A stretch of DNA of 64,000 bases from Bacillus sp. AFS059628 (GTDB taxonomy: Bacteria > Bacillota > Bacilli > Bacillales > Bacillaceae_G), in contig NZ_NVEC01000007.1 in the NCBI RefSeq assembly GCF_002571225.1, positions 62,001 to 126,000 on the forward strand, read 5' to 3'. The position numbers and the translations under genes were made by a program. This document shows positions 1 through 64,000 of the stretch, in pieces; the stretch's first letter is position 1; each line of letters opens with the position of its first letter. A model generated the notes under the pieces. It saw nothing but the letters and a program-made list of their open reading frames with translations, did no database searches and was not told where the DNA came from.

Positions 1-1778
1 CATCGTTTGTAGGTGTGGCGGCAGAACTTGTGCAATATAACAATAAATATGAAAATGTAGTTTCGAATTTGTTGGGTACTGTTATTGTTGCAAAAGATTT
101 ACGCGGGGCGAATGAGTTGGCGAAACAACTACAATACCGTTATCGCATTGTAACAATCGAAGGTGATGTAGTGAACCCTGGCGGTTCTATGACAGGTGGA
201 GCGGTAAAACAGGCGAAATCTTCTTTATTAGGACGTCAACGTGAGCTAGAAGAGTGGACAAACAAGTTAACTGATATGGAAGAAAAAACGACGAAGTTAG
301 AAAACTTTGTTAAAGCAGTAAAGCAAGAAATTCAAGAAAAAGAAGTACAAATACGCGAACTGAGACAAAGCGTAGAGGTAGAGCGTGTAGAAGAACAGAA
401 ATTAAGAGAAGAAATTAGTCGCTTAGAATTAGAAGAACATCGTATTAATGATCGTTTATCAATTTATGATTTAGAGATTGAAGGGTTCTTACAAGATCAA
501 GTGAAAATACAAGGGCGTAAAGAAGAGCTAGAAAAGATTTTAGCGACCCTTCAAGTGGAGATTACGGAATTAGATAGTAACATTGCAGCTTTAACAAAAC
601 AAAAAAGTGAGCAGCATTCTTCGAAAGAAAAAGTTCAAAAAGAAATGACAGAGTTAAAAGTGTTAGCAGCTGAAAAGCAACAACGCTTATCTAACCAAAA
701 AGAAAAAGTTGAACGATTGACGAAGGAAAAAGAAGAAACAGATGCAACGCTTGTTAAAACGAAAGAGGACTTAGCATTCTTAAAACAAGAAATGACATCG
801 AATTCAAGTGGTGAAGAGCAAATTACGAATATGATTGAGAAGAAAGCATACGATCGTAATCAAACTTCAGAGTTAATTCGCTCTCGTCGTGAACAACGTG
901 TATCGTTACAAGAGAGGGTAGAACAGTTAGAGCGTAATCTGAAAGAGACCACAGGTAAACATAAATACATTCTTGAGATGTTGAAAGATCAAGAGGTGAA
1001 AATTAACCGACTTGATGTAGAGTTAGAAAATAGATTACAACATTTACGTGAAACATATACAATTTCATTTGAAGCGGCAAAACTGAAGTATACAATGGTG
1101 ATGCCTGCCGAGGATGCACGTAAAAAGGTGAAATTAATTAAATTATCTATTGAAGAGCTAGGTACAGTAAACTTAGGAGCAATTGATGAATATGAGCGTG
1201 TAGCAGAGCGTCATACATTCTTACTAGAACAAAAAGATGATCTAGAAGAAGCGAAAACAACATTGCATCAACTTATTACTGAAATGGATGAAGAAATGAA
1301 AAAACGCTTTTCTACTACGTTTGAAGGAATTCGAATGGAGTTTCAATCGGTCTTCTCTGAATTGTTCGGAGGCGGTAGAGCGGATTTAGTCATGACGAAT
1401 CCAGAGGATTTATTAAATACAGGTATTGATATTGTAGCGCAACCGCCAGGGAAGAAACTGCAAAACTTAGGTTTACTTTCAGGTGGAGAGCGTGCTTTAA
1501 CAGCAATTGCGCTGTTATTTGGTATTTTAAAAGTGCGCCCAGTGCCATTCTGTGTACTAGATGAGGTAGAGGCTGCTCTTGATGAGGCGAACGTTGCCCG
1601 TTTTGCCCAGTATTTAAAGAAATTTAGTGATGAGACACAGTTTATTGTAATTACACATAGAAAAGGTACAATGGAAGAGTCTGACGTATTGTACGGTGTA
1701 ACAATGCAAGAGTCAGGGGTATCTAAACTTGTCTCGGTTCGTTTAGATGATGGAGAAGAACTAGTTGCAAGCAAATAG
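1..1778 (+). CDS. smc: Chromosome partition protein SMC, C-terminal half (5' end outside window)
   Basis: SMC is the ATPase of the SMC-ScpAB complex, which compacts and segregates newly replicated origins. The frame is open from base 3, so about 591 of the usual ~1190 residues are present. The fragment starts inside the hinge (glycine-rich NPGGSMTGGA near nt 171-206), continues through a long Glu/Lys-rich coiled coil (nt ~240-1130) and ends in the C-terminal head. The head shows the ABC signature LSGGERALTAIAL (nt ~1477) and Walker B PFCVLDEVEAALDEANV (nt ~1546). ftsY follows after 15 bases, as in other Bacillus, so the two are probably cotranscribed. Identification is secure; only the start is missing. 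Confidence 0.97.
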   Translation, partial: SFVGVAAELVQYNNKYENVVSNLLGTVIVAKDLRGANELAKQLQYRYRIVTIEGDVVNPGGSMTGGAVKQAKSSLLGRQRELEEWTNKLTDMEEKTTKLENFVKAVKQEIQEKEVQIRELRQSVEVERVEEQKLREEISRLELEEHRINDRLSIYDLEIEGFLQDQVKIQGRKEELEKILATLQVEITELDSNIAALTKQKSEQHSSKEKVQKEMTELKVLAAEKQQRLSNQKEKVERLTKEKEETDATLVKTKEDLAFLKQEMTSNSSGEEQITNMIEKKAYDRNQTSELIRSRREQRVSLQERVEQLERNLKETTGKHKYILEMLKDQEVKINRLDVELENRLQHLRETYTISFEAAKLKYTMVMPAEDARKKVKLIKLSIEELGTVNLGAIDEYERVAERHTFLLEQKDDLEEAKTTLHQLITEMDEEMKKRFSTTFEGIRMEFQSVFSELFGGGRADLVMTNPEDLLNTGIDIVAQPPGKKLQNLGLLSGGERALTAIALLFGILKVRPVPFCVLDEVEAALDEANVARFAQYLKKFSDETQFIVITHRKGTMEESDVLYGVTMQESGVSKLVSVRLDDGEELVASK

Positions 1779-1793
1779 GAAGGATGGGTCAGT

Positions 1794-2783
1794 ATGAGCT
1801 TTTTTAAAAAACTAAAAGAAAAAATTTCGAAACAAACAGATACGGTAACAGAGAAGTTTAAACAAGGATTAGAAAAAACAAGAAATTCATTTGCGGATAA
1901 AGTGAATGATCTAGTCTTTCGTTACCGTAAAGTGGATGAAGATTTCTTCGAAGAATTAGAAGAAATTTTAATCGGTGCAGACGTTGGCGTTTCAACGGTG
2001 ATGGAATTAATTGATCAATTGAAAGAAGAAGTGCAACGCCGTAATATTCAAGATCCAAAAGAAGTACAAGCTGTTATTTCGGAAAAACTAATAGAAATTT
2101 ATAAAGGCGACAGCGATTTTACTAATGAAGTTAATATGCAAAAAGATGGCTTGACAGTTGTTTTATTTGTTGGTGTTAATGGTGTAGGTAAAACGACAAC
2201 AATTGGTAAGATGGCTCATAAGTTTAAATCAGAAGGTAAGTCTGTCTTATTGGCGGCAGGAGATACATTCCGCGCTGGGGCGATTGAACAATTGGAAGTA
2301 TGGGGCGATCGCGTTGGTGTAGAAGTGATTAAACAAGGATCAGGGTCTGATCCGGCAGCGGTTATGTATGACGCTGTACAAGCTGCGAAAGCACGTAACG
2401 TAGACGTATTACTATGCGATACAGCAGGACGTTTACAAAATAAAGTGAACTTAATGAAGGAGCTAGAGAAAGTAAAGCGTGTAATTGAACGTGAAGTACC
2501 AGGAGCTCCTCATGAAGTATTACTTGTTATTGATGCTACAACAGGACAAAATGGTTTAAGTCAAGCGAAAACATTCCGTGAAGCAACGAATGTTACTGGT
2601 ATTGTTTTAACGAAGTTAGATGGGACTGCTAAAGGTGGTATTGTATTAGCGATCCGTAACGAAATGGATGTACCGGTTAAATTTGTTGGATTAGGGGAGC
2701 AAATGGATGATCTACAACAGTTCGATCCAGAACAATATGTATATGGTTTATTTGCGAACTTAGTAGAAACAGAAGAAGTATAA
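1794..2783 (+). CDS. ftsY: Signal recognition particle receptor FtsY
   Basis: FtsY is the membrane-associated SRP receptor GTPase that docks Ffh-ribosome-nascent chain complexes at the SecYEG translocon. The 329-residue protein has a short Lys-rich N-terminus that probably serves as the membrane-binding helix, a helical N domain, and an SRP-type G domain. G1 is GVNGVGKTTT (residues 127-136), followed by DTFRAGAIEQL, the DTAGR motif and TKLDGTAKGG. It lacks the long acidic A domain of E. coli FtsY, as is usual in Bacillus. The ATG is preceded by a GGAAGGA-like ribosome binding site. It lies between smc and ylxM-ffh, with a terminator directly after it. Confidence 0.97.
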   Translation: MSFFKKLKEKISKQTDTVTEKFKQGLEKTRNSFADKVNDLVFRYRKVDEDFFEELEEILIGADVGVSTVMELIDQLKEEVQRRNIQDPKEVQAVISEKLIEIYKGDSDFTNEVNMQKDGLTVVLFVGVNGVGKTTTIGKMAHKFKSEGKSVLLAAGDTFRAGAIEQLEVWGDRVGVEVIKQGSGSDPAAVMYDAVQAAKARNVDVLLCDTAGRLQNKVNLMKELEKVKRVIEREVPGAPHEVLLVIDATTGQNGLSQAKTFREATNVTGIVLTKLDGTAKGGIVLAIRNEMDVPVKFVGLGEQMDDLQQFDPEQYVYGLFANLVETEEV

Positions 2784-2787
2784 GTGA

Positions 2788-2815
2788 AAGAAGCGGTATT
2801 TTCCGCTTCTTTTTC
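2788..2815 (+). terminator. Intrinsic terminator after ftsY
   Basis: GAAGCGG and CCGCTTC form a stem with an AT-rich loop, followed by a T-rich tract. It separates smc-ftsY from ylxM-ffh. Confidence 0.85.
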
Positions 2816-2845
2816 TATAAAAATATGTGATGTTAAGAAAAAAAC

Positions 2846-2874
2846 TTGACACTCTTTTGTACTCCATGTAAACT
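2846..2874 (+). promoter_or_regulatory. Sigma-A promoter for ylxM-ffh
   Basis: TTGACA (2846-2851), 17-base spacer, TAAACT (2869-2874), 42 bases before the ylxM start. It lies just after the ftsY terminator, which supports a new transcription unit here. Confidence 0.7.
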
Positions 2875-2916
2875 AATTCATGTAAAGGGAAATCACTTAA
2901 CAAAGGATGATCCAAC

Positions 2917-3249
2917 ATGCTCGAAAAAACAACGAGAATGAACTATTTATTTGATTTTTATCAATCGTTGTTAACGCAAAAACAAAGAAGTTATATGTCG
3001 CTTTATTATCTAGATGATTTATCTCTTGGTGAAATTGCGGAAGAATTTGATGTAAGTCGCCAAGCCGTGTATGATAACATTAAACGGACTGAAGCGATGC
3101 TTGAAGAATATGAAGAAAAATTAGTATTACTTCAAAAGTTTCAAGAGCGACAGCGACTTGTTGCAAAGCTAAAACAGCTAATCAGCGAAGAAGAGCATGT
3201 GAATGAAGAAATGAAACAAGTTGTTGAAGCTATCGAAAAATTAGATTAG
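2917..3249 (+). CDS. ylxM: YlxM, HTH protein of the SRP operon
   Basis: A 110-residue sigma-factor-like helix-turn-helix protein found next to ffh across Firmicutes. The HTH is visible as [23 protein letters not shown] (about residues 34-56), resembling sigma region 4. The C-terminal half is a charged coiled coil. It has no own membrane or catalytic motif. In streptococci the YlxM family has been linked to SRP function by binding of SRP components, so a role in SRP assembly or regulation is likely but not shown by this sequence. It ends 12 bases before ffh and is clearly cotranscribed with it. Confidence 0.92.
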
Positions 3250-3261
3250 GAGGGCGGCAAT

Positions 3262-4611
3262 ATGGCATTTGAAGGATTAGCCGACCGACTTCAACAGACA
3301 ATGCAAAAAATCCGCGGCAAAGGAAAAGTTTCTGAAGCCGATGTGAAAGAAATGATGAGAGAAGTTCGTCTAGCTCTTTTAGAAGCGGACGTTAACTTTA
3401 AAGTAGTAAAAGATTTTGTAAAGCGTGTGTCTGAACGTGCTGTCGGACAAGATGTAATGAAAAGTTTGACACCTGGACAACAAGTAATTAAAGTTGTACA
3501 GGAAGAACTTACAGAACTTATGGGCGGAGAGCAAAGCAAAATTGCTGTTGCTAATAAGCCACCGACTGTTATTATGATGGTTGGTCTGCAAGGTGCAGGT
3601 AAAACAACGACGACAGGTAAGCTTGCGAATTTGCTTCGTAAAAAGCATAATCGTAAACCTATGCTTGTTGCGGCGGATATTTACCGTCCTGCAGCGATTA
3701 AACAGCTTGAAACATTAGGGAAGCAATTGGACATGCCTGTATTCTCTTTAGGAGATCAAGTAAGTCCTGTTGAAATTGCGAAACAAGCGATTGCAAAAGC
3801 AAAAGAAGATCATCACGATTATGTTTTAATTGATACAGCGGGTCGCCTGCATATTGATGAAGAACTAATGGATGAATTAGCGAAAGTGAAAGAAGTTGCG
3901 AAACCGGATGAAATTTTCCTTGTTGTCGATGCGATGACAGGACAAGACGCGGTTAATGTTGCACAAAGTTTCCATGAACAGTTAGGTTTAACTGGGGTTG
4001 TATTAACAAAACTAGATGGTGATACGCGCGGTGGTGCGGCATTATCTATTAAAGCTGTTACAAATACACCAATTAAATTTGCTGGTATGGGTGAAAAACT
4101 AGATGCACTTGAAGCGTTCCATCCAGAACGTATGGCATCCCGTATTTTAGGGATGGGAGACGTCTTAACGTTAATTGAAAAAGCGCAAGCTACAGTTGAT
4201 GAAGAGAAAGCAAAAGAACTTGAGCAAAAAATGCGTACACTTTCGTTTACGCTTGACGATTTCCTAGAACAACTTGGACAAGTGCGTCAACTTGGACCGC
4301 TTGATGAATTGTTAGGAATGCTTCCTGGTGCAAATAAAATTAAAGGGCTGAAAAATGCACAAGTTGATGAAAAACAAATTGGGCATATTGAGGCAATTAT
4401 TCGTTCTATGACTAAATTAGAGCGAGAACAACCGGAAATAATCAATGCTAGTCGCAAAAAGCGCATTGCCAAAGGTAGCGGTACAACGGTACAAGAAATC
4501 AATCGTTTAATCAAGCAATTTGATGATATGAAAAAGATGATGAAAACGATGACTGGAATGCAAAAAGGTAAGAAAAAAGGACTAGGTGGATTGAAGTTTC
4601 CATTCATGTAA
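3262..4611 (+). CDS. ffh: Signal recognition particle protein Ffh (SRP54)
   Basis: Ffh binds SRP RNA and signal sequences of nascent proteins and delivers ribosomes to FtsY. The 449-residue protein has the N domain (1-~95), the G domain with G1 GLQGAGKTTT (108-117), DTAGRLHIDEELM and TKLDGDTRGG, and a Met-rich M domain from about residue 300 (FLEQLGQVRQLGPLDELLGMLPG; C-terminal KKMMKTMTGMQ). Length is normal for the family. AGGAGGG sits at the right spacing before the ATG. It follows ylxM, and rpsP follows after 100 bases. Confidence 0.98.
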   Translation: MAFEGLADRLQQTMQKIRGKGKVSEADVKEMMREVRLALLEADVNFKVVKDFVKRVSERAVGQDVMKSLTPGQQVIKVVQEELTELMGGEQSKIAVANKPPTVIMMVGLQGAGKTTTTGKLANLLRKKHNRKPMLVAADIYRPAAIKQLETLGKQLDMPVFSLGDQVSPVEIAKQAIAKAKEDHHDYVLIDTAGRLHIDEELMDELAKVKEVAKPDEIFLVVDAMTGQDAVNVAQSFHEQLGLTGVVLTKLDGDTRGGAALSIKAVTNTPIKFAGMGEKLDALEAFHPERMASRILGMGDVLTLIEKAQATVDEEKAKELEQKMRTLSFTLDDFLEQLGQVRQLGPLDELLGMLPGANKIKGLKNAQVDEKQIGHIEAIIRSMTKLEREQPEIINASRKKRIAKGSGTTVQEINRLIKQFDDMKKMMKTMTGMQKGKKKGLGGLKFPFM

Positions 4612-4643
4612 GGAAAAAAGATGGCTCTGTTAAGAAAAAATAC

Positions 4644-4676
4644 TTTACAAAGCAATAGTCTTTTTGCTAATATAAT
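4644..4676 (+). promoter_or_regulatory. Possible sigma-A promoter for rpsP
   Basis: TTTACA (4644-4649) with TAATAT 18 bases later (4668-4673), overlapping a perfect TATAAT (4671-4676). The AT-rich context makes this uncertain. Read-through from ffh is also possible because no terminator is seen between the genes. Confidence 0.4.
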
Positions 4677-4711
4677 TATCTGTGTGAAATAAATTCGGAG
4701 GTGCTTTATAA

Positions 4712-4984
4712 ATGGCAGTTAAAATTCGTTTAAAACGTATGGGAGCTAAAAAAACTCCTTTCTATCGTGTAGTTGTTGCAGATTCTCGTTCTCCTCGTGA
4801 CGGACGTTTCATTGAGGAAATCGGTACTTACAATCCGGTTGCTCAACCAGCTGAAGTTAAGATCAACGAAGAAGCAGCATTAAAATGGTTAGGAAATGGT
4901 GCTAAACCATCTGATACAGTTCGTAACTTATTCTCTAACCAAGGTATCATGGAGAAATTCCACTTATCTAAACAAGGTAAGTAA
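4712..4984 (+). CDS. rpsP: 30S ribosomal protein S16
   Basis: S16 is an early-binding protein of the 30S subunit body. The 90-residue sequence begins [32 protein letters not shown] in essence, the family hallmark, with the usual basic N-terminal half. A strong GGAGGTG ribosome binding site precedes the ATG. It is followed 14 bases later by khpA and then rimM and trmD, an operon order kept across Bacillus that groups ribosome assembly with tRNA modification. Confidence 0.98.
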
Positions 4985-4998
4985 TTGAGGCAATGACT

Positions 4999-5226
4999 AT
5001 GAAGAAGTTAGTCGAGACGATTGTCAAGCCTCTTGTCGATTATCCTGAAGATGTAAAAGTTACACAGGAACTTTACAACGGAGAGATAAAGTATCGATTA
5101 ACTGTACATCCTGAGGATGTTGGAAAAGTCATTGGAAAGCAAGGCAAAGTTGCGAAAGCAATTCGAATGCTCTTGTATTCAGTGGGACATCATAATGATG
5201 AAAAAGTAACACTGGAAATTCAATAA
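4999..5226 (+). CDS. khpA: KhpA (YlqC), KH-domain RNA-binding protein
   Basis: A 75-residue single KH domain protein. The KH signature [19 protein letters not shown] (about residues 37-55) is clear. In Gram-positive bacteria KhpA partners with KhpB (Jag/EloR) and affects small RNAs and cell elongation. Two in-frame ATGs exist at 4993 and 4999. The GAGG at 4987-4990 is only 2 bases from the first but 8 from the second, so I chose 4999. In B. subtilis a gene called ylqD follows here; it is absent in this window, where only a terminator separates khpA from rimM. Confidence 0.93.
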
Positions 5227-5230
5227 ACGT

Positions 5231-5265
5231 AAAAAGGGCGAGGAGTTATTTCCTCTCCCTTTTTT
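5231..5265 (+). terminator. Intrinsic terminator after khpA
   Basis: AAAAAGGG-c-GAGGA pairs with TCCTC-t-CCCTTTTT, ending in a T run. Confidence 0.85.
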
Positions 5266-5347
5266 AACATTTAAAGAGAAGTTGCATGTTCCATATGTGA
5301 AATGGGGATGCTTAATTTATATAGAAACCAGGGGTGAAATACTATTT

Positions 5348-5863
5348 ATGACAAAATGGTTTAATGTAGGGAAAATTGTAAATACTCATGGCGTAAGAGG
5401 AGAAATTCGTGTAGTTTCTCGTACTGATTTTCCAGAAGAGCGATATAAAGTAGGAAATACATTATACATATCGAATGAAAAAGGTGGAGAGCCTTTCCCA
5501 GTAAAGATTACTTCTCATCGTCAACATAAAACATTTGATTTATTGACATTTGAAGGATATGGGAATGTAAATGAAGTAGAACAGTTTAAAGGATCTCTTT
5601 TAAAAGTGCCTGAAGATCAATTAGGCGAACTACCTGAAGGTGAATACTACTATCATGAAATTATTGGTTGCAACGTTGTAACGGAAGAAGGAGAAGCGTT
5701 AGGGACAATAAAAGAAATTTTATCTCCCGGTGCAAATGATGTTTGGGTTATTAAACGTCCAAAAGGTCAAGATCTGTTAATTCCTTATATTGATGATGTT
5801 GTACTTCAAGTTAACATTGAGAATAAATTAGTAACCATTCATGTAATGGAAGGGCTGCTATAA
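5348..5863 (+). CDS. rimM: 16S rRNA processing protein RimM
   Basis: RimM helps maturation of the 30S head and binds S19. The 171-residue protein has the RimM N-terminal barrel ([16 protein letters not shown]) and a C-terminal PRC barrel ([13 protein letters not shown], then [10 protein letters not shown] and [11 protein letters not shown]). The frame stays open upstream to 5282, but homology starts at [10 protein letters not shown] and GGGGTG at 5331-5336 precedes this ATG by 11 bases, so the shorter start is used. Its stop overlaps the trmD start by one base, which suggests translational coupling. Confidence 0.95.
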
Positions 5864-6597
5864 TGAAAATTGACATTTTAACATTGTTTCCAGATATGTT
5901 TACAGGTGTGTTTGGATCTTCAATTTTAAAGAAAGCACAAGAAAAAGAAGCGGTAGAGCTTCGTGTGGTCAATTTCCGCGATTATACAACGAGTAAGCAT
6001 AATAGCGTAGATGATTATCCGTATGGTGGTGGCGCTGGGATGGTATTAACCCCTCAGCCTATTTTTGATGCTGTAGAAGATTTAACGAAAGAGACAGAGC
6101 GTAAGCCGAGAGTTGTCTTAATGTGTCCGCAGGGTGAAAGATTTACTCAAAAGAAAGCGGAAGAGCTTGCAGAAGAAGAACATTTAATCTTTGTATGTGG
6201 ACATTATGAAGGATATGACGAGAGAATTCGTGAACATCTCGTGACAGATGAGATTTCTATTGGTGACTACGTATTAACGGGTGGAGAGTTAGCCTCTATG
6301 GTTATAACTGATAGTGTCGTACGTCTCTTGCCAGGAGTACTAGGAAATCATGCTTCACAAGTCGAGGATTCGTTTAGTACAGGTTTATTAGAGCATCCTC
6401 ATTATACACGTCCAGCTGATTTTCGTGGTATGAAAGTGCCCGATGTATTAATGTCAGGAAATCATAAAAATATTGATGAGTGGCGACATAAAGAATCGTT
6501 GCGTCGTACGTACACGCGTAGACCGGATTTACTAGAAGAACGAGAATTGTCTAAGCAAGAAAAGAAGTGGCTAGAACAGATTAAAGAAGGCAAATAA
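5863..6597 (+). CDS. trmD: tRNA (guanine37-N1)-methyltransferase TrmD
   Basis: TrmD puts a methyl group on N1 of G37 in tRNAs reading CNN/GNN codons and so prevents +1 frameshifting. It uses S-adenosylmethionine held in a SPOUT trefoil knot. In the 244 residues the family motifs [24 protein letters not shown] and [19 protein letters not shown] are intact, followed by the C-terminal tRNA-binding domain ([19 protein letters not shown]). It shares its first base with the rimM stop codon. Confidence 0.97.
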
Positions 6598-6616
6598 GGG
6601 CTTGATATATTTTCTA

Positions 6617-6645
6617 TTGCAACAGTTCTAGCAATATGCTATTAT
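6617..6645 (+). promoter_or_regulatory. Sigma-A promoter for rplS
   Basis: TTGCAA (6617-6622), 17-base spacer, TATTAT (6640-6645), with an extended -10 TG one base upstream. It starts a leader of about 95 bases. Confidence 0.65.
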
Positions 6646-6649
6646 AACA

Positions 6650-6743
6650 CTTGTGCTGCTGAAATCAGTAGCCGTATTAACGATGTTCCGCTGTAATTTA
6701 TTTAGACTTTATAAGAGCATCTGTTTAAAGGAGAGAATTTAAT
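6650..6743 (+). promoter_or_regulatory. Probable L19 leader (5' UTR of rplS)
   Basis: About 95 untranslated bases between the promoter and rplS contain short complementary segments (GTGCTGCTGAAATCAGTAGC can fold on itself). An L19 leader RNA is a recognised family in Bacilli at exactly this place; I assign it by position and length, not by a covariance match. Confidence 0.5.
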
Positions 6744-7088
6744 ATGCAACAATTAATCGCAGAAATTACAAAAGGCCAATTAAAAACTGACCTTCCTTCA
6801 TTCCGTCCTGGAGACACTTTACGTGTACACGTAAAAGTAGTTGAGGGAACTCGTGAAAGAATTCAGCTTTTCGAAGGTGTTGTAATTAAACGTCGTGGTG
6901 GCGGAATCAGTGAAACATTCACAGTTCGTAAGATTTCTTACGGTGTAGGTGTAGAGCGTACATTCCCAGTTCACACGCCAAGAATCGCGAAAATCGAAGT
7001 ACTTCGCCGTGGTAAAGTACGTCGTGCTAAGTTATACTACTTACGTAACCTTCGCGGTAAAAAAGCACGTATTAAAGAAATTCGATAA
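6744..7088 (+). CDS. rplS: 50S ribosomal protein L19
   Basis: L19 sits at the 30S-50S interface. The 114-residue protein shows the family core: [35 protein letters not shown], then [17 protein letters not shown] and [10 protein letters not shown], and a very basic C-terminus ([20 protein letters not shown]). AAGGAGAG precedes the ATG. It has its own promoter and leader and is closed by a strong terminator, so it forms a single-gene unit downstream of trmD. Confidence 0.98.
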
Positions 7089-7097
7089 GACATGTAT

Positions 7098-7128
7098 GGG
7101 AGCTTGTAAATGCACAAGCTCCCTTTTT
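7098..7128 (+). terminator. Intrinsic terminator after rplS
   Basis: GGGAGCTTGT and (C)ACAAGCTCCC form a 10-bp stem followed by TTTTT. Confidence 0.92.
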
Positions 7129-7155
7129 CCAATCTATATAAAATTTTGATATAAT
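7126..7155 (+). promoter_or_regulatory. Probable promoter for signal peptidase
   Basis: A perfect TATAAT at 7150-7155 lies 35 bases before the start codon; the -35 (TTCCAA at 7126-7131, 18-base spacer) is weak and overlaps the rplS terminator tail. Confidence 0.5.
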
Positions 7156-7189
7156 ACGAGCAGCTTACATAATCGTGGAGGGGAAAAGC

Positions 7190-7741
7190 ATGAAGAAAGA
7201 AAAGAGTTCACTTTGGGAATGGATCAAAGCAATTTTGATCGCTGTTGTATTAGCGGGTGTTATTAGACAGTTTTTCTTTGCGCCAATTCTCGTAGATGGA
7301 GTATCGATGGCGTCTACTTTACATGATCGCGATCGAATGATTGTTAATAAAATTGGTTATCACATAGGAGATCCGAAACGATTTGATATTATTGTATTCC
7401 AAGCAACGGAAGATAAAGATTATATTAAGCGTATTATCGGCCTACCAGGCGATGAAATAGAGTATCGTAATGATAAACTATATGTTAACGGAAAGGCTTA
7501 TGAGGAGCCGTATTTAGACAAGCAGAAAAAACAAATTGCTGACGGACCGCTTACATATGATTTTACTCTTGAAGAAATGACAGGGAAGAAAACTGTCCCG
7601 GAAGGTCAATTATTTGTTTTAGGCGATAATCGTCGTTTTAGTAAAGATAGCCGTTCGATTGGTACAATTTCAATGGACCAAGTAATCGGAAAAGCAAATA
7701 TACTATATTGGCCGTTAAAAGATGCACGTATTGTGAAATAA
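7190..7741 (+). CDS. lepB: Type I signal peptidase
   Basis: Membrane-anchored serine/lysine protease that removes signal peptides from secreted preproteins. One N-terminal membrane helix (about residues 12-30, [20 protein letters not shown]) is followed by the catalytic Ser box DGVSMASTL and the Lys box [13 protein letters not shown], then box E ([15 protein letters not shown]). The 183-residue length fits the SipS type. An in-frame GTG at 7175 lies inside the Shine-Dalgarno segment, so the ATG at 7190, 5-6 bases after GGAGGGG, is the start. B. cereus-group genomes carry several paralogues, so the exact sip name cannot be set. Confidence 0.93.
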
Positions 7742-7761
7742 AAGAAAAAGAAGGTGGCAAC

Positions 7762-8652
7762 ATGGTAATTCAATGGTTCCCGGGTCATATGGCAAAGGCT
7801 AGACGCCAAGTAACAGAAAAATTAAAGTTAATTGATGTTGTAATTGAGCTTGTAGATGCTCGATTACCTTTATCTTCTCGAAATCCGATGATTGATGAGA
7901 TTATTACACATAAACCGAGGCTTGTTGTTTTAAATAAAGCAGATATGGCGGATGATCGTTTAACAAAACAGTGGATCGCATATTTTAAAGAAAAAGGCCA
8001 TATGGCAATTTCAATTAACGCACAAGCTGGACAAGGTATGAAGGAAATTGCAGCGGCTTGTAAAGTGTTAGTGAAAGAAAAATTTGATAAAATGGTTGCA
8101 AAAGGTATTAGACCGAGAGCGATTCGTGCATTAATTGTAGGTATACCGAATGTTGGTAAATCTACGTTAATCAATAAGTTAGCGAAGAAAAATATTGCTA
8201 AAACAGGAGATCGTCCTGGTGTGACAACCGCTCAGCAATGGATTAAAGTTGGGAAAGAAATGGAGCTGTTAGATACACCTGGTATTTTATGGCCTAAATT
8301 TGAAGACGAATTAGTTGGTTTACGACTAGCTACGACTGGTGCAATTAAAGACTCTATTTTAAATCTACAAGATGTAGCCGTTTATGCGTTACGTTTTATG
8401 GAGAAACATTATCCAGAACGATTAAAAGAGCGCTATAGTTTAAATGACATTCCAGAAGATATCGTGGAGTTATTTGATGCGATTGGGAAAAACCGAGGCT
8501 GTTTAATGGGCGGCGGAATGATTGATTATGATAAAACATCTGAACTTGTACTTCGTGAGCTTCGTGGTGGCAAACTTGGAAAAATGACATTTGAAACACC
8601 AGAAGAGTTTGCAGAACAAACAGAAGATGTAGAAAAAGTAGAAGAAGTATAA
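7762..8652 (+). CDS. rbgA: Ribosome biogenesis GTPase RbgA (YlqF)
   Basis: RbgA is a circularly permuted GTPase needed for late 50S assembly, acting around incorporation of L16. The permuted motif order is visible in the 296 residues: G4 LNKAD (about 53-57) comes before G1 GIPNVGKST (about 127-135), then RPGVTT and G3 DTPGIL. The N-terminus WFPGHMAKA is a family hallmark. An open frame runs upstream to 7708, but AAGGTGG at 7751-7757 fixes the ATG at 7762. It follows the signal peptidase gene by 20 bases and is probably cotranscribed with it. Confidence 0.96.
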
Positions 8653-8680
8653 GACGTGCATTTGTACGTCTTTTCTTTTT
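8651..8680 (+). terminator. Intrinsic terminator after rbgA
   Basis: AAGACGT/ACGTCTT stem overlapping the stop codon, followed by a T-rich tract. Confidence 0.8.
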
Positions 8681-8703
8681 TGTATATAAAGGGAGTGGCA
8701 TGA

Positions 8704-9477
8704 ATGCAAAAAGTGACTATTCAAGAAGCGGAACATTTACTGCAAGAAATTATGAGTGAAGAGGATGATCGCTTTCAAATATTAATGAAAGATGAACGTA
8801 AAGGGATACAAAAGCTCATTACGAAGTGGTATAAACAAAAAGAGTTAGCGCAAAAGGAAAAAGAAAAATTTCTAGAAATGTCTAAGTATGAAAATGCATT
8901 ACGTGAAAAAGGCCTCACATATATCGCTGGTATAGATGAAGTGGGGCGCGGGCCGCTAGCTGGGCCTGTCGTGACGGCAGCTGTTGTCCTTCCAGAAGAT
9001 TTTTATATTCCAGGGTTAAATGATTCCAAAAAGCTGAGTGAGGCGAAGCGAGAGCGTTTTTATGATGAAATTAAAGCGCAAGCAATTGCAATTGGAGTTG
9101 GAATTGTATCACCGCAAGTGATTGATGAAATAAATATTTATCAAGCGACGAAACAAGCGATGTTAGATGCTGTTGCAAATTTATCTTGTACACCAGAATA
9201 CTTATTAATTGATGCGATGAAACTCCCTACACCAATTCCGCAAACATCCATTATTAAAGGTGATGCAAAAAGTATCTCTATTTCAGCTGCATCCATTATT
9301 GCAAAAGTAACGAGAGATCGTATGATGAAAGAACTTGGAGAAAAGTATCCTGCATATGGATTTGAACAACATATGGGATATGGAACGAAACAACATTTAG
9401 AAGCGATCGAAGCGCATGGAGTATTAGAAGAACACCGAAAATCGTTTGCGCCAATTAAAGATATGATTCAAAAATAA
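8704..9477 (+). CDS. rnhB: Ribonuclease HII
   Basis: Cleaves RNA in RNA-DNA hybrids and starts removal of single ribonucleotides from DNA. The 257-residue protein has an N-terminal extension of ~70 residues rich in Lys/Glu, then the catalytic core with [15 protein letters not shown] (first acidic pair), the DSKKLSE motif, LIDAMKL and SIIAKVTRD. Length matches Bacillus RNase HII. GGGAGTG precedes the start. The ylqG and ylqH genes that follow rnhB in B. subtilis are not present here; sucC comes next. Confidence 0.96.
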
Positions 9478-9503
9478 GCTGTGTTTTCACAGCTTATTTT
9501 TTA
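9474..9503 (+). terminator. Intrinsic terminator after rnhB
   Basis: AATAAGCTGTG-tttt-CACAGCTTATT with a T run; overlaps the rnhB stop codon. Confidence 0.9.
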
Positions 9504-9571
9504 TTTTGACATATAAACATTACTATTTTCAAAAAAGAATAAAGCGATTTCAGTTTTCTGACACTTTATTG

Positions 9572-9600
9572 TAGACAGCGTGCCAATCATCTTATACAAT
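9572..9600 (+). promoter_or_regulatory. Likely sigma-A promoter for sucCD
   Basis: TAGACA (9572-9577), 17-base spacer, TACAAT (9595-9600), 70 bases before sucC. The 190-base gap otherwise shows no gene. Confidence 0.55.
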
Positions 9601-9670
9601 GGCAATGTAATGTTTTTTAAACATTAAAAAACTTTTCGAGTAAAACAGGAAAACAGGGGAGGATGGGACC

Positions 9671-10831
9671 ATGAATATCCATGAGTACCAAGGTAAGGCA
9701 GTCCTTAGAAGCTATGGGGTTAGCGTTCCGAACGGGAAGGTTGCATTTACAGTAGAAGAAGCTGTAGAAGCAGCGAAAGAATTAGGAACGGATGTATGTG
9801 TAGTAAAAGCACAGATTCACGCTGGTGGACGCGGCAAAGCTGGCGGGGTAAAAGTTGCAAAAAATTTAGATGAAGTTCGTACATATGCAGAGAGCATTTT
9901 AGGAACTACACTTGTGACACATCAAACAGGTCCTGAAGGTAAGGAAGTAAAACGCTTACTTATCGAAGAAGGTTGCGATATTAAAAAAGAATATTATGTA
10001 GGTCTTGTTTTAGACCGAGCAACTTCCCAAGTTGTTTTAATGGCGTCTGAAGAAGGCGGAACAGAAATTGAAGAAGTAGCAGAAAAAACACCTGAAAAAA
10101 TCTTTAAAGAATATATTGATCCGGCAGTAGGCTTACAAGGCTTCCAAGCGCGCCGAATCGCATTTAACATCAATATTCCAAAAGAGCTTGTAGGACAAGC
10201 TGTGAAGTTTATGATGGGCTTATACCGTGCGTTTATCGAAAAAGATTGCTCTATCGCGGAGATTAACCCACTTGTTACAACAGGTGACGGTAAGGTTATG
10301 GCATTAGATGCGAAATTAAACTTTGATTCTAACGCTTTATATCGCCATAAAGATATTTTAGAACTTCGTGATCTTGATGAAGAAGATGCAAAAGAAATCG
10401 AAGCTTCTAAATATGACTTAAACTACATTCCTTTAGATGGAAATATCGGTTGTATGGTTAATGGTGCAGGTTTAGCGATGGCTACAATGGATATCATTAA
10501 ACATTACCATGGCGATCCAGCTAACTTCTTAGATGTTGGTGGCGGTGCGACAGCTGAAAAAGTTACAGAAGCATTCAAAATTATCCTTTCTGACAAAAAT
10601 GTAAAAGGTATCTTCGTTAACATTTTTGGTGGCATTATGAAGTGTGATGTTATCGCAGAAGGTGTTATTGAAGCAACGAAACAAGTAGGTCTTGAGTTAC
10701 CTTTAGTTGTACGTCTTGAAGGTACAAACGTAGAGTTAGGTAAGAAAATTTTAAATGAGTCTGGCTTAAATATTGTTGCAGCAGAATCTATGGCAGACGG
10801 TGCACAAAAAATTGTTTCACTAGTGGGCTAA
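9671..10831 (+). CDS. sucC: Succinate-CoA ligase, beta subunit
   Basis: With SucD it converts succinyl-CoA, phosphate and ADP to succinate and ATP in the TCA cycle. The 386-residue protein starts with the ATP-grasp domain ([20 protein letters not shown], then [17 protein letters not shown]), and has the nucleotide/metal site EINPLV with [10 protein letters not shown] and the CoA-ligase domain with GGATAEKV and [12 protein letters not shown]. All are intact. A GGGGAGGA ribosome binding site precedes the ATG. sucD follows after 19 bases. Confidence 0.98.
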
Positions 10832-10850
10832 TAGAAAGCGGGGGAGAAAA

Positions 10851-11753
10851 ATGAGCGTATTAGTTAATAAAGATACAAAAGTTATTGTTCAAGGTATTAC
10901 AGGTTCTCAAGGGTTATTCCACACAAAACAAATGATTGAATACGGTACGAAAATTGTCGGTGGTGTAACGCCAGGTAAAGGTGGCACTGATATTGAAGGT
11001 GTACCAGTATTTGATACTGTAGAAGATGCAGTGAAAGCAACAGGTGCAAACGCTTCAGTTGTATACGTTCCACCCGCTTTTGCGGCTGATGCAATTATGG
11101 AAGCAGTTGATGCAGAAATTGATTTAGTAGTATGTATTACTGAAGGAATTCCTGTATTAGATATGGTAAATGTAAAGAGATATATGGCTGGTAAACATAC
11201 ACGTTTACTTGGACCAAACTGCCCAGGTGTTATCACGCCTGATGAATGTAAAATCGGTATTATGCCAGGATACATTCATAAAAAAGGTCATGTAGGTATC
11301 GTATCTCGCTCTGGTACATTAACATATGAGGCTGTACATCAGTTAACACAAGAAGGTATTGGTCAATCTACGGCTGTAGGTATCGGCGGAGACCCTGTTA
11401 ACGGTACAGACTTTATTGATGCGTTAAAAGCATTTAATGAAGATGAAGAAACACATGCTGTAATTATGATTGGTGAAATCGGTGGTACAGCGGAAGAAGA
11501 GGCAGCTGAATGGGTGAAAGCTAATATGACAAAACCTGTTGTAGGCTTCATTGGCGGCCAAACAGCGCCTGCTGGCAAGCGTATGGGTCATGCTGGTGCA
11601 ATCATTTCTGGCGGCAAAGGAACTGCTGCAGAAAAGATTAAAACGATGGAAGCTTGCGGTATTAAAGTAGCGGAAACTCCAGCAGTTATGGGTGAAACGT
11701 TAATCTCTGTTTTAAAAGAAAAAGGTCTATTTGAAACTTGTAAAAACTATTAA
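10851..11753 (+). CDS. sucD: Succinate-CoA ligase, alpha subunit
   Basis: Binds CoA and carries the active-site phosphohistidine of succinyl-CoA synthetase. In the 300 residues the N-terminal Rossmann CoA-binding domain contains [13 protein letters not shown] and GGVTPGKGG. The phosphohistidine lies in [10 protein letters not shown] (about residue 246). GPNCPGVI and SRSGTLTYE are also typical. It pairs with sucC in one operon closed by a strong terminator. Confidence 0.98.
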
Positions 11754-11760
11754 TCTGTTG

Positions 11761-11792
11761 AAAGACACCTTCTTACTTGAAGGTGTCTTTTT
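11761..11792 (+). terminator. Intrinsic terminator after sucCD
   Basis: AAAGACACCTTC and GAAGGTGTCTTT pair perfectly around a 6-base loop, followed by TT. Confidence 0.93.
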
Positions 11793-11837
11793 ACAAACTT
11801 CTTGTTAACATAATAAAAATTATGGGTAAGGAGAATT

Positions 11838-12710
11838 ATGATGAAAAGAGAACGATTATTGCATCTCCACTACTTGTTAGCGGATCATTGGAAGGTAATA
11901 GAGAGGCTATTATATGTCGATCCAGAATTGAAGGAAATATACACTTTTAATGCAAAACAAATGGAATGTTACACTGGAATATCCTCAAAAAAATCTTCAG
12001 AATTAGTAAATTTTCTTCAAAGTTCAAATCTCCCGCAATATATATCTTATTTAGAGAAAAACCGAATCTTTTATATGACTATATGGGATGAAGAGTACCC
12101 ACAATTATTACGTGAAATACAAGACCCTCCCTTTGTATTATATGGAAAAGGAGAGAAGGATTTCCTCAATAAAGCGAACAAATTAGCGGTTGTTGGAACG
12201 AGAGAACCGACTTTATATGGACATGAGAGTTTACAATTTATTTTACATCCATTATTAGAAAAGGAATGGCTTATTGTCAGTGGGTTTGCAAGAGGGATAG
12301 ATACGATGTCCCATGAAATTACAGTAAGACGGCATTGCCCGACTATAGCGATACTAGGACACGGATTATCGTATATATATCCAAAAGAGAATCGATATTT
12401 ATATGAAGCTTGGAATGAATATATATTGTTATTAACAGAGTATCCTCCGCACTATGCACCGAAAAAATGGTATTTTCCAAAGAGAAATCGGATTATTAGT
12501 GGTATAAGTAAAGGTGTTTTAGTTGTAGAAGCGAAATCGAGAAGCGGAACACTTATTACCGCGGACCTTGCTTTAGAGCAAAATAGAGAGGTATTTGCCC
12601 TTCCTGGACCGATATTTATAGATAGTGCATCAGGAACAAATCATCTAATTCAACAAGGGGCGAAACTAGTAAGAAATGCAGAAGATATCCTAGAAGAGAT
12701 TTTAAATTAA
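11838..12710 (+). CDS. dprA: DNA processing protein DprA (Smf)
   Basis: DprA loads RecA onto incoming single-stranded DNA during natural transformation and is kept in many species without known competence. The 290-residue protein has a helical N-terminus and the Rossmann-like DprA core: VVGTREPTLYG, VSGFARGIDTMSHE, ILGHGLSYIYPKEN and the end LPGPIFIDSASGTNHLIQQGAK. Two ATGs (11838 and 11841) follow AAGGAG (11828-11833); the second has better spacing (7 bases), so the true start may be one codon later. The C-terminal winged-helix seen in some DprA proteins is absent, as in B. subtilis. Confidence 0.94.
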   Translation: MMKRERLLHLHYLLADHWKVIERLLYVDPELKEIYTFNAKQMECYTGISSKKSSELVNFLQSSNLPQYISYLEKNRIFYMTIWDEEYPQLLREIQDPPFVLYGKGEKDFLNKANKLAVVGTREPTLYGHESLQFILHPLLEKEWLIVSGFARGIDTMSHEITVRRHCPTIAILGHGLSYIYPKENRYLYEAWNEYILLLTEYPPHYAPKKWYFPKRNRIISGISKGVLVVEAKSRSGTLITADLALEQNREVFALPGPIFIDSASGTNHLIQQGAKLVRNAEDILEEILN

Positions 12711-12742
12711 CCTTATATTTTTATGTTTTTATTAAACAATTA

Positions 12743-12772
12743 TTGACAAATGGTAGATAGGCACTGTATGGT
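12743..12772 (+). promoter_or_regulatory. Probable sigma-A promoter for topA
   Basis: TTGACA (12743-12748), 18-base spacer, TATGGT (12767-12772); TATATT overlaps at 12772-12777. About 80 bases of untranslated leader follow. Just before topA a CCTC segment faces the AAGGAGG ribosome binding site and could form a small hairpin over it. Confidence 0.55.
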
Positions 12773-12854
12773 ATATTCATTCTTGATTGACAAAAACAAG
12801 AGAAATCAATAAGATTAATGAAGACTTGAATCCACCTCTTAAGGAGGCACTAGC

Positions 12855-14933
12855 ATGTCAGATTACCTCGTAATCGTGGAGTCGCCTTCTAAGGCGAAGA
12901 CCATTGAGAAATATTTAGGGAAAAAATACAAAGTTGTCGCGTCTATGGGACACGTTCGCGATTTACCTAAAAGCCAAATGGGGATAGAAGTAAAGAACAA
13001 CTTCACCCCGAAGTACATTACCATTCGTGGTAAAGGTCCCGTCTTAAAAGACTTAAAATCAGCGGCAAAAAAAGCAAAGAAAGTCTATCTCGCGGCCGAT
13101 CCAGACCGCGAAGGGGAAGCTATTGCTTGGCATTTAGCCAATACGTTAAATGTGGACGTTGAATCAGATTGCCGAGTTGTGTTTAATGAGATTACAAAAG
13201 ATGCAATAAAAGAATCATTCAAACATCCTCGAGCGATCAATATGGATTTAGTAGATGCACAACAAGCAAGACGTATACTAGATCGTCTTGTTGGTTACAA
13301 TATTAGTCCTTTATTATGGAAGAAAGTAAAAAAAGGATTAAGTGCAGGACGCGTACAATCTGTAGCAGTTCGTTTAATTATCGAACGTGAAAGAGAAATT
13401 CAAAGTTTTGAGCCTGAAGAATTCTGGACAATTAAGACAGAATTTGTGAAAGGGAAAGACACATTTGAAGCAAGCTTTTACGGTGTAGATGGTGAAAAAG
13501 TTCAATTAACGAATGAAACGCAAGTGAATGAAATAATTGAACAGTTGAAAGATAATGCGTTCTCAGTTGAAAATGTAACGCGAAAAGAGCGAAAACGTAA
13601 TCCTGCATTACCGTTTACGACATCTTCCTTGCAACAAGAGGCAGCGCGTAAGTTAAACATGCGAGCAAAGAAAACGATGATGCTTGCGCAGCAATTGTAT
13701 GAAGGAATTGATCTTGGAAAACAAGGAACTGTCGGTTTAATTACGTATATGAGAACTGATTCAACACGTATCTCAGAAACAGCTCAAACAGAGGCGCGTG
13801 CTTACATTACTGAGGCGTTTGGTGCGGAATACATAGGAACAGAAAAGAAGAAAGAGACGAAGAAATCGAACGCACAAGATGCGCATGAGGCAATTCGTCC
13901 TACTTCGGTAATGAGAAAGCCAGAGGAACTAAAGAGTTTCTTAAGTCGTGATCAACTTCGATTGTATAAATTGATTTGGGAGCGATTTGTTGCAAGTCAA
14001 ATGGCGTCTGCTATAATGGATACTGTGACAGCGAGACTCATTAATAACAATGTTCAGTTCCGTGCAAGTGGATCGGTTGTAAAGTTCCCAGGATTTATGA
14101 AAGTGTATGTAGAGTCGAAAGATGACGGTGCTGAAGAAAAGGATAAGATGTTACCACCTTTAGAAGTGGGGGAAACAGTATTTTCTAAGGATCTAGAACC
14201 GAAGCAACACTTTACACAACCGCCGCCGCGCTATACAGAGGCTCGTCTAGTAAGAACACTTGAAGAGCTTGGAATTGGAAGACCGTCGACTTACGTACCG
14301 ACACTTGAAACAATTCAAAAACGTGGGTATGTAGGTTTGGATAATAAACGATTCGTTCCAACTGAACTTGGTGAAATAGTAATTGAACTTATTTTAGAGT
14401 TTTTCCCAGAAATTATTAACATCGAATTTACTGCTAACATGGAGCAAAGCCTCGATGAAGTAGAAGAAGGAAATGCGAATTGGGTAAAAATTGTTGATGA
14501 TTTCTACGTAGGATTTGAACCGCGTTTAGAAAAAGCGGAAAAAGAAATGCGTGAAGTAGAAATTAAAGATGAACCAGCTGGGGAAGACTGTGAATTATGT
14601 AATCACCCAATGGTCTTTAAAATGGGTAAATATGGGAAGTTTATGGCTTGTTCGAATTTCCCGGATTGTCGTAATACAAAACCGATTGTGAAAGAAATCG
14701 GTGTTACTTGTCCGAAATGTGATAAAGGTCAAATTATTGAACGTCGTAGTAATAAAAAGAAACGTCTTTTCTATGGATGCGGTACGTATCCAGAGTGTGA
14801 CTTTGTATCTTGGGATAAGCCGATTGGTCGTAAATGTCCGAAGTGCGAAGGTATGTTAGTAGAGAAGAAGTTGAAAAAAGGCGTGCAAGTACAATGTATT
14901 TCGTGTGATTATGAAGAAGAACAACAAATGTGA
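12855..14933 (+). CDS. topA: DNA topoisomerase I
   Basis: Type IA topoisomerase that relaxes negative supercoils behind transcription complexes. The 692-residue protein has the N-terminal Toprim domain ([32 protein letters not shown]), the [12 protein letters not shown] region, and the catalytic Tyr in [11 protein letters not shown] (about residue 298). At the C-terminus there are three Cys4 zinc modules (CELCNHP...C...C; CPKCDKG...CGTYPEC; CPKCEG...CISC). Length and layout match the Bacillus enzyme. AAGGAGG gives a strong ribosome binding site. Confidence 0.98.
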
Positions 14934-14957
14934 GCGTAACTGCTCACATTTTTTTCG
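14929..14957 (+). terminator. Terminator overlapping the topA stop codon
   Basis: AATGTGAGC-gtaact-GCTCACATT followed by TTTTT; the stem includes the TGA stop of topA. Confidence 0.85.
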
Positions 14958-14983
14958 GGAAGAAAAGGAAAGGTGATAAATAT

Positions 14984-16288
14984 ATGACAACACAAGTAGT
15001 AAACGTCATTGGCGCAGGTCTTGCAGGAAGCGAAGCAGCTTACCAAATTGCAAAACGTGGTGTCCAAGTAAGATTATATGAAATGAGACCGGTAAAGCAA
15101 ACGCCAGCTCATCACACAGATAAATTTGCAGAGTTAGTATGTAGTAACTCGCTTCGTGCGAACACATTAACAAATGCTGTTGGTGTTATTAAAGAAGAAA
15201 TGCGCTTAATGGATTCTGTTATTATCCGTGCAGCTGATGAGTGCTCTGTACCAGCAGGAGGGGCTTTAGCTGTAGATCGTCATGAGTTTGCGGCAAAAGT
15301 AACGGAATACGTGAAGAACCATCCAAACGTAACTGTGATGAATGAAGAAATCACTGAAATCCCAGAAGGTCCTACTGTTATCGCGACAGGTCCACTTACG
15401 TCACCTGATCTTTCTGCACAATTAAAAGAATTAACAGGTGAAGACTATTTTTATTTCTATGATGCTGCAGCACCGATTGTTGAGAAAGACAGCATTGATA
15501 TGAATAAAGTGTATTTAAAATCTCGTTACGATAAAGGTGAAGCAGCATATTTAAACTGCCCAATGACGGAAGAGGAATTTGATCGTTTTTACGAGGCTTT
15601 AATCGCTGCTGAAACAGTACCTTTAAAAGAATTTGAAAAAGAAATTTTCTTTGAAGGTTGTATGCCGGTAGAAGTTATGGCAAGTAGAGGAAGACAGACA
15701 CTAGTATTTGGGCCGATGAAGCCTGTTGGATTAGAAGATCCAAAAACAGGGAAAACGCCATATGCTGTTGTTCAGTTACGTCAGGACGATGCAGCGGGAA
15801 CGCTATATAATATCGTAGGTTTCCAAACGCATTTAAAGTGGGGACCACAAAAAGAAGTATTACAGTTGATTCCAGGACTGGAAAATGCGGAGATTGTACG
15901 TTATGGTGTTATGCATCGTAATACGTTTATTAACTCACCTAATTTACTTCGTCCAACATACCAATATAAACAACGTGATGATTTATTCTTCGCTGGTCAA
16001 ATGACTGGAGTAGAGGGATATGTTGAATCGGCGGCTTCAGGATTGCTAGCAGGTATTAATGCTGCTCGACTTGTGAAAGGTGAAGAGCCAGTTGTATTAC
16101 CGCCTGTAACTGCAATGGGAAGTATGGCGAACTATATTACTGCGACAAACGCGAAAAACTTCCAACCAATGAATGCGAACTTCGGACTGTTTGCGCCGTT
16201 AGAGAAGAAAATTAAGAAGAAAGCAGAACGTAATGAAGCCTATGCAACACGCGCTTTAGAAACGATTCGAAATTTTGTAAATATTTAG
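14984..16288 (+). CDS. trmFO: tRNA (uracil54-C5)-methyltransferase, folate-dependent (TrmFO/Gid)
   Basis: Makes ribothymidine at position 54 of tRNA using methylenetetrahydrofolate and FAD. The 434-residue protein begins with the FAD-binding [21 protein letters not shown] and shows the family motifs [43 protein letters not shown] and [24 protein letters not shown]. Frames extend upstream to 14930, but AGGTGAT (14971-14977) sets the ATG at 14984. The topA-trmFO-xerC-hslVU-codY order is conserved in Bacillus. Confidence 0.97.
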
Positions 16289-16301
16289 TTAAATTTCTTG
16301 C

Positions 16302-16338
16302 AAAGGCTACTAAGTTGTGATACGATTTAGTAGCCTTT
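16302..16338 (+). terminator. Terminator-like stem-loop between trmFO and xerC
   Basis: AAAGGCTACTAA pairs with TTTAGTAGCCTTT over a 12-base loop. The T tract is short and the xerC ribosome binding site begins 4 bases later, so it may act as an attenuator instead of a full stop. Confidence 0.6.
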
Positions 16339-16353
16339 ATTGAGGTGAGTTGT

Positions 16354-17253
16354 GTGAATGTGAAGAAATTGTTACAATTATTCGTTGGATATTTACAAAT
16401 TGAAAGAAATTATTCAAAATATACAATTGCAAGTTATCAAAATGATTTAGAACATTTTGTGCAATTTATGGAGCGAGAAGGCATATCCTCTTTTTTAGAT
16501 ATTACATACGCGGATGTTCGTTTGTACTTAACGACGTTGCACGATGAAAAGTTAGCCCGTAAATCTGTCGCAAGAAAAGTATCAAGCTTACGAAGTTTAT
16601 ATCGTTTTTTGATGCGTGAAGGTTATCGAAAAGATAATCCGTTTGCACTTGCGTCACTCCCCAAAAAAGAATTGTCAATCCCAAAGTTTTTATATGCTGA
16701 AGAATTAGAGGAATTATTTGAAGTTTCTGATACGGAAACACCGCTAGGTCAAAGGAATCAAGCTTTATTAGAGTTGATGTATGCGACTGGGATCCGTGTG
16801 AGTGAATGTGTCAATTTACAACTTACCGATATTGACTTCGCGGTGGGAACAATTTTAGTAATGGGAAAAGGAAAAAAACAAAGGTATATTCCGTTCGGGA
16901 GCTATGCACAAGATGCTTTAATTACTTATATAGAGAACGGGAGAAAACAGTTAGCTCAAAAAACTGAAGAACAATCTCATATGGTATTTTTAAACGCGAA
17001 AGGTACGCCGCTGACAAGTCGAGGGGTACGCTATGTATTAAACGAACTCATTAAGAAAGCTTCACTGACAATGCGGATAAGTCCTCACATGTTAAGGCAT
17101 ACATTTGCTACACACATGTTAGATGAAGGGGCAGATTTACGTACTGTACAGGAGCTACTCGGTCATGAGAATTTGTCGACGACACAAATTTATACGCATG
17201 TCTCTAAAGAAAGATTGCGATCTGTCTACATGAAGCATCACCCACGGGCATAA
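16354..17253 (+). CDS. xerC: Tyrosine recombinase XerC (CodV)
   Basis: Partner of XerD (RipX) in resolving chromosome dimers at dif. The 299-residue protein has the N-terminal SAM-like DNA-binding domain (YSKYTIASYQNDLEHF) and the catalytic domain with the Arg in GIRVSECVNL, HMLRHTFATHM (His-x-x-Arg) and the nucleophile Tyr in STTQIYTHVS. Start choice: a GTG at 16345 lies inside the GAGGTGA ribosome binding site, so the GTG at 16354 (MNVKKLLQ) is preferred; GTG 16360 is also possible. First gene of the codV-hslV-hslU-codY cluster. Confidence 0.93.
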   Translation: MNVKKLLQLFVGYLQIERNYSKYTIASYQNDLEHFVQFMEREGISSFLDITYADVRLYLTTLHDEKLARKSVARKVSSLRSLYRFLMREGYRKDNPFALASLPKKELSIPKFLYAEELEELFEVSDTETPLGQRNQALLELMYATGIRVSECVNLQLTDIDFAVGTILVMGKGKKQRYIPFGSYAQDALITYIENGRKQLAQKTEEQSHMVFLNAKGTPLTSRGVRYVLNELIKKASLTMRISPHMLRHTFATHMLDEGADLRTVQELLGHENLSTTQIYTHVSKERLRSVYMKHHPRA

Positions 17254-17295
17254 ATTGCTTTTAAAGCTATAAAAACATATAAAGGAGTTTTTTCT

Positions 17296-17838
17296 ATGGG
17301 AAATTTCCACGCTACAACGATATTTGCAGTTCATCATAATGGAGAATGTGCAATGGCTGGAGATGGCCAGGTGACAATGGGAAATGCTGTTGTAATGAAA
17401 CATACAGCTCGTAAAGTTCGTAAACTTTTCCAAGGGAAAGTTTTAGCTGGTTTTGCAGGATCGGTTGCTGATGCATTTACTCTTTTTGAAATGTTTGAAG
17501 GAAAATTAGAAGAGTATAATGGGAACTTGCAGCGTGCTGCTGTTGAAATGGCGAAACAATGGCGTGGCGACAAAATGTTACGTCAGCTAGAAGCGATGCT
17601 CATTGTCATGGATAAAACAACGATGCTCCTTGTATCAGGTACAGGAGAAGTGATTGAACCGGATGATGGTATTTTAGCAATTGGATCTGGCGGGAATTAT
17701 GCGCTTTCAGCAGGTCGTGCTTTAAAGCAATATGCAAGTGAACATTTAACAGCGAAGCAAATTGCGAAAGCGAGTTTAGACATTGCAGGCGATATTTGTG
17801 TGTATACAAACCACAATATAATTGTGGAAGAATTGTAG
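17296..17838 (+). CDS. hslV: ATP-dependent protease subunit HslV (ClpQ/CodW)
   Basis: Peptidase ring of the HslUV (ClpYQ) protease. The 180-residue N-terminal-nucleophile hydrolase starts [12 protein letters not shown]. Removing MGNFHA would expose Thr7, the usual nucleophile of this family; B. subtilis CodW by contrast is reported to use an N-terminal Ser, and this protein has no Ser at that place. Other family motifs are [23 protein letters not shown] and [16 protein letters not shown]. It is followed by hslU after 22 bases. Confidence 0.96.
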
Positions 17839-17860
17839 AATCGTAAGGGAGGCATTTTAT

Positions 17861-19252
17861 ATGCATTTACATTTTACTCCGCGTCAAATTGTGGAAAAAT
17901 TAGATCAATACATTATCGGTCAAAAAGATGCGAAGAAAGCGGTTGCTGTAGCTTTAAGAAATCGATACCGCCGAAGTAAATTAGCTGAAAATCTACGTGA
18001 TGAAATTGCACCTAAAAATATTTTAATGATTGGACCGACAGGTGTTGGTAAAACAGAGGTAGCACGACGAATGGCGAAACTCGTTGGAGCACCTTTTATT
18101 AAGGTTGAAGCTACTAAATTTACAGAAGTTGGATATGTAGGTAGAGATGTAGAATCGATGGTACGTGACCTTGTGGAAACGTCAGTTCGTATCGTGAAAG
18201 AAGAAATGGTAGTTAACGTACAAGACAAAGCAGAAGAACAAGCGAATCAACGTCTTGTTGAAATTTTAGTGCCGAGTCCGGAGAAGCAATCTGGATTTAA
18301 AAACCCATTAGAAATGTTATTTGGTGGCGCTCAAAATTCAAATCAAACAACAGATTCACAGGAAGATGTTGAAATCGAAAAGAAACGTCAAGACGTCGAA
18401 AGAAAGCTTGCTGCAGGACTTCTTGAAGATGAGATTGTATCGATTGAAGTGACTGAACAACAGTCTTCTATGTTTGATATGTTACAAGGAACTGGCATGG
18501 AACAAATGGGAATGAATTTCCAAGATGCGTTAGGAAGTTTTATGCCGAAAAAAACAAAAAAACGTAAACTTTCTGTAAAAGAAGCAAGAAAAGTCTTGAC
18601 AAATGAGGAAGCACAGCGCTTAATTGATATGGATGAAGTTACACAAGAGGCTGTTTATCGTGCTGAACAGCTCGGGATTATTTTTATCGATGAAATTGAC
18701 AAAATTGCTGGTAAGCAGTCGAATAGCGTAGATGTATCACGTGAAGGTGTGCAACGTGACATTTTGCCAATTGTAGAAGGATCGAATGTTGCGACAAAAT
18801 ACGGATCAGTAAAAACGGATTATATTTTATTCGTTGCAGCTGGAGCGTTTCATATGTCTAAACCGTCGGATTTAATTCCGGAATTACAAGGGAGATTTCC
18901 GATTCGAGTAGAATTAACGAAATTATCGACTGATGATTTTGTTAAAATATTAATCGAGCCTGACAATGCGTTAATTAAACAATATATGGCTTTATTAGCG
19001 ACTGAAGGTATAGAAATTGAATTTTCAGACGAAGCTATTCGTAAGATTGCTGAGATTGCTTATCAAGTTAATCAGGATACAGATAATATTGGAGCAAGAA
19101 GACTTCATACGATTATGGAGAAGCTCCTTGAAGATTTATCGTTTGAAGCATCTGAAATTACGTTAGAGAAAATAACGATAACACCTCAATACGTTGAGGA
19201 GAAATTAGCAACGATTGCTAAAAATAAAGATGTGAGCCAGTTTATTTTGTAA
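17861..19252 (+). CDS. hslU: ATP-dependent protease ATPase HslU (ClpY)
   Basis: AAA+ unfoldase that feeds substrates to HslV. The 463-residue protein starts [17 protein letters not shown]-like, has Walker [10 protein letters not shown] (about 58-66), the pore loop GYVGRD, a long charged intermediate domain (~110-245), Walker [11 protein letters not shown], and sensor 2 in [15 protein letters not shown]. The frame extends upstream into hslV, but AAGGGAGG before 17861 and the MHLHFTPRQ start agree with the family. codY follows after 77 bases. Confidence 0.97.
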
Positions 19253-19329
19253 TAGTGTCATCAGGTGACTCGCCCTAGTTTCCAAGTGATGAAAAAATAT
19301 GTGAGTAATATGTAGGAGGAACTTTTGAA

Positions 19330-20109
19330 ATGGAATTATTAGCAAAAACAAGAAAATTAAATGCGTTATTACAGAGCGCAGCAGGAAAACCTGTAAACTT
19401 TAGAGAAATGTCTGACACAATGTGTGAAGTAATCGAAGCGAACGTATTCGTAGTAAGTCGTCGTGGTAAATTACTAGGATATGCAATTCACCAACAAATC
19501 GAGAATGAGCGTATGAAACAAATGCTTGCAGAGCGTCAATTCCCAGAAGAGTATACACAAAGCTTATTCAACATTACAGAAACATCTTCAAACTTAGATG
19601 TAAACAGTGCTTACACAGCATTCCCAGTAGAAAATAAAGAATTATTTGGTCAAGGTTTAACTACAATCGTACCGATCGTTGGTGGCGGTGAGCGCTTAGG
19701 TACATTAGTATTAGCTCGTCTTGGTCAAGAGTTCTTGGACGATGATTTAATCCTTGCTGAGTACAGCTCAACTGTTGTAGGTATGGAAATTTTACGTGAA
19801 AAAGCAGAAGAAATCGAAGAAGAAGCACGTAGCAAAGCTGTTGTTCAAATGGCGATCAGCTCATTATCTTACAGTGAGTTAGAAGCAATCGAGCACATCT
19901 TCGAAGAGTTAAACGGAACAGAAGGTTTACTTGTTGCAAGTAAGATCGCTGACCGCGTAGGAATCACTCGTTCAGTAATTGTAAATGCACTTCGTAAATT
20001 AGAAAGTGCTGGTGTAATTGAGTCACGTTCGTTAGGTATGAAAGGAACATACATTAAAGTATTAAACGACAAATTCTTACATGAACTTGCTAAATTAAAA
20101 ACAAACTAA
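19330..20109 (+). CDS. codY: GTP/branched-chain amino acid-sensing global regulator CodY
   Basis: Repressor that responds to isoleucine/valine/leucine and GTP and controls metabolism, and in the B. cereus group virulence as well. The 259-residue protein has an N-terminal GAF domain (isoleucine pocket) and a C-terminal winged HTH ([21 protein letters not shown], about 203-223, then [19 protein letters not shown]). A strong AGGAGGAA precedes the ATG. In B. subtilis the flagellar operon follows codY; here a terminator and then rpsB follow, as is normal for the B. cereus group. Confidence 0.98.
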
Positions 20110-20115
20110 TTTATA

Positions 20116-20149
20116 AAACTCTCCTCATGTTTTTGAGGAGAGTTTTTTT
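20116..20149 (+). terminator. Intrinsic terminator after codY
   Basis: AACTCTCCTC and GAGGAGAGTT form a 10-bp stem followed by TTTTT. Confidence 0.93.
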
Positions 20150-20309
20150 GTGTATAACAGATTGATGTTGTTTGTAAATAGCGTCATAATCTTATTATTT
20201 TGAAAAGCTATGAATTGAATTTTATTTTTTTGCTTAAAAGAAATGCAGGTTGGTAATACTAGAATTCGAGTATGGACAAAGAAAGTTTTACATTGTTCGC
20301 ATTTTCGAC

Positions 20310-21163
<854 letters not shown>

Positions 21164-21172
21164 CAAAGTTGG

Positions 21173-21210
21173 AAAGGTGATAAGGGGTTCGGCCTTTTAT
21201 CACCTTTTTT
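21173..21210 (+). terminator. Terminator/attenuator between rpsB and tsf
   Basis: AAAGGTGATAA and TTATCACCTTT pair with an inner GG/CC, followed by TTT. It lies inside an operon, so partial termination that sets the S2:EF-Ts ratio is likely. Confidence 0.85.
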
Positions 21211-21266
21211 AAGGTATAAACACCTTTATAAAAGGTATAAATACATATTTTAGGAGGATGAAAAGT

Positions 21267-22154
21267 ATGGCAATCACTGCACAAATGGTAAAAGAATTAC
21301 GTGAAAAAACTGGCGCAGGTATGATGGACTGCAAAAAAGCTTTAACAGAAACTAACGGCGACATGGAGAAGGCAATTGACTTCTTACGTGAAAAAGGTAT
21401 CGCGAAAGCTGCTAAAAAAGCAGACCGCATCGCTGCTGAAGGTTTAACTTTCATCGAAACAAACGGTAACGACGGTTTAATCTTAGAATTAAACTCTGAA
21501 ACTGATTTCGTTGCGAAAAACGAAGGTTTCCAAACATTAATTAAAGAATTAGCTGCTCACTTATTAACTAACAAACCAGCTAACGTTGAAGAAGCTATGG
21601 CTCAAACAATGGAAAACGGTAAAAAAGTTGAAGAGCACATCAACGAAGCAATTGCTAAAATTGGTGAAAAACTTACACTTCGTCGTTTCGAAATCGTATC
21701 AAAAACTGATGCAGATGCATTCGGCGCTTACCTACACATGGGTGGACGCATTGGTGTTCTAACAGTTCTTGAAGGTTCTACTGACGAAGCAGCTGCTAAA
21801 GATGTTGCAATGCACATCGCTGCAGTTAACCCTAAATACATCGACCGCGATGCTGTAACAGCTGAAGAAGTTGAGCATGAGCGTCAAGTATTAACACAAC
21901 AAGCATTAAACGAAGGCAAGCCTGAAAAAATCGTTGCAAAAATGGTTGAAGGTCGTCTTGGCAAATTCTTCGAAGAAATTTGCTTACTTGACCAAGCATT
22001 CGTTAAAAACCCTGATATGAAAGTTCGTCAGTTCGTTGAGTCTAAAGGCGGAACATTAAAAGGATTCGTTCGCTACGCTGTTGGTGAAGGTATCGAAAAA
22101 CGCGAAGACAACTTTGCTGAAGAAGTAATGAACCAAGTAAAAGGTAGTAACTAA
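21267..22154 (+). CDS. tsf: Elongation factor Ts
   Basis: Guanine nucleotide exchange factor for EF-Tu. The 295-residue protein begins [26 protein letters not shown] (UBA-like domain plus signature), followed by [13 protein letters not shown] and [10 protein letters not shown]. An in-frame ATG at 21258 overlaps the end of AGGAGG, so the ATG at 21267 (9 bases after it) is the start. Highly biased codon use (GAA, CGT, AAC) fits a strongly expressed gene. Confidence 0.98.
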
Positions 22155-22162
22155 TACAGATT

Positions 22163-22188
22163 AGGGAACACATTGTGTTCCCTTTTTT
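22163..22188 (+). terminator. Intrinsic terminator after tsf
   Basis: AGGGAACAC-att-GTGTTCCCT with TTTTT. Confidence 0.9.
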
Positions 22189-22220
22189 AAAATAAAGATG
22201 TAAGCAATTGGAGGTTCATT

Positions 22221-22943
22221 ATGAGTAAACCGAAATATAATCGTGTCGTTTTAAAGCTAAGTGGAGAAGCTTTAGCTGGAGAGCAAGGATTTGGAATTAA
22301 CCCGGCTGTTATTAAGTCAGTTGCGGAACAAGTGAAAGAAATTGCAGAACTAGATGTAGAGGTTGCTGTTGTTGTTGGTGGCGGTAACATTTGGCGTGGA
22401 AAAATTGGAAGTGAGATGGGCATGGATCGTGCAGGAGCAGATTACATGGGCATGTTAGCAACAGTTATGAATTCATTAGCTCTTCAAGATAGCTTAGAGA
22501 ATATCGGAATTCAAACTCGCGTACAAACTTCAATTGAAATGCGTCAAGTGGCAGAGCCTTACATTCGTCGTAAAGCAGTTCGTCACTTAGAGAAGAAACG
22601 TGTTGTTATCTTTGCAGCAGGTACAGGTAATCCATACTTCTCTACAGATACAACAGCGGCATTACGTGCGGCAGAAATTGAAGCAGACGTAATTTTAATG
22701 GCGAAAAACAATGTAGATGGCGTATACAATGCGGACCCATCTATTGACCCAACAGCTACGAAATACGAAACGCTTACTTACTTAGATGTATTAAAAGAAG
22801 GTTTAGGTGTAATGGATTCTACAGCTTCTTCTCTATGTATGGATAATGATATTCCATTAATTGTATTCTCAGTTATGGAAAAAGGTAATATTAAACGTGC
22901 CGTTTTAGGCGAAAATATTGGAACAGTTGTAAGGGGGAAATAA
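22221..22943 (+). CDS. pyrH: Uridylate kinase
   Basis: UMP kinase of the amino acid kinase fold, making UDP for nucleotide and cell wall precursors; hexameric and regulated by GTP/UTP in bacteria. The 240 residues include [63 protein letters not shown] and [17 protein letters not shown] precedes the ATG. frr follows after 2 bases. Confidence 0.98.
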
Positions 22944-22945
22944 AT

Positions 22946-23503
22946 ATGGGACAACAAGTATTAAAGTCTTCAAATGAAAAAATGGAAAAAGCAGTTGCTG
23001 CTTATTCTCGTGAATTAGCAACAGTTCGTGCTGGCCGTGCAAGCGCGTCTGTATTAGATAAAGTACAAGTTGATTACTATGGTGCACCAACACCAGTTGT
23101 GCAATTAGCGAACATTACAGTTCCAGAAGCACGTTTACTTGTAATTCAACCTTATGATAAAACTTCTATCGGTGATATCGAAAAAGCGATTTTAAAAGCA
23201 GATTTAGGCTTAAACCCTTCTAATGACGGAACTGTAATTCGTATTGCATTCCCTGCATTAACAGAAGAGCGTCGTCGTGATCTTGTAAAAGTTGTGAAAA
23301 AATATGCTGAAGAAGCAAAAGTTGCTGTTCGTAACGTACGTCGTGACGGTAACGATGATCTTAAGAAGCTTGAAAAAGCTGGCGAGATTACAGAAGATGA
23401 TTTAAGAGGATATACTGAAGATATCCAAAAAGAAACAGATAAATATATTGCAAAAGTTGACGAAATCGCAAAAAACAAAGAAAAAGAAATCATGGAAGTG
23501 TAA
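22946..23503 (+). CDS. frr: Ribosome recycling factor
   Basis: Splits post-termination ribosomes together with EF-G. The 185-residue protein shows the three-helix-bundle domain ([34 protein letters not shown]) and the small beta domain ([24 protein letters not shown]), ending in the long helices [27 protein letters not shown]. It sits directly after pyrH with GGGGGAAA as ribosome binding site. Confidence 0.98.
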
Positions 23504-23524
23504 TAGCGATACTTTCGCAAATAT

Positions 23525-23551
23525 GACCCTCTTCTTAAGGGGGTCTTTTTA
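23525..23551 (+). terminator. Intrinsic terminator after frr
   Basis: GACCCTC and GGGGGTC pair (one G-T) around a short loop, followed by TTTTT. Confidence 0.85.
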
Positions 23552-23588
23552 CACTTTTAGGCATACGTCTGCTTGCTGGAGGGTATGA

Positions 23589-24365
23589 ATGATGTTTAAA
23601 AACTTTCCTTTTTTTAAAGGTAAAAAGGACACATCGTTTGATCATCTCGTTGAAGAAGTGAAAAAAGGATACATCCCAGAACACATTGCCATCATTATGG
23701 ATGGTAATGGAAGATGGGCAAAGAGGAGAGCGATGCCTCGTATTGCGGGACATCATGAAGGCATGCAAGTTGTAAAGAAAATCACAAAATTTGCAAGCAA
23801 ACTTAATGTAAAAGTATTGACTCTTTATGCTTTTTCAACTGAGAACTGGAAAAGACCGAAAAAGGAAGTTGATTATTTAATGAGGCTTCCGGAAGAATTT
23901 TTAGGTACATTTTTACCAGAATTGATTGAAGAGAACGTACAAGTCCGAGTAATAGGACAACAAGATCGTCTTCCTACGCATACACGCAGAGCGATGGAGA
24001 AGGCCATGGAAGATACGAAAGAGAATACGGGATTAATTCTGAATTTCGCGTTAAACTATGGAAGTCGAGATGAAATCGTTTCTGCTGTGCAACATATGAT
24101 GAGAGATAGTGAGGAAGGAAAGATTCGTGTAGAAGATGTAAGTGAAGAAATGCTTTCTTCCTACTTAATGACGAGTTCTTTACCTGATCCAGAGTTGTTA
24201 ATCCGTACGAGCGGAGAGCTACGTATTAGTAATTTCATGTTATGGCAAATTGCATATTCGGAATTTTGGTTTACAGATGTGTATTGGCCAGATTTTACCG
24301 AGGAACATTTGCTAAATGCGATTACAGACTTTCAACATAGAGGGCGCAGATTCGGAGGCGTGTAG
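23589..24365 (+). CDS. uppS: Undecaprenyl diphosphate synthase
   Basis: Cis-prenyltransferase that makes the C55 lipid carrier for peptidoglycan and wall polymers. The 258-residue protein has the hallmark IAIIMDGNGRWAKRRAMPRIAGH (catalytic Asp), TLYAFSTENWKRP, NYGSRDEI and the substrate-binding RTSGELRISNFMLWQIAYSEF. Two adjacent ATGs (23589, 23592) follow GGAGGG; the second has the better spacing, so the start may be one codon later. It heads the uppS-cdsA-dxr-rseP run. Confidence 0.97.
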   Translation: MMFKNFPFFKGKKDTSFDHLVEEVKKGYIPEHIAIIMDGNGRWAKRRAMPRIAGHHEGMQVVKKITKFASKLNVKVLTLYAFSTENWKRPKKEVDYLMRLPEEFLGTFLPELIEENVQVRVIGQQDRLPTHTRRAMEKAMEDTKENTGLILNFALNYGSRDEIVSAVQHMMRDSEEGKIRVEDVSEEMLSSYLMTSSLPDPELLIRTSGELRISNFMLWQIAYSEFWFTDVYWPDFTEEHLLNAITDFQHRGRRFGGV

Positions 24366-24382
24366 AAAGAGAGGGTTTGGTA

Positions 24383-25174
24383 GTGAAACAGAGAATTATT
24401 ACTGGAGTGGTTGCTGCCGCGCTATTCATTCCCATCGTAATTTACGGTGGCGTGCCTTTTACGGTTTTAGTGTATGCACTTGCTTCTATAGGTTTATATG
24501 AATTAATTCGTATGAATAAGCTTACGCTTATTTCAGTACCAACAGTTTTAGCTGCAGTATTATTATGGGTTATTTTAATTCCAAGTAGTGCATCAGAACT
24601 GTTTACTTGGATTGGATTAGGTAAATTAGAAATCACATTTGTGATTGTTTTATTACTTTTATCATATACAGTCCTTTCTAAGAATACATTTACTTTTGAC
24701 CATGCTTCCTTTTTACTAATGGCAACAACATATGTTGCAATGGGATTCTTATATTTGAATGAAACGAGAATTTTAGGAATTAAATATGTGTTTTGCGCAT
24801 TATTTGTTATATGGGCTACTGATTCAGGCGCATATTTCGTAGGAAAAGCATTGGGAAAAAGAAAATTATGGCCAAAAATTAGTCCAAATAAAACGATTGA
24901 AGGTTCATTGGGCGGCATCGTTTGTGGGATTGTTGTGGCAATTGTTTACAATATGTTCTTCCCAGTTGAGGCAAATGTAGGGATTTTAATTGTGTTGACA
25001 ATTATCATTTCTATTTTTGGACAAATTGGTGATTTAGTACAATCTGCATTTAAACGTCATTATGGAGTAAAAGATTCAGGTACAATTTTACCTGGACATG
25101 GTGGTATATTAGATCGAACAGATAGTTGGTTATTTGTTTTACCAATTCTCTACTTCTTATTACAATACAATTAA
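24383..25174 (+). CDS. cdsA: Phosphatidate cytidylyltransferase
   Basis: Makes CDP-diacylglycerol from phosphatidate and CTP, the branch point of phospholipid synthesis. The 263-residue integral membrane protein has about eight hydrophobic helices and the C-terminal signature [18 protein letters not shown]...[13 protein letters not shown]. The GTG at 24383 lies 7 bases after AGAGGG; a TTG two codons earlier overlaps that site and is less likely. It begins 17 bases after uppS. Confidence 0.96.
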
Positions 25175-25197
25175 TAAATGAACGAGGGGTTGGAGTC

Positions 25198-26340
25198 ATG
25201 AAAAACATTAGTTTATTAGGTGCAAGCGGATCAATTGGTACACAAACTTTAGATGTATTACGCTCGCACCCAGACCAATTCCGTCTCGTTGCTTTTTCTG
25301 TAGGGAAAAATATTGACTACGCAGTAAAGGTAATTCAAGAATTTTCTCCGCAAATTGTCTCTGTGCAAAGAGAGGAAGATGTTTTAAAATTACAAGCTGT
25401 CTCTGGTAATACAAAAATTGTATATGGTAGTGAAGGGCTTTTAGAAGTAGCATTACATCCAGATGCAGAGATTGTAGTAAATGCTGTTGTAGGTAGCGTA
25501 GGGTTGTTACCAACACTTCGTGCAATTGAGGCGAAAAAAACAATTGGAATTGCAAACAAAGAAACGTTAGTAACTGCAGGGCATCTTGTAATGGAAGCAG
25601 CGCGAAAACATAATGTTTCGTTACTTCCAGTAGACAGTGAACATTCAGCTATTTTTCAATGCTTGAATGGTGAAAATGAAAAAAGAATTTCTCGGCTAAT
25701 TATTACGGCTTCTGGAGGAAGTTTCCGCGATAAAACGAGAGATGAATTGCATCATGTGACCGTAGAAGATGCGCTTCGACATCCAAACTGGTCAATGGGT
25801 TCGAAAATTACAATTGATTCTGCTACAATGATGAATAAGGGGCTAGAAGTAATTGAAGCACATTGGCTTTTTGGTATCCCTTATGAGCAAATCGATGTTG
25901 TTTTACATAAAGAAAGTATTATTCATTCTATGGTTGAATTTGAAGATCGTAGTGTGATGGCACAGCTTGGCTCACCTGATATGCGAGTACCAATTCAATA
26001 CGCACTTACATATCCTGATCGATTACCTCTTTCAGACACAAAGCAGTTAAATTTATGGGAAATGGGTACATTGCATTTTGAGAAAATGAACCAAGAACGT
26101 TTCCGTTGCTTGCGCTTTGCGTATGAAGCTGGAAAAGCAGGTGGAAGTATGCCAGCTGTAATGAATGCAGCGAATGAAGTAGCTGTTGAAGCTTTTTTAC
26201 AAAAGAGAATTGGTTTCTTAACAGTGGAAGACCTCATTGAAAAAGCAATGAACCATCACAATGTCATTGCACGTCCGAGCTTAGAGGAAATTCTGGAAAT
26301 TGATGCAACCACAAGACGGTTTGTGATGGAACAAATTTAG
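25198..26340 (+). CDS. dxr: 1-deoxy-D-xylulose 5-phosphate reductoisomerase
   Basis: Second step of the MEP isoprenoid pathway, giving 2-C-methylerythritol 4-phosphate; uses NADPH and a divalent metal. In the 380 residues: NADPH fold [16 protein letters not shown] (4-19), [11 protein letters not shown], metal site in [12 protein letters not shown], the flexible loop [33 protein letters not shown] and EAHWLFG. The frame is open back to 25126 inside cdsA, but GAGGGGTTGGAG sets the ATG at 25198. B. cereus-group genomes are known to carry a second dxr copy elsewhere. Confidence 0.97.
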
Positions 26341-26350
26341 CAAAGGTGGT

Positions 26351-27613
26351 ATGGAATTGAATACAGCGATTGCCTTTATATTAATTTTCGGTGCACTCGT
26401 ATTTTTCCATGAGCTAGGGCATCTATATTTCGCAAAAAGAGCAGGTATTTTATGCCGTGAGTTTGCGATTGGTTTTGGTCCGAAAATATTCTCATTTGAA
26501 AAGAATGAAACGGTGTATACGATTCGATTACTGCCCCTTGGTGGCTATGTAAGAATGGCTGGCGAGGATGCAGACACAGTAGAGTTAAAGCCTGGGAAAA
26601 AGGTTGGCCTTGTATTAAATGAAAAAGACGAAGTTGCAAAATTAGTTTTTGATGGATATGAAAAGTATCCAAATGTTCGCGTTATTGAAGTGGAACAAGC
26701 TGATTTAGAACATAATTTAACAATTTCGGGCTATGAAGAGTACGAGGAAGAGCTTCAAACATTCCGAGTGAATGAAAAGGCTCGTATTATTACTGCTGGT
26801 GAAGAAATTCAAATTGCTCCGTATAACAGGCAGTTTGGCTCTAAAAAATTAGGTCAACGTGCCCTAACAATCTTTGCAGGTCCTGCAATGAACTTCATTT
26901 TAGCGTTTGTTATTTTTGTGATTCTTGGATTTGTACAAGGTGTTCCTGTTGACAAGCCAATGGTCGGAAAAGTAATGGAGAATAGTGCAGCAGAGCAAGC
27001 GGGATTAAAAGAAAATGATACAATTCAAGCAATTGATGGGAAAAACACAAGTACATGGAAAGATGTTGTTACCATTGTACGTGAAAACCCGAATAAAGAA
27101 ATTACGTTACAAGTAAAGCGTGATAGTGAACAGTTTAATGTGAAAGTAACGCCAACGCTTGATAAAGAAGGTAAAGAAGAAGTTGGTAGAATCGGTGTCT
27201 ACTCTCCTGTAGAGAAAACAGTGATGGGTTCTATTAAATCAGGTTTTGAACAAACATACCAATGGACGAAACTAATTTTTGAGTCTCTTGTGAAATTAGT
27301 AACTGGTCAATTTTCTATTAATGAGTTGTCAGGTCCAGTAGGAATTTATAATCTAACAGATCAAGTAGTAGATTATGGATTTACGCGTGTATTAAGTTTA
27401 GCTGCAGTATTAAGTATTAACCTTGGTTTATTTAATTTACTACCAGTTCCTGCTTTAGATGGTGGACGTTTATTCTTCTTCTTAATTGAAGCGTTACGAG
27501 GGAAACCAATTGATCGCCAAAAAGAAGGAATGGTTCACTTTATTGGTTTTGCATTATTAATGTTACTTATGTTAGTTGTAACTTGGAATGACATTCGTAA
27601 GTTTTTCTTGTAA
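26351..27613 (+). CDS. rseP: Site-2 intramembrane protease RseP (RasP/YluC)
   Basis: Zinc metalloprotease that cuts transmembrane segments, among them anti-sigma factors and leftover signal peptides. The 420-residue protein has HELGH at residues 20-24 in the first helix, a PDZ domain (about 200-270, AEQAGLKENDTIQAIDG), and the second metal motif in NLLPVPALDGGRLFFF near the C-terminus. Four membrane segments are visible. AGGTGG precedes the ATG; spacing to dxr is 10 bases. Confidence 0.96.
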   Translation: MELNTAIAFILIFGALVFFHELGHLYFAKRAGILCREFAIGFGPKIFSFEKNETVYTIRLLPLGGYVRMAGEDADTVELKPGKKVGLVLNEKDEVAKLVFDGYEKYPNVRVIEVEQADLEHNLTISGYEEYEEELQTFRVNEKARIITAGEEIQIAPYNRQFGSKKLGQRALTIFAGPAMNFILAFVIFVILGFVQGVPVDKPMVGKVMENSAAEQAGLKENDTIQAIDGKNTSTWKDVVTIVRENPNKEITLQVKRDSEQFNVKVTPTLDKEGKEEVGRIGVYSPVEKTVMGSIKSGFEQTYQWTKLIFESLVKLVTGQFSINELSGPVGIYNLTDQVVDYGFTRVLSLAAVLSINLGLFNLLPVPALDGGRLFFFLIEALRGKPIDRQKEGMVHFIGFALLMLLMLVVTWNDIRKFFL

Positions 27614-27656
27614 AATAAAGTGAAACTTATAATGAAATAGAGCTCGTAGAATAAAA

Positions 27657-27687
27657 TCCCTCACCTAACTCGAGGTGAGGGGTTTTC
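27657..27687 (+). terminator. Intrinsic terminator after rseP
   Basis: CCCTCACCT and AGGTGAGGG pair around AACTCG, followed by GTTTT. Confidence 0.88.
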
Positions 27688-27722
27688 CTGCGTGTAAGAG
27701 TAAAATGAAGAGGTGCGAATAA

Positions 27723-29423
27723 ATGAAACAAAGTATGGTATTCAGTCCTACATTACGTGAAGTTCCAGCTGATGCGGAGATTAAGAGTCATCAGTTATTA
27801 CTTCGTGCAGGTTTTATGCGTCAAAATGCTTCTGGTATTTATAGTTTTCTACCATTTGGTTTAAAAGTACTACACAAAGTAGAACGTATCGTTCGAGAAG
27901 AAATGGAGCGCGCAGGTGCTGTAGAATTATTAATGCCAGCGATGCAAGCTGCAGAATTATGGCAAGAATCAGGCCGTTGGTATTCTTACGGATCTGAATT
28001 AATGCGTATGAAAGATCGTAACGCTCGTGAATTCGCATTAGGAGCGACACACGAGGAAGTAATTACGGATCTTGTACGTGATGAAGTAAAGTCATATAAA
28101 AAATTACCGTTAACATTATACCAAATTCAAACAAAATTCCGTGACGAACAAAGACCTCGTTTCGGTTTATTACGTGGAAGAGAGTTTCTAATGAAAGATG
28201 CATACTCTTTCCATGCTACACAAGAGAGCTTAGATGAAGTGTATGATCGCTTATACAAAGCATACTCTAACATTTTTGCTCGTTGTGGTTTGAATTTCCG
28301 TGCAGTTATTGCTGATTCTGGAGCAATGGGCGGAAAAGATACACATGAATTTATGGTATTATCTGATGTTGGTGAAGATACAATTGCATATTCTGATACA
28401 TCTGATTATGCAGCGAACATCGAAATGGCTCCTGTTGTAGCTACGTATACGAAGAGTGACGAAGCAGAAAAAGCACTTGAAAAAGTAGCAACACCAGACC
28501 AAAAAGCAATTGAAGAAGTATCTGCATTCTTAAACATTGAAGCTGACAAGTGCATTAAGTCTATGGTATTTAAAGTAGATGAGAAATTAGTAGTGGTACT
28601 TGTTCGTGGAGATCATGAAGTAAACGATGTAAAAGTGAAAAATGTATACGGTGCTTCAGTTGTTGAACTTGCTTCTCATGAAGAAGTAAAACAACTATTA
28701 AATTGTGAAGTTGGTTCATTAGGGCCGATTGGTGTAACAGGTGATATCGAAATTATCGCTGACCATGCTGTAGCATCGATTGTTAACGGATGTTCAGGAG
28801 CGAACGAAGAAGGATTCCATTATGTAAATGTAAATCCAGAACGTGATTTTAAAGTAAGTCAATATACAGATTTACGTTTCATCCAAGAAGGAGACAAATC
28901 TCCAGATGGAAACGGAACAATTCTTTTCGCACGCGGAATTGAAGTTGGTCATGTATTCAAATTAGGAACTCGTTATAGTGAAGCAATGAACGCAACATTC
29001 CTAGATGAAAACGGAAAAACACAACCGCTTATTATGGGTTGTTACGGTATCGGGGTATCTCGTACAGTAGCAGCAATTGCAGAGCAGTTTAACGATGAGA
29101 ACGGTTTAGTTTGGCCAAAAGCTGTTGCACCATTCCATGTGCATGTAATTCCAGTAAATATGAAATCTGATGCACAACGTGAAATGGGTGAAAATATCTA
29201 CAACTCATTACAAGAGCAAGGATATGAAGTATTACTAGATGATCGTGCAGAACGTGCAGGTGTTAAATTTGCAGATGCAGATTTATTCGGCCTTCCGGTT
29301 CGCGTGACAGTTGGTAAAAAAGCAGACGAAGGTATTGTAGAAGTGAAGGTACGCGCTACAGGCGAGTCTGAAGAAGTAAAAGTAGAAGAACTTCAAACAT
29401 ATATTGCTAATATTTTAAAATAA
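27723..29423 (+). CDS. proS: Prolyl-tRNA synthetase, bacterial type
   Basis: Class II aminoacyl-tRNA synthetase. The 566-residue length with an insertion between motifs 2 and 3 is the bacterial form with a YbaK-like editing domain (residues ~225-405) that removes Ala-tRNAPro. Motif 2 is [25 protein letters not shown]; motif 3 lies in [18 protein letters not shown]. The anticodon-binding domain ends the protein. AGAGGTG is the ribosome binding site. The gene lies between rseP and polC as in B. subtilis. Confidence 0.97.
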
Positions 29424-29424
29424 G

Positions 29425-29456
29425 AAGAGGTACCTCGTAATGAGGTACCTTCTCTT
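29425..29456 (+). terminator. Terminator after proS
   Basis: GAGGTACCTC-gtaat-GAGGTACCTTC followed by a T-rich tract; the arms can pair over about 10 bases. Confidence 0.75.
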
Positions 29457-29519
29457 TCTTTGTAAACGTATTTTGTAAAAGAAGAAGGGGGAAATCTTTC
29501 TTTGTAGTACGTTTCAATT

Positions 29520-29525
29520 TATAAT
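29520..29525 (+). promoter_or_regulatory. Possible -10 element before polC
   Basis: A perfect TATAAT lies 22 bases upstream of the polC start; the matching -35 (TTTCTT) is poor. Confidence 0.35.
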
Positions 29526-29547
29526 AGCAAATGGAAGGAGAGTGCTT

Positions 29548-32443
29548 ATGTCTTTAACAAATGAACAACAAGAGCGATTTCAAATTTTGCTCCAGCAGTT
29601 GCAAATACCAGACGACCTTATAAATCAATATTTACAAGGCGGTGGTATTGAAAGGCTTATTATTGATAAAACAAATAAAAGTTGGCATTTTAATTTACAA
29701 GTGCCACGTATTTTGCCTACAGAATTATATGAATTGCTAGAAACAAAGCTTAAGCAATCATTTTCTCATATTGCAAGAACAACATTTGCATTAGAAACAG
29801 AGAATAAACAATTTACAGAAGAAGAAGTGAGGGCGTATTGGCCACTTTGTACGGAACGAATTACATTTTCACCTATGTTTGCTTACTTAAAGAAGCAGCT
29901 TCCTCAGGTGAATGGAGTGAAGTTGCTTATAAATGTGAATAATGAGCTGGAATCTACTGCTTTAAAGAAAAACGTTGCGAAACCAGTAGGGGATCAATAC
30001 GAAGCTTTTGGATTCCCGCGTTTCCAGTTAGACACACATATACAGCAAAATACAGAAGAAATGCAAAAGTTTCGTGAGCAAACGCAGCAAGAAGACCGCG
30101 AACGTGTTATACAAGCTATGGAAGAAATGGCGAAGAAGCAAGCTGAAGAAAGTAGCGTTGTGCATGAAGGGCCGGTTGTACTCGGATATCTTATTAAGCC
30201 AGATGAAGAGATTACACCGATGCGAGAAATTCAAGATGAAGAAAGAAGAAAAACGGTTCAAGGATATGTCTTCCACGTAGAAACGAAAGAACTTCGTAGT
30301 GGACGTACGTTATTAACTTTAAAAATAACGGATTATACGGATTCTATTATGATCAAAATGTTCTCCCGTGACAAAGAAGATATTCCAATGCTGCAGTCCT
30401 TGAAAAAAGGAATGTGGGTAAAAGCACGTGGTTCTGTTCAAAATGATACGTTTGTTCGAGATTTAGTAATGATTGCAAATGATATTAATGAAATAACGGG
30501 ACCGTCTCGTAAAGATAAAGCGCCAGAAGGTGAAAAACGAGTAGAGCTCCATCTTCATACTCCAATGAGCCAAATGGACGCTGTTACTCCAGTTTCTAAG
30601 CTTGTTGCTCAAGCTGGTAAATGGGGACATGAGGCGATTGCGATTACAGACCATGCTGTTGCACAGTCATTCCCAGAAGCATATTCAGCTGGGAAAAAAG
30701 CCGGAATTAAAGTTATATATGGTGTGGAAGCAAACTTAGTGAATGACGGAGTACCAATTGCTTATAATGAAGAACATCGTTTGCTGGCTGATGAAACATA
30801 TGTTGTTTTTGACGTTGAGACGACAGGTTTATCAGCTGTATATGATACAGTTATTGAGTTAGCTGCCGTAAAAGTAAAAGGTGGCGAAATTATTGACCGC
30901 TTTGAATCTTTTGCAAATCCGCATCAACCATTATCGGCAACAATTATTGAATTAACAGGTATTACAGATGATATGTTAACCGACGCACCAGAAGTGGACG
31001 AAGTGTTTAAAAAGTTTGAGGAATGGATGGGTGACCATACACTTGTTGCTCATAACGCAAGCTTCGATATGGGCTTTATTAACGTAGGATTTAAAAAAGC
31101 TGGTTTAGAAAAAACGAAAAATCCAGTAATAGATACGTTAGAGCTTGCACGATTCTTATTCCCAGAAATGAAAAATCACCGTTTAAATACGTTGTGTAAA
31201 AAGATGGATATCGAATTAACGCAACATCACCGTGCAATTTATGATACAGAAGCAACGGGATATTTACTTGTAAAAATGTTAAAAGAGGTAATTGAAAAAG
31301 GTTTTGAATATCATGATCAATTAAACGATAGTATGGGACAAGGGGATGCATATAAACGCGGGCGTCCAAGTCATATGACATTACTTGCTACATCGGATGT
31401 TGGATTGAAAAATTTATATAAACTTGTTTCATATTCTCATTTAAATTACTTTTACCGTGTACCACGAGTACCAAGATCACTATTAAAAAAGTATCGTGAA
31501 GGTATTTTAGTAGGAACGGCTTGTGATAAAGGTGAAGTGTTTGAGGCGATGATGCAAAAAGCTCCTGAAGAGGTAGAAGAAATTGCGCAGTTTTACGATT
31601 ACATTGAAGTAATGCCACCAGAAGTGTTACGTCATTTAGTAGAGCGTGAACTCGTTCGAGATGAGGGACAATTAAAAACAATTATTTCTAACTTAGTAAA
31701 ACTAGGTGAGACGTTAGATAAACCAGTTGTTGCTACAGGAAACGTGCATTACTTAAATCCAGAAGATGCAATGTATCGTAAAATTTTAGTAAGTTCACAG
31801 GGTGGAGCGAATCCGTTAAACCGACATTCATTACCACCTGTACATTTCCGTACAACGGATGAAATGTTAGAGTGTTTCTCATTTTTAGGTGAAGACGTAG
31901 CGAAAGAAATTGTTGTAACGAATACACAAAAGATTGCATCATTAATTGGTGATGTTCATCCAGTAAAAGATGATCTATATACACCGAAAATTGAAGGTGC
32001 GGATGATGAAACGCGTGATATGAGTTATAAAATGGCGCGTAGCATTTATGGTGAAGAGTTACCTGAAATAGTAGAAGCCCGTTTAGAAAAAGAATTAAAA
32101 AGTATTATTGGGCATGGATTTGCCGTAATTTATTTAATTTCACATAAACTTGTGAAAAAATCATTAGTAGACGGATATCTAGTAGGTTCGCGTGGATCGG
32201 TAGGTTCATCATTCGTTGCAACGATGATGGAAATTACAGAAGTAAACCCATTACCACCACATTATGTATGTCCGAAATGTAAGCAATCAGAATTCTTTAA
32301 TGATGGTTCTGTAGGTTCTGGTTTTGACTTACCGGATAAAGAATGTCCTGCATGTAACGTTCCATACGTAAAAGATGGACATGATATTCCGTTCGAAACG
32401 TTCCTTGGATTTAAAGGAGATAAGGTACCCGACATCGATTTGA
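29548..32443 (+). CDS. polC: DNA polymerase III PolC, 5' exon (interrupted by a group II intron)
   Basis: Replicative polymerase of low-GC Gram-positives with its own proofreading nuclease. This exon encodes residues 1-965 plus one base of codon 966: N-terminal domain, OB domain (~240-310), PHP domain ([21 protein letters not shown]) split by the 3'-5' exonuclease ([24 protein letters not shown]), then thumb/palm with a Cys4 zinc site (CPKCKQ...CPACN). It ends just after the catalytic KVPDIDL, where Asp962 and Asp964 correspond to the metal-binding pair of family C polymerases. Read without splicing it would add SATR-Ser and stop at 32460. GGAAGGAG at 29533-29540 selects ATG 29548 over GTG 29542. 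Joined to 35111-36516 the protein has 1433 residues, the normal length. Confidence 0.96.
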
Positions 32444-33176
32444 GTGCGACACGTTCTTAACTGAAAAGGTTAAGCACTAGCATCCGCTAGTAGAACTGCT
32501 ATTCTGAAGTATGGAAAGATGGAGTAACGTCCTGAAACATACTCGCTGAAGCTACGGCAAGCGATAGCGATAATGCAAACATCAACATCGTTTGAAGCCC
32601 GTTAAAGTAGGCTGAAGTTCACCCTAACGTAAAAGACGAGGAAAGGGAGGTATAAATCTTCTGTGAATGATAGGTCTGGTGTCTATAAAATTCCTACGGT
32701 TAGAATCAGTAGAATCACTGGGACGAACCCTCGACTGACTTTTCGTGAATGTCACGTTACAGAAATGTAACGGGGTCCAAAGAGGACTTCCAAGTGTGGA
32801 TGAGTAAGCGTTTGGTTATGAAAATCCATACTGTGTTACAGGCACAGTCAAGCTTGGCGGAATTTAGGGGGAACCTAAGGGGATTATGTAAAGATAAGAA
32901 TAGTGGAACGTGTGAAGCTTTCGACATAAGAGAAGATTGCACTTCGATGACGATGGCATGTGGAAAGGCAGATGCTATAACACATTTTACGAAAGTGGCA
33001 GTAGTGCCGTAGTACCGCTTAATGAAATGCCGAAGATGACTGAATAACCAATAGGTCGGAGGATAAAAACATTTCAGAGGGAAGGGCACAAGTCGTTAAC
33101 GTCGAAACAAAACCTACAAAAGTCAGATTCGTGTATGACAAAAGAGAAACGAAAACTTCATTAAGGAAGTGATTAG

Positions 33177-35003
33177 TTGGCTGACTTGATGATTCAAAAG
33201 TTAAGAAACAATGAATATTTTGGCTTACAATCAACTTTTGACAATCTTTATGAAGAAAGCAAAAAGGGTCGATATTTCAAAAATATTTATGAGCTGATTA
33301 TTTCTGAAGAAAACATTCGATTAGCCTTTCGTAATTTAAAATGCAACACAGGTAGTAAAACGAAAGGGACAAATGGACACACAATAAAACATCTTAATAA
33401 AATAGATGCCGATAAGCTAATTAGATTAACGCAGAAGAGATTAGAAAACTATATGCCGCATGCAGTAAGGCGTTTGTTTATATCAAAGCCAAATGGAAAA
33501 ATGCGACCTTTAGGGATTCCAACAATTGAAGACCGATTAATCCAGCAAATGTTCCAACAAGTTCTAGAGCCGATTGTTGAAGGGAAGTTTCATCCACAAA
33601 GCTATGGTTTTCGACCAAAACGCGGCACTCATGATGCTTTAGCTAGATGCTATCATATGGTCAATCACAGTCATCAACATTTTGTAGTGGACATAGATAT
33701 TAAAGGTTTCTTTGATAACGTTAATCATAAAAAGCTAATGAGGCAACTATGGACAATTGGAATACGGGATAAAAAAGTTTTATCCATCATCAAAAAGATG
33801 CTGAAGGCGGAAGTTACAGGTGAAGGCATTCCTGTTAAAGGGACTCCTCAAGGTGGTATTTTATCTCCATTACTAGCCAACGTTGTATTAAATGAACTTG
33901 ACTGGTGGGTGTCAAACCAATGGGAAACAAAACCAACAAGAGTACCTTATAAATTAAAACGCAATAAAACGGATGCGCTAAAAAAGACAAGGTTAAAGCC
34001 AATGTATCTAGTAAGGTATGCAGATGATTTTAAAATCTTCACAAATTCCTACGATAACGCTAGAAAGATTAAAATAGCGGTTGAAAAATGGCTCAAAGAA
34101 AGATTGGGTCTTGAGATAAGTGAAGAAAAAAGTAAAATCACAAACTTACGGAAAAACGGTACAGATTTTTTAGGGATTCGATTTAGAGCCGTTCAGAAGG
34201 GAAATGCTAAAACTGGTTATATTGTAAATTCTAAAATGGACCCGAAAGCGAAAGATAAAGTATTAGGTGTCATTAGGCATCAATTAGTGAAACTAAGAAA
34301 AAGTCCTACTCCAGAAAAAGTGATGAATTTTAATTCGAATATACTTGGATTGCATAATTACTACAAAATTGCGACCAGAATCTCTCAAGATTTTAACGAG
34401 CTAAGACATAAAATTCATCCGAATATAAAATCATTGATGTTCAGAAACATCTTTGTTTATACAAAAGAAACCAATCATATCATTGATAAGTTTTATGGAG
34501 ATTATAATTGTCCAAGGTTTAAAAGTAATGGATTACTGGTCTATCCTATTGAAGCAATTCGACATGATATACGAGGTCAAAGAGACCCTAATTTTTCTGT
34601 TTATAATAAAAAGGATAGGGCATCAATTCATAAAGAGATAAAACATGTGTCTGTGCGAGAAATCGAAATGTTTCGTAAAGGAATATATAAAACAAAAAGT
34701 GTTTTGTATGAAAATAATCGCTTAAGTAAATATGTCGCGCAAAAAGGATGTTGTGGCATAACGGGAGAACGATTGACTCCTCATAATGCTATATGTCATC
34801 ATATTAAGCCAACAGGACAAGGTGGTAGTGATGAATATCACAACTTAATTATTATTAATAAGAAATATCATATGTTAATTCACAATAAAGACCCTCTTGC
34901 TAATGAAGATTATAAAAAATTGTTAGTCAAATTCGATAAGAAAGCATTAAGTAAATTAAATAAGTTGAGAACGGAAGTAGGAAATCCAAAACTGAGCTTA
35001 TAA
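33177..35003 (+). CDS. Group II intron-encoded reverse transcriptase/maturase with HNH domain
   Basis: Multifunctional LtrA-type protein of 608 residues that would help the intron fold and splice and copy it into new DNA sites. The RT palm has VDIDIKGFFDNV, GTPQGGILSPLLANVVLNELD and the active-site YADD (in VRYADDFKIF, about residue 281). The maturase domain X follows (~370-480), and a C-terminal HNH endonuclease domain shows CGITGERL...CHHIKPTGQGGSDEYHN...YHMLIHN. Start: TTG at 33177 lies 7 bases after AAGGAAG; an ATG four codons on (33189) is the alternative. No stop or frameshift is seen, so it is likely active. No separate promoter is evident; it would be read from the polC transcript. 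Confidence 0.95.
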   Translation: MADLMIQKLRNNEYFGLQSTFDNLYEESKKGRYFKNIYELIISEENIRLAFRNLKCNTGSKTKGTNGHTIKHLNKIDADKLIRLTQKRLENYMPHAVRRLFISKPNGKMRPLGIPTIEDRLIQQMFQQVLEPIVEGKFHPQSYGFRPKRGTHDALARCYHMVNHSHQHFVVDIDIKGFFDNVNHKKLMRQLWTIGIRDKKVLSIIKKMLKAEVTGEGIPVKGTPQGGILSPLLANVVLNELDWWVSNQWETKPTRVPYKLKRNKTDALKKTRLKPMYLVRYADDFKIFTNSYDNARKIKIAVEKWLKERLGLEISEEKSKITNLRKNGTDFLGIRFRAVQKGNAKTGYIVNSKMDPKAKDKVLGVIRHQLVKLRKSPTPEKVMNFNSNILGLHNYYKIATRISQDFNELRHKIHPNIKSLMFRNIFVYTKETNHIIDKFYGDYNCPRFKSNGLLVYPIEAIRHDIRGQRDPNFSVYNKKDRASIHKEIKHVSVREIEMFRKGIYKTKSVLYENNRLSKYVAQKGCCGITGERLTPHNAICHHIKPTGQGGSDEYHNLIIINKKYHMLIHNKDPLANEDYKKLLVKFDKKALSKLNKLRTEVGNPKLSL

Positions 35004-35024
35004 ACTTCGATAAAGTTAACGATG

Positions 35025-35063
35025 GAACGCCGTGTGAGTGTGAAAGCCTCATGCACGGTGTGG
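35025..35063 (+). ncRNA. Intron domain V (catalytic hairpin)
   Basis: CCGTGTGAG and CTCATGCACGG form the domain V stem around GTGAAAGC, with a two-base bulge (TG) and an upstream CGC that fits the catalytic triad. Domain VI follows to 35110, but I could not place the branch-point A with confidence. Confidence 0.75.
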
Positions 35064-35110
35064 AGTGGGGGAAAAGCTGGAGATAATATCAAATGCTTAC
35101 CTATCACTAT

Positions 35111-36516
35111 ATTTCTCCGGGGAATATCAACCACGTGCCCATAACTATACGAAAGTACTGTTCGGTGAAGATTATGTATACCGTGCAGGAACGATTGGTA
35201 CAGTTGCGGAAAAAACGGCTTATGGATATGTAAAAGGTTATGCGAACGATCATAACTTGACGATTCGAAATGCAGAGATTGACCGCTTAGTAGCAGGATG
35301 TACTGGTGTAAAACGTACAACAGGACAGCATCCAGGTGGTATTATCGTTGTGCCAGATTATATGGACATCTTTGACTTCTCACCAATACAGTTTCCGGCA
35401 GATTCAATAGGGGCTGAGTGGAGAACAACACACTTTGATTTCCACTCGATTCATGATAATTTATTGAAACTTGATATACTAGGACACGATGATCCGACGG
35501 TTATTCGTATGTTACAAGATTTAAGTGGTATTGATCCGAAAACAATCCCAACGGACGATCCAGAAGTAATGAAAATTTTCTCAGGTCCAGAATCATTAGG
35601 GGTAACGGAAGAACAAATTAACTGTAAAACAGGTACACTTGGTATACCAGAGTTTGGTACGAAATTCGTAAGACAGATGTTAGAAGAGACGAAACCGACG
35701 ACATTCTCAGAGTTAGTCCAAATTTCTGGACTATCGCATGGTACGGACGTATGGCTAGGTAATGCCAACGAGTTAATTTATAACGGTACATGTACGCTGA
35801 GCGAAGTTATCGGTTGTCGTGATGACATCATGGTATATTTAATCTATCAAGGTTTAGACCCATCATTAGCATTCAAAATCATGGAGTCCGTTCGTAAAGG
35901 TAAAGGTGTACCAGAAGAATGGGAAGAGGACATGAAAAGTAATAATGTACCTGGTTGGTATATTGATTCATGTAAGAAGATTAAGTACATGTTCCCTAAA
36001 GCTCATGCGGCTGCGTACGTACTTATGGCTGTGCGTATCGCATACTTTAAAGTACATTTCGCGCTTCTATTCTATGCCGCATACTTTACGGTTCGTGCAG
36101 ATGACTTTGACGTAGAAGCGATGGCGAAAGGTTCAGCATCTATACGTGCAAGAATTGATGAAATTGCGCAAAAAGGTTTGGATGCAGCGCCGAAAGAGAA
36201 GAGTTTATTAACGGTACTAGAAATGACACTTGAAATGTGTGAGCGTGGATACTCATTCCAGAAGGTTGATTTATATCGCTCACATGCAACAGACTTTATT
36301 ATTGATGGAGATACGTTAATTCCTCCATTTAATGCAGTGCCTGGACTTGGTACAAACGCAGCTTTAAGTATTGTAGAAGCACGTAAAAATGGAGATTTCT
36401 TATCAAAAGAAGATTTACAGCAACGCAGTAAGGTTTCAAAAACAATTATTGAGTATCTAGATAGTCAAGGTTGCTTAGGAGATCTACCTGACCAAAACCA
36501 GTTATCACTGTTCTAA
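35111..36516 (+). CDS. polC: DNA polymerase III PolC, 3' exon
   Basis: Continues PolC from the second base of codon 966: [38 protein letters not shown], the palm/fingers of the polymerase, on through [17 protein letters not shown], the helix-hairpin-helix region ([23 protein letters not shown]) and the C-terminal end NQLSLF, a beta-clamp-binding type sequence. There is no ribosome binding site or start codon of its own at the exon boundary, so this half can be made as part of an active enzyme only if the intron is spliced out. The frame is intact to the stop. Confidence 0.96.
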
Positions 36517-36532
36517 TAGGTAGGAAAAGTCT

Positions 36533-36561
36533 TTGCAAATCAACATTTGCTATGGTATACT
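36533..36561 (+). promoter_or_regulatory. Sigma-A promoter for the rimP-nusA operon
   Basis: TTGCAA (36533-36538), 17-base spacer, TATACT (36556-36561). Confidence 0.75.
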
Positions 36562-36564
36562 ATT

Positions 36565-36848
36565 AACCGAGATAACCATGTCATGTATATTGTGTGAAAA
36601 AAAGAGTGGGGAAACCCACTCTTTCGTGTTACTATCTACATTTTATTGATGTGGAGAGGTAAGAAATTTCTGTCGTATATACATATTTTGTTACAAGTTT
36701 TACTTCTTAAATTTGGTAATACTAAGACAGATATTCCCTGCTTAACAGCAGGGGCTTTTGTTAGCTAACGAGAAAGAATAAGATAGACCGTTCTATGGAC
36801 GGAGTCTTTTCTTGTAAATGGTACATGACGGCAGGAAGGAGGCTGTTT
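36565..36848 (+). promoter_or_regulatory. Structured leader of the rimP-nusA-infB operon
   Basis: This 280-base gap holds no gene. Two strong hairpins are visible: AAAGAGTGGG-gaaa-CCCACTCTTT (36601-36624, GNRA loop) and a terminator-like CCCTGCT-taac-AGCAGGG followed by GCTTTTG (36736-36759). A leader with an attenuator-like stem before the operon that makes NusA suggests control by termination, but this is inference. Confidence 0.55.
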
Positions 36849-37319
36849 ATGGATAAGAAAGTCACAGAAGTTGTAGAAGCATTTGCGCAGCCAATCGTTG
36901 AAGAGTTAAATCTTGAACTTGTAGATGTAGAGTATGTGAAAGAAGGACAAGACTGGTTCTTACGCGTATTCATCGATTCTGAAAAGGGAGTCGACATTGA
37001 AGAATGCGGTGCGGTGAGTGAACGTTTAAGCGAAGCTTTAGATAAAGAGGATCCAATTCCTCATCTTTACTTTTTGGATGTGTCATCTCCTGGAGCAGAA
37101 CGCCCATTAAAGAAAGAGAAAGACTTCCAGCAAGCGGTAGGAAAACAAGTGGCAATTAAAACATATGAGCCGATTGATGGTGAAAAGATGTTTGAAGGCA
37201 AAATGCTTTCCTATGATGGTACTACAATTACACTATTATTAACAATTAAAACACGTAAAAAAGAAATCCAAATTCCAATGGATAAAGTTGCAAATGCGCG
37301 ACTTGCTGTTACGTTTTAG
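36849..37319 (+). CDS. rimP: Ribosome maturation factor RimP
   Basis: RimP assists 30S subunit assembly. The 156-residue protein has the N-terminal domain ([42 protein letters not shown]) and the conserved [18 protein letters not shown], followed by an SH3-like C-terminal domain. The frame is open back to 36795 but AGGAAGGAGG before 36849 identifies the start. First gene of the rimP-nusA-rnpM-ylxQ-infB-ylxP-rbfA cluster. Confidence 0.96.
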
Positions 37320-37336
37320 TTAGAAGGGGGATCTTC

Positions 37337-38443
37337 ATGAGCACTGAGTTGTTAGATGCCTTGCTCGTATTAGAGTCAGAAAAAGGAATTAGCAAAGATA
37401 TTATTATTGATGCGATTGAAGCAGCGTTAATCTCTGCTTATAAACGCAATTTTAACCAAGCACAAAACGTTCGTGTGAGCTTTAACCCAGAAGTGGGAAC
37501 AATCCAAGTTTTAGCACGTAAAGACGTTGTTGATAATGTGTTTGATCCACGTCTTGAAATTTCTGTTGAAGAAGCAAGACAAATTAATCCAAACTATCAA
37601 GATGGTGACGTACTAGAAATTGAAGTAACACCAAAAGATTTCGGTCGTATTGCAGCACAAACTGCAAAACAAGTTGTAACACAACGAGTGCGTGAAGCAG
37701 AACGTGGTGTTATTTACTCTGAGTTTAGTGACCGTGAAGAAGATATCATGGTTGGTATCGTACAACGTCAGGATGCTCGTTTCATTTACGTAAGCTTAGG
37801 AAAAGTAGAAGCTTTATTACCTGTAAGTGAGCAAATGCCAAACGAACAGTACAAACCACATGATCGCATTCGCGTATTCATTACGAAAGTAGAAAAAACA
37901 ACAAAAGGACCACAAATTTACGTATCACGTACACATCCTGGTCTTTTAAAACGTTTATTCGAAATGGAAGTTCCTGAAATTTATGATGGAACTGTTGAAA
38001 TTCGTTCTGTAGCACGTGAAGCGGGCGATCGTTCTAAAATCTCTGTACATGCAGAGAACATTGATGTTGATCCAGTAGGTTCTTGTGTAGGACCAAAAGG
38101 ACAACGTGTACAACGTATTGTAGACGAACTAAAAGGTGAAAAGATTGACATCGTTCGCTGGTCAAATGATCCAGTAGAATATGTTGCCAATGCTTTAAGC
38201 CCATCACAAGTTGTGAAAGTACTTGTAGATGAAGAAGAAAAAGCAACAACAGTTGTTGTTCCAGACCACCAACTGTCATTAGCTATCGGTAAACGTGGAC
38301 AAAATGCACGTCTAGCAGCTAAATTAACAGGTTGGAAAATTGATATTAAGAGTGAGTCTGATGCGAAACAACTTGGTATTGTAACAGAAGAAGATAGCGT
38401 AGTCGCATTCGGATTCGATTCAGTTGAAGACGAAATCGAATAG
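37337..38443 (+). CDS. nusA: Transcription termination/antitermination protein NusA
   Basis: Binds RNA polymerase and nascent RNA, increases pausing and intrinsic termination. The 368-residue protein (short Gram-positive form, without the C-terminal acidic repeats of E. coli) has the N-terminal polymerase-binding domain (MSTELLDALLVLESEKGISKD), an S1 domain (~135-200) and two KH domains (VGPKGQRVQRIVDELKGEKIDIV; LAIGKRGQNARLAAKLTGWKIDI). rimP ends 17 bases upstream. Confidence 0.97.
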   Translation: MSTELLDALLVLESEKGISKDIIIDAIEAALISAYKRNFNQAQNVRVSFNPEVGTIQVLARKDVVDNVFDPRLEISVEEARQINPNYQDGDVLEIEVTPKDFGRIAAQTAKQVVTQRVREAERGVIYSEFSDREEDIMVGIVQRQDARFIYVSLGKVEALLPVSEQMPNEQYKPHDRIRVFITKVEKTTKGPQIYVSRTHPGLLKRLFEMEVPEIYDGTVEIRSVAREAGDRSKISVHAENIDVDPVGSCVGPKGQRVQRIVDELKGEKIDIVRWSNDPVEYVANALSPSQVVKVLVDEEEKATTVVVPDHQLSLAIGKRGQNARLAAKLTGWKIDIKSESDAKQLGIVTEEDSVVAFGFDSVEDEIE

Positions 38444-38454
38444 AGGTGATGAGT

Positions 38455-38727
38455 ATGAGCAATCGAAAAGTTCCGTTACGAAAATGTGTTGCGACGCAAG
38501 AAATGAAATCAAAACGAGAGCTCGTTCGCATTGTTCGTTCCAAAGAGGGAGAAGTGTCCATTGATTTAACTGGAAAGAAATCAGGACGAGGTGCTTATTT
38601 ATCAAAAGATAAAGAAAGTATTCTTCAAGCCCAAAAGAAAAATGTTTTGGAACATCATCTAAAAGCGAAAATCGACAGTTCTCTTTATGAAGAGCTTCTT
38701 GAGCTTGTTGAGAAGGAGTCGAAATAA
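38455..38727 (+). CDS. rnpM: RnpM (YlxR), RNase P-modulating RNA-binding protein
   Basis: A 90-residue basic protein of the YlxR family (KVPLRKCVATQEMKSKRELVRIVR; SGRGAYLSKD). The family was recently described as binding RNase P RNA and modulating its activity; the nucleoid-associated role proposed earlier is less settled. Upstream in-frame GTG/ATG codons at 38446 and 38449 lie within the AGAGGTG ribosome binding site, so ATG 38455 is the start. It is immediately followed by ylxQ with no gap. Confidence 0.9.
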   Translation: MSNRKVPLRKCVATQEMKSKRELVRIVRSKEGEVSIDLTGKKSGRGAYLSKDKESILQAQKKNVLEHHLKAKIDSSLYEELLELVEKESK

Positions 38728-39039
38728 GTGTCCGATTGGAAATCGTTTTTAGGACTAGCAAACCGGGCTCGGAAAATTATTTCGGGTGAAGAACTTGTTT
38801 TAAAAGAAGTACGAAGTGGCAAAGCAAAGCTTGTATTGCTATCTGAGGATGCGTCAGCAAATACTGCAAAGCGTATTACGGATAAAACGACGTATTACAA
38901 CGTACCAATGAGAAAGGTCGAAAATCGACAACAATTAGGGCATGCGATTGGGAGAGATGAGCGAGTCGTTGTAGCTGTGTTAGATGAAGGCTTTGCGAAA
39001 AAGCTGCGTAGCATGCTCGATACAAATTACCGGGGGTGA
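38728..39039 (+). CDS. ylxQ: YlxQ, L7Ae-family K-turn-binding protein
   Basis: A 103-residue L7Ae/L30e-fold protein ([40 protein letters not shown], then the typical [20 protein letters not shown]). Members bind kink-turns in RNA; the exact target of YlxQ is not known. It starts with GTG directly after the rnpM stop, with GAAGGAG within the end of rnpM, which suggests translational coupling. Confidence 0.92.
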
Positions 39040-39043
39040 AGGT

Positions 39044-41104
39044 ATGAGTAAAATTCGAGTGCATGAATATGCAAAACAACATAATATCTCAAGTAAAGAT
39101 CTTATGACAAAACTAAAAGAAATGAATATCGAGGTTTCGAATCATATGACAATGTTAGACGATGAAGTAGTAAACAAATTAGATAATGAGTATCAAACTG
39201 AAAAACCTTCTGTTGCAGATGAGTTTGAAGTAGAAGAAAAAGTTGTTCGTAGTAAAAAGAACAGCAATAAGAAAAAGAAAAAAGGCAAAGGAAATGAAGA
39301 CAAACGTCAAGATAACTTTGCTGGAAGACAACAAACACAAACTGTAGAAACACCAGATAAAATTACTTTCTCTGGAAGTCTTACAGTAGGTGAGCTTGCT
39401 AAGAAATTAAGCAAAGAGCCGTCTGAAATTATTAAGAAGCTCTTCATGCTTGGAATTATGGCAACAATTAACCAAGACTTAGATAAAGATACAATTGAAT
39501 TAATTGCTACTGATTATGGTATTGAAGTAGAAGAAGAAGTAATTGTAAGCGAGACTGAGTTTGAAACATTTATCGATGAGCAAGATGATGAAGAGAACTT
39601 AAAAGAACGTCCAGCTGTAGTTACAATCATGGGACACGTTGACCATGGTAAAACAACATTACTTGACTCTATCCGTAATTCAAAAGTAACTGCAGGCGAA
39701 GCAGGTGGAATTACTCAGCATATTGGTGCATACCAAGTTGAAGTAAATGATAAGAAGATTACATTCTTAGATACACCTGGTCACGCAGCATTTACAACGA
39801 TGCGTGCTCGTGGTGCGCAAGTAACGGATATTACAATTCTTGTTGTTGCAGCTGATGACGGTGTTATGCCACAAACAGTTGAAGCAATTAGCCATGCGAA
39901 AGCAGCTGGAGTACCAATTATTGTAGCTGTGAATAAAATGGATAAACCAGCGGCAAATCCTGATCGTGTAATGCAAGAATTAACAGAATATGAATTAGTT
40001 CCAGAAGCTTGGGGCGGAGATACAATTTTTGTACCAATTTCTGCAATTCAAGGTGAAGGAATTGACAACTTACTAGAAATGATTCTTCTTGTAAGTGAAG
40101 TAGAAGAATATAAAGCAAATCCAAACCGCTATGCAACTGGTACTGTAATCGAAGCACAGCTTGATAAAGGTAAAGGAACTATCGCGACATTACTTGTTCA
40201 AAACGGTACGCTTCGAGTTGGAGATCCAATCGTTGTTGGTACTTCATTCGGACGTGTTCGTGCGATGGTAAGTGATATTGGTCGTCGTGTAAAAGTTGCT
40301 GGCCCATCAACTCCTGTTGAGATTACAGGTTTAAACGAAGTACCACAAGCGGGAGATCGTTTCATGGCATTCGCTGATGAGAAGAAAGCTCGTCAAATCG
40401 GTGAATCACGTGCACAAGAAGCGTTACTTGCTCAACGTGGTGAAAAATCTAAATTAAGCCTTGAAGATTTATTCCAACAAATCCAAGAGGGCGATGTAAA
40501 AGAAATTAACTTAATTGTGAAAGCAGACGTACAAGGTTCTGTAGAAGCAATGGCAGCATCACTTCGTAAAATTGATGTTGAAGGTGTTAAAGTTAAAATT
40601 ATCCATACAGGCGTAGGTGCAATCACAGAATCTGATATCATTTTAGCTTCTGCATCTAATGCAATTGTAATTGGATTTAACGTACGCCCTGATGTGAATG
40701 CGAAGCGTACAGCTGAATTAGAAAATGTTGACGTTCGTTTACACCGTATTATCTATAAAGTAATCGAAGAAATCGAATCAGCAATGCAAGGTATGCTAGA
40801 TCCAGAATTCGAAGAAAAAGTAATCGGTCAAGCGGAAGTACGTCAAACGTTTAAAGTAACAAAAGTTGGAACAATCGCAGGTTGTTACGTAACAGACGGT
40901 AAAATTACACGTGATAGTGGCGTGCGTATTATCCGTGACGGCGTAGTAATCTTCGAAGGACAACTTGATACGTTAAAACGTTTCAAAGACGACGTAAAAG
41001 AAGTTGCACAAAACTATGAGTGTGGTATTACAATTGAGCGATATAATGATCTTAAAGAAGGGGACATCATTGAAGCGTACATTATGGAAGAAGTGAAGCG
41101 ATGA
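39044..41104 (+). CDS. infB: Translation initiation factor IF-2
   Basis: GTPase that places fMet-tRNA on the 30S P site and promotes subunit joining. The 686-residue protein has a short Lys-rich N-terminal part ([10 protein letters not shown]) and the conserved core: G1 [13 protein letters not shown]3 DTPGHAAF, G4 NKMDKP, then domains II-IV ending [41 protein letters not shown] sets the ATG at 39044; a frame open upstream runs into ylxQ. Its stop overlaps ylxP. Confidence 0.98.
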
Positions 41105-41382
41105 TTATCGCTTCACTCTCATTCGAGTGTATGATTTACGATGTGCATTCTTTAAAAGAGAAACGAGCAATTTTGCAACGTGTGCTAACTCGTGTGAAGC
41201 AGCGTTATAACGTAGCTGTTTCAGAAGTAGGGCATCAAGATGTATGGCAACGTACAGAAATTGCAATTGTTTCTGTATCCTCCAATCGTGTTATTTGTGA
41301 AAAAGAAATGAATCGTGTACTTGAGTACATCGATTCATTTCCTGAAATTGAACGTACAATAACACAATTGGAATGGTATTGA
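41101..41382 (+). CDS. ylxP: YlxP, DUF503 family protein
   Basis: A 93-residue protein of the YlxP/DUF503 family ([46 protein letters not shown]), always found between infB and rbfA. Its molecular role is not firmly established; links to ribosome assembly have been proposed from its location. The ATG overlaps the infB TGA in an ATGA, so it is translationally coupled. Confidence 0.93.
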
Positions 41383-41397
41383 ATGAGGTGAAGAGTT

Positions 41398-41754
41398 ATG
41401 AAATTACGTGCAAACCGTGTAGGCGAGCAAATGAAAAAAGAATTAGGCGACATCATCAGTCGTAAAATTAAAGATCCACGTGTCGGATTTGTTACAGTAA
41501 CAGATGTACAAGTGAGTGGAGATTTACAAATTGCTACAGTGTATATTTCTGTTTTAGGTGATGAAGAACAGAAAGAAAGTACATTAAAAGGTTTAGCGAA
41601 GGCAAAAGGCTTCATTCGTTCAGAAATTGGCCAACGTATTCGTCTTCGTAAAACGCCGGAAATTTCTTTTGAATTTGATGAATCTATCGGATATGGTCAT
41701 CGAATTGATACACTTTTACATGAAATTAATAAAGAAGGTAAACGTGAAGAATAA
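41398..41754 (+). CDS. rbfA: Ribosome-binding factor A
   Basis: RbfA is a cold-related factor for 16S 5'-end maturation, binding the 30S neck. The 118-residue KH-fold protein has [49 protein letters not shown] and [20 protein letters not shown] lies before the ATG. A terminator closes the operon segment here. Confidence 0.97.
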
Positions 41755-41782
41755 TGGATAGACATTTGTCTATCCATTTTTT
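41754..41782 (+). terminator. Intrinsic terminator after rbfA
   Basis: AATGGATAGAC and GTCTATCCATT form a long stem, followed by TTTT; it overlaps the rbfA stop. Confidence 0.92.
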
Positions 41783-41840
41783 CAATGTAAAATAAGTTTT
41801 AGGTAATCATTATGAAAGAAATACGATGAGGTGAACATAT

Positions 41841-42764
41841 ATGGAAGGTATAGTATTATTACATAAGCCAAAAGGCATGACATCACACGATTGTGTATTT
41901 AAATTAAGAAAGATATTACGTGAAAAACGAATTGGTCATACAGGAACATTAGATCCAGATGTAACAGGAGTATTACCTATTTGTGTTGGACGAGCAACGA
42001 AGATTGCACAATTTTTAACAAGCGAAACGAAAACATATGAAGGTGAAGTAACATTAGGATTTTCAACAACAACTGAAGATGCTTCTGGTGAAGTTGTGGA
42101 AACGAAACATGTAGATCGTGTTCTTTCTCGTAAAGAAGTGGAAGAGGTTCTTGCGGCATTAACAGGTACGATTGAGCAAATGCCTCCGATGTTTTCGGCT
42201 GTAAAAGTTAACGGAAAAAAATTATATGAATACGCAAGAGCCGGACAAGAGGTTGAACGTCCAGTGCGTACAATTACAATTCATGAATTTGTATTACTAG
42301 ATGACCGTGAAGTGTTTGAAGGTGAAAATATTTCATTCCGTTTCCGTGTAACGTGTAGTAAAGGAACATATGTAAGAACGTTAGCGGTAATGATTGGTGA
42401 AAAACTTGGTTTTCCATCACATATGTCTCACCTTGTAAGAACGGCTTCTGGTGAATTTTTATTAGAAGATTGCATATCATTTGAAGAAATTGAAGAAAAC
42501 GTGCAAAATGGAACAGTAGAGTCTATCTTCATTTCAATTGATGAAGCATTAAGTAAGTTCCCGAAAATGGTTGTAGATGAAAAGCAAGCAGAAAAAATAA
42601 AGAATGGTATGTTCTTAAAAAATGAATCGCAAATAACGGCGCCATTTATAACAGTATTTGATAAAAACGAGCGCTGCCTTGCAATTTATGAACACCATCC
42701 AAAACACCCTGGTATGCTAAAGCCGATGAAAGTACTTGTGAATAATCAAGAACTAAAGCTATAA
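41841..42764 (+). CDS. truB: tRNA pseudouridine55 synthase
   Basis: Makes the pseudouridine of the T-arm of all elongator tRNAs. The 307-residue protein has the motif I region LLHKPKGMTSHD and the catalytic Asp38 in IGHTGTLDPDVTGVLPICVG, then the QMPPMFSAVKVNGKKLYEYAR segment and a C-terminal PUA-like domain. GAGGTGA precedes the ATG. ribF lies 43 bases downstream. Confidence 0.97.
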   Translation: MEGIVLLHKPKGMTSHDCVFKLRKILREKRIGHTGTLDPDVTGVLPICVGRATKIAQFLTSETKTYEGEVTLGFSTTTEDASGEVVETKHVDRVLSRKEVEEVLAALTGTIEQMPPMFSAVKVNGKKLYEYARAGQEVERPVRTITIHEFVLLDDREVFEGENISFRFRVTCSKGTYVRTLAVMIGEKLGFPSHMSHLVRTASGEFLLEDCISFEEIEENVQNGTVESIFISIDEALSKFPKMVVDEKQAEKIKNGMFLKNESQITAPFITVFDKNERCLAIYEHHPKHPGMLKPMKVLVNNQELKL

Positions 42765-42807
42765 TGAATTATTGGAAGGATTATTACAGAAAAAGGTGAA
42801 TTCAAGC

Positions 42808-43779
42808 GTGAAACTTATTCATTTAACTCATCCACATGAACAAAATAAATTAGAATTACCACCTACTGTAATGGCATTAGGATTTTTTGATGGCATTCAT
42901 TTAGGACATCAACGTGTAATTCGAACTGCGAAACAAATAGCAGATGAACGAGGATACAAAAGTGCAGTGATGACATTTTACCCACATCCATCTGTTGTTT
43001 TAGGTAAAAAGGAAGCGCATGCCGAGTATATTACACCGATGTGTGATAAAGAGAAAATAGTCGAGAACTTAGGAATCGATATATTATATGTTGTTAAATT
43101 TGATGAATTATTTGCAGAGTTATTACCACAACAATTTGTAGATGATTATATTATTGGTTTAAATGTAAAGCATGTAGTAGCAGGGTTTGATTATTCATAT
43201 GGACGTTTAGGAAAAGGAAAGATGGAGACTTTACCATTTCATGCAAGAGGGGAGTTTACACAGACTGTGATTGAAAAAGTTGAATTTCAAGAAGAGAAAG
43301 TAAGTTCTACAGCATTACGAAAGTTAATTCGAAATGGCGAAATGGAAAAAATTCCATCTATTTTAGGTAGAGCATATACAGTAGGGGGAACGGTTGTACA
43401 CGGTGATAAACGTGGACGTCAAATTGGTTTCCCGACAGCGAATGTTGGTTTAAGTGATGAGTATCTATTACCACCTGTAGGTGTTTATGCAGTGAGATTA
43501 AAAGTTCACGATGAATGGTTCGATGGTGTATGTAATATTGGATATAAACCAACCTTTAAAGAAGATGAGCGTCAACTTTCTATTGAAGTGCACTTATTTG
43601 AATTTAACAAAGACATATATGATCAAAATGTTACAGTAGAGTGGCATATGCGTATAAGAGAAGAGAAGAAATTCAATGGCATCGATGAGTTAGTTGAACA
43701 AATCGCAAAAGATAAGAAAACAGCACAAGAATATTTTGCGAACGAAAAGAATATACTTGCTTTTTCAAATGAAAAGTAG
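42808..43779 (+). CDS. ribF: Bifunctional riboflavin kinase/FAD synthetase
   Basis: Converts riboflavin to FMN and FMN to FAD. The 323-residue protein has the N-terminal nucleotidyltransferase domain (ALGFFDGIHLGHQRVI, then ISSTALRKLI-type VSSTALRKLIRNGEM) and the C-terminal flavokinase domain (VVHGDKRGRQIGFPTANVGL, PPVGVYAVRLKV, CNIGYKPTF). A longer in-frame reading from TTG 42772 exists, but AAAAGGTGA at 42791-42799 and the MKLIHLTHP start favour GTG 42808. Confidence 0.95.
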   Translation: MKLIHLTHPHEQNKLELPPTVMALGFFDGIHLGHQRVIRTAKQIADERGYKSAVMTFYPHPSVVLGKKEAHAEYITPMCDKEKIVENLGIDILYVVKFDELFAELLPQQFVDDYIIGLNVKHVVAGFDYSYGRLGKGKMETLPFHARGEFTQTVIEKVEFQEEKVSSTALRKLIRNGEMEKIPSILGRAYTVGGTVVHGDKRGRQIGFPTANVGLSDEYLLPPVGVYAVRLKVHDEWFDGVCNIGYKPTFKEDERQLSIEVHLFEFNKDIYDQNVTVEWHMRIREEKKFNGIDELVEQIAKDKKTAQEYFANEKNILAFSNEK

Positions 43780-43785
43780 TATTCT
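43757..43785 (+). promoter_or_regulatory. Probable sigma-A promoter for rpsO
   Basis: TTGCTT (43757-43762), 17-base spacer, TATTCT (43780-43785), lying across the ribF stop codon. Confidence 0.5.
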
Positions 43786-43789
43786 ATGT

Positions 43790-43870
43790 TATGTACTTTA
43801 TGACAACCATTGCTTGGCATTGCGACTCACCGACGCTTGCTAGGTAATCGGGGGTTTAATTAATAGGAGG
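43790..43870 (+). promoter_or_regulatory. S15 leader RNA (rpsO autoregulation)
   Basis: The leader has a CACCGA...TCGGGG stem enclosing GCTTGCTAGGTAA, and other short stems, just upstream of AGGAGGTGA. Ribosomal protein S15 represses its own translation through such leaders in several bacteria including Geobacillus. Assigned by position and visible folding. Confidence 0.5.
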
Positions 43871-43879
43871 TGAAATAGG

Positions 43880-44149
43880 ATGGCTTTAACACAAGAGCGT
43901 AAAAATGAAATCATTGCACAATTTAGAACTCATGAGACTGATACTGGTTCTCCAGAGGTTCAAATTGCTGTCCTAACGGAGCAAATTAACACTCTAAACG
44001 AGCACTTACGTACTCACAAGAAAGATCATCATTCACGTCGTGGTCTATTAAAGATGGTTGGTAAACGTCGTAACTTACTAACTTACCTTCGTAATAGCGA
44101 TATCACACGTTACCGTGAATTAATCACAAAGCTTGGCTTACGTCGATAG
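43880..44149 (+). CDS. rpsO: 30S ribosomal protein S15
   Basis: Primary binder of the 16S central domain. The 89-residue sequence has the family signature [43 protein letters not shown] and ends [13 protein letters not shown]. It has a strong AGGAGGTGA and stands between its own leader and a terminator. Confidence 0.99.
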
Positions 44150-44154
44150 TCAAA

Positions 44155-44180
44155 GAAGCGGGAATATTCCCGCTTTTTTG
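44155..44180 (+). terminator. Intrinsic terminator after rpsO
   Basis: AAGCGGGAA-ta-TTCCCGCTT then TTTT. Confidence 0.92.
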
Positions 44181-44250
44181 TTAGGTAAAAATATATCTTC
44201 TACTCTTTATAGCTTACTTCATTTTCGGTAATACTAGAGGTAGAATATTG

Positions 44251-44259
44251 TGATATACT
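44251..44259 (+). promoter_or_regulatory. Extended -10 promoter for pnp
   Basis: TGA-TATACT forms an extended -10; no good -35 hexamer is present. It lies 50 bases before the pnp start. Confidence 0.45.
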
Positions 44260-44309
44260 ATCCATTTACATAGAAGAATTGAATACTTTAAATTGAGAGG
44301 GGTACTTAA

Positions 44310-46448
44310 ATGAGTCAAGAAAAGCAAGTCTTCTCGATAGATTTAGCTGGTCGCCAGCTAACAGTTGAAACAGGTCAGCTTGCAAAGCAAGCGAACGGAG
44401 CAGTATTAGTAAGATATGGCGATACAGCGGTTCTATCTACAGCAACTGCATCAAAAGAAGCAAAAAATGTAGATTTCTTCCCACTTACAGTAAACTATGA
44501 AGAGCGTTTATATGCAGTCGGAAAAATTCCAGGCGGTTTCATTAAACGTGAAGGTCGTCCAAGTGAAAAAGCAATTTTGGCAAGTCGTTTAATCGACCGT
44601 CCAATTCGTCCACTTTTCGCAGATGGTTTCCGTAACGAAGTACAAGTTGTCAGCATCGTAATGAGTGTTGATCAAGATTGTTCTTCTGAAATGGCAGCTA
44701 TGCTTGGTTCTTCATTAGCGTTATCGATTTCAGATATTCCATTTGAAGGTCCAATCGCGGGTGCAACAGTTGGTCGTATTAACGGCGAATTCGTTATCAA
44801 CCCAACAGTAGAACAGCAAGAACAAAGTGATATTCACCTTGTTGTAGCTGGTACGAAAGATGCAATTAACATGGTTGAAGCAGGAGCAGATCAAGTGCCT
44901 GAGGAAACAATGTTAGAAGCAATTATGTTTGGTCATGACGAAATTAAACGTCTAATTGCATTCCAAGAAGAGATTGTACAAGCTGTAGGTAAAGAGAAAT
45001 CAGAAGTGAAACTTTATGAAGTTGACGCTGATCTTAACCAAGCTGTACGTGAAATGGCTGAGAAGGATATGCATTCTGCAATTCAAGTACATGAGAAACA
45101 TGCACGTGAAGATGCAATTAATGAAGTGAAAAAGCGTGTAATCGAGCATTACGAAGCGCAAGAAGCTGACGCTGATACATTAGGACAAGTAAATGAGATT
45201 TTATATAAAATTGTAAAAGAAGAAGTACGTCGTCTTATTACAGTTGAGAAAATCCGCCCAGATGGCCGTAAAGGTGACGAAATCCGTCCATTAGCATCAG
45301 AGGTTGGCATTTTATCTCGTACACACGGTTCTGGTTTATTCACACGTGGACAAACACAAGCATTAAGTATTTGTACATTAGGTGCATTAGGCGATGTGCA
45401 AATTTTAGATGGTCTTGGTGTAGAAGAATCAAAACGCTTTATGCACCATTACAATTTCCCATCATTTAGTGTTGGTGAAACAAGACCAATGCGTGGGCCA
45501 GGTCGTCGTGAAATCGGTCACGGTGCACTAGGAGAACGTGCTCTTGAGCCTGTAATTCCATCTGAAAAAGATTTCCCATATACAGTACGTCTTGTATCTG
45601 AAGTTTTAGAATCAAATGGTTCGACTTCACAAGCAAGTATTTGTGGTAGTACTTTAGCAATGATGGATGCTGGTGTTCCACTTAAAGCTCCAGTTGCAGG
45701 TATTGCAATGGGTCTAGTTAAATCAGGTGAGCATTACACAATTTTATCTGATATTCAAGGTATGGAAGATCATTTAGGTGATATGGACTTTAAAGTAGCA
45801 GGTACAGCGCAAGGTGTAACTGCACTACAAATGGACATTAAAATCGATGGTCTATCTCGTGAAATTTTAGAAGAGGCATTACAACAAGCGAAAGTTGGTC
45901 GTGTGCACATTCTAAATCATATGTTATCTGTTATTGCAGAGCCACGTACTGAATTATCAGCATACGCTCCAAAGATTATTACAATGACAATTAACCCAGA
46001 TAAAATCCGTGACGTTATCGGACCAAGCGGTAAACAAATCAATAAAATTATTGAAGAAACTGGCGTTAAAATTGATATCGAGCAAGATGGTACAGTATTC
46101 ATTTCTTCAATAAATCAAGAAATGAACGACAAAGCTAAGAAAATTATCGAAGATATCGTTCGCGAAGTACAAGTAGGTGAAATCTACGAAGGAAAAGTGA
46201 AACGTGTTGAGAAATTCGGTGCTTTCGTTGAATTATTCAGCGGAAAAGATGGATTAGTTCACATTTCTGAACTTGCACTTGAGCGTGTAGGTAAAGTAGA
46301 AGACGTTGTGAAAATCGGTGATGTAATTACAGTTAAAGTTATCGAGATTGACAAGCAAGGTCGTGTGAATCTATCTAGAAAAGTATTGCTAAAAGAAGAG
46401 CAAGAAAAAGAAGCTGCTAAAGAAGAAAACAAACAAGAGCAGCAATAA
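44310..46448 (+). CDS. pnp: Polynucleotide phosphorylase
   Basis: Phosphorolytic 3'-5' exoribonuclease of the RNA degradosome; trimeric. The 712 residues contain two RNase PH domains ([33 protein letters not shown]; then [22 protein letters not shown] and the active-site region [20 protein letters not shown]), a KH domain ([20 protein letters not shown]) and an S1 domain ([20 protein letters not shown]). A short acidic tail follows. All domains are intact and length is normal. Confidence 0.98.
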
Positions 46449-46449
46449 G

Positions 46450-46477
46450 TAAAAGCCAGTTTAACTGGCTTTTTTTG
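46450..46477 (+). terminator. Intrinsic terminator after pnp
   Basis: AAAAGCCAGT-tta-ACTGGCTTTT followed by TTT. Confidence 0.92.
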
Positions 46478-46599
46478 TTATGTAAAAATATGATTTATAT
46501 ATATTTTTATGTCAGCATAGGTATAGTTTTCATTATAACGCTCAAATTAACAAAGATAAGAAGAAAAATGTTTTTTATATAGTTAATGGGAGGGTTTAT

Positions 46600-47499
46600 A
46601 TGAAAGCTCGTATATTGGCATACATATGTATATTCTTTTTATATGTCAGTGTAGGCTCTTATTCCGTTTTTGCACAGGATAACTTATATGAAGAAATTCA
46701 AAAGCATGCAAAACAATATGAGATTGCACCTCAAAATGCGATGATTGATAAGATCTGGAAAGCAACACCAGGATATAATGGAAGACAAGTTGATATGGAA
46801 GCATCCTACAACAATATGAAGAAGCTAAAGAAATTTGATCAAAAACATCTTGAATTCAAGGAAGTATCACCGAGTGTCCACTTAGAAGATTTATCACCAG
46901 CTCCAATTTATAGGGGGCATCCGAATAAAAAGATGGTGGGATTAACAATAAATGTGGCATGGGGAAATGAGTATTTGCCTCGTATATTAGAAATATTGAA
47001 AAAACACGATGTGAAGGCAACTTTCTTTTTAGAAGGACGTTGGGTGAAAGAAAATTTACGATTTGCAAAAATGATTGTCGATGCAAATCAAGAAGTTGGA
47101 AATCATTCATACACTCACCCTAATATGAAAACGCTATCGTCTGATGAAATACGAGAGCAGTTACAAAAAACAAATCGAATGATTGAAGCAGCTACGAATC
47201 AAAAGGTGAGATGGTTTGCACCGCCGAGCGGAAGTTTTCGGGATGAAGTCGTGAAAATTGCAGATGATTTCCAAATGGGAACGATCATGTGGACTGTCGA
47301 TACAATTGATTGGAAGCGACCTGAGCCAGATGTACTATTGCAGAGAGTAATGCGAAAAATACATCCTGGTGCTATCGTATTAATGCATCCTACTTCATCT
47401 ACATCAGAAGCATTAGATACAATGATTACAAAATTGAAGGAACAAGGATATAAAATAGGGAATATAACAGAATTAATGGATGAAAAACGCGTGGATTAA
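46600..47499 (+). CDS. ylxY: YlxY-type polysaccharide deacetylase homologue, probably without the catalytic Asp
   Basis: Secreted or membrane-anchored NodB-fold protein of 299 residues. It has a signal peptide (hydrophobic residues ~5-24, then VFA before QD). The NodB domain spans ~110-290. The usual first motif (TFDDG) is replaced by INVAWGNE, so the catalytic/metal Asp is absent; motif 2 is kept as GNHSYTHPNM, and later motifs are APPSGSFR, WTVDTIDW and IVLMHPT. The pnp-ylxY-mlpA order is conserved in Bacillus. The B. anthracis homologue has been linked to cell shape, I recall. Activity on peptidoglycan cannot be assumed. GGGAGGG precedes the ATG. Confidence 0.9.
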   Translation: MKARILAYICIFFLYVSVGSYSVFAQDNLYEEIQKHAKQYEIAPQNAMIDKIWKATPGYNGRQVDMEASYNNMKKLKKFDQKHLEFKEVSPSVHLEDLSPAPIYRGHPNKKMVGLTINVAWGNEYLPRILEILKKHDVKATFFLEGRWVKENLRFAKMIVDANQEVGNHSYTHPNMKTLSSDEIREQLQKTNRMIEAATNQKVRWFAPPSGSFRDEVVKIADDFQMGTIMWTVDTIDWKRPEPDVLLQRVMRKIHPGAIVLMHPTSSTSEALDTMITKLKEQGYKIGNITELMDEKRVD

Positions 47500-47585
47500 A
47501 TACATTTGCATGACATTCATCCTTAAACTTGTTATCATTAAATAATAGCACTTATTTAGAGAAACTGGCAGTAGGAGGAAAGTTT

Positions 47586-48827
47586 TTGATTAAAAAATAT
47601 ACTTGTAAAAATGGTGTAAGAATAGTTATGGAGAATATACCAACTGTAAGATCAGTTGCGATTGGTATTTGGATTCATGCAGGATCAAGAAATGAAAATG
47701 AAAAAAATAACGGGATTTCTCACTTTTTAGAGCATATGTTCTTTAAAGGGACGGAAACACGTAGTGCACGCGAAATCGCAGAATCATTTGATAGCATTGG
47801 TGGGCAAGTGAATGCTTTTACTTCAAAAGAATACACTTGTTACTATGCAAAAGTGCTAGATGAGCATGCTAAATACGCTTTAGATGTATTAGCAGACATG
47901 TTCTTTAATTCAACATTTGATGAAGAAGAATTGAAAAAAGAGAAGAATGTCGTATGTGAAGAAATTAAAATGTACGAAGATGCTCCAGATGATATTGTGC
48001 ATGATATGTTAACGAAAGCAACATATGAAACGCATCCGCTTGGATATCCTATTTTAGGAACAGAAGAAACGCTTAATACGTTTACAGGTGATACGCTACG
48101 CCAATATATTAAGGATCATTACACACCTGAAAATGTAGTTGTTTCAGTTGCAGGAAATATTGATGAAGCCTTCTTACAAACAGTAGAGCAATATTTCGGT
48201 AGTTATGAAGGAACGACAAACCGTGAACAAGTACATAGCCCAATCTTCCATTTTAATAAGGTAGCACGTAAAAAGGAAACAGAACAAGCTCATTTATGTC
48301 TAGGATATAAAGGCTTACAAATGGGGCACGAGGATATTTATAACTTAATCGTATTAAATAACGTTTTAGGCGGTAGTATGAGTAGCCGTTTATTCCAAGA
48401 AGTACGTGAGCAACGTGGGTTAGCATACTCAGTATTTTCTTACCATTCTTCTTATGAAGATACAGGTATGTTAACACTGTATGGTGGAACAGGTAGTCAA
48501 CAATTAGATACACTGTATGAAACAATGCAAGAAACATTAGAAACATTGAAAAATACAGGTATCACAGAAAAAGAGCTTATTAATAGTAAAGAGCAATTAA
48601 AAGGAAACTTAATGTTAAGTTTAGAAAGTACGAATAGCCGTATGAGCCGTAATGGTAAAAATGAATTGCTACTTCGTAAGCACCGTTCACTTGATGAAAT
48701 TATTGAAAGTGTAAACACTGTAACAAAAGAAAATGTAGATGGGTTAATTCGTAACATGTTTACAGATGAATTCTCTGCAGCATTAATTAGTCCAGATGGA
48801 AAACTTCCAAAAGGAATAAAACTATAA
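47586..48827 (+). CDS. mlpA: M16 family zinc peptidase MlpA (YmxG)
   Basis: Processing-peptidase-like cytoplasmic metalloprotease. The 413-residue protein has the inverted zinc motif HFLEH (residues 46-50) with the downstream Glu region (FDEEELKKEKNVVCEEIKMYED) and the C-terminal M16 half (LCLGYKGL, GGSMSSRLFQEVREQRGLAYSVFSYH). In B. subtilis MlpA has been linked to control of extracellular protease expression. The TTG at 47586 is 7 bases after AGGAGG; a longer frame from 47529 has no ribosome binding site. Confidence 0.93.
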   Translation: MIKKYTCKNGVRIVMENIPTVRSVAIGIWIHAGSRNENEKNNGISHFLEHMFFKGTETRSAREIAESFDSIGGQVNAFTSKEYTCYYAKVLDEHAKYALDVLADMFFNSTFDEEELKKEKNVVCEEIKMYEDAPDDIVHDMLTKATYETHPLGYPILGTEETLNTFTGDTLRQYIKDHYTPENVVVSVAGNIDEAFLQTVEQYFGSYEGTTNREQVHSPIFHFNKVARKKETEQAHLCLGYKGLQMGHEDIYNLIVLNNVLGGSMSSRLFQEVREQRGLAYSVFSYHSSYEDTGMLTLYGGTGSQQLDTLYETMQETLETLKNTGITEKELINSKEQLKGNLMLSLESTNSRMSRNGKNELLLRKHRSLDEIIESVNTVTKENVDGLIRNMFTDEFSAALISPDGKLPKGIKL

Positions 48828-48831
48828 TTGC

Positions 48832-48959
48832 TTTATCCCGCTATTCGCCGGGCAGTAAGACTCCCACCTCAAAATTCGGCTGGAGCAAAGAAGTTAGGTG
48901 AGAGCTGATAATCAGTGGGGGGGATGTTCATCCCCCCACTGATTAAAGTTTCACTTTAT
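48832..48959. repeat. bcr1-type repeat with TTTAT target duplication
   Basis: A 118-base non-coding element bounded by TTTAT at both ends (48832-48836 and 48955-48959). It can fold into CCCG/CGGG at the start, a CTC-CACCT/AGGTG-GAG stem in the middle and a long AATCAGTGGGGGG...CCCCCCACTGATT hairpin (48910-48946). This matches what is known of bcr1, a B. cereus-group repeat of about 155 bp that duplicates TTTAT and is thought to be a small non-autonomous mobile element. I identify it from memory of its features, not by alignment. Confidence 0.7.
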
Positions 48960-48970
48960 ATGAAGTATGT

Positions 48971-49016
48971 AAAAATAACCGTATCTCTTTTAAAAGAGAT
49001 ACGGTTATTTTTTTTG
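48971..49016 (+). terminator. Strong intrinsic terminator after mlpA
   Basis: AAATAACCGTATCTCTTTT pairs with AAAAGAGATACGGTTATTT, followed by T residues. It works in either direction. Confidence 0.93.
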
Positions 49017-49080
49017 GATATACAGAATAGGTACTAATTATGGATAACTTACATTCATAATTTCGATAGGGGGAGAGCAT

Positions 49081-49332
49081 ATGCGATTAAGTGAATTAAG
49101 CGGTAAAGAGATCGTAAATTTAGAAAGAGCCGAAAAAATGGGTGTTTTAGGATATGTGGATTTAGAGATTGATGAGAAGGATGGCCAAATACAGGCTCTT
49201 ATCATACCAGCTGGGAAATGGGGAGGTTTTAAAAAGGAACCACAAGAAGTAAGAGTTACGTGGAGCCAAATTAAAAAAGTAGGGCATGATATGATCCTTT
49301 GTGATATTACAGATCGTCCAAATTTGAAGTGA
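49081..49332 (+). CDS. ymxH: YmxH/YlmC family sporulation-associated protein
   Basis: An 83-residue PRC-barrel-like protein of the YlmC/YmxH family (MRLSELSGKEIVNLERAEKMGVLG, then IQALIIPAGKWGGF and VTWSQIKKVGHDMIL). Family members are tied to sporulation by location next to dipicolinate genes, but no biochemical function is established. GGGGGAG precedes the ATG. Two terminators separate it from spoVFA, so it is a separate unit. Confidence 0.88.
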   Translation: MRLSELSGKEIVNLERAEKMGVLGYVDLEIDEKDGQIQALIIPAGKWGGFKKEPQEVRVTWSQIKKVGHDMILCDITDRPNLK

Positions 49333-49360
49333 AAGATGGCCATTTTGGTCATCTTTTTTT
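49332..49360 (+). terminator. Intrinsic terminator after ymxH
   Basis: AAAGATG-gCC...GG-tCATCTTT followed by TTTT; overlaps the ymxH stop. Confidence 0.8.
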
Positions 49361-49430
49361 GTGCATTCCCCGCAGAGTATTAGCTCACATGAATCGAGCT
49401 TCTACGGGCAATCAATTTCCTACATAATGT

Positions 49431-49466
49431 CCTCTCATATGCGGAATTTTGAGGGGAGGTTTTTTT
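49431..49466 (+). terminator. Second terminator-like stem between ymxH and spoVFA
   Basis: CCTCTCA and TGAGGGG pair (one G-T) across a 12-base loop, then GAGGTTTTTTT. The two stems lie 70 bases apart without a gene between them. Confidence 0.6.
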
Positions 49467-49513
49467 GCATACAAAGAGCGAAATCAATCATGTGTGCTTT
49501 TTGTTTTTCAATC

Positions 49514-49541
49514 ACCTAAAACTCGTACATTACATATGATG
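49514..49541 (+). promoter_or_regulatory. Candidate sigma-K promoter for spoVFA
   Basis: ACC (49514-49516), 16-base spacer, CATATGATG (49533-49541), close to the sigma-K consensus AC-N16/17-CATANNNTA (last base differs). spoVF is a mother-cell sigma-K operon in B. subtilis, which fits. Confidence 0.45.
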
Positions 49542-49605
49542 TGGAGGAAAAAGAAAAAGTAGGCACTTTTCTTATAAATGACAGAAAAAGAAGGTGAATT
49601 AGGGA

Positions 49606-50508
49606 ATGTTGACTGAGATGCATATTGCTGTCATAGGAGGAGATGCAAGACAGCTAGAAGTAATTCGCAAGCTAGTTGAATTGGATGCGAAACTTTCATT
49701 GATAGGGTTTGATCAGTTAGATCATGGCTTCACAGGGGCGGCAAAAGAAAGTATACAAAATTTAGATTTCACTTCTGTAGATGCAATTATTTTGCCAGTT
49801 GCAGGTACAAATGCCAAGGGAGAAGTAGATACTATTTTTTCAAACGAAAAAGTTTCTATAACGAAAGAACAAATTGAAAATACACCAGAACATTTTACTA
49901 TATATTCAGGTATTGGTACGCCTTACTTGGAAAATCTCGTATCTACTACAAACCGTAAATTAATTAAATTATTTGATCGTGATGATGTGGCAATCTACAA
50001 TTCTATACCAACTGTAGAAGGTACATTAATGATGGTAATTCAACATACCGACTATACGATTCATGGTTCTAATGTAATGGTTTTAGGATTTGGTAGAACA
50101 GGGATGAGCGTTGCCAGAGCATTTCAATCATTAGGAGCCCATGTCAAAGTTGGAGCAAGACGATCGGAACATATTGCACGTATTACAGAGATGATGTTTT
50201 CTCCTTTTCATATGCAGAACATTGAGAAAGAAGTAGGGAATATCGATATTGTCATTAATACAATTCCGCATCTCGTTGTGACAGCGAATGTCATTTCAAA
50301 AATGCCGGCCCATACGTTAGTAATTGATTTAGCTTCTAAACCAGGCGGTACCGACTTTAGATATGCGGAAAAAAGAGGAGTCAAAGCGCTGTTAGCACCT
50401 GGATTACCAGGTATTGTTGCTCCAAAAACAGCAGGACAAATTTTAGCGAACGTTCTTTCTCAGTTATTAGCAGAAGATGTAATCGCAAGAAAGGAGAATG
50501 GAGAATGA
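49606..50508 (+). CDS. spoVFA: Dipicolinate synthase subunit A
   Basis: With SpoVFB it makes dipicolinic acid from the lysine-pathway intermediate in the mother cell; dipicolinate is then moved to the spore core and gives heat resistance. The 300-residue protein has an N-terminal domain (MHIAVIGGDARQLEVIRKL) and a Rossmann NAD(P)-binding domain (VMVLGFGRTGMSVARAFQSLGAHVKVGARR, about 160-190), ending in LIDLASKPGG-like and LPGIVAPKTAGQILANVL. It is intact. Its stop overlaps the spoVFB start by four bases. Confidence 0.96.
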   Translation: MLTEMHIAVIGGDARQLEVIRKLVELDAKLSLIGFDQLDHGFTGAAKESIQNLDFTSVDAIILPVAGTNAKGEVDTIFSNEKVSITKEQIENTPEHFTIYSGIGTPYLENLVSTTNRKLIKLFDRDDVAIYNSIPTVEGTLMMVIQHTDYTIHGSNVMVLGFGRTGMSVARAFQSLGAHVKVGARRSEHIARITEMMFSPFHMQNIEKEVGNIDIVINTIPHLVVTANVISKMPAHTLVIDLASKPGGTDFRYAEKRGVKALLAPGLPGIVAPKTAGQILANVLSQLLAEDVIARKENGE

Positions 50509-50945
50509 ATTTAAAAGGGAAGAGAATAGGGTTTGGTTTTACTGGTTCACATTGTACGTACGAAGAAGTAATGCCTCATTTAGAAAAATTGATTGCTGAG
50601 GGAGCAGAAGTACGTCCCGTTGTTTCTTATACTGTTCAATCAACGAATACGAGATTTGGCGAAGGAGCAGAGTGGATTAAAAAGATTGAAGAAGTAACAG
50701 GCTTTAAAGCGATTAATTCAATCGTTGGTGCAGAACCACTAGGACCTAAAATTCCACTAGATTGTATGGTAATTGCACCACTAACAGGAAATTCAATGAG
50801 TAAATTTGCAAATGCAATGACAGACTCTCCAGTATTAATGGCAGCGAAGGCGACGCTAAGAAATGGCAAGCCTGTCGTATTGGCTGTTTCGACGAATGAT
50901 GCTCTAGGGCTTAATGGAGTAAATCTAATTACACCAACAAGGTGA
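50505..50945 (+). CDS. spoVFB: Dipicolinate synthase subunit B, N-terminal part (gene interrupted)
   Basis: Flavoprotein-fold subunit of dipicolinate synthase, normally about 200 residues. Here only ~141 native residues remain: MNLKGKRIGFGFTGSHCTYEEV, the flavin-type APLTGNSMSKFANAMTDSPV and LAVSTNDALGLNGVNL. After GVNL the frame runs into foreign DNA (ITPTR, stop at 50945). The missing ~60 C-terminal residues should lie beyond the right end of the inserted element, outside the window. As drawn, the gene cannot give a full subunit; excision of the element would be needed. The remaining part has no other damage, which argues against plain decay. Confidence 0.92.
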   Translation: MNLKGKRIGFGFTGSHCTYEEVMPHLEKLIAEGAEVRPVVSYTVQSTNTRFGEGAEWIKKIEEVTGFKAINSIVGAEPLGPKIPLDCMVIAPLTGNSMSKFANAMTDSPVLMAAKATLRNGKPVVLAVSTNDALGLNGVNLITPTR

Positions 50946-50962
50946 CAACAAAGCATAAACGC
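50920..50962. other. Left attachment site (attL) of the element in spoVFB
   Basis: The SpoVFB protein match ends at the codons for GVNL (about 50917-50928). The recombinase gene ends at 50963. The recombination core must lie in this interval, probably around GTAAATCTAAT; its exact bases cannot be set without attR or the uninterrupted gene. Confidence 0.7.
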
Positions 50963-52510
50963 TTATATGTCGCCATCTTGAGGGAGCTTAGGGTAAAGCA
51001 CAAGTTCGAAATCATCGAGTCTTTGCCACTTTTCCTTTTTATAAACAGCCTTTTCTAAAACTGACTTTAGGAGGCTGTTTTTCTTTTTGGGATCATCTGT
51101 TTTAAAGTACAGATCAAGAACATGCTCTACTTGAGGTATTGTATCTTTCTTAACTTTTTCTTTCTTAATTTCTGTTTTAATTTCTTTCTTTAGGTTTTCC
51201 ATCGTGGAAGTAATTTCAGTAATGCGATTAGAAATTACATTCGAACGTTCTAAAAACATATCGACTGTGTAAACACCACGCTCCAATAAATCATGTAAAT
51301 TATTTTTTTGTTTTTGGACATCTACTAATTCTTTATCAAGCTTGCGTAATGCAACTTCATTCATTTGAATAACTTGTGTTTCTTTTAATTTGTTATCTTG
51401 CTTATGTTTTTCAAAATCAGCTTTATAATTGATGTACCATTCTTTTAATGCCTCGAGTAAACGCTTCTCAATTAATTCAGTATAACTTGATTTGTTTTCA
51501 CAGCCACGGTGTTTACAATCCATCGTTTCTTTTCGATTCTTCGGATAACGTTGGACCATGCTATAACCACATTTACTACATTTAATAATGCCAGCTAGAG
51601 GATTTTTAATTCCATTCGTATTGTAAGGAACGTGATATCTTGAGTTTAATTTTTCTTGTACTTGTTCAAATAAACTTTCCGGTATGATTGGCTCATGTTT
51701 GCCATCAGCAATAATCCAATCTGATTTATCTTGACGAGCACAACTTCTTTTTACGGCATCAGGCTGTTTTACTTCTTTTCTCTTTTGCCAAGTCACTTTT
51801 CCGATGTACACATTGTTTTTTAATATATCCAAGATGCTGTAGGGGTTCCATTCATTCCCTAACTTACTTTTGTAACCAAGATCATTTAACTTGCTTCGGA
51901 TTGCGTTAGCGCCCATATCCTCATTTGCATACCAATCAAATATCATTCTTACGACAGAAGCCTCTTCTGAATTAATCGTTAACGTACGCTCACGCTTATT
52001 TAAACGGTGGATATCATAACCATAAGGCGCATGGGTACCGAGATAATTACCAGCCTCCACGCTTGCTATACGGCCGCGTTGCATACGACGCGTAATAATC
52101 TTTAACTCCTTACGAGCCATAAACGCTTCAAATTCGCTATATTCTTCATCCCACTCATCATTAAGGTCATAAGTCTTCCTAGGTGTCATAATCTTCGTAT
52201 TCGAGCGTTTAAACGTCTCTAAAATGATTCCTTGCTCTTTCATACCGCCACGACCTAAACGGTCCATATCCATACAAAGAACAACATCATATTTATTATC
52301 TTCAATTTCCTCAAGCAGCGCTAACATCTCAGGACGTTTCACTAAGCTCTCACCAGAAACAATTTCCTCACGGACAGCTAAAACATTTAAGTTCATTTCC
52401 TTCGCTATTTTCAGCAGGGTAGTGCGGTGCTTAGCTAATGTTTCTCCTTCGCCGCGCGCTTCAGCTTCGAGATCGGCACGGGATTTTCTTAGGTAGATTG
52501 CGGTTTTCAT
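50963..52510 (-). CDS. Large serine recombinase (site-specific integrase/excisionase)
   Basis: Catalyses integration and probably excision of the element at spoVFB. The 515-residue protein has the resolvase-type catalytic domain with nucleophile Ser10 (YLRKSR), the Arg-rich VLCMDMDRLGRGG and EAFMARKELKIITRR segments, then the recombinase domain (GYDI..., IFDWYANEDMGANAIRSKLNDLGY), a zinc ribbon (CSKCGYSMVQRY...CKHRGC) and a long C-terminal coiled coil (~375-470). AAGGAGG lies before the ATG (plus strand 52519-52525). A TATACT on the minus strand (52535-52540) could be a -10. It ends 18 bases from the spoVFB fragment, and spoVFA transcription would run antisense into it. Confidence 0.95.
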   Translation of the reverse strand: MKTAIYLRKSRADLEAEARGEGETLAKHRTTLLKIAKEMNLNVLAVREEIVSGESLVKRPEMLALLEEIEDNKYDVVLCMDMDRLGRGGMKEQGIILETFKRSNTKIMTPRKTYDLNDEWDEEYSEFEAFMARKELKIITRRMQRGRIASVEAGNYLGTHAPYGYDIHRLNKRERTLTINSEEASVVRMIFDWYANEDMGANAIRSKLNDLGYKSKLGNEWNPYSILDILKNNVYIGKVTWQKRKEVKQPDAVKRSCARQDKSDWIIADGKHEPIIPESLFEQVQEKLNSRYHVPYNTNGIKNPLAGIIKCSKCGYSMVQRYPKNRKETMDCKHRGCENKSSYTELIEKRLLEALKEWYINYKADFEKHKQDNKLKETQVIQMNEVALRKLDKELVDVQKQKNNLHDLLERGVYTVDMFLERSNVISNRITEITSTMENLKKEIKTEIKKEKVKKDTIPQVEHVLDLYFKTDDPKKKNSLLKSVLEKAVYKKEKWQRLDDFELVLYPKLPQDGDI

Positions 52511-52570
52511 AGATAGACCTCCTTGTTATTAGTTAGTATACGAAAAGCAGATAGATAGAAGAAGTAAAGA

Positions 52571-52597
52571 AAAGAAAAAGCCCTGTATAAGAGCTTT
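52571..52597 (-). terminator. Terminator after the membrane protein gene
   Basis: On the minus strand AAAGC...GCTTT forms a short stem followed by a T-rich tract, between the membrane protein gene and the recombinase gene. Confidence 0.45.
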
Positions 52598-52603
52598 AGT
52601 AAA

Positions 52604-53476
52604 TTATTTTGGATTTATATGTACATTGATAGATATATTTGTATCAGAATTATCTTTGATAGGATTAGAATCATGATCAGCTTCTGTAATTTCTAGTTTC
52701 GTACTAGTAGATGTTGTTTGTCTAACCTTCTTTACTTTAAATCCTAATTCTTTATATTCTAAGTAAACTTTAGAAGAAAAGTCACAGATATAAAAAAGTT
52801 TATCTTCAGGAGTATTCGCTAATGTACAAAGGGTTTTCTTTTCATCAATTACATAATTATGAATCAAATTTAGTTTTATAATTTCATCTTGAGTTAAGAT
52901 ACGAATTGAGTACTTTTTATTATCTAATTCTTGCACTCTAATGAGATGATAAATGAAAAGTCCGCTGATAAATATAGGGAATGCAAGTCCTAATCCAATG
53001 ATTTCGTACCAAATAGCCCTATCTATTGCTATGGTTAGAAGTGTGTAATACCAAAATATACTTGATAAAAGAAAATATAGTGCTTGTTTACGAATTTCTT
53101 TCTTTATTTCGTTGGATTTATCTCCATGTTCAGTGATTTTAAATAACTTTGCAGTTGCAAATGCTGATATTGAAATTGCTATTAGAGCAATTATACTGAA
53201 AATAAAACCGTGTTTATGTATATAGTCAGAGAATGCAGCATTAATCAATAATCCTGGAACAAGGTAAATGAGTAGTATGAATATACACAATACACTAATA
53301 AGCTCTGTAATTTTTAATCTGTTTTTTTGCTCTTTACTATTGAATAGCATGTCTAACTGGCTTGTTGTATATAGCTGAACAAATTTTTGAATGATAAAAG
53401 GTATACCACTAAGTAAGGCTACTGTCGCCGTAACTAAGGCAGTAGCGATTTTTGCAAAATTATCATCAATGTGCAT
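52604..53476 (-). CDS. Unknown membrane protein of the lysogeny module
   Basis: I do not recognise a family. The 290-residue protein has five clear hydrophobic helices (about residues 10-33, 60-82, 90-112, 130-150 and 160-183), then a soluble C-terminal half of ~100 residues ending in a Thr/Ser-rich segment (RQTTSTSTKLEITEADHD). It lies in the lysogeny cluster between the ImmA-type peptidase and the recombinase, a place where temperate phages often carry superinfection-exclusion or defence genes expressed in the lysogen. That role is only an inference from location and topology. Codon use and AT content are similar to the neighbours. Confidence 0.75.
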   Translation of the reverse strand: MHIDDNFAKIATALVTATVALLSGIPFIIQKFVQLYTTSQLDMLFNSKEQKNRLKITELISVLCIFILLIYLVPGLLINAAFSDYIHKHGFIFSIIALIAISISAFATAKLFKITEHGDKSNEIKKEIRKQALYFLLSSIFWYYTLLTIAIDRAIWYEIIGLGLAFPIFISGLFIYHLIRVQELDNKKYSIRILTQDEIIKLNLIHNYVIDEKKTLCTLANTPEDKLFYICDFSSKVYLEYKELGFKVKKVRQTTSTSTKLEITEADHDSNPIKDNSDTNISINVHINPK

Positions 53477-53506
53477 CGGAAGTTATCAGTCCCTTCTTGT
53501 TTCTAG

Positions 53507-53938
53507 TTATTGTAGTTTTTTTAAACAAGAAAAACCTTTTGGCACCCCATGAATCTCCGCGACCTCTTGGATAGAAAAAACAGTATCCTCATAAGCAGAA
53601 ACCATTTCATCGGTAAGTAACAATTCCACAGCAAATGTATTTGCTTCGATTTCTAAGCGATCCACTGAAAAGAAGGTTTGGTTACGCAAGAAGGGGGTAT
53701 TTGCTTTCGGATGAAGTACAGCATGACCTAATTCATGTGCACAAACAAATCGTTGAGTAGTTTCGTTAATTTTATTATTGATATGAATGAATTTAAAGCG
53801 TTTATAAGTGTTGTAAAAACCAAGAGTATTCCCAAGGTCTTCAAACAACACTATAATATTTTTTCGTTTAGCAATTTCAAAAGGGTTTGTTGTACCGTGT
53901 TTTTTTACGATTTTCATTACGTAGTCTTTAATTTTCAT
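53507..53938 (-). CDS. ImmA/IrrE-type metallopeptidase
   Basis: Zinc peptidase of the family that, in ICEBs1 and many phages, cleaves the neighbouring repressor and so triggers induction. The 143-residue protein has the HExxH motif in FVCAHELGHAVLHPKANTPF (about 67-86) and the downstream Glu region LEIEANTFAVELLLTDEM. It lies directly downstream of the repressor gene (12 bases), the classic ImmR-ImmA order. It starts at ATG 53938. Confidence 0.9.
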   Translation of the reverse strand: MKIKDYVMKIVKKHGTTNPFEIAKRKNIIVLFEDLGNTLGFYNTYKRFKFIHINNKINETTQRFVCAHELGHAVLHPKANTPFLRNQTFFSVDRLEIEANTFAVELLLTDEMVSAYEDTVFSIQEVAEIHGVPKGFSCLKKLQ

Positions 53939-53950
53939 TTCTCGCTCCGT

Positions 53951-54361
53951 TCAATCTTTTTTATACTTGTTTGGAGTGAATTTTTGTTTTGCTAATTGTT
54001 TTGCCATGCGCATAGAGTTTTCTAGAGAAATACGAATCATTTCTTTTGTGTGTTCGTCTATTGGTTCTCCGTCAAACATTAAAGCATCTTCGCTATTTTC
54101 TAATTCTTCTAATGTTTTTTCTAAATCACGTGCAATATCGCGTTCTTCTTTTTTAGAAAGTTTGTTAGACCTACCCAATAATTCGTCTGTAGATATTTCA
54201 TATAAATCAGCTAATTTTCCTAATGTTGTTGTATCAGGATCACGATAGTCGCGTTCATAATTTGAAAGGACAGTATTTGTAATACCGATTTTTTCGGCGA
54301 CAAACTTTTGAGACCATTTGCGTCGTTCTCTTTCTTTTTTTAATCTATAGCCTAAAGTCAT
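53951..54361 (-). CDS. Phage repressor (XRE/cI-like)
   Basis: Probable lysogeny repressor of 136 residues. The N-terminal HTH is WSQKFVAEKIGITNTVLSNYERDYRDPDTTTLGKLADLYEISTDELLG (about 16-63); the C-terminal part is helical and charged and carries no peptidase domain, so induction most likely depends on the ImmA-type protein encoded next to it. It is divergent from the Cro-like gene, with 168 bases of operator DNA between them. Confidence 0.9.
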   Translation of the reverse strand: MTLGYRLKKERERRKWSQKFVAEKIGITNTVLSNYERDYRDPDTTTLGKLADLYEISTDELLGRSNKLSKKEERDIARDLEKTLEELENSEDALMFDGEPIDEHTKEMIRISLENSMRMAKQLAKQKFTPNKYKKD

Positions 54362-54413
54362 AGTTTATCCTTCCATTCTTCCATTTGTCTTTTCGTTAAT
54401 TATTTTAACAATA

Positions 54414-54430
54414 TTTCACGTTATGTGAAA
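54414..54430. promoter_or_regulatory. Operator copy 1 in the repressor-Cro intergenic region
   Basis: TTTCACGTTATGTGAAA, an almost perfect 17-base palindrome. It lies across the presumed leftward promoter of the repressor gene (minus-strand TTTCAC, 17 bases, TAAAAT with an upstream TG). Confidence 0.75.
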
Positions 54431-54458
54431 CTTTATTCACTAAAAGTTAAAAATCCCA

Positions 54459-54487
54459 TTGACTTTCACTTTACGTGGAATTATTAT
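54459..54487 (+). promoter_or_regulatory. Rightward early promoter with operator copy 2 in its spacer
   Basis: TTGACT (54459-54464), 17-base spacer, TATTAT (54482-54487). The operator TTTCACTTTACGTGGAA (54464-54480) fills the spacer, so a bound repressor would block polymerase. Confidence 0.75.
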
Positions 54488-54498
54488 TGATACATAAG

Positions 54499-54515
54499 AT
54501 TCACGTAAAGTGGAA
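54499..54515. promoter_or_regulatory. Operator copy 3
   Basis: ATTCACGTAAAGTGGAA, same palindromic pattern, between the rightward promoter and the cro-like start. Confidence 0.75.
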
Positions 54516-54529
54516 TGAGGTGGTGTTAA

Positions 54530-54721
54530 ATGGAGATTAATCAAAAAATACGGGAATTAAGAATTTCTAAGGGTATTTCACAAGTATTTATAGCAAAAGA
54601 ACTTAGTATTTCTGTATCAGCTTATAACATGAAAGAAGCAGGGAAACGTTCGTTTAAAGCACAAGAATTAAAGTGTGTTGCAAAAGCACTAAATGAACAT
54701 CCATCAATTTTTTTTGAATAA
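54530..54721 (+). CDS. Cro-like XRE DNA-binding protein
   Basis: A 63-residue single HTH protein (IRELRISKGISQVFIAKELSISVSAYNMKEAGKRSFKAQELKCVAKALN) divergent from the repressor. Size and position fit a Cro-type lytic switch protein or a small antirepressor. GAGGTGG precedes the ATG. It is flanked by operator copies on both sides (54499 and 54725), so it is probably controlled by itself and by the repressor. Confidence 0.88.
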   Translation: MEINQKIRELRISKGISQVFIAKELSISVSAYNMKEAGKRSFKAQELKCVAKALNEHPSIFFE

Positions 54722-54724
54722 ATA

Positions 54725-54741
54725 TTACACGTAAAGTGGAA
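54725..54741. promoter_or_regulatory. Operator copy 4, downstream of cro
   Basis: TTACACGTAAAGTGGAA, matching copy 3 at 15 of 17 positions, four bases after the cro-like stop codon. It could form a roadblock or a loop with copies 1-3. Confidence 0.65.
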
Positions 54742-54851
54742 TTTATGATGAAACTTGTGTAAAAGTAGGTGAGAAAATGCCATCAACTAACATGGCAGTA
54801 CCAACAGAACCGTCGCATAAACATATAAAAAGCACTTCAAGAGGTGACACC

Positions 54852-55025
54852 ATGAGCCAACAAGAAGAATATGCGGCGACTTATGAATTTGGAAAAACGA
54901 AAGTCCATGTTGTGGCTCCTGAGCCAAAATCACAAAAGGATATTGATAAAATCCGTCAAGCATATTACAAGGCTGGTTGGGCCATCATCAAAGAAATACA
55001 AGTAAAAGAAAACGTTGAGGAATAA
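54852..55025 (+). CDS. Small phage protein, unknown function
   Basis: 57 residues (MSQQEEYAATYEFGKTKVHV..., Lys-rich end). I do not recognise a family beyond its phage-like look. The frame is open from an ATG at 54777, and both starts have ribosome-binding-like sequence (AGGTGAG before 54777; AGAGGTGA before 54852); the second has the better spacing. The longer form would have 82 residues. It is the first gene after operator copy 4. Confidence 0.6.
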   Translation: MSQQEEYAATYEFGKTKVHVVAPEPKSQKDIDKIRQAYYKAGWAIIKEIQVKENVEE

Positions 55026-55115
55026 TTCCTCTCTTTTTATACGAAAAGTAGACAAGTTACATATGTACTAAGTTCATTGTAATCATTTGAAAACTAAATA
55101 TGGAGGCGAACAGAT

Positions 55116-55703
55116 ATGGGAACAAGCATATACTGCAATTCAGCAATAGGAGAATTATTACAGAATGCTAGAGAATGTTGTGACAATGTTCAGCTGAAAA
55201 CAAAGAAAGGGTTATCTAAGTACCTGGGTATTACACATGAAAGATTAACCCGTATTGAATCTGGACTTTCTAAACCAGAATTTGAACTTGCGATGGATTG
55301 GTGCCATGCAACAGGGGCAAAGTTGAATCAACAAGCGATCAAACATATTTATGGTGTTGGGTTGCCGCCTACAGATCCACGCTTAACTCAGGATGTAAAT
55401 CTACAATTGATGAACTACATTAAACAAGCTGAAGAGGGGATTGCGGCAGCGAAAGAAATTATGAATCTACAAGTTACAACAAGGTCATGGAAGCACGATG
55501 AAAAAAAGAAACATGAATATGCAGTTCATGCAAAAGAAATCTTCGATACAATCCAAGCTACTCAATGTGTAGTACAAGCTCTTGAGCAAGTTCATTTTGG
55601 CATTATGGAACAAATACAAAGAAGTTGGTTGCAAAAGGCTATGGCAGAAAACGTTATTATCCAATCAGTGGATAGCTTACTGACTTTAACAAAGGTGCTG
55701 TAA
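55116..55703 (+). CDS. HTH protein of the early region
   Basis: 195 residues. The N-terminal part resembles an XRE helix-turn-helix (LSKYLGITHERLTRIESGLSKPEFELAMDWCHATGAKL, about 32-70), followed by a helical C-terminal domain (~90-190) of unknown role. GGAGGCG precedes the ATG. Position suggests a regulator of early genes, but no target can be named. Confidence 0.7.
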   Translation: MGTSIYCNSAIGELLQNARECCDNVQLKTKKGLSKYLGITHERLTRIESGLSKPEFELAMDWCHATGAKLNQQAIKHIYGVGLPPTDPRLTQDVNLQLMNYIKQAEEGIAAAKEIMNLQVTTRSWKHDEKKKHEYAVHAKEIFDTIQATQCVVQALEQVHFGIMEQIQRSWLQKAMAENVIIQSVDSLLTLTKVL

Positions 55704-55716
55704 AGGGGGAAGGGAA

Positions 55717-55938
55717 ATGACAGTAGATTATAAGAAACCGAGTCTAAGAGAATATAAGGAATTAATTCGATATGATGCAAAATTAACTGGTGAAATTAAA
55801 ATAGCAGAATTACTTAATGAGGATTCAAAAACAGTTGAATTAAAGCAAGAGAAGAAATTGCTGGGGATTCGAATCAAGATTATCGAAGCGTCATTCATTT
55901 TGAAACATAAATGGGCAAATAAAAAAGCTACCGCCTAG
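55717..55938 (+). CDS. Small phage protein, unknown function
   Basis: 73 residues, highly charged and probably all helical (YKELIRYDAKLTGEIKIAELLNEDSKTVELKQEKKLLGIRIKIIEASF). I do not recognise it. It starts 13 bases after the HTH gene with AAGGGGGAAGGG before the ATG, so the two are cotranscribed. The structured leader described below follows it. Confidence 0.65.
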   Translation: MTVDYKKPSLREYKELIRYDAKLTGEIKIAELLNEDSKTVELKQEKKLLGIRIKIIEASFILKHKWANKKATA

Positions 55939-55997
55939 GAAACAGTAGCTCTAAAAAAGATAATGTAAAGCAATTATAACATTTTATGAATCATTTG

Positions 55998-56116
55998 GAC
56001 AAGCAACTGTGCTTGTCGTTATGACCAGAAAGGGATTGTTCCTCCCATACCTCTACAATGTTCCTTTCTGGTTGTAACGATGCGTACAGCATTAATTTAA
56101 ATAGAAAGGAGATGGG
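55998..56116 (+). promoter_or_regulatory. Structured leader repeat, copy 1
   Basis: Contains in order: hairpin GACAAGCA-actg-TGCTTGTC (55998-56017), a long hairpin CCAGAAAGG (56025-56033)...CCTTTCTGG (56063-56071) with an inner ATTGT/ACAAT stem and a loop rich in CCTCC, a small ATGC...GCAT hairpin (56080-56092) and then the ribosome binding site AGAAAGGAG of the next gene. The 3' arm CCTTTCT is complementary both to the 5' arm and to AGAAAGG of the ribosome binding site. A second copy lies at 56694-56816. Confidence 0.7.
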
Positions 56117-56121
56117 AAATT

Positions 56122-56337
56122 ATGAATATCCAAGAAGCTACTAAATTGGCAATAAAGCAAAATAGATATATTTCGCGAGTGCATTTTATAAACACCTTTA
56201 AGGTCAAACTTAAACCAACAAATACGTATGATTTATGCAAAACGTATTCTTTAAATCCTGGTGAAGTTGAACCACGCAGGGCATGGAGTCCCCGAGCAGA
56301 TGATCTAATTGCTGATGACTGGATAGTTATTGATTAG
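56122..56337 (+). CDS. DUF2829-like protein, possibly Tad2-type Thoeris inhibitor
   Basis: 71 residues: MNIQEATKLAIKQNRYISRVHF at the start and RRAWSPRADDLIADDWIVID at the end. The start (short helix with charged residues then aromatic) and the W-x-P-x-x-x-DLxADDW end follow the DUF2829 pattern, the family of Tad2, which traps signalling molecules of the Thoeris defence system. The central part is shorter than in typical members (~90 residues). Placement in the family is my pattern reading; activity is not shown. It is preceded by the structured leader and its stop overlaps that of the opposite-strand gene. Confidence 0.55.
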   Translation: MNIQEATKLAIKQNRYISRVHFINTFKVKLKPTNTYDLCKTYSLNPGEVEPRRAWSPRADDLIADDWIVID

Positions 56338-56633
56338 GGCATCCAAGATTTTATCTCTTTAGCAGCTTTGTATCCTTTTTTTAGAAGAGTATTTTCTTCA
56401 CAATATGCAATTCCTGCTGAAAGTAAAGTAGTCATATAAGCAATACTGTCTGCTTCATATATAGATACAAAACCTTCATCTTGTAAATGAAATAAAGCTT
56501 TTGAAATTGATTTGTCAGTTTCATCAGGACATAGTTCCTGGAATCTTTCGAAAGAAAACATATCAGTTTCGTGTTTTTTATACTCAGTCGTCATGTATTT
56601 TAATAGGATTTCGGATAGCTTAATCATTTTCAT
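56334..56633 (-). CDS. Small winged-helix-like protein, opposite strand (moron-like)
   Basis: 99 residues. FSFERFQELCPDETDKSISKALFHLQDEGFVSIYEAD looks like a winged helix, followed by LSAGIAYCEENTLLKKGYKAAKEIKSW, similar to small YjcQ-like phage proteins. It is the only minus-strand gene in the rightward early region and has its own GGGAGGTG ribosome binding site and extended -10 promoter. Together with the Tad2-like gene it is bracketed by the two leader repeats. Function unknown. Confidence 0.75.
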   Translation of the reverse strand: MKMIKLSEILLKYMTTEYKKHETDMFSFERFQELCPDETDKSISKALFHLQDEGFVSIYEADSIAYMTTLLSAGIAYCEENTLLKKGYKAAKEIKSWMP

Positions 56634-56657
56634 ATATTACACCTCCCTTAAAGGAAG

Positions 56658-56666
56658 ATTATACCA
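56658..56666 (-). promoter_or_regulatory. Extended -10 promoter of the opposite-strand gene
   Basis: Minus strand reads TGG-TATAAT, a perfect extended -10, 25 bases from the start codon; the -35 is weak. Confidence 0.6.
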
Positions 56667-56693
56667 TGATTTTTTAATGTGTTTATAAAAAGA

Positions 56694-56816
56694 GACAAGC
56701 CACTGTGCTTGTCGTTATGACCAGAAAGGGATTGTTCCTCCCCATATCCCTACAATGAATCTTTCTGGTTGTAACGATGCGTACAGCATCAATTTAATTA
56801 GAAAGGAGAGGTAATT
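56694..56816 (+). promoter_or_regulatory. Structured leader repeat, copy 2
   Basis: Nearly identical to 55998-56116 with a few changes and small indels. The pairing CCAGAAAG/CTTTCTGG, the inner ATTGT/ACAAT stem, the ATGC/GCAT hairpin and the downstream AGAAAGGAG are all kept; a loop base change (C for A) shortens the first stem by one pair. It precedes the gene at 56818. Confidence 0.7.
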
Positions 56817-56817
56817 C

Positions 56818-57102
56818 ATGAACGATAAAAACAATCGTCTTCATGATCTAGTTCTTCCTGGGGATTTTTCATTTGCGAATAAACTTCATCACTGTATGGA
56901 TGAATGTATTCATAACATGTTTAATGCAGAATCAACTGAAGAATCAAATCACTGGGAAGAAGAGCTGGAGCGATGTATAAGGGAATTTAAAATGCTTCGT
57001 GATACAAAAGAGGAACATGAGGCATCGATGAGTTATCGTGTAGTGATTAAAGATTTAAGAGCAAGAGGAGTTAACGCTTCGTTAGTAACACGTAGAAAAT
57101 AA
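56818..57102 (+). CDS. Phage protein, unknown function
   Basis: 94 residues, acidic helical middle (DECIHNMFNAESTEESNHWEEELERCIREFKMLRDTKEEHEAS), basic end. I do not recognise a family. It has the same leader as the Tad2-like gene and a ribosome binding site AAAGGAGAGG. A hairpin CTATCACT/AGTGATAG lies 7 bases after its stop. Confidence 0.65.
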   Translation: MNDKNNRLHDLVLPGDFSFANKLHHCMDECIHNMFNAESTEESNHWEEELERCIREFKMLRDTKEEHEASMSYRVVIKDLRARGVNASLVTRRK

Positions 57103-57108
57103 AAAATT

Positions 57109-57200
57109 CTATCACTTGGCAGAGTGATAGAAAAATGGTCTTGCAAAGATCTTAGGGTTAATTATATCAAATTAACATTCGTATAACAACGGAGTGTGCT
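57109..57200 (+). promoter_or_regulatory. Two stem-loops upstream of 57203
   Basis: CTATCACT (57109-57116)/AGTGATAG (57123-57130), and GTTAATT...AATTAAC further on, before the CGGAG ribosome binding site. No T tract follows the first stem on the plus strand, so a leader structure is as likely as a terminator. Confidence 0.4.
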
Positions 57201-57202
57201 AC

Positions 57203-57379
57203 ATGCTTTTTGACAAATCGTTACATAGAGTGTTGCTGAATCCTAAAGTGTTTCAACAAGCGACATCAGAGCAACACCTAATTTACTTAGTAAAACAATA
57301 TCTCAAAATAGGATACAAGAATTATCGCTTATTACGTGTAGAGGACGGATTTGCGATATGTAAACGGGAGGATGAATAA
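57203..57379 (+). CDS. Small phage protein, unknown function
   Basis: 58 residues (MLFDKSLHRVLLNPKVFQQATSEQHLIYLVKQYLKIGYKNYRLLRVEDGFAICKRE). The frame could begin at GTG 57194, but that codon lies inside GGAG; ATG 57203 has correct spacing. It ends one base before the next gene, within whose ribosome binding site (GGGAGG) it terminates, so it is coupled to the replication genes. No family recognised. Confidence 0.65.
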   Translation: MLFDKSLHRVLLNPKVFQQATSEQHLIYLVKQYLKIGYKNYRLLRVEDGFAICKREDE

Positions 57380-57380
57380 T

Positions 57381-58340
57381 ATGGCAGTTTATAGACCAGT
57401 ACACGTTTCATTTTGGCAGGATTCATTTGTTTTAGATCTTACACCGGAGGAGAAGTATTTCTACTTATATTTGATGACAAACGGTAAGACGTCTCAATCA
57501 GGAATCTATGAGCTTCCACTTCGTATAATTGAAACTGATACGGGATATAACCGCGAAACTGTTATCAAGCTATTAGAACGTTTTGCTGAGTACGGAAAAA
57601 TTAATTACAACCAAAAAACAAAAGAGCTGTTCTTAATCAACTGGTTGAAATTCAATCCAATTAAAAATGTAAACATTGAAAAGTGTGTTTTAAAAGAGAT
57701 TCAATCTGTGAAGGACCAGGATTTTTTAGTTGATTTTTATGAAACTTGTTTGCAATTAGAACGAGAACAAGATTTTAAAATTCCTCGTATTAAGGAGTAT
57801 TTATCAGTCCGTTTGGAGGGGCTTATAAGGGGCTTCCAAGACCCTAGCAAGGAAGAAGAAAAAGAAAAAGAAAAAGAAGAAGAAAAAGAACAACAACAAC
57901 AACAAGAACGCGCAGGCGCGGAAGAAGTTGTTGAGGTTAATCCAATTTCTTTTTACGAGCAAAACTTCGGATTCATTACACCTTTTATTGCAGATGGTAT
58001 TTATGCTTGGATAGATGATTTAAATGTAGAACTAGTTATTAAGGCTATGGAGATTGCTTTAGAGAAGAATACGAGAAATATGTCTTACGTAAATACGATT
58101 TTAAGAGATTGGCATCTTAAAGGCTTTAAAACAGTAACTGATGTTGAGGCAGCTGATAAAGCATTTCGTGCTCAGCGATTAACAAAAGCGCAACAACAGA
58201 CACAAACGCCTTATCAACAAAAAGGATTATCGGAATCTACTAAAAACGTAATACAGCAGCAACAAGCATGGGAGCAGAACATTCCAACAGAAGAAGAACT
58301 TGCAGTACTTAATCAACAGAATGCGTGGTTGGCCAAATGA
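57381..58340 (+). CDS. DnaD-like phage replication protein (replisome organiser)
   Basis: 319 residues. The N-terminal part (~1-110, VSFWQDSFVLDLTPEEKYFYLYLMTNGKTSQSGIYELP) is the winged-helix of phage replisome organisers. A low-complexity linker of Glu/Lys and then Gln (~155-180) follows. The C-terminal part (FYEQNFGFITPFIADGIYAWIDDL...YVNTILRDWHLKGFKT) is the DnaD/DnaB2 domain that binds DNA and loads the replicative helicase. GGGAGGATG fixes the start. Its stop overlaps the helicase start (ATGA), so the two are a coupled replication pair; no separate DnaC-type loader is seen. Confidence 0.88.
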   Translation: MAVYRPVHVSFWQDSFVLDLTPEEKYFYLYLMTNGKTSQSGIYELPLRIIETDTGYNRETVIKLLERFAEYGKINYNQKTKELFLINWLKFNPIKNVNIEKCVLKEIQSVKDQDFLVDFYETCLQLEREQDFKIPRIKEYLSVRLEGLIRGFQDPSKEEEKEKEKEEEKEQQQQQERAGAEEVVEVNPISFYEQNFGFITPFIADGIYAWIDDLNVELVIKAMEIALEKNTRNMSYVNTILRDWHLKGFKTVTDVEAADKAFRAQRLTKAQQQTQTPYQQKGLSESTKNVIQQQQAWEQNIPTEEELAVLNQQNAWLAK

Positions 58341-59659
58341 GTAACGATATGATTCGCAATGTTGAAGCTGAACAAAGTGTTTTAGGTAGCATAATCCAAG
58401 AAGGCGATTTAATTAAAGATTGTCAGCTAAAGGTAAAACAGTTCTCTTTACCAACACACCAAGTGATTTTTAAGGCGATGAGAGAATTAGAAGATGCTGA
58501 AGTTCCGATAGATCTTGTTGCTCTCATCGGAAAATTCGATGAGAGCTTTATGCATCAAATTGGCGGGATCGAATTCTTTGTAAACCTGACAGAAGTTGTA
58601 ACAACAACTAAGAACTTCTCGTATCACGAAGGTTTAGTGATTGAAGCTTGGAAAATGCGACATGCTCAAGAGGTTGCTGGTAATTTATATAATCGTCTTC
58701 AGCAAGATAGGGACATGAGTGCTATTAGTACATCAATTGATGAATTAAGCGCCATTGAAGAAATAGGTTACTCAGATGAATTTAACTTGAAAGATACGCT
58801 TGTTGATCTGTATAAAAAAATGCAAATTAATGTGGGAGATTTAACCGGTATTCCAACTGGTTATGACGACTTGAACAGAATGACAGCAGGGTTGCAAGAA
58901 GGGGATTTAATTATTGTAGGTGCCCGTCCTTCAATGGGAAAAACAGCATTCGTATTAAACGTTGCTTTTCATGCAGCAAGTGCTCATACAGCAACAGGAA
59001 TCTTTTCACTAGAAATGGGAGAAGAGCAGTTACTTAAACGTATGATTTCAAGTACTGGAAATATAGATGCTACGAAATTAAAGAATCCTAAGAAGCTATG
59101 TAATTTAAAGGATTGGGAAAAGATTAGTCAAGCGATGGGGTTGATTAATGATTTGCCATTAGAAATTTATGATAAAGCAAATGTAACGATGCAAGAGATT
59201 TACGCTAAGGCTAGGAAATTAAAGCGTAAGTACCCGGATAAAAAGGTTTTAATTGCAATTGATTACTTGCAGCTTATTGTAGGGGATCCAAAGCATAGAG
59301 GGAACCGCATGCAAGAAATAGGTGAGATTAGTCGTAAGTTAAAACTGATGGCAAGAGAATTAAATGTATGTGTAGTTGCATTATCACAGTTAAGTCGTGC
59401 GGTAGAAAGTAGGCAAGATAAGAGGCCGTTGCTATCAGATTTACGTGAAAATGGTCAAATTGAGCAAGATGCGGATTTAATAGCATTCTTATACCGTGAA
59501 GATTACTATGACCGCGAGACAGAAAATAAAAACATAACGGAAATTATTTTAGCGAAACAGAGGAACGGTCCAGTTGGTGTTGTTGAACTAGCATTCATTA
59601 AAGAATTTAGTAAGTTTGTAAATTTAGAGAGAAAGTTCAATCATCAACAGGAGGCTTAA
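58337..59659 (+). CDS. Replicative DNA helicase, DnaB type
   Basis: 440-residue hexameric helicase of the element. It has the DnaB N-terminal domain (MIRNVEAEQSVLGSIIQEGDL) and the RecA-like C-terminal domain: Walker A GARPSMGKTAF (~residue 194), Walker B VLIAIDYLQLIVGD, then SQLSRAVESRQDKRPLLSDLRENGQIEQDADLI and FLYRED. The ATG overlaps the stop of the DnaD-like gene; a GTG at 58325 lies upstream but has no better ribosome binding site. The element thus carries its own helicase, as many Bacillus phages do. Confidence 0.93.
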   Translation: MSNDMIRNVEAEQSVLGSIIQEGDLIKDCQLKVKQFSLPTHQVIFKAMRELEDAEVPIDLVALIGKFDESFMHQIGGIEFFVNLTEVVTTTKNFSYHEGLVIEAWKMRHAQEVAGNLYNRLQQDRDMSAISTSIDELSAIEEIGYSDEFNLKDTLVDLYKKMQINVGDLTGIPTGYDDLNRMTAGLQEGDLIIVGARPSMGKTAFVLNVAFHAASAHTATGIFSLEMGEEQLLKRMISSTGNIDATKLKNPKKLCNLKDWEKISQAMGLINDLPLEIYDKANVTMQEIYAKARKLKRKYPDKKVLIAIDYLQLIVGDPKHRGNRMQEIGEISRKLKLMARELNVCVVALSQLSRAVESRQDKRPLLSDLRENGQIEQDADLIAFLYREDYYDRETENKNITEIILAKQRNGPVGVVELAFIKEFSKFVNLERKFNHQQEA

Positions 59660-59666
59660 TCTAATC

Positions 59667-59855
59667 ATGTTGTTACGTCAGGAAGTAGAACGTAGAAAAC
59701 TAATAATCATTCGTAAATTATTGGGATTAGGGTTAGCTGAGATTAATGGACAAACATTAGATCAACTAACGTTAACGCAGCTTGAAGGAATTTTAATTGC
59801 AAGCTTGCAGGTATTGGAGGGGGAAAACAATGCCAAAGCAATTAACAATTTTTGA
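59667..59855 (+). CDS. FbpA-like small protein
   Basis: 62 residues: LRQEVERRKLIIIRKLLGLGLAEINGQTLDQLTLTQLEGIL follows the pattern of Fur-regulated basic protein A (VEKRK..LI.KL..LG....G..L..LTL.ELE). In B. subtilis FbpA works with the FsrA small RNA in iron sparing. Whether the phage copy does so is unknown, and no Fur box is visible here. AGGAGG lies 11 bases before the ATG. It overlaps the next gene by 26 bases. Confidence 0.65.
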   Translation: MLLRQEVERRKLIIIRKLLGLGLAEINGQTLDQLTLTQLEGILIASLQVLEGENNAKAINNF

Positions 59856-60192
59856 CGTGGAGCCAGTTTTATCATTTGATCCTAAGAAAGCTCATATTCA
59901 CCGTTTGAATTCAAGATTACGGTATGCAGATGTGGTTGTGCAAATACCACGTCAAGTCAAAGCAATCGATGAATTAAAACCAACGACAGCGCCTGATGAG
60001 CGTTACGAATTATTTGAGGATTATACAATTGGGATTTGGCGTTATAAGCGAGTGGACGATAAAGAATTTGTGTGGGAAGAGGCAGAAAAAATGTGTAAGC
60101 AAGCAAGGGATGAAAAAAAGCCGATTCCAATACGGCTCCATCTATCACTGGAACAATCATTTGTTCCGGAAAACGTTGTGCAATATCTATAG
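59830..60192 (+). CDS. Phage protein, unknown function
   Basis: 120 residues (MPKQLTIFDVEPVLSFDPKKAHIHRLNSRLRYADVVVQIPR...). No family recognised. The ATG at 59830 has GGAGGGGG at 59816-59823; a frame open from 59797 lacks a ribosome binding site. It starts inside the FbpA-like gene in another frame, so the two are translated from one message. Confidence 0.65.
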   Translation: MPKQLTIFDVEPVLSFDPKKAHIHRLNSRLRYADVVVQIPRQVKAIDELKPTTAPDERYELFEDYTIGIWRYKRVDDKEFVWEEAEKMCKQARDEKKPIPIRLHLSLEQSFVPENVVQYL

Positions 60193-60204
60193 ACAAATAA
60201 AAAA

Positions 60205-60265
60205 AAGCTGAGATCACTCTCAACTTACTTCGACAAAGTAATTATAACATATGGGAGTGATCTTG
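60205..60265 (+). promoter_or_regulatory. Switch-like leader covering the next ribosome binding site
   Basis: Two exclusive pairings: AAGCTGAGA (60205-60213) with TCTCAACTT (60218-60226, one mismatch), or AGATCACTC (60211-60219) with GAGTGATCT (60255-60263), which buries the GGGAG ribosome binding site. An inner TTACTT-cgaca-AAGTAA hairpin (60225-60241) would bring the arms of the second form together. On the minus strand the first hairpin is followed by eight T residues. Confidence 0.6.
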
Positions 60266-60457
60266 GTGGGAATTAGAAAAGAAAATCTTGTGGAAATGAC
60301 AGCTGAAATAGATTTGAAAACAAACGGAATATATGTTGTTAAAAATGGTCAGGTGCGACTAATAGAACCGCCTCAAGGTGGCTATGGTGAACAATCCTTT
60401 GTATATCAAAGTGGAAAAGTAATTCGTATGGAAGAACGCAAAACACAGTTACTTTAA
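60266..60457 (+). CDS. DUF3954-like small phage protein
   Basis: 63 residues. AEIDLKTNGIYVVKNGQVRLIEPPQGGYGEQSFVYQSGKVIRME follows the DUF3954 pattern of Bacillus phages (AEIDL..N.IYVVK.G....EPP). Function unknown. Starts are uncertain: ATG 60251 is part of the ribosome binding segment; TTG 60263 and GTG 60266 are both close to GGGAG (60253-60257); I chose GTG 60266. Its translation start is inside the possible switch described above. Confidence 0.65.
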   Translation: MGIRKENLVEMTAEIDLKTNGIYVVKNGQVRLIEPPQGGYGEQSFVYQSGKVIRMEERKTQLL

Positions 60458-60494
60458 TAAAATTTGAATTTTATAAGAATCGGAGGAATGGAAA

Positions 60495-60899
60495 ATGGAA
60501 CAGATTTTAAAAATTGAAGAACATCAAGAGAAAGTAAGATGGTCAAGCATGAGTGGTTATGCTATAACAACAAACGAACAAGTAATCAAGTTATTGATTG
60601 ATGATGAACAATCTTGTTGTGAAAACTTTGGTTACTTTATGTCAGAAGATGACTTCAATGATTTTATAGGAGCACAACTTATTGATGTAAAAATAACTGA
60701 TACAGAATTAAAAGAGGGGCTTCTTGAAAAGCATGATTTGGATATAGAAGGTGAGTATTTTGAAGGTGATGTAATGTTTGTCGATATCGTCACATCTAAA
60801 GGGACTCTCCAATTTGTAGCTTACAACGAACATAACGGATATTACGGTCATGAAGCTAAAGTTAGTTCAAAACAAATTAATCATGATGAAGTGTTATAA
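60495..60899 (+). CDS. DUF7448-like phage protein
   Basis: 134 residues, acidic. The segment DDEQSCCENFGYFMSEDDFNDFIGAQLIDVKITD with VDIVTSKGTLQFVAYNEHNGYYGHEAKV matches, from memory, the small DUF7448 group of phage proteins with a conserved Cys-Cys-Glu-x-Phe-Gly. No function is known. GGAGGAATGG precedes the ATG. One copy of the A/T palindrome lies on each side of the gene. Confidence 0.6.
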   Translation: MEQILKIEEHQEKVRWSSMSGYAITTNEQVIKLLIDDEQSCCENFGYFMSEDDFNDFIGAQLIDVKITDTELKEGLLEKHDLDIEGEYFEGDVMFVDIVTSKGTLQFVAYNEHNGYYGHEAKVSSKQINHDEVL

Positions 60900-60934
60900 A
60901 AGCGTTATTTTATAAAAAATGGAGGTAAGCAAAC

Positions 60935-61120
60935 ATGGATAAATTAAAAAAGTATTTAGATGCGTTACTAACTGGTAAGGGGAAGGCAATCATTGAAGAA
61001 GAGGATGTACAAGAAGTATTGCCACGTTTAGAAGCTGTATTAAATGAAACAGGTTGCGTGTACTCTTGCAGTGAGAACATGGAAGGTAGAGTGCTAGTCA
61101 TTATTCGTGAAGTGAAATAG
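60935..61120 (+). CDS. Small phage protein, unknown function
   Basis: 61 residues (MDKLKKYLDALLTGKGKAIIEEEDVQEVLPRLEAVLNETGCVYSCSENMEGRVLVIIREVK). Probably a small alpha/beta protein. No family recognised. TGGAGGTAAG precedes the ATG. It lies between two copies of the A/T palindrome. Confidence 0.65.
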   Translation: MDKLKKYLDALLTGKGKAIIEEEDVQEVLPRLEAVLNETGCVYSCSENMEGRVLVIIREVK

Positions 61121-61151
61121 AACAAAATAGTTATTTGGGAGAGGGTTAAAC

Positions 61152-61355
61152 GTGGATATAGTAGATAAATTGTCCTTTATAGAAACTCAGTTAGATGATG
61201 CAGCAAAAAAACATAAGGAAGCTGAAGAACGAGCGTTAGGTGTAGCTAACTATTCGGATTATATGTATCACAAAGGACATAAGGAAGCATTTAAAGGTTC
61301 GCTTATGCTTATCCGAGATTTACAATTACAAGTTCTTTTAAATGATAAAAATTAA
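61152..61355 (+). CDS. Small phage protein, unknown function
   Basis: 67 residues starting with GTG (MDIVDKLSFIETQLDDAAKKHKEAEERALG...). Mostly helical and charged. No family recognised. GGGAGAGG precedes the start; palindrome copies lie before and after it. Confidence 0.6.
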   Translation: MDIVDKLSFIETQLDDAAKKHKEAEERALGVANYSDYMYHKGHKEAFKGSLMLIRDLQLQVLLNDKN

Positions 61356-61384
61356 ACAAAATTCTTATTTTGGAGGGAAAGAGA

Positions 61385-61819
61385 ATGAGAGAAATTAAGT
61401 TTCGTGCATGGGATAAAGAAAAACAATTTATGTTCACTCCTACCCAAATTGAATTAACACAAGGTGAAAATTTTGCTAAATGGGATAAATGGCGTCCTAT
61501 GGCATGGCGAGACGAGTTACCTGAAGAAGGATCAGGCGGTATCGGTAGAGCGTTAGGTGATGAATGTGAATTAATGCAATACACAGGATTAAAAGATAAG
61601 TATGGCACGGAGATTTATGAAGGGGATATATTGAGAGGCCCTAAGTATTACGAAAGTGAAGAGAGCACATCACCAGTTTACGATCAGTGGAAAGTAACGT
61701 ATAAAAATTGTTCTTATTATTTAGGGGATAGTCCAATTGAAGAAGACCTTGATTGGATTGGCTATGAGTGTGAAGTTGTTGGGAATATATATGAGAATGC
61801 AGAATTGATACAGGTTTAA
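61385..61819 (+). CDS. YopX family protein
   Basis: 144 residues. The start MREIKFRAWDKEKQFMFTPTQIEL and the ending region IEEDLDWIGYECEVVGNIYENAELI are the YopX pattern; CELMQYTGLKDKYGTEIYEGDIL is its most conserved core. YopX proteins are common in SPbeta-like and other Bacillus phages and form barrel-like oligomers; their job is unknown. TTGGAGGGAAAG sets the ATG at 61385. Confidence 0.88.
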   Translation: MREIKFRAWDKEKQFMFTPTQIELTQGENFAKWDKWRPMAWRDELPEEGSGGIGRALGDECELMQYTGLKDKYGTEIYEGDILRGPKYYESEESTSPVYDQWKVTYKNCSYYLGDSPIEEDLDWIGYECEVVGNIYENAELIQV

Positions 61820-61860
61820 TACAAAATCTTTATTTTAAAACGAAAGGGAGGGCACTGGAT

Positions 61861-62064
61861 TTGGATAAGTACCGCAAATTACATTTAATACTTAAAGATA
61901 CAGATCAAAAGGTATTGGTGTATAGCCAAGAAAGCTTTACTTCAATTATGGATTATTTGAATGAAGATAAATTTATTATGTTATTCGAGTTAGAAAATAA
62001 TTTGTATCTTCCTTGTGCAATAAATACAGAAGATATTATTGCTATTTCAACAGTTGAAGATTAA
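61861..62064 (+). CDS. Small phage protein, unknown function
   Basis: 67 residues from TTG (MDKYRKLHLILKDTDQKVLVYSQESFTSIMDYLNEDKFIMLFELENNLYLPCAINTEDIIAISTVED). It looks like a small beta-rich protein. No family recognised. AAAGGGAGGG lies 8 bases upstream, which supports the TTG start. Last clear gene of the rightward early run. Confidence 0.6.
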   Translation: MDKYRKLHLILKDTDQKVLVYSQESFTSIMDYLNEDKFIMLFELENNLYLPCAINTEDIIAISTVED

Positions 62065-62401
62065 AACAAAATCGTTATTTTAAATGGTTTAGCCCCTTGA
62101 AGGGCGCTCCAAGGGGCTAAGATTCGAGAATTTTTAAACTCTTGTTTAATTACATGAAAACTCCCTAAAGAGTATCTATGGAATTTTAACACTTAACTGA
62201 TTATTTTTACAGATATATATTGAAACTCGAATGTTAATAAAAGAAACCCCGTTTATTCACGGGGCTTCTAAGGGTAATTGTCAAGTAATGACGTACTCGA
62301 CTAAATAACAATATCATGAATTTTTTGGTAAAAATACTGGTAAATGTGTCCAAATGGATGAGAGCATTATTTTGAACAAAAACGCTATTTTATTAGAAAA
62401 C

Positions 62402-62440
62402 ATTAAAAAGGACCCGATTAGGGGTCCGGGTCCTTTTAAT
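62402..62440 (+). terminator. Bidirectional terminator at the end of the early region
   Basis: ATTAAAAAGGACCC pairs with GGGTCCTTTTAAT; T run on both strands. Best candidate for the end of the rightward early transcript. Confidence 0.75.
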
Positions 62441-62734
62441 GGAACAATAGAACTTTATGGGATTACCAATACATTACCATAAAAGGTAATTTATTTCCAT
62501 AACTGGAGTATTGAGAAACCTTTTTATAAAAACTTCATTTTACACAACAAAGCAGCTAGTTAATAAAACTAACTGCTTGTTGTACAAAAGAAACGCTGCG
62601 CTTACAGAAATAGTTTGTAACTTTAAGTTACAAAAATAGTATGAACAGGGTTGAAAATGTTATTCAGAAATGAAAGAAAACAAAATAAAAAAGAGCACCA
62701 TGCATAAGTGCTCTTTAAGATAGGAGGTAACACT

Positions 62735-62782
62735 TTGAGCTGGATGTTTAGGTTAAAAGTATATGATATAGAAAAGGAATAA
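62735..62782 (+). CDS. Possible 15-residue small ORF
   Basis: TTG start followed by SWMFRLKVYDIEKE and a stop. It has a strong AGGAGG at 62723-62728, six bases upstream of the start. The good ribosome binding site in otherwise non-coding DNA is the only support; it may be a small protein or chance. Confidence 0.3.
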   Translation: MSWMFRLKVYDIEKE

Positions 62783-62814
62783 GACCTAAAATTTATTTTC
62801 AGCTTAATACAAAA

Positions 62815-62840
62815 GAGCAGCTAGCAAAAGCTAACTGCTC
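62815..62840 (-). terminator. Terminator of the collagen-like gene
   Basis: On the minus strand GAGCAGTTAGC-tttt-GCTAGCTGCTC is followed by TTTTG, 64 bases after the collagen-like stop codon. Confidence 0.65.
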
Positions 62841-62903
62841 ATTGAAAAAATGAATCTACACCAGGTTATTTACTGTCAGAGTTTCAAGAAACAAGTGATT
62901 AAA

Positions 62904-64000
62904 TTAATCTAACTTTTCAATTACAATTGAAGCATTTACATTTGTTTGTGTTCCACCTGCCAAAGTTTGCAAAGTGACCGCAGCAGCTGAAGTATGATTG
63001 TGGAGGGTAAGAACATCACCTGCGGCTAAAGAGAGGATTGTTTGCCCGTTGTTTTGCTGAGTTCCTGCACCTGATCCATAAACTGCGTTGGTAACTGGAG
63101 CACCATTTAAAAAGAGCGTAAATTGATTAGGTTCAACTCCTGATACAGAAAAAGAAATCTTATAATCTCCTGCATTAATAACCATAATCTGAGAAGTTCC
63201 AGGAGTATGAGTAATACCAGGTGTCATTAAACCATTCGAATTAAAAAGAATAGGTGCTTCTAAGGCAACAACTTGAGCTGCTGTATTGAAAATATAAGCG
63301 TATTGAGATAATCCAGATACTGTAAGGCCGGTAGGCCCAGTAGCTCCGGTAGCTCCAGCGGTTCCTGGTAATCCAGTAGGCCCAGGAATGCCTTGGATGC
63401 CTTGGATACCTTGAAGCCCAGTTGGGCCAGTCGGGCCGATAGGTCCAATAGGTCCTGGATTACCTTGAATACCTTGGATACCCTGAATTCCAGTCGCCCC
63501 AGTTATTCCAGTGGGTCCAATAGGACCAATAGGTCCCGGATTACCTTGAATCCCCTGAATCCCTTGACTTCCTTGAGGTCCAGTGGGGCCAGGAATCCCT
63601 TGGATACCTTGGATACCTTGAAGTCCGGTTGGTCCTGGTGACCCAGTTGGTCCAGTCGGGCCGATAGGTCCAATAGGTCCTGGTGGTCCACCTGAAGGAC
63701 CAGTCGGGCCCGTTGGTCCTGGTGGTCCACCTGAAGGGCCGGTCGGTCCAACAGCTCCAGAAGGTCCAGTTGGACCTACAGAACCAGGAATGCCAGGAAT
63801 GCCTTGAGGGCCGGTCGGGCCAGGAATGCCTTGAATCCCTTGAATGCCAGGAATGCCTTGAATGCCTTGAATCCCTTGAATTCCAGTGCCCCCCGTTATC
63901 CCAGTCGGTCCAATAGGACCTTGAATGCCAGGAATGCCTTGGATGCCTTGGATACCTTGAATTCCAGTAGGTCCAGTTGGACCAATAGATCCAGAAATCC
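62904..64000 (-). CDS. BclA-like collagen-repeat protein (5' end outside window)
   Basis: A leftward gene entering from the right edge; 365 codons are visible. Reading in one frame from 63998, it is Gly-X-Y repeats (GPTG, GIQG, GIPG, GPIG; about 220 residues) with a one-residue register shift at each of two GPSGGPPG sites, then a globular C-terminal domain from about 63320 ([36 protein letters not shown]...SIVIEKLD). That domain fits the trimerising BclA C-terminal domain of exosporium hair proteins. The N-terminal targeting region, which would tell whether it goes to the exosporium, is not in the window. It lies inside the phage-like element, opposite to the early genes. Confidence 0.85.

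What the first reader, a model, noticed from the sequence alone, without database searches (positions are those of the whole stretch)
50505..52510. spoVFB interrupted by an element with a serine recombinase at its edge: a developmental gene-rebuilding switch
The fragment is clean up to about residue 141 and then enters phage-like DNA whose recombinase gene faces the junction. The pattern equals sigK-skin and similar sporulation elements, which are cut out of the mother-cell chromosome. I recall an element in spoVFB named vfbin in B. weihenstephanensis KBAB4. Dipicolinate is made only in the mother cell, a terminal cell, so precise excision there costs nothing. The spoVFB fragment shows no decay, as expected if it is still used.
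Basis: partly seen in the sequence, partly recalled or inferred. Interest (0 to 1): 0.8.

Follow-up and report, generated by a model that had tools for sequence, protein, structure and literature searches.

The report
Prophage switch splitting a sporulation gene
A virus-derived DNA element sits inside a gene needed to make heat-resistant bacterial spores and very probably cuts itself out in the doomed mother cell to restore the gene; this is a known kind of switch, but its relatives point to its likely control protein and show a group of bacteria that has kept a tiny version of it.

Summary
Observation confirmed. spoVFB (dipicolinate synthase subunit B) is intact to about codon 141, then enters a prophage whose large serine recombinase gene faces the junction. 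It is a vfbin-type intervening element (known from B. weihenstephanensis KBAB4), comparable to skin in sigK. The window's own far edge was not seen: its assembly is not held, and an identical record ends 3.3 kb past the window, still in phage DNA. Relatives fill the gap: in one Bacillaceae family 11 of 19 genomes have spoVFB split at the same codon, mostly by a 2.8-3.0 kb element, with the 3' half on the far side. Both halves are under strong purifying selection. Of 23 window ORFs tested, only the recombinase and a 57-aa ORF (54852-55025) have homologues in these mini-elements. That ORF also accompanies many sister recombinases, most of them beside sigK pieces. I propose that it is the recombination directionality factor, controlled by a promoter-like motif just upstream (65 of 67 sequences), as SprB is in SPbeta. 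The element is a new member of a known kind; the predicted factor, the shared motif and the mini-elements were not found in the library searched. Excision itself is untested.

The parts
49606..50508 (+). spoVFA (dipicolinate synthase subunit A), complete
   Evidence: TIGR02853 1-287 of 287, E 9e-147
50505..50945 (+). spoVFB 5' piece; homologous to about residue 141, then four unrelated residues and a stop
   Evidence: TIGR02852 1-137 of 187; 3mcu_A 1-142
50922..50929 (+). probable core of attL (inferred from the 9-bp core of the mini-elements, which lies at the same codon)
   Evidence: sequence compared with mini-element att sites; the window's attR was not seen
50930..50950 (+). element-side arm of attL, conserved in six other records of the family that keep this flank (L012, L015, L018, L023, L045, L048)
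50963..52510 (-). large serine recombinase, 515 aa, facing the junction
   Evidence: Pfam PF00239, PF07508, PF13408; 89-100% identical in 38 IMG/VR records
52604..53476 (-). variable cargo gene (290 aa, no family match)
   Evidence: homologue in 21 of 38 relatives
53507..54361 (-). ImmA-type peptidase and CI-like repressor genes
   Evidence: PF06114 and PF01381
54794..54824 (+). promoter-like motif GGCAGTACC-N13-CATA in front of the small ORF
   Evidence: conserved in 65 of 67 upstream regions; only hit of a narrower pattern on both strands of the window; codons 13-25 of the long reading have pN/pS 14
54852..55025 (+). 57-aa ORF, candidate recombination directionality factor (listed as 54777-55025 if read from the first ATG)
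   Evidence: 11 of 11 mini-elements, 38 of 38 relatives, profile hits beside sister recombinases, pN/pS 0.22 over codons 26-82
55116..60457 (+). phage early and replication block (HTH protein, DnaD- and DnaB-type proteins and small ORFs; one interposed cassette)
   Evidence: most of these ORFs present in 36-38 of 38 relatives
62904..63998 (-). collagen-like gene with BclA-type C-terminal domain, complete (441 aa) in L054; part of the element
   Evidence: PF01391, PF18573; PHROG 'collagen like minor tail'

Best explanation
A temperate phage integrated, by serine-recombinase site-specific recombination, at a fixed codon of spoVFB, a mother-cell gene. During sporulation the 515-aa recombinase, switched to the excision direction by the 57-aa protein at 54852-55025, recombines attL with an attR beyond the window, releases the prophage as a circle and rejoins spoVFB so that dipicolinate can be made. 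At least part of the timing lies in a promoter dedicated to the small protein; the forespore chromosome keeps the prophage. Shown here: the split gene, the uninterrupted recombinase, the conserved small ORF and motif, and, in relatives, both gene halves, att sites and purifying selection. Inferred: the window's attR, the role of the small ORF, the sigma factor that reads the motif, and excision itself.
For: Split at about codon 141 with the recombinase facing the junction. Same junction in L053 and L018. In 11 of 19 genomes of a related family spoVFB is split at the same codon by an element with a homologous recombinase, the 3' half being on the far side. attL and attR of the mini-elements share the core AATTTAATG, also present in the unbroken gene of G399; element-side arms pair as inverted repeats in 17-18 of 19 bases in 9 of the 9 cases measured, of 11. 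Median dN/dS 0.015 and 0.049 for the two halves (55 pairs). Recombinase and small ORF are the only 2 of 23 window ORFs with homologues in the mini-elements, each in 11 of 11. Known precedents: vfbin, skin, SPbeta.
Against: The window's far edge and 3' half were not seen; L054 ends in phage genes and none of 28 fetched far ends showed the 3' half. No expression or excision data for this strain. The small ORF has no match to a known directionality factor in Pfam, PHROGs or solved structures; its dN/dS in the mini-elements is only moderate (median 0.30, largest 0.93); and being in 38 of 38 relatives is shared by seven other window ORFs, the recombinase among them. The -35-like box of the motif fits no consensus I know. 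The recombinase of KBAB4 vfbin is itself described as sporulation-specific (PMC5595907), so timing need not lie in the small protein.
Confidence: 0.82

Rival explanations
1. The prophage has broken spoVFB for good: the 5' piece is a relic and the strain makes dipicolinate-poor spores or uses another route.
For: The 3' half was not seen in this strain, and an integrated phage can in principle disrupt a gene.
Against: 46 synonymous against 3 non-synonymous differences between two interrupted copies, though part of that may predate insertion. In the mini-element genomes, where insertion appears ancestral, both halves and the recombinase remain under purifying selection.
Confidence: 0.08
2. The switch is real, but the 57-aa ORF is not its directionality factor; another gene does that job, or the recombinase is controlled directly.
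For: No similarity to a known directionality factor. KBAB4 vfbin recombinase is described as sporulation-specific. The mini-elements hold a third conserved ORF of 178 aa. 44 of 80 records that carry the small ORF show no recombinase, though 35 of those 44 begin at or inside the lysogeny module and the other 9 in variable cargo. The related recombinases of L007, L203 and L210 have no profile hit, nor do L211 and L213.
Against: It is the only non-recombinase window ORF in 11 of 11 mini-elements, and the 178-aa ORF has no homologue in the window or the other loci searched. It lies on the 5' side of sister recombinases and on the opposite strand in 16 of 16 loci with a clear hit. Size and promoter layout match SprB: 58 aa, own mother-cell promoter with a good -10 and imperfect -35, inside an inducible operon (PMC4191935).
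Confidence: 0.25
3. Ordinary temperate phage: excision happens only on lytic induction, and restoration of spoVFB is incidental.
For: Relatives of 33-43 kb exist and one examined has terminase, portal, capsid and tail genes; the small ORF sits in a phage early region.
Against: A motif dedicated to the small ORF is kept in mini-elements that, in the three listed in full, have no recognisable phage structural genes. The spoVFB halves stay under selection in those genomes.
Confidence: 0.08

Closest known systems
vfbin in spoVFB of Bacillus weihenstephanensis KBAB4 (Abe et al. 2013, doi 10.1111/mmi.12375; paper not held; known here from passages of citing papers)
   Same: Same gene interrupted by a prophage-like element that is excised in sporulation
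   Different: Its sequence and exact insertion codon could not be compared here, so identity with the window's element is open
SPbeta prophage in spsM of B. subtilis, with SprA and SprB (PMC4191935, passages)
   Same: Prophage in a mother-cell gene; large serine recombinase plus a small (58-aa) factor with its own mother-cell promoter inside an inducible operon; a reduced version with the two genes suffices for excision
   Different: Different gene and phage; SPbeta-type recombinases are only about 30% identical to this one
skin elements in sigK
   Same: Gene-rebuilding in the mother cell; several sister recombinases with the same small ORF lie near sigK pieces
   Different: Other target gene. 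Whether B. subtilis SpoIVCA/Skr or C. difficile CD1231/CD1234 belong to the same recombinase and factor families was not tested
gin in gerE of B. cereus ATCC10987 (PMC5595907, passages)
   Same: Gene-intervening element in the B. cereus group with a 9-bp core and a serine recombinase plus an extra factor
   Different: No phage genes, three recombinases, different gene

Membership tests
Sporulation gene-intervening elements (skin / vfbin / SPbeta class) | Inserted inside the coding sequence of a mother-cell sporulation gene | tested here: met
   spoVFB broken at about codon 141
Sporulation gene-intervening elements (skin / vfbin / SPbeta class) | Carries its own site-specific recombinase | tested here: met
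   515-aa serine recombinase beside the junction
Sporulation gene-intervening elements (skin / vfbin / SPbeta class) | Rest of the gene at the other edge, with a matching att core | tested here: inconclusive
   Not seen for the window; seen in related mini-elements
Sporulation gene-intervening elements (skin / vfbin / SPbeta class) | Interrupted gene kept under selection | tested here: met
   Window versus L053 dN/dS about 0.013; mini-element halves 0.015 and 0.049
Sporulation gene-intervening elements (skin / vfbin / SPbeta class) | Excision tied to sporulation, usually through a directionality factor | not testable with these tools
   Only a candidate factor and a promoter-like motif
vfbin of KBAB4 (same element) | Same gene, spoVFB | tested here: met
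vfbin of KBAB4 (same element) | Same recombinase and insertion codon | not testable with these tools
skin of B. subtilis (SpoIVCA type) | Inserted in sigK | tested here: not met
   The element is in spoVFB

The most novel reading that the evidence does not exclude
One recombination module (this recombinase subfamily, the 57-aa directionality factor and a dedicated sporulation promoter marked GG..GTCC-N13-CATA) has colonised two different mother-cell genes, sigK and spoVFB, across many spore-formers. In one Bacillaceae clade it was stripped to a 2.8-kb, vertically inherited natural equivalent of the laboratory 'SPmini', so that a phage switch became a fixed part of the host's sporulation programme.
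Probability: 0.55. Interest if true: 0.72.

Novelty: new member of a known kind. Interest (0 to 1): 0.55.

Why it matters
A 2019 research paper (PMC6957869, passages) states that directionality factors of some intervening elements were still unidentified. This work gives a concrete, testable candidate for spoVFB elements and for a set of skin-type elements, with a shared control motif. It also suggests that such elements can be stripped to a few genes and kept through speciation, which bears on whether they are tolerated parasites or useful timing devices. spoVFB looks like a recurrent target: recombinases only 24-26% identical split it within about eight codons of each other.

Tried and rejected
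Direct sight of the window's attR: the own assembly is not held, record L054 stops in phage genes, and none of the 28 far ends fetched from records longer than 20 kb (26 of the close family, 2 more distant) showed the spoVFB 3' half.

Two apparent further splits of spoVFB were rejected. G132 is an assembly break: both contigs end in the same 12-bp palindrome. G051 (Aneurinibacillus) is a frameshift within one contig, not an insertion. L197 and L198 are not insertions: the held part of spoVFB is continuous.

Reading the small ORF from 54777 (82 aa) was rejected: codons 1-25 show pN/pS 3.0 and codons 26-82 show 0.22 (36 distinct sequences).

I considered that the C. difficile plasmid recombinase in L211 with its 72-aa neighbour might be CD1231/CD1234. 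That neighbour is a helix-turn-helix protein while CD1234 is described as unlike known proteins (PMC5025042 passage), so I make no such claim. Solved-structure matches to the small ORF were at chance level (best E 0.029); tblastn of it in the phage collection found nothing, although the profile hits a 60-aa ORF of phage THSA-485A. A structure prediction of the small ORF was accepted and had not finished. A family-level DNA search with a very strict limit matched nothing and says nothing.
Full report
WHAT IS IN THE WINDOW. spoVFA is complete at 49606-50508. spoVFB starts at 50505 and follows its family to about residue 141 (TIGR02852 1-137 of 187; 3mcu_A 1-142), then reads four unrelated residues and stops at 50945. 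The next gene, 50963-52510 on the minus strand, is an uninterrupted 515-aa large serine recombinase. Behind it come a variable cargo gene, an ImmA-type peptidase and a CI-like repressor on the minus strand, then an early and replication block on the plus strand. IMG/VR record L054 is 100% identical to window 50963-64000 and goes 3,266 bp further, with the rest of a collagen-like gene, an ArpU-like activator and a tyrosine-type integrase. The element therefore continues beyond the window, and its far edge was not seen.

RELATIVES OF THE PROPHAGE. A scan of viral contigs gave 41 loci, 38 of them with recombinases 89-100% identical. Records reach 42.9 kb. In one that I examined (G018, locus L084) the far part encodes terminase, portal, protease, capsid and tail proteins, so at least some relatives are full-size prophages. 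Many records end at the recombinase stop codon. Where flank survives, L012/L053 (1.9 kb) and L018 (59 bp) show the same spoVFB junction and four more (L015, L023, L045, L048) keep only a few matching bases. None of the 28 far ends fetched (26 of the close family) showed a spoVFB 3' half.

THE FAR EDGE, SEEN IN OTHER BACTERIA. Genomes of the B. cereus group seem not to be held: the best of 397 genomes drawn from the order is 75% identical to spoVFA-spoVFB. In a related family, 11 of 19 genomes have spoVFB in two pieces split at the same codon; ten are on one contig, G445 on two. In nine measured cases the element is 2,778-3,042 bp; in G488 it is about 9.2 kb. The order, listed in full for G221 and G488 and in most parts for G549, is spoVFA, spoVFB 5' piece, a homologous recombinase facing the junction, the small ORF, other genes including a 178-aa ORF, spoVFB 3' piece, asd. 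attL (10 of 11 printed) and attR (9 of 11 printed) carry the core AATTTAATG, also present in the unbroken gene of G399. The element-side arms match as an inverted repeat in 17-18 of 19 bases in 9 of the 9 cases measured, of 11, as expected of serine-recombinase sites.

THE GENE IS STILL USED THERE. Among the 11 interrupted genomes the median pairwise dN/dS is 0.015 for the 5' half, 0.049 for the 3' half, 0.056 for spoVFA, 0.087 for the recombinase, 0.30 for the small ORF and 0.22 for the 178-aa ORF (55 pairs, 48-55 of them with a finite ratio). In a FastTree of spoVFA the interrupted genomes form one group with a single intact member, G399, nested inside as sister of G488; support values were not examined. 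Distances of recombinase, small ORF and 178-aa ORF correlate with spoVFA at r 0.99, 0.97 and 0.98 (Mantel p at most 0.0004). The simplest reading is one ancestral insertion, vertical descent and one precise loss; a separate insertion in the G488 lineage is less likely but not excluded. The window's 5' piece differs from that of L053 by 46 synonymous and 3 non-synonymous changes, part of which may predate insertion.

A CANDIDATE CONTROL FACTOR. Of 23 window ORFs tested, two have homologues in the mini-elements: the recombinase, and the small ORF inside 54777-55025 (E 3e-12 to 7e-9), each in 11 of 11. The small ORF is in 38 of 38 prophage relatives, but so are seven other window ORFs including the recombinase. 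A profile built from it hits 16 of 25 test loci at E below 1e-8; in all 16 it lies on the 5' side of the recombinase and on the other strand. Misses: L099 and L100 (no recombinase held) and L201 (unrelated recombinase), L005 (only 661 bp upstream held), L007, L203 and L210; L003 and L051, the same sequence, give a weak hit. In 4,862 ORFs of 56 control loci it hit three loci only, which belong to the prophage family. It hits a 60-aa ORF of phage THSA-485A (1.7e-9) and nothing convincing in L211 or L213. A scan with the small ORF itself returned 80 records, the list limit. Of these, 36 include the recombinase; the other 44 have none. Of the 44, 28 begin at the repressor's stop codon, 4 at the peptidase's, 3 between repressor and small ORF or at the small ORF, and 9 in variable cargo; for those 9 an absent recombinase is not excluded.

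ITS CONTROL REGION. Over 36 distinct sequences, codons 1-25 of the long reading have pN/pS 3.0 (codons 13-25: 14) and codons 26-82 have 0.22. The protein thus most likely starts at 54852 and the DNA before it is conserved as DNA. That stretch holds GG..GT(a)CC, about 13 nt, CATA, then a ribosome site. The motif is in 39 of 39 prophages (which are close relatives), 11 of 11 mini-elements and 15 of 17 other small-ORF loci; 0.8 were expected in total from Markov-resampled sequences. The two exceptions are L004 and the isolated phage THSA-485A. The motif was read from these same sequences, so the counts describe it. As a check, a narrower pattern occurs once in the window and at two sites in 1.17 Mb of control strands. 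The CATA box resembles sigmaE/sigmaK -10 elements and the upstream box no consensus that I know (recalled). SprB of SPbeta is a close model: 58 aa, mother-cell promoter just upstream with a perfect -10 and an imperfect -35, start site 20 nt before the gene, inside a mitomycin-inducible operon, and with SprA sufficient for excision (PMC4191935, passages). In the 20 aligned recombinase upstream regions a TATAAT-like box is conserved (TATACT in the window); which sigma factor reads it is unknown, and for KBAB4 vfbin the recombinase is described as sporulation-specific.

LINK TO SKIN. Recombinases of this subfamily (E at most 1e-100) occur in 25 of 397 genomes of the order. Nine of the 25 are spoVFB mini-elements. 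I fetched 9 of the other 16: 7 lie within 4 kb of a sigK 5' piece, 1 beside a sigK 3' piece, and 1 (L209) is cut by the contig end. Of the ten genome loci, seven have a clear sigK piece in the flank, one (L002) a weak match, two none. So related recombinases, mostly with the same small ORF, serve sigK and spoVFB.

AN INDEPENDENT CASE. Record G593 carries a prophage with a recombinase only 24-26% identical and both halves of a distant spoVFB, split about eight codons before the window's site, with asd after the 3' half.

LITERATURE. vfbin is known here through passages of PMC4191935, PMC5595907, PMC10747680, PMC6957869 and PMC5025042; the 2013 paper is not held. A sigK insertion excised in sporulation is described for another member of the B. 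cereus group (PMC10745906, passages). Four searches listed no paper that I recognised as naming a directionality factor for spoVFB elements or describing mini-elements in spoVFB; most subscription papers are outside that library.

VERDICT. What is added is a specific candidate for the control factor and its promoter, the tie to skin-type elements, and the vertically kept mini-elements.

Noticed in passing
window 55998-56822: A small cassette (Tad2-like ORF 56122-56337, Pfam E 8e-10, and orf99 56334-56633) lies between two ~129-bp direct repeats (55998-56126 and 56694-56822, 90% identical); both ORFs are found in only 1 of 38 relatives, the record identical to the window.
   Followed up: partly
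window 62904-63998 and L054 11942-13267: Collagen-like gene with a BclA-type C-terminal domain inside the prophage, matching PHROG 'collagen like minor tail'; found in 4 of 38 relatives within the stretch held.
   Followed up: partly
L199 / L201 (record G593): Unrelated serine-recombinase prophage with both halves of a distant spoVFB at its edges.
   Followed up: partly
L170 (G488), reverse strand about 3969-9959: The 9.2-kb spoVFB element carries extra cargo: a 482-aa regulator-like protein and putative secreted surface proteins.
   Followed up: no
L164 reverse strand 4111-4647 and equivalents: A 178-aa ORF of unknown family is conserved in all 11 spoVFB mini-elements (dN/dS 0.22) and has no match in Pfam, PHROGs or PADLOC.
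   Followed up: partly
G399 (L132): Only genome with an unbroken spoVFB inside the interrupted clade: apparently a precise loss of the element.
   Followed up: partly
L009 (Aneurinibacillus tyrosinisolvens) 8825-11945: Both sigK pieces lie about 2.4 kb apart around a recombinase that matches in two overlapping pieces, as if frameshifted; a very small skin-type element.
   Followed up: no
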